Origin: a virus
Direction: 5' to 3' (one strand)
DNA: 36,120 nucleotides
Virus record (IMG/VR): IMGVR_UViG_3300048814_000010
Span: 1 to 36,120 of that record
Part shown: piece after piece, positions 1 through 36,120 of the stretch
Numbering within the stretch: the first letter of the stretch is position 1
How the letters are laid out: every line of letters starts with the position of its first letter
The notes under the pieces: generated by a model
Told to the model about the DNA's origin: nothing
Databases searched by the model: none
What the model saw: the letters and a program-made list of their open reading frames with translations, nothing else
Made by a program: the position numbers and the translations under genes

Positions 1-1398
1 GTCGGCGTCGATCAGCATGACCGGGAGCCCGACGTTGTAGGCGTTGATGTTCGGGCCCGGGGCCACCACCGGCGTCTGGTAGGACCGGATGATCTGGGAG
101 GCCAACAGGTCCGCCAAGATCAGGGCCGCAGCCGCGGTGATTGCCGACTGGGTGCCTGTCAGCGTCTTGCCGCCCACGAACTGAGCCTCCAGGGAGGCCC
201 GGGCGTACTGGGCGACATAGTCGGCGGAGCGGGTCTTGTGGACATCCCGGAACGTCTGGTCGGCGAGCGCGTAGCCGGTGAGCGAATCCACCAGCCACAG
301 ACCACCGCCGCGCGCGCGGGTGATCGGGGAGACCCCCGCGGCGAGCAGTTGGTCAACCGCGCCGCCCTGCACCGTGGCGAGCTGAACCTCGCAGTCGATA
401 CCCGAGACCTGCGCGTGAACCAGAGACGTCGCGACATCCGGTAGCGCAGCGTACATCCCGGCCACCTTCGCGGCCGAGTAGAACGAGTCGAACAGGGTGT
501 AGACGCCGCTGGAGGTGTAGTCCCACGTGCCCGGGTAGACGAGCTGCGAACGCGCGGACTGGAGCGACTGGACACGAGTGATGGTCGCGGCGACAGAGTC
601 ACCGACCGCACCACCAATCACCTGGATGCGCTCCATGCGCGCGTTCGGCGCGGACATGAGCTGGCAGTGCGCGAGCACCTGGGCGTGGACGGTCGCGAGC
701 GGGGTGGCCGGGACGATCAGATCCACCGGCTCGGTCTGGAGAGCGGTCAGGCCGTTCACCCAGTCGCCCGAGGCCGGGGTGCCACCGTCGGTGCCGCCCG
801 CGAGCGTGGCGTTCGAGACGACCGTCAACGGCAACGCACCCGCAGTGACCGCAGCGGACACGTAGTTTGAGCCGGTGAAGCCCGCGTAGGTGCCGTTGAT
901 CACAGAGGCGATGATCGCGGGGGTCAATGAACCGATCCCGCTGAGGTTCCACGTCTCGGTGAAGGTGTTGCCGTAGACGTCAGTGACCGTCAGGGTGATG
1001 ATCGGGCCGGTCGCGACGGAGACCGTGATACTAGTCGTCCAGGAGCCATAGTCGAGACTGGTCAGCGTGATCGGGCTAGACGTTGCGCCCGCGAGCGCAA
1101 GGACGGACTGGGTGATCGCGTTGCCGACACGGACCACGCAGACCTGCGGAGCGCCGGAGTTGAACATGAACCGCGCGCAGTCATAGGCCGGGCCGGAACG
1201 AATCACGGCCAGAAGTTGAGCTGGGGAGCTGAAGTACATCGGCACGTCGGGAGCCCCGCCGTAGGCGACGCCCAGCACGGCCGGGATCGGAGCCCCAACC
1301 CCAAGGTTGGCGCTCGTAAGCAGAGAGGCGTTGATCGCGCTGTACGCGCCCGGCTGGTAGACGTTGTACGGCGGCCGGGCGATGAAGTCGTTGGGCAT
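1..1398 (-). CDS. Contractile tail sheath protein (C-terminus cut by window edge)
   Basis: The first 466 residues of a larger protein are visible, from ATG at 1398 with an AGGAG ribosome site seven bases upstream. It reads as a phage tail sheath of the FluMu gpL type: an N-terminal part beginning MPNDFIARPPYNVYQPGAYS, a beta-rich stretch around residues 115-145 (GSWTTSITVSVATG), and a later core with QLVYPGTWDY, AAKVAGMYAALPD and GVSPITRARGGGLWLVDS, all typical of the conserved sheath core. The sheath surrounds the tail tube and contracts to drive injection, so this is the best evidence that the phage is a myovirus. The ATG overlaps the stop of the upstream gene (TAATG). The tail tube gene should follow outside the window. 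I inferred this from motif layout, not alignment. Confidence 0.82.
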   Translation of the reverse strand, partial: MPNDFIARPPYNVYQPGAYSAINASLLTSANLGVGAPIPAVLGVAYGGAPDVPMYFSSPAQLLAVIRSGPAYDCARFMFNSGAPQVCVVRVGNAITQSVLALAGATSSPITLTSLDYGSWTTSITVSVATGPIITLTVTDVYGNTFTETWNLSGIGSLTPAIIASVINGTYAGFTGSNYVSAAVTAGALPLTVVSNATLAGGTDGGTPASGDWVNGLTALQTEPVDLIVPATPLATVHAQVLAHCQLMSAPNARMERIQVIGGAVGDSVAATITRVQSLQSARSQLVYPGTWDYTSSGVYTLFDSFYSAAKVAGMYAALPDVATSLVHAQVSGIDCEVQLATVQGGAVDQLLAAGVSPITRARGGGLWLVDSLTGYALADQTFRDVHKTRSADYVAQYARASLEAQFVGGKTLTGTQSAITAAAALILADLLASQIIRSYQTPVVAPGPNINAYNVGLPVMLIDAD

Positions 1399-1664
1399 TA
1401 TTGCTCCTCTGGAGCCGGGTCGGTGTACTCGTCGGGCAGGTTGTACTCGCCGGGCTGAAGGGAGAGGAACTCAACAAGCTCCGCGTCCCACGCACTGCGG
1501 GTCAGGTGAGCAGCTTCGACACGCGGGTCAGAGGCCCGCATCCCGGCTGCGGCGGTGTAGCGGTCGGGGTCTTCGCGCGCCCAGACCGCGAAACCCATCA
1601 CGGGCTCCTGGGTACGCTCAAGCACGACCTTCACTGAAGGCTTAGAAGTCGAAGCTGCTGGCAT
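1398..1664 (-). CDS. Small hypothetical protein between tail completion and sheath genes
   Basis: This 88-residue protein has no family I recognise. It is acidic at the C-terminus (GEYNLPDEYTDPAPEEQ) and has a predicted helical middle (RVEAAHLTRSAWDAELVEFL). Its stop overlaps the sheath start (TAATG) and its own start overlaps the end of the upstream gene by 23 bases, so it is probably translated by coupling. No strong ribosome site precedes ATG 1664, and a start a few codons in cannot be excluded. Position and size would fit a tail accessory or chaperone, but that is only inference from context. Confidence 0.65.
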   Translation of the reverse strand: MPAASTSKPSVKVVLERTQEPVMGFAVWAREDPDRYTAAAGMRASDPRVEAAHLTRSAWDAELVEFLSLQPGEYNLPDEYTDPAPEEQ

Positions 1665-2523
1665 AGCTGTCTGTCACGTCTCCATTGGCATTGACGGTAA
1701 CGTCGATCTCCGAGACGAACCCCTCGGGTCCTGCGACGTCGGACGGAATGAGCGCCTCAGACCACACCTCGACCGTAAAGAGGGCGACGTAGATCGTCAG
1801 CGGTTGCTCGTCGAGCGGAAGCTCCTGCTTCTCACCGCTGATCGAGACCTCCTTGATCAGCGGGGAGTTCTGGGGGAGCGTGTGCCGGAGCGGGTAGAGC
1901 AGGCGGCGAAGCTGGGAGTACAGGCGGTCGCGCTCGTCACGGTTCTCGTGAATCAGCTCGACCACGACCGACTCGTAGCGAGGGTCGGCCCAGTAGGACG
2001 CTGACGCGAGCAGAACGCCATTCGCGTCCACGGCAACCGCGTCACCGGCGAAACCAGCGTAGGTCGTGCGGCTCGCCTGGTCCGGCGCGTCGTTGGACAG
2101 CGCCACACCGATCTGGGGAAGCACCCCGGGATAGGTAGGCCAGCCCTGGACAACCGGAATCCGGCGGGATTGGTGGCCGCCCTGGGAACTGCCGTCCGGC
2201 ATCACCAGACTATAGAGGGCGATACCCGGCGGGATCTCGAACGCGGCTGGGAGCGGGAGCCCCGAGCCGTCCTGGGGGAAGACGGTGGACGCCTGGCACG
2301 CCTCATTCAGGAGGTCGAAGACGAGCGTCTCGGCGTTCGGAATGAACGCCGGAAACAGCGCGCCCAGATCCTCGGGGGTGACCTGGGGGAAAAGGATGCC
2401 CGGCTCGCCGATCCACTGACTCCAGCCGAACGGGAGGCCCGAGCCGTCAGGATCGAAGGTGAGCCCACCCCCCTCATGGGGGGAGACAGACACCGATGGG
2501 TAGGTGAAGATCGCGGGAGGCAC
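1642..2523 (-). CDS. Putative tail completion/terminator-region protein
   Basis: The protein has 293 residues from GTG 2523, which shares a base with the upstream TAG (TAGTG). The frame is open further upstream, but that part lies over the previous gene and is low-complexity, so GTG 2523 is preferred. The sequence starts VPPAIFTYPSVSVSPHEGGG and has a helical block (ESVVVELIHENRDERDRLYSQL), followed by strands ending in a segment with VALFTVEVWSEALIPSDV. I do not recognise a specific family. Its place between a gp10-like protein and the sheath matches where myoviruses keep tail terminator or completion proteins. Treat the role as inferred from synteny. Confidence 0.6.
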   Translation of the reverse strand: MPPAIFTYPSVSVSPHEGGGLTFDPDGSGLPFGWSQWIGEPGILFPQVTPEDLGALFPAFIPNAETLVFDLLNEACQASTVFPQDGSGLPLPAAFEIPPGIALYSLVMPDGSSQGGHQSRRIPVVQGWPTYPGVLPQIGVALSNDAPDQASRTTYAGFAGDAVAVDANGVLLASASYWADPRYESVVVELIHENRDERDRLYSQLRRLLYPLRHTLPQNSPLIKEVSISGEKQELPLDEQPLTIYVALFTVEVWSEALIPSDVAGPEGFVSEIDVTVNANGDVTDSYASSFDF

Positions 2524-3293
2524 TAGAAGGCCGTCCTGTTGCGGGCCGGTCCGGCGATCACGTTCGCCAGGGTGTCGCCCATGATCTTGCGAGTCGCGTT
2601 CACACGCATCGCGAGCGCGGCGTGCATGAACGGCCGTGGCTTGGCGGCCGGGATGATCCACCCGGTCTTGCCGACACGGCGGAAAGAGATGTAGTAGGCA
2701 CCCGCCCCGGACTTGGGGTGACCCCCATGCCGAGCGAAGATCATCGCAGCCTTGCCCTGTGCTGCGAGACGGTTGTTGAACGGCTTGTTCTCGTACTGGT
2801 TCGACTTGCCGATCTGGGTGAGGCCGCGAACCGCATACGGGCCGGTCGTCGAGGAGGACCGGGAGGCGAAGAACGGGACGATCTTGCCTTCCATCGTCTT
2901 CTTCAGGTCAATGGCGCCGTGACCATACTCGATGCTCGCAGCGTACCTGGAGACCGGGACCGGCTTCGACATCTGCCCGCCGACCATGATCGGGTCGCCG
3001 GTCATCGCGCCGTTGACATAGACGCGAGCCTGAAGCCACGACTGGTACGGCCACTCCATCTCGATGGAGCCCTTGAGCGCGCCGGTGCGAGTGGAGACCC
3101 TGAAGGCACCGCCCTCATAGGTGACGGTCTGCCCCGACACGTTTGCTACGGCCCGGTCACGAACCCCCTCCGCAGAGGCGGCGAGGCCCTGACCGATCTG
3201 GCCGAGCTGAACGGGGTTCAGTTTGAGTTGGGCACGGTCGAGGACAATCTGGAGCTGACTGTTGTCGTAGACGACCTGAAATGCCGGGGTCAT
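2523..3293 (-). CDS. HK97 gp10-like neck/minor tail protein
   Basis: This 256-residue protein has the shape of the HK97 gp10-like family: an N-terminal helix, an RTGALKGSI motif near residue 70 and a C-terminal AKPRPFMHAAL segment, both common in these head-tail joining proteins. Between them sits a longer than usual insert with Y(E)YGHGAIDLKKTMEGKI and two Arg/Lys-rich stretches. The ATG follows directly after the TAG of the 30-residue membrane peptide gene. Members of this family sit at the neck and help complete or attach the tail. The family call rests on the two motifs and on synteny with head closure and connector genes just upstream. Confidence 0.68.
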   Translation of the reverse strand: MTPAFQVVYDNSQLQIVLDRAQLKLNPVQLGQIGQGLAASAEGVRDRAVANVSGQTVTYEGGAFRVSTRTGALKGSIEMEWPYQSWLQARVYVNGAMTGDPIMVGGQMSKPVPVSRYAASIEYGHGAIDLKKTMEGKIVPFFASRSSSTTGPYAVRGLTQIGKSNQYENKPFNNRLAAQGKAAMIFARHGGHPKSGAGAYYISFRRVGKTGWIIPAAKPRPFMHAALAMRVNATRKIMGDTLANVIAGPARNRTAF

Positions 3294-3386
3294 CTAGTGC
3301 CGGATCGCCCCGACGATCCAGACGACCGCAATAACGATAGCGAGGATCACGAGGATACCGACGAGCGAGATGGTAGCGAGAGGCAT
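3294..3386 (-). CDS. 30-residue single-membrane-span peptide
   Basis: A very short gene between head closure and the gp10-like gene. The product is almost entirely one hydrophobic helix (MPLATISLVGILVILAIV and onward, ending WIVGAIRH). A strong ribosome site (TAGGAG, seven bases before ATG 3386) overlaps the stop codon of the upstream gene, and its own TAG abuts the next ATG, so the spacing argues for real translation. A longer open frame upstream is low-complexity and overlaps the head closure gene. Function is unknown; an inner-membrane peptide, for example in lysis control or superinfection exclusion, is possible. Two similar tiny membrane peptides lie at 24484-24647. Confidence 0.6.
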   Translation of the reverse strand: MPLATISLVGILVILAIVIAVVWIVGAIRH

Positions 3387-3396
3387 GGCGGTTCTC

Positions 3397-3888
3397 CTAC
3401 TGGGGGACGAGACGATCCGCCTGGGTGGCGGACTGAACCTGAACGCGCCACGCGCGCTGGACGTTGTTGAAGTTGAAGGGGGTGCTCGGTGAGCTGGGGT
3501 AGAACACGCGCCCACGCACGAGATCCCCGACATCGGAGACGACAGTCAGACGGTCACGGACACGCCGGTCGGTATAGCCGATACAGACATCGAGCGGGGT
3601 GGTGAGCGTCGCCTCGCCATGATCGAACTCACCCTCAGCCCGGAAGCTCAACCAGCGGGACTGGGAGCGGAACAGGCCGAAGATCGAGACGGCAGGCGCG
3701 AAGAGTACGCCCGAGCCCGCGCACTGCGGGCAGTCCCACACCGGCTGCTGGGTGGCCGGATCTACGTTGGGGCACGGGGTCGCGACCTCCCAGAGCAACT
3801 GGACTGCGCCCTCCGAGCTGAACAGCATCGGGAAGACCGCGTCGTCGAAGTCGATGGTCGGATACTCGGTCATCCACGACGCGGGCAT
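3397..3888 (-). CDS. Putative head closure (stopper) protein
   Basis: A 163-residue protein directly after the connector gene, with a TAATG overlap. The C-terminal half (RGRVFYPSSPSTPFNFNNVQRAWRV region) and the run of predicted beta strands fit the small beta-barrel head closure proteins that follow the adaptor in many tailed phages. The N-terminal half contains three cysteines (CPNVDP then WDCPQCAGSG), suggesting a metal site or a turn-rich insertion. Head closure proteins plug the portal-adaptor channel and provide the docking face for the tail. The assignment comes from gene order and length; there is no catalytic motif to confirm it. Confidence 0.6.
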   Translation of the reverse strand: MPASWMTEYPTIDFDDAVFPMLFSSEGAVQLLWEVATPCPNVDPATQQPVWDCPQCAGSGVLFAPAVSIFGLFRSQSRWLSFRAEGEFDHGEATLTTPLDVCIGYTDRRVRDRLTVVSDVGDLVRGRVFYPSSPSTPFNFNNVQRAWRVQVQSATQADRLVPQ

Positions 3889-4769
3889 TAGCCACCAACC
3901 GTGGACATGATGAATCTCCTAGCCCTGCGCTTCATCAACTCGTCGCGGCGGGCGATGAGCGACTGGATCTCCGACTGGAACGGGGAGGCGGACAGCCCGC
4001 GGCTGTAGCCGTCGAAGCTGACAGACTGGACGATCCCGCGCGAGAGGCCAGCGGTCTGGGCAAGGAACTGGGCGGCGGCCTGACAGACACACGCCTCCTG
4101 GAGGTTGGTCAGCCAGTTGTTCAGCTCGGGCTCGCGCTGGTCACCGCGCGCCCAGGTGATGCCACCATCCCAGCTTGTCGCTGGGGCGTTGACGATCTGA
4201 GCGCCGGTGCCAGGGAACAGCCCTCCGCCGCCTTCCGACTGGGCGCTCGTGGCGTCCACACCCGTGAACTCGGGGTCGAAAGTTGGGTACCCGTAGGTGT
4301 ATGCGACCTGGACGGACTGCGGCAGCGGCGGGAAGAGGTTGCCCCACGCCTGATAGTCGAGCGTCTGGAGAAGGGCCTGCTCGACCGCGAGCTTGTAGGT
4401 CCAAATCTTGATGACGCCCTGCTTGACGTAGTCCTTGATCTCCTCCGGCAGGTACACGCGCGTGTAGCCCAAGATCGGGGTGACCACCTGGAGCAGTTGG
4501 ATGCTCAGGACCGGGCGCTTACGGACCACGATCTGGTTGGTCGTGTTGCCGTCGTACAGGTCGAAGTTCGAGGTGTTGTAGAACGAGCAGGCGTTGAACG
4601 ACGTCGTCGCCGTGTCCTCGATCCACGCTATCGCCTGATCCAGCTCAGTCTGGAGGAGCCGGAACGAGCCGTCCTGTCCGGGGTCGCCCGCGGCGAGTAG
4701 CGCGGCTGGTAGGCCGTTGAGCTTGTCGAGTACGTCCTGGAGCTGTGGGCGGTTATCAACGGCGGCCAT
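3888..4769 (-). CDS. Head-tail connector (adaptor) protein
   Basis: This 293-residue protein resembles phage head-tail connector/adaptor proteins: a helical N-terminus (LQTELDQAIAWIEDTATTSF), the common VVRKRPVLSIQLLQVV strand, an IKIWTYKLAVEQALLQTL helix and a helical C-terminus rich in Arg/Lys (LIARRDELMKRRARRF). Such adaptors form a ring below the portal. A Gly/Ser-rich insert (EGGGGLFPGTG) lies in the middle and is longer than in compact adaptors. A hairpin and a tRNA lie upstream, so this gene may begin a separately controlled segment. Its stop overlaps the head closure start. Confidence 0.68.
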   Translation of the reverse strand: MAAVDNRPQLQDVLDKLNGLPAALLAAGDPGQDGSFRLLQTELDQAIAWIEDTATTSFNACSFYNTSNFDLYDGNTTNQIVVRKRPVLSIQLLQVVTPILGYTRVYLPEEIKDYVKQGVIKIWTYKLAVEQALLQTLDYQAWGNLFPPLPQSVQVAYTYGYPTFDPEFTGVDATSAQSEGGGGLFPGTGAQIVNAPATSWDGGITWARGDQREPELNNWLTNLQEACVCQAAAQFLAQTAGLSRGIVQSVSFDGYSRGLSASPFQSEIQSLIARRDELMKRRARRFIMSTVGG

Positions 4770-4801
4770 GCGTACCTCGGTCTGGAAGTAGGAGGCGGGG
4801 G

Positions 4802-4825
4802 CGAGCCTAGTGGGGACCAGGCTCG
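4802..4825 (-). terminator. Hairpin in the leader of the connector gene
   Basis: A perfect 7-base-pair inverted repeat (CGAGCCT and AGGCTCG) with a ten-base loop lies 33 bases before the connector ATG. It has no T-tract. It could be a terminator for the tRNA transcript, an RNA-processing site after the tRNA, or a 5' leader structure. The rest of 4770-4913 shows no gene that I can support. Confidence 0.35.
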
Positions 4826-4913
4826 GAGGTCGCGCCCCATCTCACGCGGCCGGACCCCCGCCATCTTCGCTGGCAGCCGGGAGGCGAGCGGCGCGCTGGC
4901 GAAGCTTGGTGAA

Positions 4914-4985
4914 TAGCGGGATCGGTACTCGAAACCGACCCTCCAGGTTATGGGCCTGGCGTGGTAACCCCTCCACTATCCCGCA
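4914..4985 (-). tRNA. tRNA-Met (anticodon CAT), atypical
   Basis: Read 5' to 3' on the minus strand, the 72 bases fold as a complete cloverleaf: acceptor TGCGGGA/TCCCGCT, D-arm GTGG/CCAC with loop AGGGGTTA, anticodon stem CCAGG/CCTGG, four-base variable loop AGGG, and T-arm TCGGT/ACCGA with loop TTCGAGT. The anticodon loop is CCCATAA, giving CAT. Two features are odd: position 33 is C rather than the near-universal T, and the 1:72 pair is T:T. A 1:72 mismatch is a mark of bacterial initiator tRNA, but the initiator's three stacked G-C pairs in the anticodon stem are incomplete. The discriminator is A and no CCA is encoded. CAT could also be an Ile2 tRNA after lysidine modification. Confidence 0.8.
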
Positions 4986-4986
4986 G

Positions 4987-5050
4987 TCCCCGGGGGGGAA
5001 TCGAAGCCCCGCCGTCGCCTTCTGAGCGTCAGCACGAACCTGTCCCGGGG
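4987..5050 (-). other. tRNA-like degenerate element
   Basis: Just 5' of the tRNA on the minus strand lies a second tRNA-like stretch. Its ends are complementary (CCCCGGG and CCCGGGG) and it contains a T-arm-like GGGGCTTCGATTCCCC. An arm of roughly anticodon size can be drawn (CGC/GCG around loop TCAGAAG), but the D-arm is too short, position 8 is not T, and the total length is about 63 bases. It may be a decayed tRNA or a structured processing element. It is the only content seen between the tRNA and the Cys/His gene. Confidence 0.25.
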
Positions 5051-5056
5051 TGAGCT

Positions 5057-5641
5057 TTATGCTACTAGATCAGCATGACTCTCAGCACCTTCAGCACGGT
5101 CCCTACCGAGCCCGAGCTGTTCCCGGTGCTTCGGCAGCCCGCAAGCGGACCCACCCTCCAGCGCCTTGTTGGCGCACTGGACGCCGTCAGTCCGACGGGC
5201 CTGACAGCGTTCCTGGCCGTCGCCGGTCGTACGCTCAAGCGGACCCTGCGGAGCCGGAGGCTCCTGCGCCTCAAGCGGACGCTCGTCCTCGGGGAGATCG
5301 TTCAGATACTCCTTGGCGAGATCCACGGCATCCGGGTCGCCGATCAGATCGGCCGGGGTCTTGGGGTCACCGTTCGGGCCGAAGGCGACGTCGCCCGCGC
5401 GCTCAAGCGAAACACCCTCCGAAGAGGGGCCCTCGGGAGCGACCTGCACCGGAGCCTCGAAGCTCTGGAAGACGCGCAGCTTCGAGTTCCGCGAGACCAG
5501 CGCGCCCGCGCTCGCGGGGACACGGGCACGCCCATGATGGAACACGACCTTGATGTCTCCGAGGATCAGGGTGCAGTCCTCGTAGACCGGGTACCCGTTG
5601 GGGGTGGTCTCCGAGACCACGTCAAGAAGCTGCTCAGTCAT
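5057..5641 (-). CDS. Structural-region protein with C-terminal Cys/His motif
   Basis: A 194-residue protein from ATG 5641, chosen because AAGGAG sits six bases upstream; an earlier in-frame ATG at 5698 lies in a hairpin without such a site. Residues 1-65 look like a folded beta domain (YPVYEDCTLILGDIKVVF, then KLRVFQSF). The middle is acidic and Pro-rich. The C-terminus has four metal-type ligands in the order C-x8-C-x10-C-x4-H, a pattern seen in many phage proteins and probably zinc-binding. Function is unknown. The preceding terminator-like hairpin suggests it is transcribed separately from the capsid genes, or at a lower level. Confidence 0.65.
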   Translation of the reverse strand: MTEQLLDVVSETTPNGYPVYEDCTLILGDIKVVFHHGRARVPASAGALVSRNSKLRVFQSFEAPVQVAPEGPSSEGVSLERAGDVAFGPNGDPKTPADLIGDPDAVDLAKEYLNDLPEDERPLEAQEPPAPQGPLERTTGDGQERCQARRTDGVQCANKALEGGSACGLPKHREQLGLGRDRAEGAESHADLVA

Positions 5642-5665
5642 CTGTGTCTCCTTCGTGTGATGGGA

Positions 5666-5705
5666 CCCTGTCGTGCCGTGGGTGGAGCGGCACGACACGA
5701 CAGGG
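5666..5705 (-). terminator. Strong bulged hairpin, probable terminator
   Basis: On the given strand CCCTGTCGTGCCG (5666-5678) pairs with CGGCACGA (5688-5695) and CAGGG (5701-5705), leaving a five-base bulge (CACGA) and a nine-base loop. It lies between the stop of the coiled-coil gene and the ribosome site of the next gene. There is no T-run, which is common for terminators in high-GC hosts. Next to it, GTGTACT occurs twice with a five-base gap (5705-5711 and 5717-5723), which could be an operator or chance. Confidence 0.5.
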
Positions 5706-5721
5706 TGTACTCGTGAGTGTA

Positions 5722-6105
5722 CTACGCGCCTGCGACAGGCGTCCCCGTGAACGCCACGCCAGTCCCATCATTGACCGCACCAGCGGCCAACGTGTAGAGC
5801 TGGTTCGGCGGCACGGAGCCGTCGTTGAAGGCCGCGGCTACCCAGACCGTCGCGTCCGCCGGAGCGGGCGTGACGACGAAATAGGCGACGGCCACGACAG
5901 GCGGCACGGGGGCCAGCGTGTCGAGCGCGTTGACAGCGGCGTCGATTGGGGCCACAGCCGCCGTGAGGGCGGTCAGGTCAATCGTCGGGTTCGCTGCGAC
6001 GAGGTTGTCGATCTCCGTCTGGAGGTCGGACGTCGCGGTCACCAGGTCGGTGGCGATCTGCGTTACCTGGGCGGTGAGTGCGTCCACTTGTTCTTGTGTA
6101 GCCAC
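5722..6105 (-). CDS. Small coiled-coil structural protein
   Basis: The preferred start is GTG 6105 because a perfect AAGGAG lies five bases upstream, giving 127 residues. An in-frame ATG at 6183 would add 26 residues but has its only purine-rich run directly against the ATG. The first 45 residues form a heptad-like coil (QVDALTAQVTQIATDLV). The C-terminal half is a small Ala/Val-rich beta region, with repeated 'PAPADATVWVAAAF'-like strands. The make-up suits a trimeric decoration or fibre-like protein. It lies downstream of the major capsid protein and two structural paralogues and is followed by a hairpin, which makes it the last gene of the capsid transcript. Confidence 0.62.
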   Translation of the reverse strand: MATQEQVDALTAQVTQIATDLVTATSDLQTEIDNLVAANPTIDLTALTAAVAPIDAAVNALDTLAPVPPVVAVAYFVVTPAPADATVWVAAAFNDGSVPPNQLYTLAAGAVNDGTGVAFTGTPVAGA

Positions 6106-6185
6106 TTCTGCTCCTTCGAGTCGGTCGAGGCGGCACTCGATTGAGTGGAACCGCCGGTCACTGGTTCTGGTCTGCTCAGGCATTC

Positions 6186-6698
6186 CTAGAAGCCGACGTC
6201 AGGCGCGAAGCCCGCATCGTAGGCCACCGGGGTGAACCAGGCGGTGAGCAGCGTCGAGGAGGTGTACGTGAACGACGGTGGGACCGCGATGACCGCGAGG
6301 GCCAGGCGTCCCGAGTTGATCGGCGGGGTGACCGCCGCAGCCGCAGAGGCCGCGTAGGCACCGGCGGTGATCACGACGCTCGGGGTGACCACGGCACCGT
6401 TCGCCAGAGACGCCCATGCCAGCTCGACGAGCAGGTTGGCGTACTGAGAAGCGGACGTGGTGGCACCAGCCGGGAGGGCGGTCTGTGTGACCGCGGCTAC
6501 CGACACGAGCTGGCCGAGGATGACCGCCTCACCGGCGGACACATCGACCTGGTAGACCTGGGTTGCACCGACACCAGCGACCAGACCGCTAACGACCTGT
6601 TGGCTGTTCGCCTGCCCAGCCTGAAGCTGAGCGAGGTAGGTGGTCTCGGCAACCCGCTGGGTGTGCGACTTGAAAAGGTCGCGGGGAGTTGCAGGCAT
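6186..6698 (-). CDS. Putative virion structural protein, paralogue of the next two
   Basis: A 170-residue protein preceded by GGAG about ten bases before ATG 6698. After a helical start (FKSHTQRVAETTYLAQLQAG) it shares a layout with the proteins at 6711-7340 and 11638-12357: a 'Y..D..AGEAV' strand, a 'QY..L..EL' strand, an Ala-rich stretch and 'GRLALAVIAVPPSFTYTSS'. This copy is the most diverged. The family is not known to me. Location next to the major capsid gene suggests decoration or other head proteins. The Ala-rich, low-charge composition fits a virion surface protein. Confidence 0.65.
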   Translation of the reverse strand: MPATPRDLFKSHTQRVAETTYLAQLQAGQANSQQVVSGLVAGVGATQVYQVDVSAGEAVILGQLVSVAAVTQTALPAGATTSASQYANLLVELAWASLANGAVVTPSVVITAGAYAASAAAAVTPPINSGRLALAVIAVPPSFTYTSSTLLTAWFTPVAYDAGFAPDVGF

Positions 6699-6710
6699 GT
6701 TTGCGATCTC

Positions 6711-7340
6711 CTAAGTCGCTGTGAACAGGTTGACTGCGGGCACGCCAGCCCCCGTAACGGGGCCAGCGGAACCGGCACCCTCGTCGGGGACGGTGTTGGT
6801 GATCATCGCGGCGGTAAACGACGTGGTGCCACCCGTGAACGACACTGGGATCGCCAGCACGGCCAGGATGACACGTCCCACGGTCGCGAGCGCCGGGGCA
6901 AGCGCAGCGGCAGCCGCAGCCGAAGCCGCAGTCGCGCTGAACGTCACCGTCGCCGAGCCGTTGGCCTGCAACTCCACGATGCCCGAACGATACTGGGCAG
7001 CCGTGGTGTTGGCGGCCGTGGTCACCGCGATGTTGGTGCCCGCGGCGAACGCAGCGAACGGCGTTGCAACCCCGGCGAAGACTGCCTCACCGGCGGTCGC
7101 GTCAAGGTTGTAGGCGTGGGTCGCGCCGAGCGTCACGAAACCGCCCGAGACGAGGGCGGTGGCGAACTGGGCGTTGTGACGCGCGATCAGCTCATTCTGT
7201 GTGTTCTGGAGCTGTGTGATCGCACGAGCGACCGAACCGTAGTCGAGCGGGTTGCCCGGCGGGTCGTATGCGCGGCGTGCGAGGTCCGCGGCGGAGGGGA
7301 TACCCCCGCCGAGATCCCGAACGGTGATAGGAGCTGCCAT
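6711..7340 (-). CDS. Putative virion structural protein (paralogue)
   Basis: A 209-residue protein starting at ATG 7340; the in-frame TTG at 7346 is too close to the GGGGG ribosome site. An N-terminal helical region (ARAITQLQNTQNELIARHNA) precedes a beta domain closely matching the protein at 11638-12357. The segment from 'TAASAAAAAAL' to 'IPVSFTGGTTSFTAAMITN' is nearly identical in both, even at DNA level. The gene lies directly after the major capsid gene, where decoration or capsid-stabilising proteins are usual. No known family was recognised, so the role is inferred from place and duplication. Confidence 0.7.
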   Translation of the reverse strand: MAAPITVRDLGGGIPSAADLARRAYDPPGNPLDYGSVARAITQLQNTQNELIARHNAQFATALVSGGFVTLGATHAYNLDATAGEAVFAGVATPFAAFAAGTNIAVTTAANTTAAQYRSGIVELQANGSATVTFSATAASAAAAAALAPALATVGRVILAVLAIPVSFTGGTTSFTAAMITNTVPDEGAGSAGPVTGAGVPAVNLFTAT

Positions 7341-7352
7341 GTTCAAGCCCCC

Positions 7353-8375
7353 TTACGCGCTGAGGTTGATGATCTCCGCGTTCCACTGCGGAGCGCGGTT
7401 GACGAGCGTCTCGTACTCGTTGATCATAAACCGCTCGCTGTCGTCGATCTTCGCCAGCGGTTGTGAGCCGATGGTCTGAAGCTCGGCGATCTCGATGATG
7501 TTCTCACCGGCGGTCTTCTCGCAGAGAATGAACGCGCTGGTCAGGCCAGCGGAGGGCTGGATGTACCGGGTCGGGACCAGCGGCAGAGAGCCGAAGTCCG
7601 AGTCGTAGTACATGACCGACACGCCGAGCTGACGCTCGACATGCACGACCCCGTCGCCGTTGACACGGACGAACGACTGGAGCAGCTCGTTGAAGAACCG
7701 CTTCTCGCGCGAGCCCAGCACGATGGCTGTCGGCTCGCCCAGGGCGTCGTAGACCTCCTGGATGACCGTGTTGATCAGCGGGATGCTGACCTTCTGGCCG
7801 CCCGCGAACGTGGAGGCGTCAACAAGGATGCCGCCCTCATTCGCGATGATCCGCTGGGTACCGTCGAACTGGAGGTACTCGACGGTCTGGGAGCCGTCCG
7901 AGTTGGTGACCACGTACGGCTGGGTGGAGTCACCGAACAGGAGGGCACCCTCCTCGCACTGAAGAACCGACACGGTCCGGGACTGCTGCTCCAGCGCGAG
8001 CTGGTCCGCGAAGGACCGACCGGCGGAGATCATCAGACCCGTGACGCGCCCGGTCTCGCCGAGGCACTTGACCTGCTTGCCCTTACGCAGGTACTTGGTG
8101 TTGCCGTCCTGCGGGAGCTGACCGTCAGCGTAGAACGAGCCGAGCCCATTCGTCGCCGTTGAAGACGGTGAGCCGAGGCTCGTGCGCTGCGTGTACTCGT
8201 GCGTCAGGCCGTTGGCCTTGACACGGGGCCACCGCTTACGAAGCGGCGTACCCTTCATGTCCACGCGCGTGATGATGCTTTCGAGGTCTTGACGGAGCAG
8301 AGCGCGCTCCGTGCTATCGACCGCCTTCTCGACGTTCGGTAGATCGAACGCCTCGGGGCTTACGAACTCAGCCAT
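7353..8375 (-). CDS. Major capsid protein (HK97 fold, predicted)
   Basis: A 340-residue protein directly downstream of the protease-scaffold gene, with AAAGGA eight bases before ATG 8375. Features of major capsid proteins include an N-terminal helix rich in charged residues (ALLRQDLESIITRVDMKGTP), a central helix followed by 'AIVLGSREKRFFNELLQSF', a 'GDGVVHVERQLGVSVMYYDSDFGSLPLVPTRYI' stretch typical of the A-domain core, and a C-terminal strand pair (EFIELQ-like, then ERFMINEYETLVNRAP). It would assemble with the scaffold and be matured by the prohead protease. HK97 fold is an inference from gene order and these segments; a structure prediction would settle it. Confidence 0.82.
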   Translation of the reverse strand: MAEFVSPEAFDLPNVEKAVDSTERALLRQDLESIITRVDMKGTPLRKRWPRVKANGLTHEYTQRTSLGSPSSTATNGLGSFYADGQLPQDGNTKYLRKGKQVKCLGETGRVTGLMISAGRSFADQLALEQQSRTVSVLQCEEGALLFGDSTQPYVVTNSDGSQTVEYLQFDGTQRIIANEGGILVDASTFAGGQKVSIPLINTVIQEVYDALGEPTAIVLGSREKRFFNELLQSFVRVNGDGVVHVERQLGVSVMYYDSDFGSLPLVPTRYIQPSAGLTSAFILCEKTAGENIIEIAELQTIGSQPLAKIDDSERFMINEYETLVNRAPQWNAEIINLSA

Positions 8376-8398
8376 GCTTGCTTTCCTTTGGGTTCGAC

Positions 8399-8800
8399 CT
8401 ACGCGAGGTTTGCGTAGGCGGGGTGGCGAGCGTTCATCTTCTTCAGAGCGGTGACAGCGTCGTCCTCGTCCTGAATCTCCGTGGCCTTCTCGACCTCGGT
8501 GTCGGTGTGACCGACACTGGACGGAAGTTGACGGGCAACACTCTTGCGTCCCGCCGGGATCTCGTCGATGCGCTTGTTGACGTCGCGCAGCGCGCTGGCG
8601 ATCAGCTCGAAGCCCTCGCCGATTGTCTTCTCCACGGCATCCTCACGCTCCGTGAAGTGGTCGTATGCGACAGCGACCATCTTCTCGACATCGGTGTAGA
8701 CGTCGGGGGCGGTTTCGGGCTCGGTCTTGGCGACCTCTGCCGGGCGCTCATGGTTCTCGACCATGCCCTTCAGCACGTCGAGCGTGTCCTTCAGCGGCAT
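8399..8800 (-). CDS. Nested in-frame scaffold protein (internal start)
   Basis: Inside the protease-scaffold gene, ATG 8800 is preceded by a textbook ribosome site (CAGGAG, six bases before the ATG). Translation from here would give a 133-residue protein in the same frame that contains only the scaffold part: the LDVLK helix at its N-terminus, an acidic helical middle and a basic C-terminal end (ALKKMNARHPAYANLA). The start coincides with the domain border, which supports a real internal gene, as with lambda Nu3 inside C. A separate scaffold supply would allow a high scaffold-to-protease ratio during procapsid assembly. Confidence 0.55.
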   Translation of the reverse strand: MPLKDTLDVLKGMVENHERPAEVAKTEPETAPDVYTDVEKMVAVAYDHFTEREDAVEKTIGEGFELIASALRDVNKRIDEIPAGRKSVARQLPSSVGHTDTEVEKATEIQDEDDAVTALKKMNARHPAYANLA

Positions 8801-9727
8801 GTCAATCTCCTGAGTGGTCTTGGAAGCCGTGTTCTTGGGGTTGTCAGAGGTATTGGTGTCGTGCTCGTCCTCGTTGTCCTCCTCGGGCTGTTCGGAGGGG
8901 GACACCGGAAGGTCCGCTGCGAACTCGTGACCGCAATGCGGACAGGCGAGATGACGCTCGTCCTTCGCCTTGGGAAGCTGATTGTCGTCGTCGGCGTCTT
9001 CGTCGTCCTCGTCGTCCCTGGTCGGATCGACAGACGGGCCCTTCGCGCCCTTGCGCTCACCCGCGTTACGCGGGCCTGAGCCTACGGAGTCCCCGCCAGA
9101 GTTGCCCCCGCCACCACCAACCCATGAGCCGGTAGTGTCCTTCTCGACGTTGGGATCAACCTCGATAGTGAAGTCGTCGTCCGGGGGCTCGTCCTCGAAA
9201 GTCTTGCCGACCGTCTCAGCGAAGCTCACCGAGTAGGCAGGCTTCTGGGTCAGGCAGATGTGCTTCAGGCCGATGTCGTCAAGGACCTTACGGCGCTTGC
9301 CGGTGTCCGTCGAACGCTCGAAGAACGCGCTGCGCAGCTTGCCGCCGACGCTGAAGCCGACGCCGCCGCGCGCTGTGCGCTTCCACGCCTTGTCGGCGAC
9401 CGGGTCCTCACCCGCGGCAGGCAGCTCACACTCGATGAGCAGCTCGCCGGTCTGAGAGTCGTAGTCGCCCTTGGCGACAGCACCGAACTCGGTCAGCCAG
9501 TCCTGGTCGTGACCGGCGGTGAGAGCGATGCCGCCCGCGTTGATCTGGGTGACCATGCCCTTGATGCAAGAGACGCTGCAACGCTCGCCGTCGCGGTCCT
9601 CTTCGACGCCGGAAGCGACGCCACGGATGTACCGCTTGCCGGACGGGCTAACCCATGTTTTTGTAACTTCCCCGGCCACCTCGAAGTCCTTGTCGATCTC
9701 GACCGGGGGTGTGGCTAGGACAGTCAT
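8399..9727 (-). CDS. Prohead protease fused to a scaffold domain
   Basis: A 442-residue protein from ATG 9727, which overlaps the upstream stop (ATGA). Residues 20-175 resemble the HK97-type prohead serine protease: the candidate catalytic His is H73 (ALTAGHDQDWLTEFG) and the candidate Ser is S126 (GVGFSVGGKL). A Gly- and Asp/Glu-rich linker follows (about 180-300), with a single CPHCGH half-ribbon at 262-267. Residues 310-442 are helical and charged like a scaffold, starting with PLKDTLDVLKGMVEN and containing a coil (AVEKTIGEGFELIASALRDV). Protease and scaffold made as one protein, with scaffold also made alone, is known from lambda C/Nu3. The LDVLK motif recurs in the next upstream gene. 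Confidence 0.75.
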   Translation of the reverse strand: MTVLATPPVEIDKDFEVAGEVTKTWVSPSGKRYIRGVASGVEEDRDGERCSVSCIKGMVTQINAGGIALTAGHDQDWLTEFGAVAKGDYDSQTGELLIECELPAAGEDPVADKAWKRTARGGVGFSVGGKLRSAFFERSTDTGKRRKVLDDIGLKHICLTQKPAYSVSFAETVGKTFEDEPPDDDFTIEVDPNVEKDTTGSWVGGGGGNSGGDSVGSGPRNAGERKGAKGPSVDPTRDDEDDEDADDDNQLPKAKDERHLACPHCGHEFAADLPVSPSEQPEEDNEDEHDTNTSDNPKNTASKTTQEIDMPLKDTLDVLKGMVENHERPAEVAKTEPETAPDVYTDVEKMVAVAYDHFTEREDAVEKTIGEGFELIASALRDVNKRIDEIPAGRKSVARQLPSSVGHTDTEVEKATEIQDEDDAVTALKKMNARHPAYANLA

Positions 9728-11637
9728 GCGGTCACCAGTGTCTTGAGCGCGTCGAGGCCGGAGCCCGCGCACTTGTGGGACGGGGCACCCTGCTCAGCCA
9801 GCTCGGCCTCTTTCGCGAGGATATGGCCGCAATGAGGGCACGTGCGCTGCTCGCCCTCGGCGGGCATGTTGTGATCCGACGGCTTGCCGCGCTTCTCGGG
9901 CGTGATGCCCGGATCGCCTTCAACCACCCTGGCCTTGCCAGCGGACTGCGGGGAGTTCTCCTCCTCGATCTGCTTGTCGCTGTGCTTGGTCTCGGGGGCG
10001 TCGAGCTGCTGATCGGTGGAGCCGATGCGGCCCTTCTTGCCGAGTCCCTTCAAGACGTCGAGAGTCTCGTCAAGGGTCTTCCCCGAAGTTGATCCCGACT
10101 GGAGCTGTGCGTGCCTCTGGGAGAGTCCCTTGGCGCACGCCCCGGCGTGGGTCACCATAAAGGTGTTCCCCTCACGGGGGTGCTTGACCATCTGCCCACT
10201 AGCGGGCTTGTGACAGAAGGCGCAGACATCGCCAGTCTTCAAGACATCGAGAGTGTCGTCGAGAGACTTGTCGGTCCACGGCCTTGGCTTGAAGACCTTG
10301 CCCGCGGCTGCGGCGCTATGAAGCCCCTTGGCGCAGTCGTGGCAGACGAGCCTGCCGTCGCGCTGCATCCCGACCATCGCATCCACGGGATTCATCGGCT
10401 TGCCGCAGTGCTGACAGCCGTTGTTGACGATGTGCTCGTTACCTGGCGTGCCGTCGGGCGCGCGCTTGCCAATCACCTCGTGGTCGCGCACGGACGCCTG
10501 ACACGCGGAGCACTTGCCGTCCTCGTTGATCGCGCCACACGGGCCGCCACCAGAACGAGGGCAGCCCTTACGGTGCTTCACGACGTCGGTAGCGCCACCC
10601 TGGGTGGCCGTCTCGGCGGAGGAGACATCCTTCAAGACGTCGAGGCTGTCTTCAAGACTCTTCCAGGCGCTAGCGCCCGCCGGGGCCGAGCTAGACGACG
10701 TAGGCTTGTGCCCTTCGAGCGGCTGGTAGCCATGAGCGCCGAGCACATGACTAACCGAAGACTGGTGAACCGACACGCCACCACTACCGGCCATCGTCAC
10801 GTTCTCGCCCTTACGGGAGCCGATCATCCCCGACTGGTTCGGCCCCTTCGAGGGGTGGTCATAGAGAACCTGGTGGTCCTGGCCGAGCTGAGAGACGTGA
10901 GTCGGAGTAGCCGGGGCCGGAAGACCGTTACGAGCAAGATCCCATGACTTCTTGTAGAAGGAGCCAACCCCCTTGATAACGTCGAGAGCGTCCTCGGCGG
11001 TCTTGAGGTGATCGAACGTGCTGTGCAGACCCGCGGGGGCCTCGGTGCGCGCATCAGGATTGCCGGGACCGTCGCCGACGCGAACGACACGCTCGCCGGT
11101 TTCGGTAGCCGAACGGGCACCATCGAACGCGCCGTGCGCGGTCTCGTTACGTGCAGAAGGCAGCTCCTCAGCGGTCTCGTCCGGGAGTCCCGGGGAATGG
11201 TTGTCGAGCGCCGGGCTGCGGTACTGCAAGAACTGTTGAAGGGACACCTCGACCTCGGAGCCACTGGTGCTCACGGTCGCGTAGTCGTCCTTCACGTTGA
11301 TGACGGTGCCCTCCAGGTTGACGCCGTTGCAGACGAAACGCACCTGTGCGCCGTCGAGAGCGTCGAACCATGTGCCGTGAGGGCTGTCAGGCACCTCTGT
11401 GCGGAAGTCCGAGTCGAACAGTGCGCCGTGACCGACCGGAACGTCCTTCCAGCCGAACTCGTCGAAGTGCTCGCCCTTGAGCAGGTCGGCGTCACGTGGG
11501 ACGCCGAACAGATCGTACAACTTCCCATGAGCGTCGTTGACAGCCTGCTCGCTGAAGCCTTCGTCGAACTGGGAGCCGCCATGCTCGGAACGGCGGGTCG
11601 CCGGGAACTGGTCGAAAAGAAGCCCGTGGTCAGCCAT
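9724..11637 (-). CDS. Multi-zinc-ribbon repeat protein beside the scaffold gene
   Basis: A 637-residue protein of unknown function. Residues 4-95 carry repeated short motifs of the type HG-x-x-FD (HGLLFDQF, HGKLYDLF, HGALFDSDF, HGTWFDALD). Residues 97-137 look like a small SH3-like barrel (FVCNGVNLEGTVINVKDDYA). From residue 210 onward, helical LDVLK-type motifs at about 211, 325, 456, 519 and 626 alternate with Cys/His clusters: CPRSGGGPC with CSAC (359-379), CQHC with CHDC (408-435), CAFCH (472-476) and CPHCGH (600-605). The same LDVLK motif starts the scaffold domain encoded next. Flexible linkers are rich in Ser, Gly and Pro. It may be an internal head protein or a procapsid cargo. Its start abuts the previous stop. 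Confidence 0.72.
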   Translation of the reverse strand: MADHGLLFDQFPATRRSEHGGSQFDEGFSEQAVNDAHGKLYDLFGVPRDADLLKGEHFDEFGWKDVPVGHGALFDSDFRTEVPDSPHGTWFDALDGAQVRFVCNGVNLEGTVINVKDDYATVSTSGSEVEVSLQQFLQYRSPALDNHSPGLPDETAEELPSARNETAHGAFDGARSATETGERVVRVGDGPGNPDARTEAPAGLHSTFDHLKTAEDALDVIKGVGSFYKKSWDLARNGLPAPATPTHVSQLGQDHQVLYDHPSKGPNQSGMIGSRKGENVTMAGSGGVSVHQSSVSHVLGAHGYQPLEGHKPTSSSSAPAGASAWKSLEDSLDVLKDVSSAETATQGGATDVVKHRKGCPRSGGGPCGAINEDGKCSACQASVRDHEVIGKRAPDGTPGNEHIVNNGCQHCGKPMNPVDAMVGMQRDGRLVCHDCAKGLHSAAAAGKVFKPRPWTDKSLDDTLDVLKTGDVCAFCHKPASGQMVKHPREGNTFMVTHAGACAKGLSQRHAQLQSGSTSGKTLDETLDVLKGLGKKGRIGSTDQQLDAPETKHSDKQIEEENSPQSAGKARVVEGDPGITPEKRGKPSDHNMPAEGEQRTCPHCGHILAKEAELAEQGAPSHKCAGSGLDALKTLVTA

Positions 11638-12357
11638 TTACTCGACCTCTCCAATCACCGTCAGGTAGCCCTGCACGCCGGAACCGCCAGCGGTGAGGCC
11701 GAAGCTAACCTCAGCCCCAGGAGCACACTGCAAGTCTATGGGGTTGAGTGTCCCGGCGGCGGCGTTCAACGTGAACTTGCCATCGGTGACGGTGACGAGC
11801 GCGCCGGTAGGGATCGCGCCCCCGTAGGAGGCGAAGATGCTCTTGATCCGCCAGCGCTGATTCGCGCCAATCGGGTTGGCTCCGAAGACGACGGGGGCGT
11901 TGGTGATCATCGCGGCCGTGAACGAGGTCGTGCCGCCCGTGAAGCTCACGGGGATCGCGAGTGTTGCAAGAGTGATACGCCCCGACGTCGCGAGCGCAGG
12001 CACGAGAGCCGCGGCTGCGGCCGCTGAGGCTGCGGTGGCCGTGAACGTCGTCACGACTGTGGCACCGTCAGACTCCAGCTCGATGATGCCGCCACGGTAC
12101 TGGGCGCCAGTCGTGTTCGCGGCGGTCGTGACCGGGTTGGTCAGGAGCGCGCCCCACGAGACTGACGTGCCGGAGAAGCTGCCTACCCCGGCAGCGATGT
12201 CCAGGTCGTAGGCGTGGACCGAGCCGAGCGTGACAGCGCCCCCCGAGACGAGGAACGCCGGGGGTGTGGCGACGCCTGGGAGCTTGGCGGACAGGGTGGT
12301 CGCAACGGCGCTCGTGGTGTCGCCGATGACCGTGTTCGTACGGCCGTATCCTGCCAT
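11638..12357 (-). CDS. Putative virion structural protein (longest paralogue)
   Basis: A 239-residue protein whose middle (residues about 60-165) is closely related to the protein at 6711-7340, sharing 'TTAANTT.AQYR.GI.EL' and a long Ala-rich to FTGGTTSF segment. Its C-terminal 75 residues are unique and end in beta strands (CAPGAEVSFGLTAGGSGVQG). The ribosome site CCAAGGAGCTT lies in a small potential hairpin (GCTC/GAGC) before ATG 12357. It is first in the transcript that continues into the zinc-ribbon, protease-scaffold and capsid genes. A decoration or adhesin-like virion role is likely but not proven. Confidence 0.68.
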   Translation of the reverse strand: MAGYGRTNTVIGDTTSAVATTLSAKLPGVATPPAFLVSGGAVTLGSVHAYDLDIAAGVGSFSGTSVSWGALLTNPVTTAANTTGAQYRGGIIELESDGATVVTTFTATAASAAAAAALVPALATSGRITLATLAIPVSFTGGTTSFTAAMITNAPVVFGANPIGANQRWRIKSIFASYGGAIPTGALVTVTDGKFTLNAAAGTLNPIDLQCAPGAEVSFGLTAGGSGVQGYLTVIGEVE

Positions 12358-12392
12358 TTACAAGCTCCTTGGAGCGTTGAGAAGGAAAGCAG

Positions 12393-12425
12393 CGGTGAGG
12401 CCACCGTGGAAGGGTGACCTCACCG
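12393..12425 (-). terminator. Intergenic hairpin upstream of the head-gene transcript
   Basis: CGGTGAGG (12393-12400) and CCTCACCG (12418-12425) can form an eight-base-pair stem. It sits between the 23-base repeat and ATG 12357 in a 179-base gap that holds no gene I can support. On the minus strand it lies after the repeat, so if the repeat is a promoter the hairpin would be part of the leader; otherwise it may be a terminator. Confidence 0.35.
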
Positions 12426-12495
12426 GCGCTCAGCGTGCTACCACCACGCCGAGCTATAGCACCTGGTACGCAACAAGAGGACGAGTGATCGGTCC

Positions 12496-12518
12496 TCTAC
12501 TGTGTAGGGACAGAAAAG
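12496..12518 (-). promoter_or_regulatory. Copy A of a 23-base intergenic repeat
   Basis: These 23 bases recur exactly at 17247-17269 and were not seen elsewhere. Both copies begin 12-18 bases after the stop of the upstream gene and precede a gene start. On the minus strand the element contains the dyad CTACACAGTAG (CTAC-ACA-GTAG) after a CTTTTCTGTC stretch. A late promoter or protein-binding site is the simplest idea. Confidence 0.5.
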
Positions 12519-12536
12519 CCGGTCGCTCGCTCGCGG

Positions 12537-12794
12537 CTAGCCGCCGAGAATCGCGTCAGCGACCGGATCGTGCGGGACAGGCAGATCGTCGCCGGGGTTC
12601 TTGCGGCGATGCTTGATGCCGAAGTCGTTGGTCGCGAAGCCTGCGCCCTTGTAGATCGTGGCTTTCCAGCCATAGACACGGTCAGCCATCTTAGCGCAGC
12701 GACCGCACTTGACGCGCTCGCGCATGACTCCCGTGATCGGCATGGACACCTCGGTCACATGCCCCGACTTGCACTTGTACTCGTAGACCGGCAC
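12537..12794 (-). CDS. FmdB-like zinc-ribbon protein
   Basis: An 85-residue protein starting MPVYEYKCKSGHVTEV, the typical opening of FmdB-type single zinc ribbons. Ligand candidates are C8 and H12 in the first knuckle (C-K-S-G-H instead of the usual CxxC) and C30/C33 in the second (VKCGRCAKMADRV). The tail is basic and ends in a short helix. Members of this family are small and poorly understood, often called regulatory proteins. In phages they appear among structural genes. The changed first knuckle is worth noting but still allows zinc binding. The intergenic gap after it holds the 23-base repeat. Confidence 0.7.
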   Translation of the reverse strand: MPVYEYKCKSGHVTEVSMPITGVMRERVKCGRCAKMADRVYGWKATIYKGAGFATNDFGIKHRRKNPGDDLPVPHDPVADAILGG

Positions 12795-12803
12795 CTGCGC
12801 CTC

Positions 12804-13181
12804 CTAGCCTGCGGTGAACTGATGCGGGAACATTGCCCCCACGGGGTTCCCGATCCCGTCTTGTCCGTAGCCACGCCACACGTAGACCCCGGCGTTGCGG
12901 ATCGGCAGCTCGGCGTTATAGATGCCCGCCGTCGTCTCGGCGACCAGCATGATGCCGTCCAGGCTAGCCCCAGCCCCGCTGATCGTCAGCGAGCCCGCGC
13001 CCGGAGTTGTGAAGTCGTAGAGCACGAGATTCGGGACCACGACGACCGCGTTGGTGGGGAGTACGTCGTCGTTCGTGAGTGTCGCCGTCTCGGCAAGTGT
13101 CAGGGTCACGACGGTGAACGCCCAGCGGCAGAGCACAACCGAGCCGACAGGGACATCTGGGTCCTGGATGATGGTGGTCAT
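12804..13181 (-). CDS. Hypothetical small beta-rich protein after the fibre gene
   Basis: This 125-residue protein follows the repeat fibre with an ATGA overlap. It reads as an all-beta domain: strands such as VVLCRWAFTVVTLTLAET, NAVVVVPNLVLYDFTTPG and GIMLVAETTAGIYNAELPI, ending in YVWRGYGQDGIGNPVG. I recognise no family. Coupling to the fibre gene suggests a fibre tip, chaperone or accessory adhesin, because phages often place such a gene directly downstream of a fibre. That is inference from position. Confidence 0.62.
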   Translation of the reverse strand: MTTIIQDPDVPVGSVVLCRWAFTVVTLTLAETATLTNDDVLPTNAVVVVPNLVLYDFTTPGAGSLTISGAGASLDGIMLVAETTAGIYNAELPIRNAGVYVWRGYGQDGIGNPVGAMFPHQFTAG

Positions 13182-16100
13182 ACGATGGTCTCCCCGCCAG
13201 CTACGTTGTCAAGCATGATTGTACCTCCGCGGACAGACACGGCCGGACGGCCCGAGCCAGAGACGCCCAATGTTGCCTGGGAGCCGCCGTTTGCGGTGAC
13301 AGGCAACCGCGCGCCAGAGGCAACGGGGACCAGGATGAACCCACCGCCCGTGACCCATGCGGGCACGAGAATGACGGTGCGCGCGAGGTCGGTGACCTCG
13401 TAGACGTAGTCCCCGGCACCGAACGTCTGCCACTCGACAAGCCCGGACGCTGGGGCGACATACAGGTAGCTGCCAGCCCCGGCGGCGGGGAGATAGGCGT
13501 GCTCCGTGATGCTGGCCGTGTAGCTGTAGGCTCCGGTCGCTGTAGCGGTGACCGTGACTACGCCTGCACCGGCGCTCGTGAACGGGTAGTTGACGGAGGC
13601 TACGCCCGGGTCCTGTGTGACCGCGACAGACGTCGGCGTGTAGAGGTACGCCGCGGTCGCCGTGATCGGGATACGCGCGAGCCCGGTACCAGTACCCGTG
13701 TAGCTGTAGGTCGCCGCCGCGGAAGCAGGGACCAAGGCCAGTCCGGTCGCGCCGCCGGTGAAGGTGTATGCGCCGGACGCCGAGGCGGGGACCGTGACGG
13801 TAGCCGTCGCCTGCGTGCTGTAGCTGTAGGTGACAGCGGTACCCGCAGGCACCCGTACGGTGCCGGTTGCCGTGTCGCCGTACAGGTAGGAGCCGGTCGC
13901 GCTCGCGGGAACGTCCACCAGGGCGGTTGCGCCGCTCGTGTAGCTGTAGGCGACAGCCGCGCCCGCCAGGACGTCTGTGGTCGCTGTCGCACTCGTACTG
14001 TACGTATACGCGCCGGTGCCGCTCGCCGAGACACGCACGAGCCCGGTGGCAGAACCCGTGAACGTGTAGGAAACGGTCGCGGACTCTGCCAGAGCCCCCG
14101 AGGAGGTTGCTGTGTAGCTGTACGCCCCGGAGGCGGAGGCGCTGAGACGAACAACGACACCCGTGGTCGAGGCGGTGTAGGAGTAGGTCCCGGGACCGGA
14201 GACCACGAGCGCGACAGCACCACTCGCGCTGTAGAGGTAACCTCCGGCCGCTGAAACCGGAACAACGACCCCCGCCGTTGCGGAAGACGTGTAGCTGTAG
14301 GTGACGGCGGCGGAGCCTGCCGCCCCGACGATAGCTGCGTTGGTCGCGGTGTAGAGGGCGCTGAGGCCGCCGGTTGCGGCCACCACGACCGTCGCTGCGG
14401 CGCTCGGACTGTAGAGGTACGCGCCGGTGGCCGCCTCGGAGAGAACCAGCACCGCTGCGCTAGAGCTGGTGTAGCTATACGCGCCGGTGCCGCTCGCGGG
14501 AACCTGGACAGTCCCGGCACTCGTGCTGGAGTACAGGTACGCGCCGGTCGCGGACGCCGGGACCTTGACGAGCCCGGTAGCCGAGCTGCCATAGAGGTAG
14601 CTGCCCGCACCTGACTCGGCGAGAACGAGGACCGCGGGTACCGTCGTGACGTAGCTGTACGTCGCCGTCGCAGACTCGGCGAGCGTCGGCACACCAGAGG
14701 CGGTGTAGAGGTAAGCCCCAGTGGCACTCTCCGCGAGGATAAGTACGCCCGGGGCTGTAGAGCTGTAGGTGTACGAGCCGGTGCCCGACACGAGCAAAGT
14801 CGGGCTGATCGCCGTACTGAAGAGGTAGGAGCCCGCCGCAGAGGCAGGAACCAGCACGAGCCCGGTCGCAGAGCTGCCGTAGCTGTATGTGGCAGAGCCG
14901 GACGCTAGGACCTTGACGAGGCCGGTCGCGTTGCCCGCGTACAGGTAGGTGGCACTCGCACTCTCAGCGAGAGCTACGGTCGCGGCGGCGGTGTAGCTGT
15001 ACGCCCCGGAGGCTGTGCTGGGGACGATGACCGTGGCGGCTGACGTCGAGCTGTAGAGATACGAGCCCGAGCCGGAGATGAGCAGCTCGATTGCAGCGCC
15101 CGTACTGTACGTGTAGACGGCTGCGGCGGAGGCCGGAACCTGAACGAGCCCGGTGACTGAGCCTGCGTAAAGATAGCCGCCTGCCGCGGTAGCAGGAGCG
15201 CTGACGAGCCCAGTGGCATTGCTGGTGTAGAGGTACGCCCCTGCACCGGTGACCGGAAGCACGAGAGTGGTTGCGCCGGACGCCGTGTAGAGATAGGGGC
15301 CTGAGCCGGAAGCCGGGACATCTACAAGCCCGGTAGCCGACGAGCTGTAGCTGTAGAGCGCAGCGGCGGATGTCGGAACGTCTACGATCCCTGTGGCTGA
15401 CGTCGAGTAGAGGTACGCGGGGGCGGCGGATGTGGCGAGCGCCACGGCGATAGACGGGGTGTAGGTGTACGCACCCGAGCCCGAGCCGGGGATCGTGAGT
15501 ACCGTCGCGGTCGCATTCGGGCTGTAGAGGTAGCCTCCCGAGCCTGCGACAAGGAGCGCCTCCGTAGCGGTGTCCGTGAAGAGAGGGGCACACGTACCCG
15601 AGGCACCTATCCACGTAATGGCCGTGGCTGTGTAGCCGTAGCTGTAGACCGGCGCCGCAGAACCAGAGAGGACGGTCGTGTAGGTGAGGACGACCTGACC
15701 GGCGGCACCCACGCCGCCCGCACTCGCGTTCGCGGAACCCTGCCCCCCACCGCCGCCGCCACCGCCAGGCCCAGCGGGAGTGCTTCCCGCTGTCCCGGAC
15801 GTGCCGCTGTAAGCACCGCCATTGCCGCCAGCGCCGCCGCCCGTAACGGCAGCGCCACCCGCCCCGTTTGTGGAAGATCCAGCGTTACCGGCCGCCGCCG
15901 TGCCACCACTGCCGCCCCCGCCGCCCATCGCGACGGCGGGGTTCTCGACACCGCCAGCGCCACCACCGTGGTGCGTTGTATCCGTTGACCCGGTGCCGCC
16001 AGCCGCCGCCGTCAAACTACCTGTAGGGCCGCCAGCGCCACCATGCGCCGTGACCGTAACGCTGCTCCCTGCAACGGTTGAGCTGCCGCCGGGGCCGCCG

Positions 16101-16342
16101 CCGTTATTCGCCGCGAACCCCGTCGATGCTGCGCCTGCCGTACCACCCGCCCCCACGACAACCGTGACAGTGCCGCCCGTGATGGCGAGCGTTAGCTCCT
16201 GCGCGAACTCACCACCACCACCACCGTTACCGTAGTAGCCGTTCTCGCCGCCGCCACCCGCGCCCCACGCCTGCGCCTCGATGGACGCGGGCAGGCCGGT
16301 CGGGTTGTGCGTGCCTGCGGTGGTGTAGGTGAGGACAGTCAT
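13178..16342 (-). CDS. Large repeat fibre/adhesin with glycine-rich head
   Basis: A 1054-residue protein. Residues 1-222 open with TVLTYTTAG...LPASIEAQAWGAGGGG and continue as a glycine-rich domain with many GGGG runs, like glycine-rich domains in phage tail adhesins. About 38 repeats of roughly 21 residues follow (226 to about 985), each built as G-[AS]-Y-[LST]-Y-[ST], then a small-residue stretch, then TGLV.VPAS. The last 65 residues form a different, non-repeat end (ending MLDNVAGGETIV). There are almost no charged residues in the repeats. This looks like an elongated beta fibre for host or surface binding. The start has AAAGG and GGGGG runs upstream; the stop overlaps the next ATG. Confidence 0.72.
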   Translation of the reverse strand: MTVLTYTTAGTHNPTGLPASIEAQAWGAGGGGENGYYGNGGGGGEFAQELTLAITGGTVTVVVGAGGTAGAASTGFAANNGGGPGGSSTVAGSSVTVTAHGGAGGPTGSLTAAAGGTGSTDTTHHGGGAGGVENPAVAMGGGGGSGGTAAAGNAGSSTNGAGGAAVTGGGAGGNGGAYSGTSGTAGSTPAGPGGGGGGGGQGSANASAGGVGAAGQVVLTYTTVLSGSAAPVYSYGYTATAITWIGASGTCAPLFTDTATEALLVAGSGGYLYSPNATATVLTIPGSGSGAYTYTPSIAVALATSAAPAYLYSTSATGIVDVPTSAAALYSYSSSATGLVDVPASGSGPYLYTASGATTLVLPVTGAGAYLYTSNATGLVSAPATAAGGYLYAGSVTGLVQVPASAAAVYTYSTGAAIELLISGSGSYLYSSTSAATVIVPSTASGAYSYTAAATVALAESASATYLYAGNATGLVKVLASGSATYSYGSSATGLVLVPASAAGSYLFSTAISPTLLVSGTGSYTYSSTAPGVLILAESATGAYLYTASGVPTLAESATATYSYVTTVPAVLVLAESGAGSYLYGSSATGLVKVPASATGAYLYSSTSAGTVQVPASGTGAYSYTSSSAAVLVLSEAATGAYLYSPSAAATVVVAATGGLSALYTATNAAIVGAAGSAAVTYSYTSSATAGVVVPVSAAGGYLYSASGAVALVVSGPGTYSYTASTTGVVVRLSASASGAYSYTATSSGALAESATVSYTFTGSATGLVRVSASGTGAYTYSTSATATTDVLAGAAVAYSYTSGATALVDVPASATGSYLYGDTATGTVRVPAGTAVTYSYSTQATATVTVPASASGAYTFTGGATGLALVPASAAATYSYTGTGTGLARIPITATAAYLYTPTSVAVTQDPGVASVNYPFTSAGAGVVTVTATATGAYSYTASITEHAYLPAAGAGSYLYVAPASGLVEWQTFGAGDYVYEVTDLARTVILVPAWVTGGGFILVPVASGARLPVTANGGSQATLGVSGSGRPAVSVRGGTIMLDNVAGGETIV
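13387..15667 (-). repeat. About 38 tandem coding repeats of roughly 63 bases
   Basis: The repeat region of the fibre gene. At protein level each unit has a Tyr-x-Tyr core, most often YLY or YSY, followed by a variable stretch and often TGLV-x-VPAS. At DNA level the cores appear on the given strand as GTAGAGGTA (YLY type) or GTAGCTGTA (YSY type), and the two types often alternate. Units vary between about 19 and 22 codons and are diverged, so they are an old expansion and not a recent slippage product. Confidence 0.8.
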
Positions 16343-16352
16343 GCCCCCGCCT

Positions 16353-16544
16353 TTACAGCTTCGTTACTTCAGTGCCGACATGCTGGGGGAAAGTCAGCTC
16401 CGGGGCATGGTAGCCCGCGAACAGATGCGCGAGCCCGATAGACAGATCGCGCTCAGTGGGGTGTGGCTCACCTTCACGGATGTGGAGGACAACCTCGAAT
16501 CGTACGCGCTCCGTCGGGGTTACCTCCACATCCGTGTCTGCCAT
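16353..16544 (-). CDS. Small hypothetical protein upstream of the fibre gene
   Basis: A 63-residue protein beginning MADTDVEVTPTERVRFEVVL and ending in a helix-strand (GYHAPELTFPQHVGTEV). It starts two bases after the previous stop and ends ten bases before the fibre ATG. It has no recognisable family. The opposite-strand frame of similar length has no ribosome site and does not fit the gene orientation. Tight spacing in the operon is the main support for it being real. Confidence 0.55.
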   Translation of the reverse strand: MADTDVEVTPTERVRFEVVLHIREGEPHPTERDLSIGLAHLFAGYHAPELTFPQHVGTEVTKL

Positions 16545-16546
16545 GA

Positions 16547-16837
16547 CTAGGCGACCTTCAGCGAGACGTCCTTGACGTCCGGGACCGGAACGTCGAGGAA
16601 CCGGCCCGCGGCGTGGTGGGCCTTGTGGATCGCGATGTGCAGCGCGCCGACATGCTCGACCTTGACGGGGATGGCACCCTCGCTGACGTCGTAGGCGGTG
16701 CCTGCGACCGCGATGTCACCCGCGATAGGGCCGGTCACGAACACGGCGTAGCCGTCGTCCAGCTCAGCCTGGGTCAGCTCGTAATGGAACCGAGGAGTCC
16801 CGTCAGGGTTGGTGATACCTGTGTTGCTCTTGATCAT
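16547..16837 (-). CDS. Hypothetical protein, possible virion component
   Basis: A 96-residue protein from ATG 16837, supported by TAAGGAG eight bases upstream; a longer frame to 16879 would overlap the previous gene. The sequence begins MIKSNTGITNPDGTPRFHYE and has a mixed strand pattern with a His-rich helix (VEHVGALHIAIHKAHHAAGRF). No family recognised. It is coexpressed with the fibre gene and the small structural protein at 16848-17219. The repeated His spacing could bind metal, but the residues are not arranged in a known site. Confidence 0.62.
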   Translation of the reverse strand: MIKSNTGITNPDGTPRFHYELTQAELDDGYAVFVTGPIAGDIAVAGTAYDVSEGAIPVKVEHVGALHIAIHKAHHAAGRFLDVPVPDVKDVSLKVA

Positions 16838-16847
16838 CGAGGTCTCC

Positions 16848-17219
16848 TTAGCCCTGGACGGACAGTGTGATCCCGCCAATGGCGACCGCGACGGTCGCGC
16901 CCGCGGGGACGGTGAGGGACGAGGCGAGCTGGCCGCCGAGCAGGAATGTGCCTGCCGTGACCAGGGTCCAGAAGCCGAAGTAGTCCACGGTAGCCGAAGG
17001 CATGTTCGTGAAGTTCTGGGCTGTGGTGGACGTCATCACACCGGACGACGCGGCACCGACCTGGATGGTTTGACGACCGTAGGAGCCGCCCGAAACCTCG
17101 GCGGAGCCGGTGTTGCTGCACGTGGTGGTGTGCAGGGACTCGTAGTAGGTGGTGGACGCCGTGATCATCGCGCCAATCGCGGCGTTGGCCTGTGAGGCCG
17201 GAAGGTAGGTAAGCGCCAT
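16848..17219 (-). CDS. Small phage structural protein
   Basis: A 123-residue protein with AAGGAG five bases before ATG 17219. It has an 'SAEVSGGSYGRQTIQVGAA' segment followed by 'ATVDYFGFWTLVTAGTFLLGG', a combination I associate with small tail or baseplate-associated proteins of many tailed phages that carry a G-[GS]-Y-[AG]-R-Q motif and then a W/F-x-V/L-x-D pattern. The composition is low in charge. It lies directly after a copy of the 23-base repeat and is first in the run towards the fibre. Exact location in the virion is unknown. Confidence 0.65.
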   Translation of the reverse strand: MALTYLPASQANAAIGAMITASTTYYESLHTTTCSNTGSAEVSGGSYGRQTIQVGAASSGVMTSTTAQNFTNMPSATVDYFGFWTLVTAGTFLLGGQLASSLTVPAGATVAVAIGGITLSVQG

Positions 17220-17246
17220 CGAAGCTCCTTGGCGTGGGTTTCAGGG

Positions 17247-17269
17247 TCTACTGTGTAGGGACAGAAAAG
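17247..17269 (-). promoter_or_regulatory. Copy B of the 23-base intergenic repeat
   Basis: Exact second copy of the element at 12496-12518, lying 12 bases after the stop of the overlapped gene at 17282 and 27 bases before ATG 17219. The only shared flanking feature is an AAGGAGCTT ribosome site downstream of both copies. The short distance here would fit a promoter that begins transcription just before the ribosome site. Confidence 0.5.
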
Positions 17270-17281
17270 TGAGGTAGCCGC

Positions 17282-17563
17282 TCAGACCGACTGCCAGTGG
17301 TCAGGCAGGGATAACGCCCGCTCCAGGCGCTTCACGATCTCGCTGCGCACCAGATGGGTCCGCTCCAGGTCCACGATCAACTCCTGGATCGCTTCCCGGC
17401 AAGTCCCCTGGCTCGGGTGGAGTCCCGCCGCTATGATCTGCGCCGCGATCTCCGCCGTCGTTGATGTCCGGTGAACCCCCTGCTCGCGCAGGGCTGCCTC
17501 CCGGTTCGCGTTCTGCCGAAGCTGGTGCTCCATCAGTCTCCGCTCCGTCGATATCCTCGCCAT
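17282..17563 (-). CDS. Basic helical protein overlapping the previous frame
   Basis: A 93-residue protein in the +1 frame relative to the coil protein at 17301-17891. ATG 17563 has AGGAG ten bases upstream. Within the overlap the codons in this frame are GC-rich at position 3, while the other frame gives low-complexity Gly/Pro/Asp sequence, so this is the frame under selection. The protein looks globular and helical (ISTERRLMEHQLRQNAN, then AAEIAAQIIAAGLHPSQG and AIQELIVDLERTHLVRSE). It may be an independent gene or the C-terminal half of a frameshift product. Confidence 0.6.
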   Translation of the reverse strand: MARISTERRLMEHQLRQNANREAALREQGVHRTSTTAEIAAQIIAAGLHPSQGTCREAIQELIVDLERTHLVRSEIVKRLERALSLPDHWQSV

Positions 17564-17891
17564 TCGCCTTCAGCTCCTCTCGTGCAATGATCCACGCCTC
17601 TTGAACCTGCTCCATCTCTGTACGCACACGGGTGATCGCCTCTTCGTCCTGTGCGTCCTCAGCCTCCTGTAGCTGCTTATCCAGGTCGCGCCCGCGTGCG
17701 GGCAGCGCCTCGAACAGTTTGCGTAGCTCGGCGAGCGCCTCGGCGCGCTGCATGTTGAGCTGGCCGAGCGTGTGGTAGGACTCTGCTTTGACGTCGCCGT
17801 TGCCGCCGAGCATCTGGTCGAGCTGTGTGTTCTGCCTGCTCGAACCTGCGTTATCCAGCTCAGGGGCGGTAGCGCCTGGGGTACCAGTCAT
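17301..17891 (-). CDS. Coiled-coil protein; C-terminal half probably not coding in this frame
   Basis: The frame is 196 residues long. Residues 1-108 look real: an acidic coil (AEALAELRKLFEALPARG, then ITRVRTEMEQVQEAWIIARE). After about residue 109 the sequence turns into Gly/Pro/Asp-rich text with poor codon position 3, exactly where ATG 17563 opens the other frame. The simplest reading is that this frame runs on by chance, or that ribosomes shift +1 near 'KANGEDID' to make one fused protein. A TAATG overlap links it to the previous gene. Possible internal head or scaffold-like protein. Confidence 0.55.
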   Translation of the reverse strand: MTGTPGATAPELDNAGSSRQNTQLDQMLGGNGDVKAESYHTLGQLNMQRAEALAELRKLFEALPARGRDLDKQLQEAEDAQDEEAITRVRTEMEQVQEAWIIAREELKANGEDIDGAETDGAPASAEREPGGSPARAGGSPDINDGGDRGADHSGGTPPEPGDLPGSDPGVDRGPGADPSGAQRDREAPGAGVIPA

Positions 17892-18499
17892 TAGTGATCG
17901 TGCCTACTGAGCTGGTTCTTGTGCTCCGGGTTGGTGCCGTCCCCGCCGGTCTTGATCCCCTTGAGCTTGGCGTGATCCCAAATCTCCTTCTGGTTGCGCC
18001 TCTTGCCGACACGCTTCGCGAAGACCTTGTTGCGGTAGTTGTCACCCGGCTCAACCCCGAACTTGGGGACGATAGTACCGTCCTCCTCCTTATGGGTCTG
18101 GTCGTACCAGACGCCCAGGTTGCCGGTGCCGTGCGCGTAGTGCTCCGGGTGCTTGGCGATATGCGCGAGCACGAACTCGTGAAGCTCCGCGGCTGTCGGG
18201 GAGCCCTCGACGTCCTCGCTCGCGCTGGACTGGCGGGCTGCGCTGTAGCCGGTCGTGATCTCCTGGCCGGTGCGCGGGTCCACGGTGATGCCACCGTTCT
18301 CGATGGCGGCCTTGGCGTGCTCGCGCGTGAACTGGCCGCCCTCGGGCGAGCCTGCGGGGACGCGCGCTTCGTCGTCGCCTTGGATCATGTGCCCGTAGCT
18401 GCCGCCTGTTTTGTCCACGTCACCTAGTGTAGCAGTCTTCTCGGCCTTCGGCTTCGGCGGGTGCAGAGCATCCCAGAGTGCCTTGTCAACGGGGCTCAC
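17891..18499 (-). CDS. Capsid-associated protein with VPAGSPEGGQF motif
   Basis: A 202-residue protein from GTG 18499 (GTGA overlap with the polyvalent gene). The motif ARVPAGSPEGGQFT at about residues 45-58 is a short sequence often found in actinophage head-associated and MuF-linked proteins. The C-terminal half ('NLGVWYDQTH', then 'RNQKEIWDHAKLKGIKTGG') resembles a small domain repeatedly seen in phage polyvalent proteins, with a WYD strand and an NQxxIWD helix. Function unknown. The neighbour and motif suggest it is packed in or attached to the capsid together with the MuF protein. Confidence 0.6.
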   Translation of the reverse strand: MSPVDKALWDALHPPKPKAEKTATLGDVDKTGGSYGHMIQGDDEARVPAGSPEGGQFTREHAKAAIENGGITVDPRTGQEITTGYSAARQSSASEDVEGSPTAAELHEFVLAHIAKHPEHYAHGTGNLGVWYDQTHKEEDGTIVPKFGVEPGDNYRNKVFAKRVGKRRNQKEIWDHAKLKGIKTGGDGTNPEHKNQLSRHDH

Positions 18500-21400
18500 T
18501 TGTAACCAGCTTTCTTGTCCTCAGCGTCATTCCAGGCTTTGTTCTTCAGCTTAGCAGACGCCTCGGCATCGACAGGCCCCGGGTCGGTATTGCCCTTTGT
18601 CTGCTGGTACTCGTCGTCGCTCATCCCCTCGGGCTTGTCCTTGTCGGGCGCAGGCTTCTCGTTGAGGTAGACGTGGGTAATGCCGTGCTGGTTCTCGTAG
18701 TCCACAAAGTGCTCAACCTCCTTGACCTCGAACTCGCCCGCAAGAACACGCTCGTGTTCGCCCGCGTTGCCACCGAGCAGCTCAAAAGCCATTGTCTTGG
18801 GAGGGACGTGCAAGATGACCTTCTGCTTCTTGTTGTACGCCGCGACCGTGGAGTTCGCCATCCCCCCGAACATATCGGCAGTGCTTTCGCTGGAGGTCCA
18901 GGACGAGATTGGCACGTCGATCTTCTTGCCTGCCACGAATAGACGGTCGATGTCAGCCTGAGCCATTCGGACGCCGCGGTGCAACGGCACGTAGGAGGGG
19001 CGAGCGTACTCTGCTGCCTGCGCCATAAAGGTGTGGGCCAGCCGCACTCCTGTTGCCTGGTCGGCTTCTGGGTAGGCAGTACCAATCTCATCATCGGCTT
19101 GATACTCGTCTGGGGCTAGCTCGGGGGTTGGCGCGTTGCCGAGCGCGACCTTCTTGATCTCAGCCTCGAACGCAGCGTCTACCACATCGTAGCCGGGCAT
19201 ATCTTCGTCGTTGCGAGGGTGCTTGGCGTGACCCTCCCGCGGGTTGTACGGATAGCAGTGGACCCACGTAGCAACCGACTGCTCGCGCAGGCTACGTGCG
19301 GCGGTCGCGGCCTTGGCTTCCGGGGTGTCCAGGTTGTAGAGTGTGTTCTCACGGATCGCGCGGTCATTGTCCCGGCGCTCCACGTCGGATCCACCGGCAC
19401 GTGTCCACTCGCCCGGATGGATGCGCCCCTCGCTCTTGCCGCCCTTGGGGATACGCAGCTCGGTGGCCTTGACGACATCAAATGTAGCGGAGTCGCTATA
19501 TTTGACGGCCTCCTCCTCCCCGACACGCGGGACGGTGCCCTGCCCCTTCTCCTGGAGCTTCTGCTGGATCGTCTCACGGTCCACCAGCTTGCCTGACTCG
19601 TCCCGGTTAGCGACCTTGTCCTCCGGGTTGCCGACCGACTGCTGCAAGCGAAGCTCGGCGGCGAGGCTGTCGCGACCGTTGCGCTCCTGCGGGGTGTCCG
19701 AGTACAGGATGCGATTCGAGCAGGGTGCCTGGGCTCCGCGGCGCCAGATCCGGGCGATGCGCTGCTGAAGGTCCGCGTTGTTCTGTGGCATGTCGGCGTG
19801 GATCATCTGTGTCGCGCCGTTCTGGAACACGCCACCGTTGTCGCCGAACTGGAGTGAGCGCGCGGTCTTGTTGGTGTCGGAGGTGATCAGGACCGCGGCA
19901 CCCTTGCAGGCGATGAAGTCGCGGAGCACCCGGTCGTTTGCGGCGGCGTCGCCTCCCTGCGTGTAGAACACTTTGCGCCCCCCACGACGCTCAAGTTCTT
20001 CACGGATCGGCTGGAGCGGCTGGGTTTCCGCTCCGAACACGACCGCCTTGGGCGCATACGTGCCAGCGTTCTCGCCGTCTTGGTGGGTGTGGTGACCCTT
20101 GAAGCCTGCGAACTCGGTGGGCTTCTGTCCTTCGATCATGTCCGCGATCTTGTTGACGCGCGCGTTCGGGCCTTGGTAGCCGCGCTGTTGTGGCTTCATC
20201 AAGGCGGACATCTGTGCGCCACGGCCACCGAACGACGGGAGCTTAGGCAGGTCTTCGTTCGGGACGCCTGAAAGCTTCTGGCGGTGCCGCTCCTCCCATG
20301 CCTCGTTGAACTCTTGGGCTGCGTCAGTGATCGCTGCGGTGTGCCCCTCCTCCAGCGGGGCGTCCACCCAGTCGAGTTCGGGGAACGGCGGCATCGCGCT
20401 CATGTTCGGTGCCTGGAAGAACGCGCCGTCGGCGCAGCTCTCACGGAACTGTTGGACACGCTCGTTGCCGGTGAGCTGGTCGAACTGGTTGAGCTGTCCG
20501 TAACGGTCGCTGAAGGCACTCTTCGAGCCGTAGTGGCCGGGCTTCGCCCAGTTGAGCAGGGTGTGAAGCTCGCCCATGTTCTTCTCCAGCGGGGTGCCTG
20601 TCAGTGCCCAACGGTGTTCAACGGCACTAGGGGTGGCGGCAGCCATCACGCCAGCGTAGTTTTGAGTGTCTTCGTTCTTGTAGTATTGTGCCTCATCGGT
20701 GATCACGATGGTGTGGCCGAGATCCTTGACCAGCTCGGGGTTCTTGGCGAGCGTCTGGAAGCTGACGATATTGAAGTCGCCGGGCTGCTGCAACGCGCGC
20801 TTCTTCGGGCCCACGCCCTTCGACTGCTCCCAGTCATAGGTGGCAGGGTCGTCGCCTTCGCCTGGGCCTGCACGCCCGAGCACGGTCATGCTTTTGCCGG
20901 GGCAGGTCTGCTGGATCGTCTTCGCCCATGTGCCTGCGACCGCGGTAGCTGGAGCGACGATCAGGACGCGCGTGCCAGGCTTCTGGCTCATAAGCTCAAG
21001 AGCCGCTCCGATAGCTGTGTCTGTCTTGCCGACACCCGGCGCAAACGCAAGCACCCCAGAGCCCGCTGCTCGCAGGTACAGCGAGCCTTGTGCCTGGGCA
21101 CGGTCGAGGGTGCGCGAGTAGCCGGGCGGGTGTGAGGCAGTCTCGATAGCGGCATCCATGTCTTCGCCGGTGCGGATGTCGTGCAAGAGCCCCGCGTTGG
21201 GGTCGTGACCTTCTGACGGCGCAAGGAGTGAGCTGATCTGCTTGGCGCTGAGCTTCAGGTTGTAGCGCCCGGCGCCTTCGCGCTCAATCATCGACGGGGT
21301 GACGTGGACGTCCGCCTTGTGTGCCAGCTCCATGATCAGCGCCTTCGAGCCGAACCCTTCGACGCGCACCGTGTCGATCTTCTTGCCGAGCATCGTCTGA

Positions 21401-24378
21401 AGCGTGTGCAGGGCTTCGCTGCCCGCAACGGCCATACCAAGCGACTGGGCGGCCTCACGCATCTTGCGGACCTGCCGTGAGCGCGCAGCGGTCAGCGTGA
21501 ACATGCTTTCGCCCTTGGCGCTTGCCTTGAGTTCTTCACCGGCGGCGGCTGCCTCGCGTGCAGCGAAGCGTGCCCGGTTGAGGTCGAGACGCATGATCGC
21601 TGACTGGCGCTCGTCGGTGATGTCGTCGATGGTGGACTTGAGCTTGTCCATGTCGAGGTCACCGGCGTCGGTGGCCTTCCGTAGCTCGTGCGCCATGATC
21701 TGTGCGGTGCCGTTCACGCCGAGTAATGCCTGGAGGCGGGTGGGGAGCACTGTCTTGCCGAACACGCTGTAGCTCAGCGAGTCGAAAGCGTCGAAGCAGC
21801 CGTGTTGGATTGCCTGAGAGACAAGCGAGTTGGATCGCTTGCGTGCAGTCTCGACGTCGTTCAGTAGCTCCCGGTTGATCTCGGTAAGGGCCTCAGAGGC
21901 CGCTTTGCGTTGTGCTTCCGCAGGCGCGTCAATGGGTGACCAGTCGAGTCCGGCACTGTCCTCTGGCCGCGTCTCCCCGGAAAGGACCTTATTAGCCTCC
22001 CGAACTCGTCTGCGTAGGGCGCTGGCGGTCGCAAGCTCCTCGTAGATGCTATCCGCGTCTTCTGTTGAGAGAGCAAGACGCGGACGGACTCGGCTTGAGC
22101 GTTCAGGCTCCTCGTTGTAGATCGAGTCTTCGGTGTCTTCGTCTGTATCGTCGGCGGGGGTGTCGTCGGAGGATGCAGGGCTATCGTCCTTGTCTCGGGG
22201 GGCTGGGGTGACTACGATAGGTCCGACCGGCGCTTCGCTACGGTTCGCGTCGGACAGGTTACCGTAGGTGGACTGGTACAGGCTGTCGTGTGTGGCGCGT
22301 TGGATCAGCTCGTGCTGGTCAGCGGAGGACAGGTCATCCCATTTGACGGGCTCGCCTGCGACCAGGGCGCCGCGGTCTTCGACCAGGCGTTGCACGTGCG
22401 CCTCGACGCGGTCACGCGCTTCGCGGAGGAGCTGCTGGGCTGTGGCCTTGCCTTCGCGGGCTGTGTTTGCCATCTCCTCGGTGACCTCGCCTGGATCATA
22501 TTGGCGTGGCGGCTTCGCTGCGCCCTTGCGATCCATGCGGCCCTTCTCACCGATCCGCACATGGTCGAGGTGGTGGCCTGCGCCGCCAATGATCGAAGCG
22601 GTGCCGTCGCCGTTCTCGCGCACGAGCACCGGGATGCCCTTCTCGTCGTCGCCGTGCGGGTGTATCGTGATCCAGTGTTCTGTGCCTACCGCGGTGTGGT
22701 TGACCTCGGCACGCTTGAAGATGTGCCAGCGTGAAGGCTTCTCGATGGTGGCGTGCGGGAACACCTTGTCGAGCGGCGTCGCCTCCAGGATCGCTTTGAC
22801 CTCCACCAGTGGACCGTACTGGTGGACGTACTGCCAGATGAAGTTGCCGATCCCGTAGGTGCCGGTCGCCTCATCGTAGCCCTGCTTGCGCAGGTCGTGA
22901 AGGACGGTGTATGCGGCCTGAAGTTCGGCGAGCGCGCGGTCACGTGTCTCGGGTGGTTCGCCAGGACTGTAGGCACGGAGAGCCGCGGTCAGGTCGTCGG
23001 CGAGCTGTGCCGCGACCTGCACCCATTCGGGGTGCTCGACCGCGAACTCTCCGCCCAATCCCTCCAGGATGTGTTCGTTGACGACGTCCTCGCTGTACGG
23101 GACGGGGAGCGGCGGGGTGACCCATGTGTTGGCGGCCAGGTCGTAGGCGGGCTGGTTGGACGCGCGCACGTTGTACGCGAATAGGCTGGGCGAATCTTCG
23201 GGCCGGATGAAGGCGTCGAGCGGCAGGCCCGGGGCGACCTCGAAGTCGCCGAGCGCAAGCTTGGTCTGGGTGACGAGCGCGACGTGCAGCTCCTCCTCGG
23301 TGAGCTTCGCGTACTCCTTGTGCGCCGTGCGGAGCTTGTCGTAGTCCACCACGATCTGGAGGTCGAGGTCACCGATAGCGGACTTCTCGCCCCACATGTA
23401 GGTGCAGACCGAGCCGGACAGGTAGATCGAAGACCAGTCCCCGGCGTCAGCGCCGAGCGTGTGGTGCCACCAGTCGATGATGCGCTGGCGCACGTCGTGG
23501 CGCAGCTTGATGCCGGACCAGACGAGCGGGTCGAGTCCGGGCTCAGGGTTGTCGAAGAAGCCCTTCGCGACGTCCTGGTCGTGCCGGTACTTCTCGACTG
23601 CGGAGCCGAGCATCAAGGTGTACGGATCGACGCTTGCGATGTCCTCAGCGGTGTAGGTCTTGTACTGGATCTCGGCGAGCTGAGCGAGACGCGGGTCGTT
23701 CGCGTATTCGGGCTTGAGCTGGCCGGACGACTCGAACATCTCGTCGAGCGCGCGTCCCGTGAGCCCGAGATCCTCGGCTGCCTTGTACTGGGCCTGCATG
23801 TCCTCGTACACGCTGGGGACGTAGGCGACCGCGACATGACGGCATTGCGGGTGGAGTGGGATGCAGGCAACCCATTCGCGGGTGGGCTTGCCGTAGTTCG
23901 AGCCGTCACGGAACTCGTCGATCTTGAATATCTTGTTCTCGATCAGGCGCTTGCACTGGGAGCATGAGCCGACGTGTGGCGGAACCCACACCCGCTCGAA
24001 GCCCATCTTCTTGCAGGCGTCCAATCGTCCCATGTGGTTGGCGCGGATCATCTCGGTGCGTGCGATCAGCCGCCAGTTGATCTCCGCCTCATGGGTGGCA
24101 TGGTAGATCCAGGATGCGACCTGTGTGGGGTTCACGGCCTGCTGTGTGCCGTACAGGACAGCGGAGCGGATCTTGTCCACGTAGCGGTCCACTGCACCCT
24201 CGAACTCGTGGAGGGTGTAGGTGCGCAGCCACTTCAGCGCGTTGACCTTGGTTGGTGCCTCGCCGCCGAAGAAGTCGAGGCCGTGCGGCAGGTCGCCGGT
24301 CATCTCGATGAACTGGGTGATCTGCTGCTCCCCCAGGTCGTAGCTTTTCGCCGGATGGGAGCGTGCCTCATCCATCAT
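18496..24378 (-). CDS. Polyvalent protein: MuF + nucleotidyltransferase + SNF2 helicase + ADP-ribosyltransferase
   Basis: A 1960-residue protein. Residues about 50-195 match the MuF/SPP1 gp7 head morphogenesis domain (RLIARTEMIRANHMGRLDAC; cysteine pair C139/C142 and HPQCRH). Residues 318-345 have a nucleotidyltransferase core (LSGSVCTYMWGEKSAIGDLD). Around 565-610 is the EHWITIHPHGDDEKGIPVLV segment seen in other phage polyvalent proteins. Residues about 1095-1570 are SNF2-type: Walker A APGVGKT, DEAQ at 1228-1231, ALTGTP at 1258-1263 and QQRIARIWRRGAQ near 1538-1550. Residues about 1795-1890 form an R-S-E ADP-ribosyltransferase: LHRGV (R1801), SSWTSS (1825-1830) and EHE (E1874/E1876). The likely role is packaging in the capsid and delivery with phage DNA. 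ATG 24378 has GGAAG upstream. Confidence 0.82.
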   Translation of the reverse strand: MMDEARSHPAKSYDLGEQQITQFIEMTGDLPHGLDFFGGEAPTKVNALKWLRTYTLHEFEGAVDRYVDKIRSAVLYGTQQAVNPTQVASWIYHATHEAEINWRLIARTEMIRANHMGRLDACKKMGFERVWVPPHVGSCSQCKRLIENKIFKIDEFRDGSNYGKPTREWVACIPLHPQCRHVAVAYVPSVYEDMQAQYKAAEDLGLTGRALDEMFESSGQLKPEYANDPRLAQLAEIQYKTYTAEDIASVDPYTLMLGSAVEKYRHDQDVAKGFFDNPEPGLDPLVWSGIKLRHDVRQRIIDWWHHTLGADAGDWSSIYLSGSVCTYMWGEKSAIGDLDLQIVVDYDKLRTAHKEYAKLTEEELHVALVTQTKLALGDFEVAPGLPLDAFIRPEDSPSLFAYNVRASNQPAYDLAANTWVTPPLPVPYSEDVVNEHILEGLGGEFAVEHPEWVQVAAQLADDLTAALRAYSPGEPPETRDRALAELQAAYTVLHDLRKQGYDEATGTYGIGNFIWQYVHQYGPLVEVKAILEATPLDKVFPHATIEKPSRWHIFKRAEVNHTAVGTEHWITIHPHGDDEKGIPVLVRENGDGTASIIGGAGHHLDHVRIGEKGRMDRKGAAKPPRQYDPGEVTEEMANTAREGKATAQQLLREARDRVEAHVQRLVEDRGALVAGEPVKWDDLSSADQHELIQRATHDSLYQSTYGNLSDANRSEAPVGPIVVTPAPRDKDDSPASSDDTPADDTDEDTEDSIYNEEPERSSRVRPRLALSTEDADSIYEELATASALRRRVREANKVLSGETRPEDSAGLDWSPIDAPAEAQRKAASEALTEINRELLNDVETARKRSNSLVSQAIQHGCFDAFDSLSYSVFGKTVLPTRLQALLGVNGTAQIMAHELRKATDAGDLDMDKLKSTIDDITDERQSAIMRLDLNRARFAAREAAAAGEELKASAKGESMFTLTAARSRQVRKMREAAQSLGMAVAGSEALHTLQTMLGKKIDTVRVEGFGSKALIMELAHKADVHVTPSMIEREGAGRYNLKLSAKQISSLLAPSEGHDPNAGLLHDIRTGEDMDAAIETASHPPGYSRTLDRAQAQGSLYLRAAGSGVLAFAPGVGKTDTAIGAALELMSQKPGTRVLIVAPATAVAGTWAKTIQQTCPGKSMTVLGRAGPGEGDDPATYDWEQSKGVGPKKRALQQPGDFNIVSFQTLAKNPELVKDLGHTIVITDEAQYYKNEDTQNYAGVMAAATPSAVEHRWALTGTPLEKNMGELHTLLNWAKPGHYGSKSAFSDRYGQLNQFDQLTGNERVQQFRESCADGAFFQAPNMSAMPPFPELDWVDAPLEEGHTAAITDAAQEFNEAWEERHRQKLSGVPNEDLPKLPSFGGRGAQMSALMKPQQRGYQGPNARVNKIADMIEGQKPTEFAGFKGHHTHQDGENAGTYAPKAVVFGAETQPLQPIREELERRGGRKVFYTQGGDAAANDRVLRDFIACKGAAVLITSDTNKTARSLQFGDNGGVFQNGATQMIHADMPQNNADLQQRIARIWRRGAQAPCSNRILYSDTPQERNGRDSLAAELRLQQSVGNPEDKVANRDESGKLVDRETIQQKLQEKGQGTVPRVGEEEAVKYSDSATFDVVKATELRIPKGGKSEGRIHPGEWTRAGGSDVERRDNDRAIRENTLYNLDTPEAKAATAARSLREQSVATWVHCYPYNPREGHAKHPRNDEDMPGYDVVDAAFEAEIKKVALGNAPTPELAPDEYQADDEIGTAYPEADQATGVRLAHTFMAQAAEYARPSYVPLHRGVRMAQADIDRLFVAGKKIDVPISSWTSSESTADMFGGMANSTVAAYNKKQKVILHVPPKTMAFELLGGNAGEHERVLAGEFEVKEVEHFVDYENQHGITHVYLNEKPAPDKDKPEGMSDDEYQQTKGNTDPGPVDAEASAKLKNKAWNDAEDKKAGYK

Positions 24379-24483
24379 CTGCGTCTTCCAGTCAGCAAGG
24401 ACCTGTTCGACGTTCTGGTATTCAGCGACGGAAAGCCTCCGGGAGAGCGGAGGCTGGTCTGCGGTAGGTATGATGCGACCCTT

Positions 24484-24570
24484 CTAGGTTCGCGGAGGAC
24501 GGCCGAAGATGTCGAGCAGGACGCGCGTGATGAGGATGGCGAAAACGACGATGATCAGAAGGCTGATCAT
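24484..24570 (-). CDS. 28-residue membrane peptide
   Basis: A very small gene starting with an ATGA overlap on the previous gene. The product is a single hydrophobic helix (MISLLIIVVFAILITRVLLD) with a short basic tail (IFGRPPRT). It ends in TAG. Downstream, the same frame stays open for about 35 codons into the polyvalent gene with protein-like content. Function unknown; membrane-located on composition alone. Confidence 0.5.
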   Translation of the reverse strand: MISLLIIVVFAILITRVLLDIFGRPPRT

Positions 24571-24647
24571 CTGTGCCACCACGCCCAGACGGCGGGCCAC
24601 GAGCAGAACGCGACGATGGCGAAGAAAACGACCCAGCCTGCGAGCAT
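24567..24647 (-). CDS. 26-residue membrane peptide
   Basis: Starts with TAATG on the preceding gene and ends with ATGA on the next. The peptide (MLAGWVVFFAIVAFCSWPAV followed by WAWWHR) is one aromatic-rich membrane helix with a basic end. The double overlap is hard to explain by chance. Function unknown; lysis or membrane-defence roles are possible. Confidence 0.5.
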   Translation of the reverse strand: MLAGWVVFFAIVAFCSWPAVWAWWHR

Positions 24648-24835
24648 TAGCCGAGGTCCTCCACGAGAGAGACCACGGCATCCTTGACGCGGTCGGCGGC
24701 TATGAGTAGCTGAACGCAATGATCCTCGGTGGAGTGGTGGGGGTCGCCGGTCAGAGCCATGCGCAGGTCCATGGTCGCGTTGTTCACGGCGAGACGTGCG
24801 TTGGACTGCTGTAGAGACTCGGTGAGGATGCTCAT
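24647..24835 (-). CDS. Small helical protein
   Basis: A 62-residue soluble protein (MSILTESLQQSNARLAVNNA..., then HHSTEDHCVQLLIAADRVKD) that is probably all helical. It overlaps the upstream gene by ATGA and the downstream one by TAATG. No known family. It belongs to the small-gene run between the GH16 enzyme and the polyvalent gene. Confidence 0.55.
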   Translation of the reverse strand: MSILTESLQQSNARLAVNNATMDLRMALTGDPHHSTEDHCVQLLIAADRVKDAVVSLVEDLG

Positions 24836-25038
24836 GGGTACTCCAGTCTCTCGATGACCCGTCGCTCCAGTCTCTCGACGCTTGCGCGTTCAAGGGAGAC
24901 GCGATACTCCAACTCGGAACGCCTGGACGGCACCATTCCGAAGTGCCTGCCCCACAACTCAAGCTCGTACTCGGCGTCCGCGAGACGCATACGAGCGCGC
25001 CCGAGACGGCGCTCAAGTCGTCTGACTCTGCCGATCAC
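24832..25038 (-). CDS. Arg-rich coiled-coil protein
   Basis: A 68-residue protein from GTG 25038, which shares bases with the upstream TGA (GTGA); AAGGTG lies upstream. The sequence is a basic coil (RVRRLERRLGRARMRLADAE, then YRVSLERASVERLERRVIE). A longer frame upstream overlaps the GH16 gene and is low-complexity. Possible oligomerisation or DNA-contacting protein; the role is unknown. Confidence 0.55.
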   Translation of the reverse strand: MIGRVRRLERRLGRARMRLADAEYELELWGRHFGMVPSRRSELEYRVSLERASVERLERRVIERLEYP

Positions 25039-25979
25039 TGCCACACCTTGACCGATGCGACCTTCATCACCAGCGGGAACACCGTCGTCGCGTCCGGCGC
25101 GGGCGCCCACCCGTCGCCAGGCCAGCCGACGCCAACGTTGATCCGCGGGTAAAGCGCCTGGTTGTCAAACGGCCACCGGTAGTCCGGGTGGTCCGCGTTC
25201 CACTGCGTGGACGTCACCTGGAAGGTCGCCTGGCCGTTGATGGCGACCGTGATGATGCCCGGCTGCCAGTCCAGTGACGCCACGATAGGCTTCGTCGTAT
25301 CGACCGGAGACGACCCGCCAACCTCGTCACCGTCGGTGTAGGCGTGGATCGTGACGTGGTTCAGGTTGAGGTTGGCGCTCTGGATCTCAAGCACGTCGAT
25401 CTCGCGGCCCACGCCTACGGGCGCCGCGGGGTCAATGAACCAGACCGCGAACCATGCGCCCGCCGTGCGCGGGACCGACGTGACATAGGTGTCGAACTGG
25501 CCGTGGCCCCACGTCACGCCGGGTGTCTCGATCATCCCTGACGTGTACGGGTGGCCGCCGCCGTCGATTGACTGGTTGCGTAGCGTCAGCTTCACGCCGG
25601 AGCCGTCGAGACTGACACCCGAGGCGTCGTACAGGGTCGTCGCATATCCGTCGTCGCCCTCGTGCGGCACCCAGTCTGCGGGTAGCTTGGTCCCGTTGAA
25701 CTCGTAGTCCTTGACCAGTGTCTTGTAGCTCCTGATCAGCACCATGCCCGCGGCGAGCGTGATCGGCTGTGGACCGGCCGCTGGGGGCGGCGGGGGCGGA
25801 GCTGGTTTGACGATGGCGCCCGGGGTGAGCGTCACTACAGCCTGATTCGGCTTCACGCCGAACGTGACGCTGTGCGGCTGCAACTGGTTGGCCGGTGGGT
25901 GCTCAGAGGCCGTCGATGTGACCGTGACCGGAAGCTCCGAGCCATCTCCGAACGGAACGGTAAACGTGGTAGAGGTCAC
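25035..25979 (-). CDS. Glycoside hydrolase family 16-like enzyme
   Basis: A 314-residue protein (GTG start). Residues 1-55 form a beta-rich N-terminal domain (TFTVPFGDGSELPVTVTST), followed by a proline linker (KPAPPPPPPAAGP). Residues about 85-314 look like a GH16 beta-jellyroll: GHGQFDTYVTSVPRTAGAWF, then the catalytic-type motif EIDVLE (193-198; E193 nucleophile, D195 helper, E198 acid/base by family rules), then NLNHVTIHAYTDG, and a late YPRINVGVGWPGDGW. GH16 enzymes cut beta-1,3/1,4-linked polysaccharides such as laminarin or agar-type glucans and galactans. Here it is probably virion-borne or released to strip surface glycans. There is no signal peptide. Confidence 0.75.
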   Translation of the reverse strand: MTSTTFTVPFGDGSELPVTVTSTASEHPPANQLQPHSVTFGVKPNQAVVTLTPGAIVKPAPPPPPPAAGPQPITLAAGMVLIRSYKTLVKDYEFNGTKLPADWVPHEGDDGYATTLYDASGVSLDGSGVKLTLRNQSIDGGGHPYTSGMIETPGVTWGHGQFDTYVTSVPRTAGAWFAVWFIDPAAPVGVGREIDVLEIQSANLNLNHVTIHAYTDGDEVGGSSPVDTTKPIVASLDWQPGIITVAINGQATFQVTSTQWNADHPDYRWPFDNQALYPRINVGVGWPGDGWAPAPDATTVFPLVMKVASVKVWQ

Positions 25980-26284
25980 GATAGCTCCCCCCCGATCTCG
26001 TAATGGTCGTGGTTGTAAAGAATCGTCTCGGCGACCCCGGTGATGTCCCGTAAGACCTGCAACGTCGCCATGTAGTGGTCGGACATGTCGGAGAGACGCC
26101 GCTCCAGGTCCAGGGCGTTGCGCTCAGCGATACGGCGCTGGTCGCCAATCCAGTTGATGCGGCCCGTCATGCTCATACCCGACGGGGCGCCCTCAGCACG
26201 TAGCGCCATATCCACGGTGACGAGCTGATCGCCAAGATGGACGTAGGGGCCGGGCAGCGTGGTGGACCGGACACCGTAGCTCAT
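25976..26284 (-). CDS. Hypothetical helical protein upstream of the GH16 gene
   Basis: A 102-residue protein from ATG 26284; the longer frame overlaps the small gene at 26289 and is low-complexity. The N-terminus reads SYGVRSTTLPGPYVHLGDQL and the rest is a helix-rich region (RIAERNALDLERRLSDMSDH). The end overlaps the GH16 start by GTGA. No known family and no clear ribosome site. Function not known. Confidence 0.55.
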   Translation of the reverse strand: MSYGVRSTTLPGPYVHLGDQLVTVDMALRAEGAPSGMSMTGRINWIGDQRRIAERNALDLERRLSDMSDHYMATLQVLRDITGVAETILYNHDHYEIGGELS

Positions 26285-26288
26285 GCGA

Positions 26289-26429
26289 TCACGACGTCCA
26301 CTTGGGGGCCCATGTGAGTCGCCATCCGTGGCGGAGTGGCAGGACGTGACAGCCACGTAGCCGAAGCCGCCTGTTGTCGGTGAGCCTGTCGTTCGGGGGG
26401 CCAAGTAGCGCGAGGTGCGCCCCGACCAT
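26289..26429 (-). CDS. 46-residue basic protein
   Basis: A small gene filling the gap between two larger ones. ATG 26429 has a strong AAGGA seven bases upstream. An earlier in-frame ATG at 26444 overlaps the previous stop (ATGA) and would give 51 residues. The product (MVGAHLALLGPPNDRLTDNR...) is Arg-rich towards the middle and ends WAPKWTS. Unknown function. Confidence 0.42.
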   Translation of the reverse strand: MVGAHLALLGPPNDRLTDNRRLRLRGCHVLPLRHGWRLTWAPKWTS

Positions 26430-26440
26430 GATGACTTCCT

Positions 26441-26707
26441 TCATGTGATCACCCGTGTCGTGAAGACGTCGCCGTTCTTGATCAGCGCAGCATCCTCATG
26501 TGGGCCGAGCATCCTGCGCTTGACCTCGAAGTCAGTGGTGGACAGCACCCCGGCCACCTCGGCGAGCGAGGCGTAGCTGACCTTGCGGACAAACAGGAAA
26601 CGGTCGATGGCGCGTGCGAGCACATAGGCTAGTTCGGCGGATGTCTCGGGCGGGGTCGCGTTCTGGTCAAGCTTGCGGCGACGGACTGTGTCTGCGATGT
26701 AGGGCAT
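26441..26707 (-). CDS. DUF6899-like protein
   Basis: An 88-residue protein that begins MPYIADTVRRRKLD and ends GPHEDAALIKNGDVF. The pattern of MPYI opening, a central helix (AYVLARAIDRFLFVR), SYASLAEVAGVL, and a final R-R-x(2)-G-P-x-E-D with NGDVF matches the small phage family known as DUF6899. The biochemical role of that family is not known. It is a compact helical protein in a chain of small accessory genes. Confidence 0.62.
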   Translation of the reverse strand: MPYIADTVRRRKLDQNATPPETSAELAYVLARAIDRFLFVRKVSYASLAEVAGVLSTTDFEVKRRMLGPHEDAALIKNGDVFTTRVIT

Positions 26708-26709
26708 GG

Positions 26710-27171
26710 CTAGAGTGTAGCAGCCTCGACGGCAGCACGTCGGTCTAGTGCTTCGCGGACGATCTCTGGGGGTGCTGCATACAAGTGGTCACGAACCTGC
26801 GCGGTCGCGTTGTTGAGACAGGTGTCGCCCCGACCCCCGTAGCGGACCATCGCTGTGAGGACTGACCACAGGAGACGGCGGTCTTGTGTCCGCTCGATCA
26901 GGAGCGCGTTGATCAGGACCTCACGGTCCGTGAGCGTATCCGTCAGCGCCTTCCGCTCGATCATAAGCGAGTTCGCCAGCTCCTCGCGGGCCTTGAGCGC
27001 GACATCCCACTTCTCGTGGTCCGGGATCTGGCGGGTAAGGAGGTCACGGCGGATTGTGGCGAGCACAGCCACAAGCGCGCCCTCCTGGTGGACGATGGGG
27101 TTGTAGTGGGGCTGCGTGTCGATCAGCCCGTCGTACATCCACTCGCACAGCTCGGTGTCGATCTCACCCAT
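26710..27171 (-). CDS. Hypothetical helical protein
   Basis: A 153-residue protein from ATG 27171, overlapping the upstream gene by eight bases. It is helical throughout (EGALVAVLATIRRDLLTRQI, KWDVALKAREELANSLMIER) with a polar C-terminus. An acidic opening (MGEIDTELCEWMYDGLID) may be a binding surface. No known family. A longer frame up to 27216 is possible but lies over the previous gene. Confidence 0.58.
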   Translation of the reverse strand: MGEIDTELCEWMYDGLIDTQPHYNPIVHQEGALVAVLATIRRDLLTRQIPDHEKWDVALKAREELANSLMIERKALTDTLTDREVLINALLIERTQDRRLLWSVLTAMVRYGGRGDTCLNNATAQVRDHLYAAPPEIVREALDRRAAVEAATL

Positions 27172-27577
27172 GATGCGGCACCCCCCCGTTGCTTTGGCCT
27201 GGGGGGCAGCCTTCACGTAGCTCCCGGAGACGCTGGGCGCGCTTGACCTCCAGTTCGGCGGTGGTGGGGGTTGCGAGGATCACGCCACCCGACTGTTCCC
27301 GGTGGGCTTGCGCCTGGATGCACAGGTTGGTCAGGATGCCCGCGATCTGTGCTGCGAACTCCGGGGTCATGTAGCCGAACGTGACGGTGTGCTGTGCCTT
27401 CAGGTCACCGGCGATCAGGTTGATACGGATACGCTCTGGGGGGTGACCCTCCTCCTCGGACAGCTCCAGTGCGAACTGGACGCTGCTGAGCAACAGCTCG
27501 GTGGCTGAGATGACCGGGCCTTCAGCGGCGGGCTCCACGTCACCGACGGTGATCTCCTCGTTGGGTTCTTCGCTCAC
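27164..27577 (-). CDS. Hypothetical acidic protein
   Basis: A 137-residue protein from GTG 27577, coupled to the previous frame by GTGA. It has an acidic N-terminus (SEEPNEEITVGDVEPAAEG), a middle that looks folded (RIRINLIAGDLKAQHTVTFG, then YMTPEFAAQIAGILTNLCIQ) and a helical basic tail (ELEVKRAQRLRELREG). No recognised family. The frame is open for another 114 codons upstream, but that portion shows non-coding composition and covers a strong hairpin. Confidence 0.6.
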   Translation of the reverse strand: MSEEPNEEITVGDVEPAAEGPVISATELLLSSVQFALELSEEEGHPPERIRINLIAGDLKAQHTVTFGYMTPEFAAQIAGILTNLCIQAQAHREQSGGVILATPTTAELEVKRAQRLRELREGCPPGQSNGGVPHHG

Positions 27578-27885
27578 TTCTTGCCTCGCTTCGGTCGTGG
27601 GCCTGTATTGCGCTTCGCCTGATCGGAGGATAGCACAAGGTCGTCTATGTGAAGGGAGTCCACCCCCCGGGCCGCGCGCTGGCCCTGCGCATGGGGGGTG
27701 GATACTGCTATGTCTCCGCGCGATAGGCCCGGGCGTCGGGATGGGTGACGCGGAACCTCGCGAGCGCATAATCCATGTTGTGCCCCCGGAACACCAGGTA
27801 CCGGGTGGATAGATCTCGGTGACGTTCGATGGAGCTGTCGGACGGCTCCCGGTAGTAGAATGCGGTACCAGCCCGCCTCGCTCAT
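27574..27885 (-). pseudogene. Small gene with an apparent +1 frame break
   Basis: The frame from ATG 27885 (ATGA overlap with the sponge gene) opens as MSEAGWYRI but then turns into atypical Arg/Pro-rich text with poor codon position 3. The +1 frame from about 27858 to its TAG at 27708 instead reads as a plausible protein (TAFYYREPSDSSIERHRDLS, then RYLVFRGHNMDYALARFRVT) with good codon use, yet has no start of its own. Either a base was inserted or lost, or a +1 shift joins the two. A hairpin follows at 27660-27701. The original product would have had about 58 residues. Confidence 0.5.
27660..27701 (-). terminator. Strong double-stem hairpin
   Basis: CCACCCCCC (27660-27668) pairs with GGGGGGTGG (27693-27701), and inside this GGGCC (27669-27673) pairs with GGCCC (27681-27685). 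It follows the TAG at 27708 and precedes the GTG at 27577. It could end or slow transcription, or mark an RNA-processing point. It has no T-tract. Confidence 0.45.
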
Positions 27886-28211
27886 GGCGTGTGGGTTCCT
27901 TCGACGCCGCGTGCCTCACGGATCAGAGTGCGCTCAGTGAGGGCAAGCTTGGCTTCGGTGAGAGCGACGATGGCACGCTCGTTCTCCTTGCAGGCAAACC
28001 TGCCGTCTGCTGCTGTCTGGTAGAACGTGAGCCGTTCGATGGCTGCTTCGATCACGTCTTCGACGAACGCGCCGGTCGGCTCCTGACGGTCTAGGCCGCG
28101 GCCGAGTGGACCGTTCTGCCATTGGATCTGGATGCCGGTGCCGTCCGTAAAGCCGCCGGTCGGGTTACCGTCGCTGTCCTGGCAATGTAGGATGCTGATG
28201 CGTTGCCTCAC
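27882..28211 (-). CDS. Acb2/Tad1 hairpin-domain protein (predicted cyclic-nucleotide sponge)
   Basis: A 109-residue protein. After a short N-terminus it carries IQWQNGPLG, then EPTGAFVEDVIEAAIERLTF, FACKENERAIVALTEAKLAL and the ending RTLIREARGVEGTHTP. The order of an F-V-E-D-V-I helix, an F-x-C-x-E-N-x-x-A-I helix and R-T-x(2)-R-x(2)-R-G-V-E-G-T-H is the pattern I know from the phage Acb2/Tad1 hairpin family. Members studied bind cyclic di/trinucleotides (anti-CBASS Acb2) or glycocyclic ADP-ribose signals (anti-Thoeris Tad1), so they block second-messenger defence. Which ligand this protein binds cannot be read from the sequence. It is coupled on both sides by ATGA overlaps. Confidence 0.7.
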   Translation of the reverse strand: MRQRISILHCQDSDGNPTGGFTDGTGIQIQWQNGPLGRGLDRQEPTGAFVEDVIEAAIERLTFYQTAADGRFACKENERAIVALTEAKLALTERTLIREARGVEGTHTP

Positions 28212-28537
28212 GATGTCTCCTCTGGGAATAGTCTAGCGCGGTGTGCGGACACAGCCTCCGCGCGCTTAGCGACCAGCTCGGGGTCGGGGTGCTGGGATTG
28301 GGACATGGCCGCGTAGCCCTCGATGCGGAACGTCTCATCGTCGGGGATCGGCTTGGGGTCGGGCCATTCGGGGAAATGGATTCGGTAGTACTCAACCTCG
28401 CTCAGGTCCATCTCGTTGCCGATGTCTTTGGTGGGCCTCTTCGCTACCAGCTCGTCATGGAGATGTTCGAGCTGGTCGAGGGGTGTCTCGGGGGTCTTGG
28501 TGAGGGCTTTGAGAGCTTTGAGTGGATCGGGGGTCAT
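28208..28537 (-). CDS. Hypothetical acidic protein upstream of the sponge gene
   Basis: A 109-residue protein with a helical N-terminal third (LKALKALTKTPETPLDQLEH), an acidic tract with YYRIHFPEWPDPKPIPDDE, and a helical C-terminus (ELVAKRAEAVSAHRARLFPE). ELVAKR occurs twice (about residues 29 and 87). No clear ribosome site precedes ATG 28537, unlike its neighbours, and a possible -10 element (TACAAT) lies 17 bases upstream, so it may start a short transcript. No known family. Confidence 0.6.
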   Translation of the reverse strand: MTPDPLKALKALTKTPETPLDQLEHLHDELVAKRPTKDIGNEMDLSEVEYYRIHFPEWPDPKPIPDDETFRIEGYAAMSQSQHPDPELVAKRAEAVSAHRARLFPEETS

Positions 28538-28554
28538 TTGTAGGTTCAGTGTCG

Positions 28555-28560
28555 ATTGTA
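28555..28560 (-). promoter_or_regulatory. Possible -10 promoter element
   Basis: On the minus strand TACAAT lies 17 bases before ATG 28537 in a 37-base gap, where the sequence is AT-richer than its surroundings. I see no convincing -35 box. If used, it would give a very short leader for the gene before the Acb2/Tad1-like sponge. Weak evidence. Confidence 0.2.
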
Positions 28561-28574
28561 GTGCGGAAAACTAC

Positions 28575-28745
28575 TTACACGTCTCGGTGGTGGTGATGAC
28601 GGGAGAGATGGGGATGCCAGGCATCCTCCCCCCGCTTATGCCGGTCGTGTGGATGGGGGTTGTGGTCAAGCAGGTGGACTGTCACGATCATCGACATAAC
28701 CGCGAGGATCATGCCTGCCAGGAGCGGCCAGAACAGCCAGCCCAC
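28575..28745 (-). CDS. Small membrane protein with a His-rich tail
   Basis: A 56-residue protein from GTG 28745, which shares a base with the upstream TAG (TAGTG). The first 27 residues form one membrane helix (GWLFWPLLAGMILAVMSMIV). The tail has 11 histidines in about 36 residues, including HNPHPHDRH and HHHH. Such a tail could bind Ni, Zn or Cu or change charge with pH. Function unknown. Inside the gene, GGATGCC-A-GGCATCC (28612-28626) is a perfect inverted repeat. Confidence 0.55.
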   Translation of the reverse strand: MGWLFWPLLAGMILAVMSMIVTVHLLDHNPHPHDRHKRGEDAWHPHLSRHHHHRDV

Positions 28746-28954
28746 TAGAGCGTCTCCCGTCCATAGACGGCGACCACGTACTCCCGTGCGAGCAGCATCG
28801 GCGTGCTCGCGCCCCAGCTAGTGTCGGCCATCGTAAGACTGAGAAAGTCCCCATTCCTGGATGCACTCAGAAGGCGGGACACCTCATCCACGGTCTGGGA
28901 GACTCGGGCGGACCGTGGGGCGTCCCTCATCACGATCTCTGTCCAGACCTTCAT
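28745..28954 (-). CDS. Small hypothetical protein
   Basis: A 69-residue protein (MKVWTEIVMRDAPRSARVSQ..., then SASRNGDFLSLTMADTSWGA) that ends in a strand (EYVVAVYGRETL). ATGA overlap with the previous gene and TAGTG with the next. Compact alpha/beta by eye, with no recognised family. Confidence 0.58.
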   Translation of the reverse strand: MKVWTEIVMRDAPRSARVSQTVDEVSRLLSASRNGDFLSLTMADTSWGASTPMLLAREYVVAVYGRETL

Positions 28955-29352
28955 GGGATGTTCTCACCCTCATCCTCGGGCTCGTCTTCGGTAACGTAGG
29001 GCGAGACGTGCCCATGAGCATGGATGCGACGGACGAGCTGGCTGCGCTTCTTGGGGTCCAGGCTGTCCACGTAGTCGATGACCGCTCCCTGTGTGAGCGT
29101 CGTCTCCAACAGCTCGCCGAAGATCGGCTCGGGTAGAACGGTCGCCAACCCGCTGAAGTCGAAGACCTCGTCCATCTTCAGGTCGAACCTCTCACGCAGC
29201 CAGCGCACGACCTCGACGGCATCGACGCGCCTAACGAGAACACTCTTCCCCTCCTCAACCTCCATACGGGCCAGTGGCGCACCGCCGTGGATACACTCGC
29301 GGAGCCGACCCGTGCTTGAGGAGCCCTGCCATTTGTAGTCCTGCTGCATCAT
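28951..29352 (-). CDS. Hypothetical protein with acidic C-terminus
   Basis: A 133-residue protein. Residues 15-60 include LRECIHGGAPLARMEVEEGK and a helix (VDAVEVVRWLRERFDLKMDE). Residues 60-110 are helical, and the tail is acidic (YVTEDEPEDEGENIP). No family recognised. ATGA overlaps on both sides tie it to the DUF6378-like and the 69-residue genes. Confidence 0.58.
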   Translation of the reverse strand: MMQQDYKWQGSSSTGRLRECIHGGAPLARMEVEEGKSVLVRRVDAVEVVRWLRERFDLKMDEVFDFSGLATVLPEPIFGELLETTLTQGAVIDYVDSLDPKKRSQLVRRIHAHGHVSPYVTEDEPEDEGENIP

Positions 29353-29705
29353 GCCTCCTTGTAGTGATCCATGACCATCTGGTACGTCTCTGCGTACCCT
29401 GCGATGTCCACAACACTATCATGCTTCGAGGGCGTCTGTTGCAGCCGTGAAAGCTTGACGCAGATCATCGCCAATGCCACCTGCTCCGGTTTGACGTCCC
29501 AGCCGAACAGTGCCTTCCACATCCCTGCGGTGCGCTCGAAGTCCTCGTGTGGGGGACCGTAGTCTCGACCGCGGTCAGCGTGAACTAGGGTGTGGGCCTC
29601 TTTGCACGGGGACTGGAAAGACGACACCTTGGGCTCGAAGTCCTCGGCCATAAAGGGAGGACCCACGTCGGGCCGCGGCGTGCAGTCAGCGAGTGTGGGC
29701 GGCAT
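29349..29705 (-). CDS. DUF6378-like protein
   Basis: A 118-residue protein from ATG 29705, preceded by GGGAGG. The core motif 'RGRDYGPPHEDFERTAGMWK', then 'EQVALAMICVKLSRLQQTPS' and 'KHDSVVDIAGYAETY', is the pattern of the DUF6378 family common in tailed phages of many hosts. The conserved acidic and Lys residues suggest an enzyme-like or nucleotide-binding role, but no activity is established to my knowledge. It sits beside a DUF4406-like gene, a pairing consistent with nucleotide metabolism or defence-related chemistry. Confidence 0.75.
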   Translation of the reverse strand: MPPTLADCTPRPDVGPPFMAEDFEPKVSSFQSPCKEAHTLVHADRGRDYGPPHEDFERTAGMWKALFGWDVKPEQVALAMICVKLSRLQQTPSKHDSVVDIAGYAETYQMVMDHYKEA

Positions 29706-30213
29706 CGAGATCCTCCCGTGAGGTTGGGGTCAGGGGCTGCCCTCCGGCATCGTTGTAGTCCCAGACCGGGAGCTTGCAGATGCGAGCCACGAACGTCTCC
29801 AGCCGTGCCCCACGCGAGCGTGACCAGCCCGGCAAGACAACGACACCCTCGACAGAACCACCACCAATCAGCTTGACGTCACGCGCCAAGAAGTCCGCCC
29901 AGCTCTCCCCGTTCGCCGAGCCCGAGCCGGGAGCACCGTCAGGGGACGCTATGGCTACAGCGCGCGTCTCGGGATTATCCAGCTCGGCGGGTGAGAACAC
30001 CTCGTAACCCAGGTCGCGGAGCCGGGTTGCAGCGGCGTCGAAGGCAGGGATGTTGAACGCGGGGATGCCGGTCATCGGCCCCGCGAGATAGAGGGCCGCC
30101 CCGTGCTCGGGCCTAAGTGTTGGTGGGGTGATGATCTTCCCGCACCGGGCACACGACCCACTGTAGCGGGGGTCAGCGGATACGAGGTGTTCCTGTCCGT
30201 CTAGGCAGGGCAT
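29686..30213 (-). CDS. DUF4406-like protein with N-terminal zinc ribbon
   Basis: A 175-residue protein. The N-terminus has CLDGQEHL and CARCGK, a likely small zinc site. Residues 40-150 match the DUF4406/nucleoside deoxyribosyltransferase-like pattern: YLAGPMTGIPAFNIPAFDAA, then LRDLGYEVFSPAELD, WADFLARDVKLI and VEGVVVLPGWSRSRGARLE. Proteins of this superfamily act on N-glycosidic bonds of nucleosides, so a role in nucleotide turnover is plausible. Its stop lies 20 bases inside the next gene. A TAATG links it to the small gene upstream. Confidence 0.75.
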   Translation of the reverse strand: MPCLDGQEHLVSADPRYSGSCARCGKIITPPTLRPEHGAALYLAGPMTGIPAFNIPAFDAAATRLRDLGYEVFSPAELDNPETRAVAIASPDGAPGSGSANGESWADFLARDVKLIGGGSVEGVVVLPGWSRSRGARLETFVARICKLPVWDYNDAGGQPLTPTSREDLDAAHTR

Positions 30214-30392
30214 TACGCCTCCTCACGCTCCATGAACCGCTCTATCGCGGACTGGTGCTTAGCCTTCGTACGAGCCAGCCGGGCGGCCGGTCGCGCCTTC
30301 TCCTGGTACTTGGCTCGGGCGGCGAGGTGAGCCTCGTCTGTTTCGTGCCGCCGAGAGTGCCAGCCGTGTGGCCGCTTGCCTCCGTCTCCCAT
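30213..30392 (-). CDS. 59-residue basic protein
   Basis: A small gene fitting exactly between two others: its ATG follows a TGA directly and its TAA overlaps the next ATG. The product (MGDGGKRPHGWHSRRHETDE..., then AHLAARAKYQEKARPAARLA) is Arg/Lys/His-rich and helical, ending AIERFMEREEA. It could bind nucleic acid. No family recognised. Confidence 0.55.
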   Translation of the reverse strand: MGDGGKRPHGWHSRRHETDEAHLAARAKYQEKARPAARLARTKAKHQSAIERFMEREEA

Positions 30393-30653
30393 TCAGATCG
30401 CCACCAATTCACCGTTTTGACGAACTGGAGCGACCTTGGGATGCTTCCAGCCTTGATGGTCCTCGCACATGCAGTGGCGCAGGCGGGGGGTAGACTTCTC
30501 GCCGTGGCGGGTGCGGTGGATGTGTTTGCCGATCATGCCGCGACCGGCGGGCTTGCCGACGCGCGCGCGGTACCCCTGGCACTTGACTTTGTTGCGTCCA
30601 CCCTTTGAGCTGCCACCCACCTTCTGGGACTGCTGTTGTCCGCCTCCCGGCAC
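30393..30653 (-). CDS. Basic Cys/His-containing protein
   Basis: An 86-residue protein from GTG 30653 with GGAGG upstream. The sequence is strongly basic with loose low-complexity at the start (MPGGGQQQSQKVGGSSKGGR) and a possible metal site at the end (RHCMCEDHQGWKH). NKVKCQGYRARVGKPAGRG lies in the middle. It may bind RNA or DNA. No known family. Confidence 0.55.
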   Translation of the reverse strand: MPGGGQQQSQKVGGSSKGGRNKVKCQGYRARVGKPAGRGMIGKHIHRTRHGEKSTPRLRHCMCEDHQGWKHPKVAPVRQNGELVAI

Positions 30654-30654
30654 C

Positions 30655-31854
30655 CTACTTCACCTCCAAACAGTCGATCTTGTGGACCCCGGTGATCCCC
30701 CACTTGGGGTGGAACGCCGCGAGTAGCTGCACCGGCGGGACACCGTTGCCGTACTCGTCCATGCCGTACTCGTCCACGCCCTTGAGTGAGCCGTTCACAA
30801 GGATACTAAAGTCCTCGGCGATCTGCGGGTTGTGCCAGTGGCCGCCCATCACGTGGTCGATGTGGATGTCAGCGAGCCCGAACAGCTTGCCAAGACGGTC
30901 GGCGTGACGGGTGATGCCGCCCCACGGCACCCCAGCCATTGAGGAGCGCACACCGTTGCCGTGCGTGAGGTAGATGGTACGACCGCAGACCTGTACGATG
31001 GCCTTGTTCGCCTTGGGGACGTTGACCGTGATGTTCGGGCAGCCACGCAGCCGGTTGCGCGCGATACAGCCCGCGATGTAGTCGCCGTTGTCGAACGCGA
31101 CCTTGTGCCGGTCCTTCTTAGCGAGGCGCGGATGGTTGCCGACGATCCAGTCGATGTCGATGGTGTCGAACTCGTCGCCGAACTCCTCGTTGATCCAGTC
31201 GGCGCACTCCTCACCGAAACGGACCACGCTGTCGGAGAAGCACATCTCGTTGGTCTGTGCCAGCTCCTCGTGAATCACGCCGGAGACCTGGTCGCCGAGA
31301 CTGAAGATGCGCAGAGCGCGAGACTTGGCACCATAGTGGTCGCGGTGCGAGCGCACGCCCTCAGCGAGGCGCTGAAGACGCTTCTGCATGATGGACCAGT
31401 CGTACTGGTTCAAGCCAACCGTCTCGACGGGGGACACGACCTCGGAGGCATGACAGTCGGAGAAGAGGAGCGCCAGCGTGTGGGCCTCGGTCGCGCTATG
31501 GGCGACACGAGCCTTGGGCTTGTACGTGGGGACGACACGCTCGATACTCGCCTCCAACGCACCCTGCACCCGAGCGTCGCGAACATCCTCATCGCGAGCG
31601 AGCGTCAAGGCGTGACGCGCCTCGGCCAGCTCCTTGGTGAGGATCTCCTCGCGTGAGACCGGCGTGCCCACAGTGCCAGCGGCAGGTGCCGTGGTGCGGC
31701 GAAGGTTGGTGACCGCACGTACCTGATCGCGGATGTCTAGCGCGGTGACACGCGCGTCGAGGGTTTGCCGATTGACGTCTGTCTTGCGGGCATAGGCCGA
31801 GAGAGTGCCATACTCCCTCACGCCCGTGACGATCTCTTCTGCCGTCAGATCCAC
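30655..31854 (-). CDS. Metallophosphoesterase with N-terminal helix-turn-helix
   Basis: A 399-residue protein. Residues 1-45 look like a helix-turn-helix (VREYGTLSAYARKTDVNRQT). The catalytic domain from about residue 125 has all calcineurin-like metallophosphoesterase motifs: FSDCHASE, SLGDQVSG, VGNHPR, LTHGNG and GGHWHNP. These bind two metals and hydrolyse phosphomonoesters or phosphodiesters. In phages such enzymes may act on DNA ends, cyclic nucleotides or RNA; the substrate here is unknown. It follows the portal gene by about 37 bases. GNHPR replaces the usual GNHD/E, a small departure. Confidence 0.85.
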   Translation of the reverse strand: MDLTAEEIVTGVREYGTLSAYARKTDVNRQTLDARVTALDIRDQVRAVTNLRRTTAPAAGTVGTPVSREEILTKELAEARHALTLARDEDVRDARVQGALEASIERVVPTYKPKARVAHSATEAHTLALLFSDCHASEVVSPVETVGLNQYDWSIMQKRLQRLAEGVRSHRDHYGAKSRALRIFSLGDQVSGVIHEELAQTNEMCFSDSVVRFGEECADWINEEFGDEFDTIDIDWIVGNHPRLAKKDRHKVAFDNGDYIAGCIARNRLRGCPNITVNVPKANKAIVQVCGRTIYLTHGNGVRSSMAGVPWGGITRHADRLGKLFGLADIHIDHVMGGHWHNPQIAEDFSILVNGSLKGVDEYGMDEYGNGVPPVQLLAAFHPKWGITGVHKIDCLEVK

Positions 31855-31891
31855 GATGTCTTACCTCCCGGTGGTGTGCTCGTGGTGATAG

Positions 31892-33868
31892 CTACAGCGT
31901 AGCAGCATGATCGGACAGGGGTACCCCGAGCAGTTTCTCCAGGTCGGAGAGCAGCCGATCCTTGCCGCGGTCGAAGACGTCGGTCAGCGACTCCTCGTGG
32001 TCATCCATCGCGGGGTCAGTCGTCTTGCCTACACTCAACCCCGCCGCATGAGCCTCAACCGCCGCGCGGGCCACCTTGAAGTCATCCCCCCGGTGAACCA
32101 TTCGCTGCGTGCCGAAGGGGTCGGTGTGGTAGGCGTGCCAGCGTAGGCCACCAGCCGCCGTGTTCTGTCGGACAACGTGATATTGGTGGCGACCGAGTGT
32201 GGCGCTGTAGTTCTTTCCACCCGGACTCTTTGTCCATGAGAGGGCCTTCTCGACATCGGAGGTCTTGCCAAGCGGCATCTGCTTGGGGCCGACGCCCTGC
32301 TCCAGGTTGTGCTGACCCATCGCAGCCTGCGTATCCTTGTCGCCGGGCTGCGCTGGCTTCCAGGGCATCGTGCCTGGACCGGAGCCCTGCTCCTGCATCG
32401 CGTCCATCTGCTGTTCCTGCTGTTCCTTCTGCTGTTGCTGTTGAGCGGCAGCACCCATAACTGCTATGTCCTGCTCGGTAGGGAGCGGGTTGAGCTGTCC
32501 GGCGACGAGCAGCATGTCGGCGCCCTCCTCCTCGGAGGGCTCGTCACCGACGGCCTCGCGCCACTCGTTGCGTGACCACGCACCCGCATCGACACGGGCC
32601 TTGTAGAGCGTGTCGAGGATGGTCTCATCTTCGCCGCCGCGGTCAAACTCGAACTTGACGATGTCCCCGACACCGAGCCCGTGCTCGCCGATGATCTCGA
32701 CTTCCCACACGTCCTCGATCAGGGCCAGGATCGGCTCGACGCTGGTGGACTGGTTGGAGCCCTCCTGCTCGTCGGCTGTGGAGCGGTTGACGTCCTCGAT
32801 CAGCCCGATCTCCTGCGGGGCGATCTGGTACACGGCGCACATCTTCTTGACCAACCAGTTCTGGTAGGCCATGTACTCCATGTCCTTGTTGGACTGCCGC
32901 CACTCGACCCACTCGACGCCCTTGCCGCCGATGATCGGGATAGCCCAAGGCTTGCCCATGATCTCGTTCATCCAGTAGAGGCGAAACTCGTCCACGTCCT
33001 CTGGGGTGGTCTCCTCGCCCAGGTTGAGGAGGCCCTCGGGCACCGCGCCCTTCTCGAAGTAGCTGGAGTTGTACTTGGAGGCGTACAGCTCGGCGCACAC
33101 GCTGACGATCAGGTGCTCCATCGGGCTGTAGCCGTAGCCCATGAAGCGCACGTCGGTCTGCGGGTTGTCCATCGCGTAGACGAGATCCTCCATGCCGAAG
33201 CGCGCGACCACCATGCCGTCCACGATCTGCACATAGGCGTCATCGTGGTAGCCGCCATACTGGTCGATGTTCGGCTGGATCGTCGCGCCGTCCACCGGGT
33301 ACATGGAAAGCACCCACTTGGCGAGGTTGCGCTCCTTCTCGATACAGCCCGCGTCGAGCACGAGCAGGTCGTCGAGGAACTCCTGGACGAACTGCCGCCA
33401 CGAGCGCGAGGACGGACGCGAGCCGTACATGCTCGGGCGCTTGAGGAGCTTGGTGACCTCGTCGCAAAGCTTCTTGGTAGACGGTGAGGAGTCCTCCTCG
33501 TCCTTCGGCTTGACAGCCCACTTGGTGTCGCCGATCTGGTTCTTGCGCGTCTTGATGATCGCCTGCGCCCACTCCGAGCGGTTCGCCATCTGGCGGAGCG
33601 TGGTATAGGTGACCGATGTCGGCTTTGGCTTGCCGCGGGTCGGGTCCCAGACCTGCTGGAGGCTGGTGCCGCGCGAGCGCACCTTCTTCTCGACCTCCTC
33701 GGTCTTGCCGACGTAATCGTCGCCCTGTACCATCACGTTGTCGAGGACGTACTTGATCGTCTCGGGGTCACCGGCGATGCGCCTAGCTTCGTCGAGCGAG
33801 ACCTTCCGTACTGTCGTGATCGGTTCGCCGTTCGGCCCTAGCAGGCCGGGTATGAAACTCTGAGGCAT
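31892..33868 (-). CDS. Portal protein with C-terminal extension
   Basis: A 658-residue protein. The start at ATG 33868 is supported by AGGA eight bases upstream. Residues 60-440 follow the HK97-type portal layout: LRQMANRSEWAQAIIKTRKN, SWRQFVQEFLDDLLVLDAGC, VRFMGYGYSPMEHLIVSVCA, and a clip-like region ending with QNWLVKKMCAVYQIAPQEIG. A Gln-rich linker (QQQQQKEQQEQQ) at about residues 480-500 leads to a C-terminal extension of about 115 residues with KSPGGKNYSATLG and a final helix (DRLLSDLEKLLGVPL). The portal forms the DNA channel at one vertex. The extension may face the inside of the head or bind cargo. Confidence 0.88.
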   Translation of the reverse strand: MPQSFIPGLLGPNGEPITTVRKVSLDEARRIAGDPETIKYVLDNVMVQGDDYVGKTEEVEKKVRSRGTSLQQVWDPTRGKPKPTSVTYTTLRQMANRSEWAQAIIKTRKNQIGDTKWAVKPKDEEDSSPSTKKLCDEVTKLLKRPSMYGSRPSSRSWRQFVQEFLDDLLVLDAGCIEKERNLAKWVLSMYPVDGATIQPNIDQYGGYHDDAYVQIVDGMVVARFGMEDLVYAMDNPQTDVRFMGYGYSPMEHLIVSVCAELYASKYNSSYFEKGAVPEGLLNLGEETTPEDVDEFRLYWMNEIMGKPWAIPIIGGKGVEWVEWRQSNKDMEYMAYQNWLVKKMCAVYQIAPQEIGLIEDVNRSTADEQEGSNQSTSVEPILALIEDVWEVEIIGEHGLGVGDIVKFEFDRGGEDETILDTLYKARVDAGAWSRNEWREAVGDEPSEEEGADMLLVAGQLNPLPTEQDIAVMGAAAQQQQQKEQQEQQMDAMQEQGSGPGTMPWKPAQPGDKDTQAAMGQHNLEQGVGPKQMPLGKTSDVEKALSWTKSPGGKNYSATLGRHQYHVVRQNTAAGGLRWHAYHTDPFGTQRMVHRGDDFKVARAAVEAHAAGLSVGKTTDPAMDDHEESLTDVFDRGKDRLLSDLEKLLGVPLSDHAATL

Positions 33869-33977
33869 GGTGATCCTGTCGGTTGAGACGCGGGACAGCG
33901 ACGTAGCCCGGCCAGCGCAGGCTACGCTCAACGTCTGCGATGCACTCCCAGACGTCCATCTGGTGATGTTCAGGCAT
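33783..33977 (-). CDS. Small hypothetical gene overlapping the portal start
   Basis: A 64-residue frame (MPEHHQMDVWECIADVERSL..., then RWPGYVAVPRLNRQDHHASE) that fills the gap between a small gene and the portal but runs 86 bases into the portal gene. The first 40 residues look protein-like; the last 20 are Arg-rich and probably shadow sequence. No ribosome site is seen. It may be a short gene whose end lies inside the portal gene, or it may be non-coding. Confidence 0.35.
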   Translation of the reverse strand: MPEHHQMDVWECIADVERSLRWPGYVAVPRLNRQDHHASEFHTRPARAERRTDHDSTEGLARRS

Positions 33978-34161
33978 TGACACGGACGGACGTGTCGATC
34001 ACGAGCATCTGCGACACCTCGAAGCCCTGCTTGGCGAGCGCGCCCAGGACGAACAGAGCGGTGTCGGCGGTCTGCTCGATCTCCTCAACGTAGCCGCCGA
34101 CCTGGGCGCAGAAGACGATCCCCAGCTCGTTGACTGTGACAAGCAGCATCCCGTCGTCCAT
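33970..34161 (-). CDS. Small hypothetical protein
   Basis: A 63-residue protein (MDDGMLLVTVNELGIVFCAQ..., then TALFVLGALAKQGFEVSQML) with an alpha/beta look and a hydrophobic core. AGGAG overlaps the upstream stop about 11 bases before ATG 34161. No family recognised. It ends eight bases inside the next possible gene. Confidence 0.58.
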   Translation of the reverse strand: MDDGMLLVTVNELGIVFCAQVGGYVEEIEQTADTALFVLGALAKQGFEVSQMLVIDTSVRVNA

Positions 34162-34171
34162 TAGGGCTCTC

Positions 34172-34651
34172 CTACGGCTCGACCCTGAGTAGGGGGGACA
34201 GTAGCGCGACGCGCGCCTTGGGGACCGTGGACTGGTCGATGAACGTGAACTCGTCGCCCTCGTAGCGTTGTAGAAGCCACGCGGGATAGGAGATCATGTG
34301 GATGCCGGTCTCCTTGCCGCGGTGATGTGCGGCACAGAGCACGAGCATGTTGAGTTCGGAGTCCACCCACTTTGCGAGAGCTTCGCGGTCGGTGATCGCA
34401 GGCCAGTCGGCTGTGACCTTATCGAGGTCGAGACCGTTCTGACTCGCCCACTCGAAGTGGTCGTGATGCGTCTCAAGCGCGCCGCCCTGGGAGCGGCGAA
34501 TGCCACACACCCAGCACGGCGCGTCGAGATCGTAGATCAGATGATGGTGGACCGTGCGGTACTCCGAGCTGGCCTTGCGGGGCTCGTGCTTGGGGTACGC
34601 GACCAGCTCATCGAGCTGGCGATGGAGGATACCGCCGGTCGGGATCGTCAC
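34172..34651 (-). CDS. HNH endonuclease
   Basis: A 159-residue protein from GTG 34651, which overlaps the stop of the peptidase gene (GTGA); the longer frame upstream is shadow sequence. The HNH pattern is clear: a CWVCGI pair for zinc, LETHHDHFEW (first His pair), and LNMLVLCAAHHRGKETG (Asn and last His pair). Such nucleases nick or cut DNA. Beside portal and terminase genes they often assist packaging; they can also be homing enzymes. There is no obvious DNA-binding repeat of homing type, so a packaging role is more likely. Confidence 0.85.
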   Translation of the reverse strand: MTIPTGGILHRQLDELVAYPKHEPRKASSEYRTVHHHLIYDLDAPCWVCGIRRSQGGALETHHDHFEWASQNGLDLDKVTADWPAITDREALAKWVDSELNMLVLCAAHHRGKETGIHMISYPAWLLQRYEGDEFTFIDQSTVPKARVALLSPLLRVEP

Positions 34652-35448
34652 AGGGGCCTCACGATAGTACGGAGGTCGGAGACGTTGTACTGGTCGAGCG
34701 CGTACGCTATCGGCATCAGGAAGTACCCCAGGACGTTGAGCGACTTGTCGTTCTTGTTGGGGTTCCACGAGTTGCGCGAGAGCAGGTAGCCCGGGTAGTC
34801 CGACAGGTAGCCGACCCAGAGATTCTCATGGCCGCCAAGGACCTGCTCGCCGGGCTGAGGCATCGGCATGACACCGGGTGTCTCCCAGGGCTCCTCGAAC
34901 GACTCGTAGACCGTGAACCCGTAGGCGATGGTCTGAGAGTTCGAGAGGACCTGCTTGATCGCTGCCTCGGACTGCGGTGGCTGCGAGACCTGCTTCGACA
35001 GCGTGTACGCGCGCGGGAAGTCCGCGCCAGGCTTGTGCTGGAACGTGGAGATCACGTAGGGCCACAGCGTCTCGTCAGGGATGCCGTGCCTTGCAACCGT
35101 GAAGGCGTCATGCCCCATCGCTCCGACGTCGCCCTGACCGAGCGTGCCTTCGCGCTTGCGCTCGAAGTAGTAGACCCAGAGACGGGCCAGCTCGCCACAG
35201 TCCTTGCCGTCAAGGATCGACTCGTACTGGAAGGCGGCGGACGTGGCGTTCGCGGTACATGAGCCGAGCTGTCCCTGGTTGAACAGTGGCGGCAGCTCGT
35301 CGCGCGGGTCAACCTGGCTCGCGATCTTGAGCCCGTACACGTCGGTGCGGGGGAAGTCGTGGCGCTGGGCGGGGCCAGGCCACCGCTTGCCATAGGTGTG
35401 GCGGCCCTCAAAGAGGGACGCGGCGAAGAAGACGTCTTCGACGTTCAT
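34648..35448 (-). CDS. Papain-like C1 cysteine peptidase
   Basis: A 266-residue protein with the C1A active-site order: FNQGQLGSCTANATSAAFQY holds the oxyanion Gln and catalytic Cys (about residues 58-63), VLGGHENLWVGYLSDY holds the His (about 206), and YLLSRNSWNPNKND holds the Asn. The distances between these motifs fit a compact C1 peptidase. There is no signal peptide or propeptide, unlike secreted papain-type enzymes. In a phage it could cleave virion proteins, peptidoglycan cross-bridges or host proteins. It lies after the holin-like gene and a hairpin, so a lytic function is possible. A weak GAAAG lies before ATG 35448. Confidence 0.82.
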   Translation of the reverse strand: MNVEDVFFAASLFEGRHTYGKRWPGPAQRHDFPRTDVYGLKIASQVDPRDELPPLFNQGQLGSCTANATSAAFQYESILDGKDCGELARLWVYYFERKREGTLGQGDVGAMGHDAFTVARHGIPDETLWPYVISTFQHKPGADFPRAYTLSKQVSQPPQSEAAIKQVLSNSQTIAYGFTVYESFEEPWETPGVMPMPQPGEQVLGGHENLWVGYLSDYPGYLLSRNSWNPNKNDKSLNVLGYFLMPIAYALDQYNVSDLRTIVRPL

Positions 35449-35470
35449 CGGTGTCAGCTTTCGGTAGACA

Positions 35471-35497
35471 GAGGGCGGGACCCGACGCCCCGCCCTC
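35471..35497 (-). terminator. Hairpin after the holin-like gene
   Basis: GAGGGCGGG (35471-35479) pairs with CCCGCCCTC (35489-35497) around a nine-base loop. It lies between the stop of the holin-like gene and the start of the peptidase gene and looks like a GC-rich terminator or attenuator with no T-tract. Confidence 0.5.
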
Positions 35498-35517
35498 CGT
35501 TCGCTATCGCGGGAGGA

Positions 35518-35913
35518 TTAGGGAAGAAGGTGCCTGAAGGGAACCTTGGTGTACGCTTCGGATTGGTAGTCGTAGCGGTTGGGCGCGTACGTCCCCTTGA
35601 GGATGTTGTGCTGGGTCAAGAACGTGATCCCAGACGTCACGAGAAGGATCGCCCCACCCGTGATGTAGGTCACAAGCTGGCTGTGCGAGATACCCAGAGT
35701 GCCGAGCACCTTGAGCCGCACGAACAGGAACGTCGCCACGAAACCGGCGGCCGGGGGGATCACGACGACGGTCGCGAACTTCAGCACGGCCGATGCGGTC
35801 GGTAGCTTGCTCTTGATGAACGCCCAGACCCGAGCGAAGAAGCTCGGGGCCGCGACGGGTACCGGTGCGGGCGGCGTCACCTTGCGACGTCGCGTGGTGG
35901 TGGTTGTGGTCAT
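35518..35913 (-). CDS. Two-TM membrane protein, holin-like
   Basis: A 131-residue protein with AAAGGA before ATG 35913. A Thr/Arg/Pro-rich start (MTTTTTTRRRKVTPP) is followed by a short amphipathic helix and two likely membrane helices at about 42-66 (KFATVVVIPPAAGFVATFLF) and 78-99 (QLVTYITGGAILLVTSGITF). The C-terminus is polar (YDYQSEAYTKVPFRHLLP). Two TM segments with a basic N-terminus fit class II holins, but the long polar C-terminus is unusual, so another membrane role is possible. The neighbouring peptidase may be its partner in lysis. Confidence 0.6.
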   Translation of the reverse strand: MTTTTTTRRRKVTPPAPVPVAAPSFFARVWAFIKSKLPTASAVLKFATVVVIPPAAGFVATFLFVRLKVLGTLGISHSQLVTYITGGAILLVTSGITFLTQHNILKGTYAPNRYDYQSEAYTKVPFRHLLP

Positions 35914-35931
35914 GGGTTCCTTTCGATGGGA

Positions 35932-36120
35932 TTACGTGTGGTGGGTGCCGTGACTTCCGAACACGGCCAGGCGACGGAATCCCCTCCTCTTCGGAGGGCT
36001 CCACTGCCACTTGGGCCTCGCGGCGATCCAGCCCGCGACAATCGGGGCCTGAGCAAGGACCCACGCGCTGTAGTTACCGAGCGTGGTGTACTCGTCCACA
36101 TTGCCGTGAAGGTAGCCGTC
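35932..36120 (-). CDS. Hypothetical protein, C-terminal fragment only
   Basis: The last 62 codons of a gene that begins outside the window. They read without a stop to TAA at 35932 and look protein-like: a GNYSAWVLAQAPIVAGWIAA helix and a basic tail (RPKWQWSPPKRRGFRRL, ending GSHGTHHT). The tail rich in Trp, Lys and Arg suggests a membrane or nucleic-acid surface. No family can be assigned from this fragment. No alternative gene fits this end. Confidence 0.5.
   Translation of the reverse strand, partial: DGYLHGNVDEYTTLGNYSAWVLAQAPIVAGWIAARPKWQWSPPKRRGFRRLAVFGSHGTHHT

What the first reader, a model, noticed from the sequence alone, without database searches (positions are those of the whole stretch)
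18496..24378. One 1960-residue protein joins a capsid MuF domain to a nucleotidyltransferase fold, an SNF2 helicase and an ADP-ribosyltransferase
The sequence shows, in order, a MuF-type region, a GS...DLD nucleotidyltransferase core, an EHWITIHPHG segment, intact SNF2 motifs (GVGKT, DEAQ, TGTP, QQRIARIWRRG) and a complete R-S-E ART triad (HRG, SSWTSS, EHE). MuF-linked polyvalent proteins are known in phages and are thought to enter the cell with the DNA, as DarB of P1 and Alt of T4 do. Combining a helicase that could act against restriction with an ART effector on one capsid-bound protein would give the phage several early attacks at once. This exact combination is the best candidate for a new system in the window.
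Basis: partly seen in the sequence, partly recalled or inferred. Interest (0 to 1): 0.9.

Follow-up and report, generated by a model that had tools for sequence, protein, structure and literature searches.

The report
Phage head protein joined to helicase
An uncultured phage makes one giant protein that joins a capsid part to a probable nucleotide-adding enzyme, a DNA motor and a possible ADP-ribose-adding enzyme, an unusual new layout of a known class of proteins thought to be injected into bacteria with the phage DNA.

Summary
The 1960-aa ORF (minus strand, 24378..18496) is real. Homology confirms a MuF minor-head domain (~43-201) and a SWI2/SNF2 ATPase (1088-1640; Pfam 7e-21, PHROG DNA helicase 6e-49). 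The nucleotidyltransferase (271-540) is well supported: 46 mostly stand-alone phage homologues, invariant GS...DxD, a confident model, but no significant PDB match. The 'EHWITIHPHG' segment is the N-terminal signature of a widespread phage SNF2 protein family whose genes often follow MuF genes. The C-terminal ADP-ribosyltransferase (ART) is not confirmed: R-S-ExE motifs are present, but every profile search failed and a single-sequence fold was unusable.

Relatives suggest how it arose. In sister contigs the portal is followed by a 580-aa MuF-nucleotidyltransferase without SNF2 or ART. In other phages EHWI-SNF2 is a separate gene, ending 54-89 aa after the last helicase motif. Here the two are fused, with ~410 extra residues. 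No second copy was found.

This is a new architecture of Iyer and Aravind's polyvalent proteins, not a new kind of system. SNF2 plus a different ART already occurs in relatives, and MuF plus ART is known in actinophages. Most likely it is built into the head and delivered with the DNA; antirestriction is less certain, because no DarB-type methylase is present.

The parts
18496..24378 (-). Whole ORF, 1960 aa (P0001); open frame extends to 24483 without ATG/GTG/TTG
23776..24252 (-). MuF minor-head domain, residues ~43-201, with CxxC (139-142) and CIPLHPQCRH (172-181)
   Evidence: PHROG minor head families; 45% identity over residues 4-535 to a 580-aa MuF-NTase protein directly after the portal in sister contigs; MuF zinc signature
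22759..23568 (-). Nucleotidyltransferase domain, residues 271-540 (GS 322-323, D337, D339, probable third acid D388)
   Evidence: homologous to stand-alone proteins of Streptomyces phages LuckySocke, GiJojo, pSt2308 and 46 further viral loci; AF2 pLDDT 83; Foldseek viral match to a nucleotidyl transferase domain protein
22549..22680 (-). EHWI segment, residues 567-610: N-terminal signature of the phage SNF2 protein family
   Evidence: matches positions 16-59 of phrog_62; Mecenats66 and PHB04 helicases; 80 viral and 29 genome loci
21118..22548 (-). Middle region, residues 611-1087; partly conserved in EHWI-SNF2 proteins
   Evidence: alignment A2 and BLASTP, mid-region hits E about 1e-5
19459..21117 (-). 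SWI2/SNF2 ATPase, residues 1088-1640, with intact motifs I (GVGKT 1115), II (DEAQ 1228), III (TGTP 1260), VI (QQRIARIWRRG 1538)
   Evidence: Pfam SNF2-rel_dom 7e-21 and Helicase_C; phrog_62 6.5e-49; PDB SNF2 remodellers
18589..19047 (-). ART-like region, residues 1778-1930: HRG (R1801), SSWTSS (1825-1830), EHE (E1874, E1876); fold not confirmed
   Evidence: motif pattern only; profile searches negative; AF2 unusable; not found in the relatives
31892..33931 (-). Portal protein, upstream in the same gene run
   Evidence: Pfam Phage_portal 4e-29; 52% identical in sister contigs
7353..8375 (-). Major capsid protein, downstream
   Evidence: PHROG major head protein; 71% identical to sister contigs

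Best explanation
This is a virion-borne polyvalent effector of an uncultured tailed phage. The MuF domain most likely builds the chain into the prohead next to the portal, as in MuF minor-head proteins. The fused cargo (nucleotidyltransferase, EHWI-SNF2 translocase and a probable ART) is then delivered with the DNA at ejection, whole or after proteolysis. The SNF2 motor would act on the incoming duplex DNA, and the transferases would modify host proteins or nucleic acids early in infection. It most likely arose by fusion of a MuF-NTase gene with a neighbouring EHWI-SNF2 gene plus a new C-terminal domain. Shown: the ORF, the MuF, NTase and SNF2 homologies, the conserved gene order and the separate forms in relatives. 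Inferred: packaging, delivery, enzymatic activity, targets and the direction of the fusion. The ART step is the least certain (about 0.7, by motif only).
For: MuF and SNF2 profile matches. The ortholog in sister contigs is a 580-aa MuF-NTase protein following the portal, with portal 52%, MCP 71% and intervening genes conserved. EHWI-SNF2 is a separate gene in Mecenats66 (overlapping the minor head gene, before prohead protease and MCP) and in PHB04. 22 of 51 EHWI loci have a MuF-signature ORF upstream, against 0 of 296 control ORFs. N-terminal effector swapping (InPase, ART-PolyVal, PBECR2) in the same family is typical of polyvalent proteins. A DarB-like protein was found in purified virions of Burkholderia phage JC1 (PMC9144972). 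GC content is even along the gene.
Against: No virion proteomics exists for this phage or, in what I read, for an EHWI-SNF2 protein. The ART has no homology or fold support. No DarB-type methylase is present. Only one example of the full architecture was found, in a metagenomic contig. A 1960-aa chain on several MuF copies may not fit in the head or pass through the tail without unfolding or cleavage.
Confidence: 0.6

Rival explanations
1. The polyprotein is cut by the capsid protease: MuF stays in the head as a structural part, and the SNF2/ART portion acts inside the head or infected cell (for example on packaging or late gene expression) rather than being delivered with MuF.
For: MuF-NTase and EHWI-SNF2 are separate proteins in relatives, so no function requires them to be joined; a prohead protease gene lies next to this module in Mecenats66.
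Against: If separation were needed, fusion would be a burden; no cleavage site was identified. Even cleaved products may be packaged.
Confidence: 0.2
2. The C-terminal domain is not an ART; the HRG/SSWTSS/EHE pattern is coincidental and the tail is a structural or unknown domain.
For: No Pfam, PHROG, PDB, phage or VIP2-profile match; AF2 single-sequence model unusable.
Against: Three motifs in ART order and spacing, not seen in 654 control proteins or 20,000 shuffles, though the pattern is post hoc; ARTs are the commonest protein-modifying domains of polyvalent proteins (PMC5512222) and are often fused to MuF (PMC9503650).
Confidence: 0.25
3. The fusion is an assembly artefact joining two genes.
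For: Single instance, metagenomic contig, no relative with the same architecture found.
Against: 1995 open codons without a stop, even GC, in-frame joins, and the same sister phage matches the genes on both sides.
Confidence: 0.05
4. The SNF2 module works as a DarB-type antirestriction factor in cis.
For: Related SNF2 proteins match DarB-like PHROGs; 43 of 111 EHWI loci carry a DarB-like methylase protein nearby.
Against: No such methylase in this protein or window; DarB action is thought to rest on the methylase-helicase pair (PMC5512222).
Confidence: 0.3

Closest known systems
Polyvalent proteins of phages and conjugative elements (Iyer et al. 2017, PMC5512222)
   Same: Many effector domains on one chain encoded among head genes; SWI2/SNF2, ART and Pol-beta NTase are all in the repertoire
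   Different: This exact order MuF-NTase-EHWI-SNF2-(ART) was not met; [quoted passage not shown]
EHWI-SNF2 'DNA helicase' proteins (phrog_62; Morganella phage Mecenats66 ORF61, Bordetella phage PHB04 ATI15643)
   Same: EHWITIHPHG head, middle region and SNF2 core; position near MuF, protease and MCP
   Different: There a separate gene ending 54-89 aa after motif VI, with other N-terminal partners; here fused behind MuF-NTase with a ~410-aa tail
MuF-VIP2 ADP-ribosyltransferase fusions of actinophages (Percival gp4, Goodman gp5, Arthrobacter phages)
   Same: MuF-type minor head protein fused to an R-S-E type ART
   Different: No NTase or SNF2 found; their ART matches Pfam ADPrib_exo_Tox, the tail here does not
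DarB of phage P1
   Same: Head-associated giant protein with a SWI2/SNF2 ATPase
   Different: DarB carries an adenine methylase before the helicase; none here
LuckySocke gp186 family (Streptomyces phages)
   Same: Homologous nucleotidyltransferase-like domain with GS...DxD
   Different: Stand-alone ~330-aa protein, not next to head genes in the stretch examined

Membership tests
MuF minor head proteins | Sequence match to minor-head/MuF families | tested here: met
   (several PHROG minor head families); Pfam Phage_min_cap2 and Phage_Mu_F match only below cut-off
MuF minor head proteins | CxxC...HPxC signature and gene position after the portal | tested here: met
   (in this window 7.5 kb of small genes separate it from the portal)
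MuF minor head proteins | Present in the virion | not testable with these tools
   uncultured phage
Polyvalent proteins | Several conflict-type enzymatic domains on one chain encoded with virion genes | tested here: met
Polyvalent proteins | Known polyvalent hub domains (MPTase, ArdC-N, LPDs, ART-PolyVal) in this protein | tested here: not met
   none at E<=1 (common but not required)
Polyvalent proteins | Delivery into the host with DNA | not testable with these tools
EHWI-SNF2 family (phrog_62) | EHWI head plus SNF2 core | tested here: met
EHWI-SNF2 family (phrog_62) | Protein ends shortly after motif VI (observed in relatives here, not a published criterion) | tested here: not met
   54-89 aa in about 52 complete relatives, ~410 aa here
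DarB | Adenine methylase coupled to SNF2 | tested here: not met
R-S-E ART (Alt/VIP2 type) | R, S and ExE motifs in order | tested here: met
   motif level only
R-S-E ART (Alt/VIP2 type) | Profile similarity to ART families | tested here: not met
R-S-E ART (Alt/VIP2 type) | ART fold | tested here: inconclusive
   pLDDT 38
R-S-E ART (Alt/VIP2 type) | NAD+-dependent transfer | not testable with these tools
   needs an assay
Pol-beta type nucleotidyltransferase | hG[S/G]...DxD plus a third acidic residue | tested here: met
   GS and DxD invariant in 35 sequences; third acid probably D388 here, a shifted E in others
Pol-beta type nucleotidyltransferase | Fold match to solved nucleotidyltransferases | tested here: inconclusive
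   no PDB hit below E 0.001; TENT2, TUT4 and CutA only at E 0.09-0.3; viral library match to a nucleotidyl transferase domain protein

The most novel reading that the evidence does not exclude
A single head-anchored protein carries three independent effectors (nucleotidyltransferase, SNF2 translocase and a divergent R-S-E ADP-ribosyltransferase of no known family) and delivers them together. It would be an R-S-E ART in a genuine polyvalent protein, with the ART possibly modifying DNA or DNA-bound defence proteins met by the translocase.
Probability: 0.3. Interest if true: 0.65.

Novelty: new variant of a known kind. Interest (0 to 1): 0.45.

Why it matters
It shows two virion genes, separate in relatives (MuF-NTase and EHWI-SNF2), joined with an extra domain, so it records how polyvalent proteins may grow. 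It gives the EHWI-SNF2 family, annotated only as 'DNA helicase', a physical link to a capsid protein. If the tail is an ART, it would be a new family and an exception to the published statement that R-S-E ARTs are absent from genuine polyvalent proteins.

Tried and rejected
Whole-protein and ART-only scans of viral contigs, ART searches of phages and plasmids (one non-significant Rhodococcus match, E 2, not followed), PDB by sequence, profile comparison with eight phage VIP2-like ARTs and shuffled controls: nothing for the ART. One short query joined two separate pieces of the ART region; it was rejected as too short and not repeated in that form. AlphaFold on residues 1640-1960 alone was unusable. 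The Pfam Phage_Mu_F model was too narrow to map MuF genes in relatives, so a zinc-signature count was used instead. A genome scan with MuF-NTase found no prophage relative. Nothing recognisable as an immunity protein was found among the genes just downstream that I scanned. Assembly artefact was considered and judged unlikely. DarB membership was rejected for lack of a methylase.

Full report
OBSERVATION. The ORF is on the minus strand, 24378..18496, 1960 aa, without internal stops. The window is a 36,120-base IMG/VR virus record with portal at 31892-33931, major capsid at 7353-8375 and, at the low end, a 466-aa ORF that I read by eye as a tail-sheath protein. All quoted motifs are present.

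MUF. Residues ~43-201 match several 'minor head protein' PHROGs (2e-6 to 5e-4) and phrog_6577 (9e-11) and carry CxxC...CIPLHPQCRH. A viral-contig scan with the portal gave three sister contigs (L006, L007, L008; portal 52% identical). In these the portal is followed directly by a 580-aa protein 45% identical to residues 4-535. Portal, this protein, a small gene, the 637- and 457-aa proteins and the capsid protein (71%) keep their order. P0001 is therefore the positional ortholog of a MuF-NTase minor-head protein.

NTASE. Residues 271-540 are homologous to stand-alone ~330-aa proteins of Streptomyces phages and to 46 further viral loci, where the protein is mostly stand-alone. G-S, Y, W and D-x-D are invariant in the 35 sequences aligned. 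The third acid is probably D388 here and an E two residues earlier in most others; my inference is that both lie on the same strand face. AlphaFold with 35 sequences gave mean pLDDT 83. Foldseek found 11 phage predicted structures at E < 1e-3, one named nucleotidyl transferase domain protein. PDB matches were not significant; terminal nucleotidyltransferases appear only at E 0.09-0.3, behind glutathione transferases. The NTase reading is probable, not proven.

EHWI-SNF2. The EHWITIHPHG segment matches the first 60 positions of phrog_62, a 1881-position DNA-helicase family, and the SNF2 core matches the same family (6.5e-49) and Pfam SNF2 (7e-21). In Morganella phage Mecenats66 and Bordetella phage PHB04 the whole EHWI-middle-SNF2 unit is a separate protein. 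In Mecenats66 its gene overlaps the minor head gene and precedes the prohead protease and MCP. An alignment query found 80 viral and 29 genome loci. In about 52 complete members the protein ends 54-89 aa after motif VI; in P0001 about 410 aa follow. N-terminal partners vary: InPase (L035, L092, L130, L131), ART-PolyVal (L035, L106, L130) and weak PBECR2 (L106) ahead of SNF2; L125 and L128 carry InPase or PBECR2 with an EHWI motif but without a detected SNF2, and L091 carries a portal with EHWI. A MuF-signature ORF lies within 9 kb upstream in 22 of 51 distinct loci, against 0 of 296 downstream ORFs, and is never fused. A DarB-like methylase protein lies nearby in 43 of 111 loci but not in this window.

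ART. HRG (R1801), SSWTSS and EHE (E1874/E1876) follow in ART order. No profile, sequence or fold evidence could be obtained. The motif combination did not occur in 654 other proteins or in 20,000 shuffles, but the pattern was written to fit, so this is weak. From the motif spacing and my knowledge of ART sequences I put the probability of a true ART at about 0.7 (judgement, not a test).

MECHANISM. Most likely: MuF anchors the chain in the head near the portal; the cargo is delivered at ejection; SNF2 moves on incoming DNA; NTase and ART modify host targets. Packaging and delivery follow from established knowledge of MuF proteins, DarB and Alt (PMC5512222) and from virion detection of a DarB-like protein in phage JC1 (PMC9144972); none of it is shown for this protein.

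NOVELTY. MuF + ART fusions are known (PMC7302621; PMC9503650), SNF2 + ART occurs in relatives found here, and Pol-beta NTases are known polyvalent domains. The specific chain was not found elsewhere in the collections searched. I file it as a new variant of a known kind. [quoted passage not shown]

LIMITS.

Noticed in passing
window 24378-24483 (-): The MuF ORF is open 35 codons upstream of its first ATG with no ATG/GTG/TTG; the translation there (...VLADWKTQ) resembles the N-terminus of the sister protein P0002, and AGAAGGG precedes ATC/ATA codons. A rare start codon is possible.
   Followed up: partly
window 9727-11637 and 8402-9793 (-): A motif of the form L-[D/E/K]-[D/E]-[S/T]-LDVLK (one copy A-E-D-A-LDVIK) recurs four times in the 637-aa protein and once in the next protein before MCP; it could be a scaffold- or capsid-binding repeat.
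   Followed up: no
window 25035-25979 (-): A GH16-type glycosyl hydrolase (Pfam 5e-7) lies among small genes between portal and MuF, where the sister contigs have no gap.
   Followed up: no
window 34648-35448 (-): Papain-family cysteine peptidase (Pfam C1, 4e-8) upstream of the portal.
   Followed up: no
window 13178-16342 (-): A 1054-aa protein with a glycine-rich start and many tandem Ser/Ala/Tyr-rich repeats, between MuF and capsid genes.
   Followed up: no
L106 8156-14038, L130 8156-14491: Polyvalent proteins in bacterial genome contigs with ART-PolyVal plus PBECR2 or InPase in front of EHWI-SNF2.
   Followed up: partly
L091 8417-11635: A portal protein carries the EHWI segment at its C-terminal side, so EHWI looks like a mobile module linked to head proteins, function unknown.
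   Followed up: no
window 29686-30213 (-): DUF4406 / nucleoside 2-deoxyribosyltransferase-like gene in the late region.
   Followed up: no

Follow-up and report, generated by a model that had tools for sequence, protein, structure and literature searches.

The question raised by this locus is whether a short open reading frame lying among the structural genes of a virus encodes a protein that captures the nucleotide signals of the CBASS and Thoeris defence systems. The window analysed is the whole of IMG/VR record IMGVR_UViG_3300048814_000010 (36,120 bases). In it, the first-pass annotation had assigned an open reading frame at 27882–28211 to the Acb2/Tad1 hairpin superfamily. The reading frame is real, but it lies on the minus strand, which that annotation left unstated, with a GTG start codon at 28211, a TGA stop codon at 27884–27882, and a product of 109 amino acids (hereafter, the query). 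The motifs on which the assignment had leaned, FVEDVI, FACKENERAI, and RTLIREARGVEGTH, are all found exactly in the translation. A plus-strand reading of the same interval was ruled out, as stop codons interrupt the frame.

The start codon is preceded by a strong, well-spaced Shine-Dalgarno sequence (AGAGGAG plus spacer, 28212–28225, minus strand) and overlaps the stop codon of the gene upstream (GTGA), and the codon-position GC content of the gene (0.66/0.49/0.73) resembles that of the other genes in this phage. The gene had been described as part of a run of coupled small genes, which holds on the upstream side (28208–28537) and probably fails on the downstream side. There, an open reading frame on the minus strand (27574–27885) directly follows the sponge gene with an ATGA overlap, and it is probably not a gene because its codon-position GC content is atypical (0.73/0.58/0.61). 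No promoter was found on the sponge gene's own strand; the region holds one promoter-like match, a smaller number than shuffled sequences gave on average. The search for RNA elements returned none.

Tad1 is a sponge of CBASS and Thoeris signals (PMC12043709, PMC12657218), and the query is a clear relative of it, in a large sister branch. PHROG 2428 matches both the query (2.4e-16) and SBSphiJ7 Tad1 (8e-47), which places them in the same family. Direct comparison of the query by phmmer with CmTad1 (8kbb) gave 4.8e-6, and BLASTP against SBSphiJ7 Tad1 gave 1e-15, with 41% identity over 79 residues. When a profile of the clade, built from the query and 41 close relatives (42 members), was compared with solved structures, it matched CmTad1 (8kbb, 1.7e-16), CbTad1 (7uav, 3.5e-13), and phiKZ gp184 (8y6v, 7.2e-9), and nothing else convincing. 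When the profiles of the query clade and the SBSphiJ7-type clade were aligned to each other, the E-value was 2.9e-32 over 76 columns. In our tblastn searches, we found homologs in 24 phage records, two of them annotated as Tad1, and 109 confirmed relatives in IMG/VR, of which the best 80 were kept; the alignment used here holds 72 sequences. The nearest named phages are Vibrio phages 1.244.A, VP-1, and VAP7, whose homologs are 42–50% identical to the query, and the VP-1 relative is named "Acb2/Tad1 hairpin domain-containing protein" in UniProt. At the DNA level, no near relatives were found among named phages.

It is worth noting that the HMM check proposed in the first-pass annotation turned out negative, in that the single query sequence did not match PF24729 (Acb2_Tad1_hairpin), an outcome that the annotation itself had named as refuting. 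This miss says little because the model is narrow: it spans 58 positions with a curated cut-off of 27 bits, and while SBSphiJ7 Tad1 scores 34.2 bits, a member of the clade of proven Tad1 proteins (L061) reaches only 14 bits. The query likewise went unmatched in Pfam, NCBIfam, and PADLOC, and we did not take these blanks as refutation, since the searches with PHROG and against solved structures do match and NCBIfam misses SBSphiJ7 Tad1 as well. For the query clade as a whole (loci L002–L054 and the window gene), PF24729 overlooks most members, matching 9 of 42 even at E ≤ 1. Therefore, counts of anti-CBASS and anti-Thoeris genes made with PF24729 are too low.

The predicted fold narrows the superfamily assignment, which the profile, PHROG, profile-profile, and fold comparisons support, to the Tad1 type. 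The AlphaFold2 model of the query, made with the 72-sequence alignment, has a pLDDT of 94.9 and a pTM of 0.82, and consists of three strands (residues 5–11, 17–24, and 27–31) followed by two helices (50–70 and 75–100). The N-terminal sheet of Tad1 has been described with four strands (PMC12043709), of which three are called in our model. In Foldseek, the top 18 PDB matches are Tad1 structures without exception, and complexes with gcADPR, cA3, and cAAG are among them. In VIA-align, the model superimposes on CmTad1 with a Z of 10.4 (98 residues, 1.9 Å) and on gcADPR-bound CbTad1 with a Z of 10.1 (100 residues, 2.5 Å), whereas non-Tad1 chains score 6.4 or less and mostly cover the hairpin alone. 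The model of the VP-1 protein is close to that of the query (TM 0.90, rmsd 1.1 Å). As modelled, the query is a Tad1-type protein with a beta-sheet and a hairpin, and not an Acb2-type protein, since it has an N-terminal beta-sheet and Acb2 does not.

Model and alignment together divide the protein into three parts, all encoded on the minus strand. The N-terminal beta part (residues 5–50, 28062–28199) carries in the alignment of the query clade the motif DxxGNPxGG...GxGxxIxWQNGP. It is followed by the hairpin of two long antiparallel helices (residues 50–70 and 75–100, 27912–28064) and by the conserved C-terminal tail RGVEGTH (residues 101–107) with the protein end (27885–27911). In the 72 aligned proteins, seven positions (Q32, G34, G47, A80, R94, R98, and E104) show no variation at all; therefore, the reading frame is not a product of chance. 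N77 is kept in 71 of the 72, Y or F occupies position 64 in the same number, and R60 of the hairpin is near-invariant. The query is nonetheless divergent within its own clade, with an end branch of 0.55. Its NG motif has a T, its hairpin loop contains a short insertion, and K88 stands where most relatives have L.

The tree of the core shows a two-way split with 100/99 support, although it was built from few columns and includes three characterised Tad1 proteins. All three, SBSphiJ7 Tad1, CmTad1, and CbTad1, fall on one side, and the query, the protein of Vibrio phage 1.244.A, and the bulk of the IMG/VR relatives fall on the other, where the forks are mostly unresolved. The Tad1 sponge family thus gains a sister clade, with more than 50 distinct members here. 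A terminase gene was considered as a constant neighbor and rejected: of 60 loci in the query clade, 11 have one at a distance of up to about 5 kb, as do 12 of 20 in the other clade. This is a trend and not a rule, and 7 of 10 neighboring terminase calls checked by Pfam are terminases.

Overall, the computed homology, fold, and helix-side conservation make it quite likely that the gene encodes a Tad1-family sponge for CBASS and Thoeris signals, and from these we infer its oligomeric state, binding, ligand, and protective effect. The query resembles the characterised Tad1 proteins (SBSphiJ7 Tad1; CbTad1, 7UAV/7UAW/8SMD; CmTad1, 8KBB–8KBD) in its PHROG, in its fold over nearly all residues, and in the conserved residues of the helix side, and it shares the RGVEGTH tail with SBSphiJ7 Tad1. 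By contrast, its N-terminus is shorter. The protomers, each with its N-terminal beta-sheet and two-helix hairpin, would assemble as in solved Tad1, first into dimers and then into a hexamer. The sponge would then bind stoichiometrically, and without degrading them, the signals produced by CBASS and Thoeris in the infected cell, for which cyclic trinucleotides, cyclic dinucleotides, and glyco-cyclic ADP-ribose are candidates. With the signal held in this way, the effector would not be activated and the cell would not abort infection.

Among these candidates, our first bet for the ligand would be a cyclic trinucleotide, for example cA3. The query residues Y64, N77, R94, and R98, aligned to CbTad1, are kept as Y/F, N, R, and R across the 72 proteins. 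We take R109 and R113 of CbTad1 to be its cyclic-trinucleotide site, and they align with R94 and R98, whose invariance is the reason for this choice. CbTad1 F82 and N92, which presumably contact gcADPR, align with Y64 and N77, and we treat this residue correspondence as a lead. We are less sure of gcADPR or cyclic dinucleotides as ligands, because the N-terminal segment, which is expected to line the pocket, is not the same as in the characterised clade. In the query clade, this segment reads GNPxGG and GxGxxIxWQNGP, and in the other clade, NAPHxF...FQEGPI; the query itself carries GNPAGG where the characterised clade has NAPH.

The same difference allows another reading, in which the protein keeps the build of a Tad1 sponge but its clade has moved to a different nucleotide signal, such as a further derivative of ADP-ribose, and has lost binding to the CBASS and Thoeris signals known for Tad1. 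The strongly supported split and the separately conserved N-terminal motif (GNPxGG and GxGxxIxWQNGP versus NAPHxF and FQEGP) speak for such a shift. However, the hairpin residues hardly vary over the two clades together and the C-terminal tail is common to both, which favors the same class of ligand, and we consider the shift improbable. An extension of it, which we offer as speculation with a similarly small chance of being right, is that the query clade may represent a second great branch of Tad1, carried by Vibrio phages and by uncultured phages from the environment. In this view, its altered N-terminal pocket would take a nucleotide signal that the characterised Tad1 proteins do not bind, and would thus point to an undescribed defence signal. 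Comparison of pocket residues between the two clades makes the choice of ligand by these sponges directly testable.

A further alternative concerns the place of action, as the Tad1-type fold might belong to a protein that forms part of the virus particle or travels with it, either with a structural role or injected with the DNA to act immediately on entry. PhiKZ gp184 (8Y6V), which like PHROGs 22140 and 23843 has a Tad1-type hairpin at its C-terminus, is injected into the host and interacts with the inner body of that phage (PMC10449902). Therefore, the hairpin domain need not mean a free cytoplasmic sponge. The gene also sits within the structural run, as the first-pass annotation had said in placing it near the capsid genes. 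On the minus strand, the main genes run from the portal gene (33931–31892) through a 7.5-kb stretch to a MuF-type head protein starting at 24378, and on through the head genes to the major head protein (8375–7353); the tail sheath comes last. The sponge gene lies between the portal and MuF genes, in the same direction as the head operon, and from this position its expression is likely late. In addition, a relative in Bacillus phage P59 is named "putative structural protein," but this name comes without stated support and the neighboring genes there encode a DNA polymerase, a recombinase, and a sigma factor rather than head proteins. Moreover, gp184 is a protein of 230 amino acids with a long N-terminal part of some 160 extra residues, whereas the query is the bare Tad1 core, and SBSphiJ7 Tad1, which is equally compact, works as a free sponge. 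On balance, a role in the particle appears unlikely, and a free Tad1-type sponge remains our preferred reading.

The two-helix hairpin is also found in Acb2 (PaMx33, T4 Vs.4), which is grouped with Tad1 in PF24729, and T4 Vs.4 (7uq2) aligns at a Z of 6.1 over 57 residues, within residues 49–109 of the query only. This shared hairpin speaks for an Acb2-type protein that consists of the helical hairpin only and binds CBASS cyclic nucleotides alone. Such a protein is nevertheless very improbable and already disfavored by the predicted fold, since residues 1–48 form a beta-sheet region that aligns with Tad1 and has no counterpart in the Acb2 layout of a hairpin plus a short N-terminal helix; there is no whole-length match to Acb2.

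The stretch that bears the Tad1-type sponge gene looks like a cargo island inserted into the structural operon. It extends for about 7.5 kb between the portal and MuF genes (24379–31891, minus strand) and contains, besides the sponge gene, a phrog_284 exonuclease, DUF4406, DUF6378, DUF6899, a GH16 glycosidase, and genes of unknown function. The wider counter-defence region suggested by the first-pass annotation found no support, as no named defence or anti-defence family was matched among the neighbors scanned. The insertion reading comes from comparison with related phages, in which the portal and MuF genes directly abut. They are adjacent in three related contigs, near-identical to each other, whose portal and major head proteins are 52 and 73% identical, respectively, to those of the window, and in the contig examined in full (L093) the portal stop overlaps the MuF start at 7790. 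A family-profile search of the related contigs (L092–L095), which are partial, found no sponge.

Downstream of the island, the MuF-type head domain is part of a 1,960-amino-acid protein (18496–24378, minus strand) in which it is followed by an SNF2-type helicase (Pfam SNF2, 7.3e-21; phrog_62, 6.5e-49), whereas the MuF protein of L093 has only 580 amino acids and no helicase. A helicase this large, if carried in the virion, could act against restriction in the manner of P1 DarB. The C-terminus of the same protein resembles, by eye, an ADP-ribosyltransferase. The GH16 glycosidase domain (25035–25979, minus strand; Pfam, 5.2e-7) lies inside the structural operon and may perhaps serve in capsule or wall degradation. 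Finally, a single tRNA-Met (CAT) gene is located within the structural region (4914–4985, minus strand).
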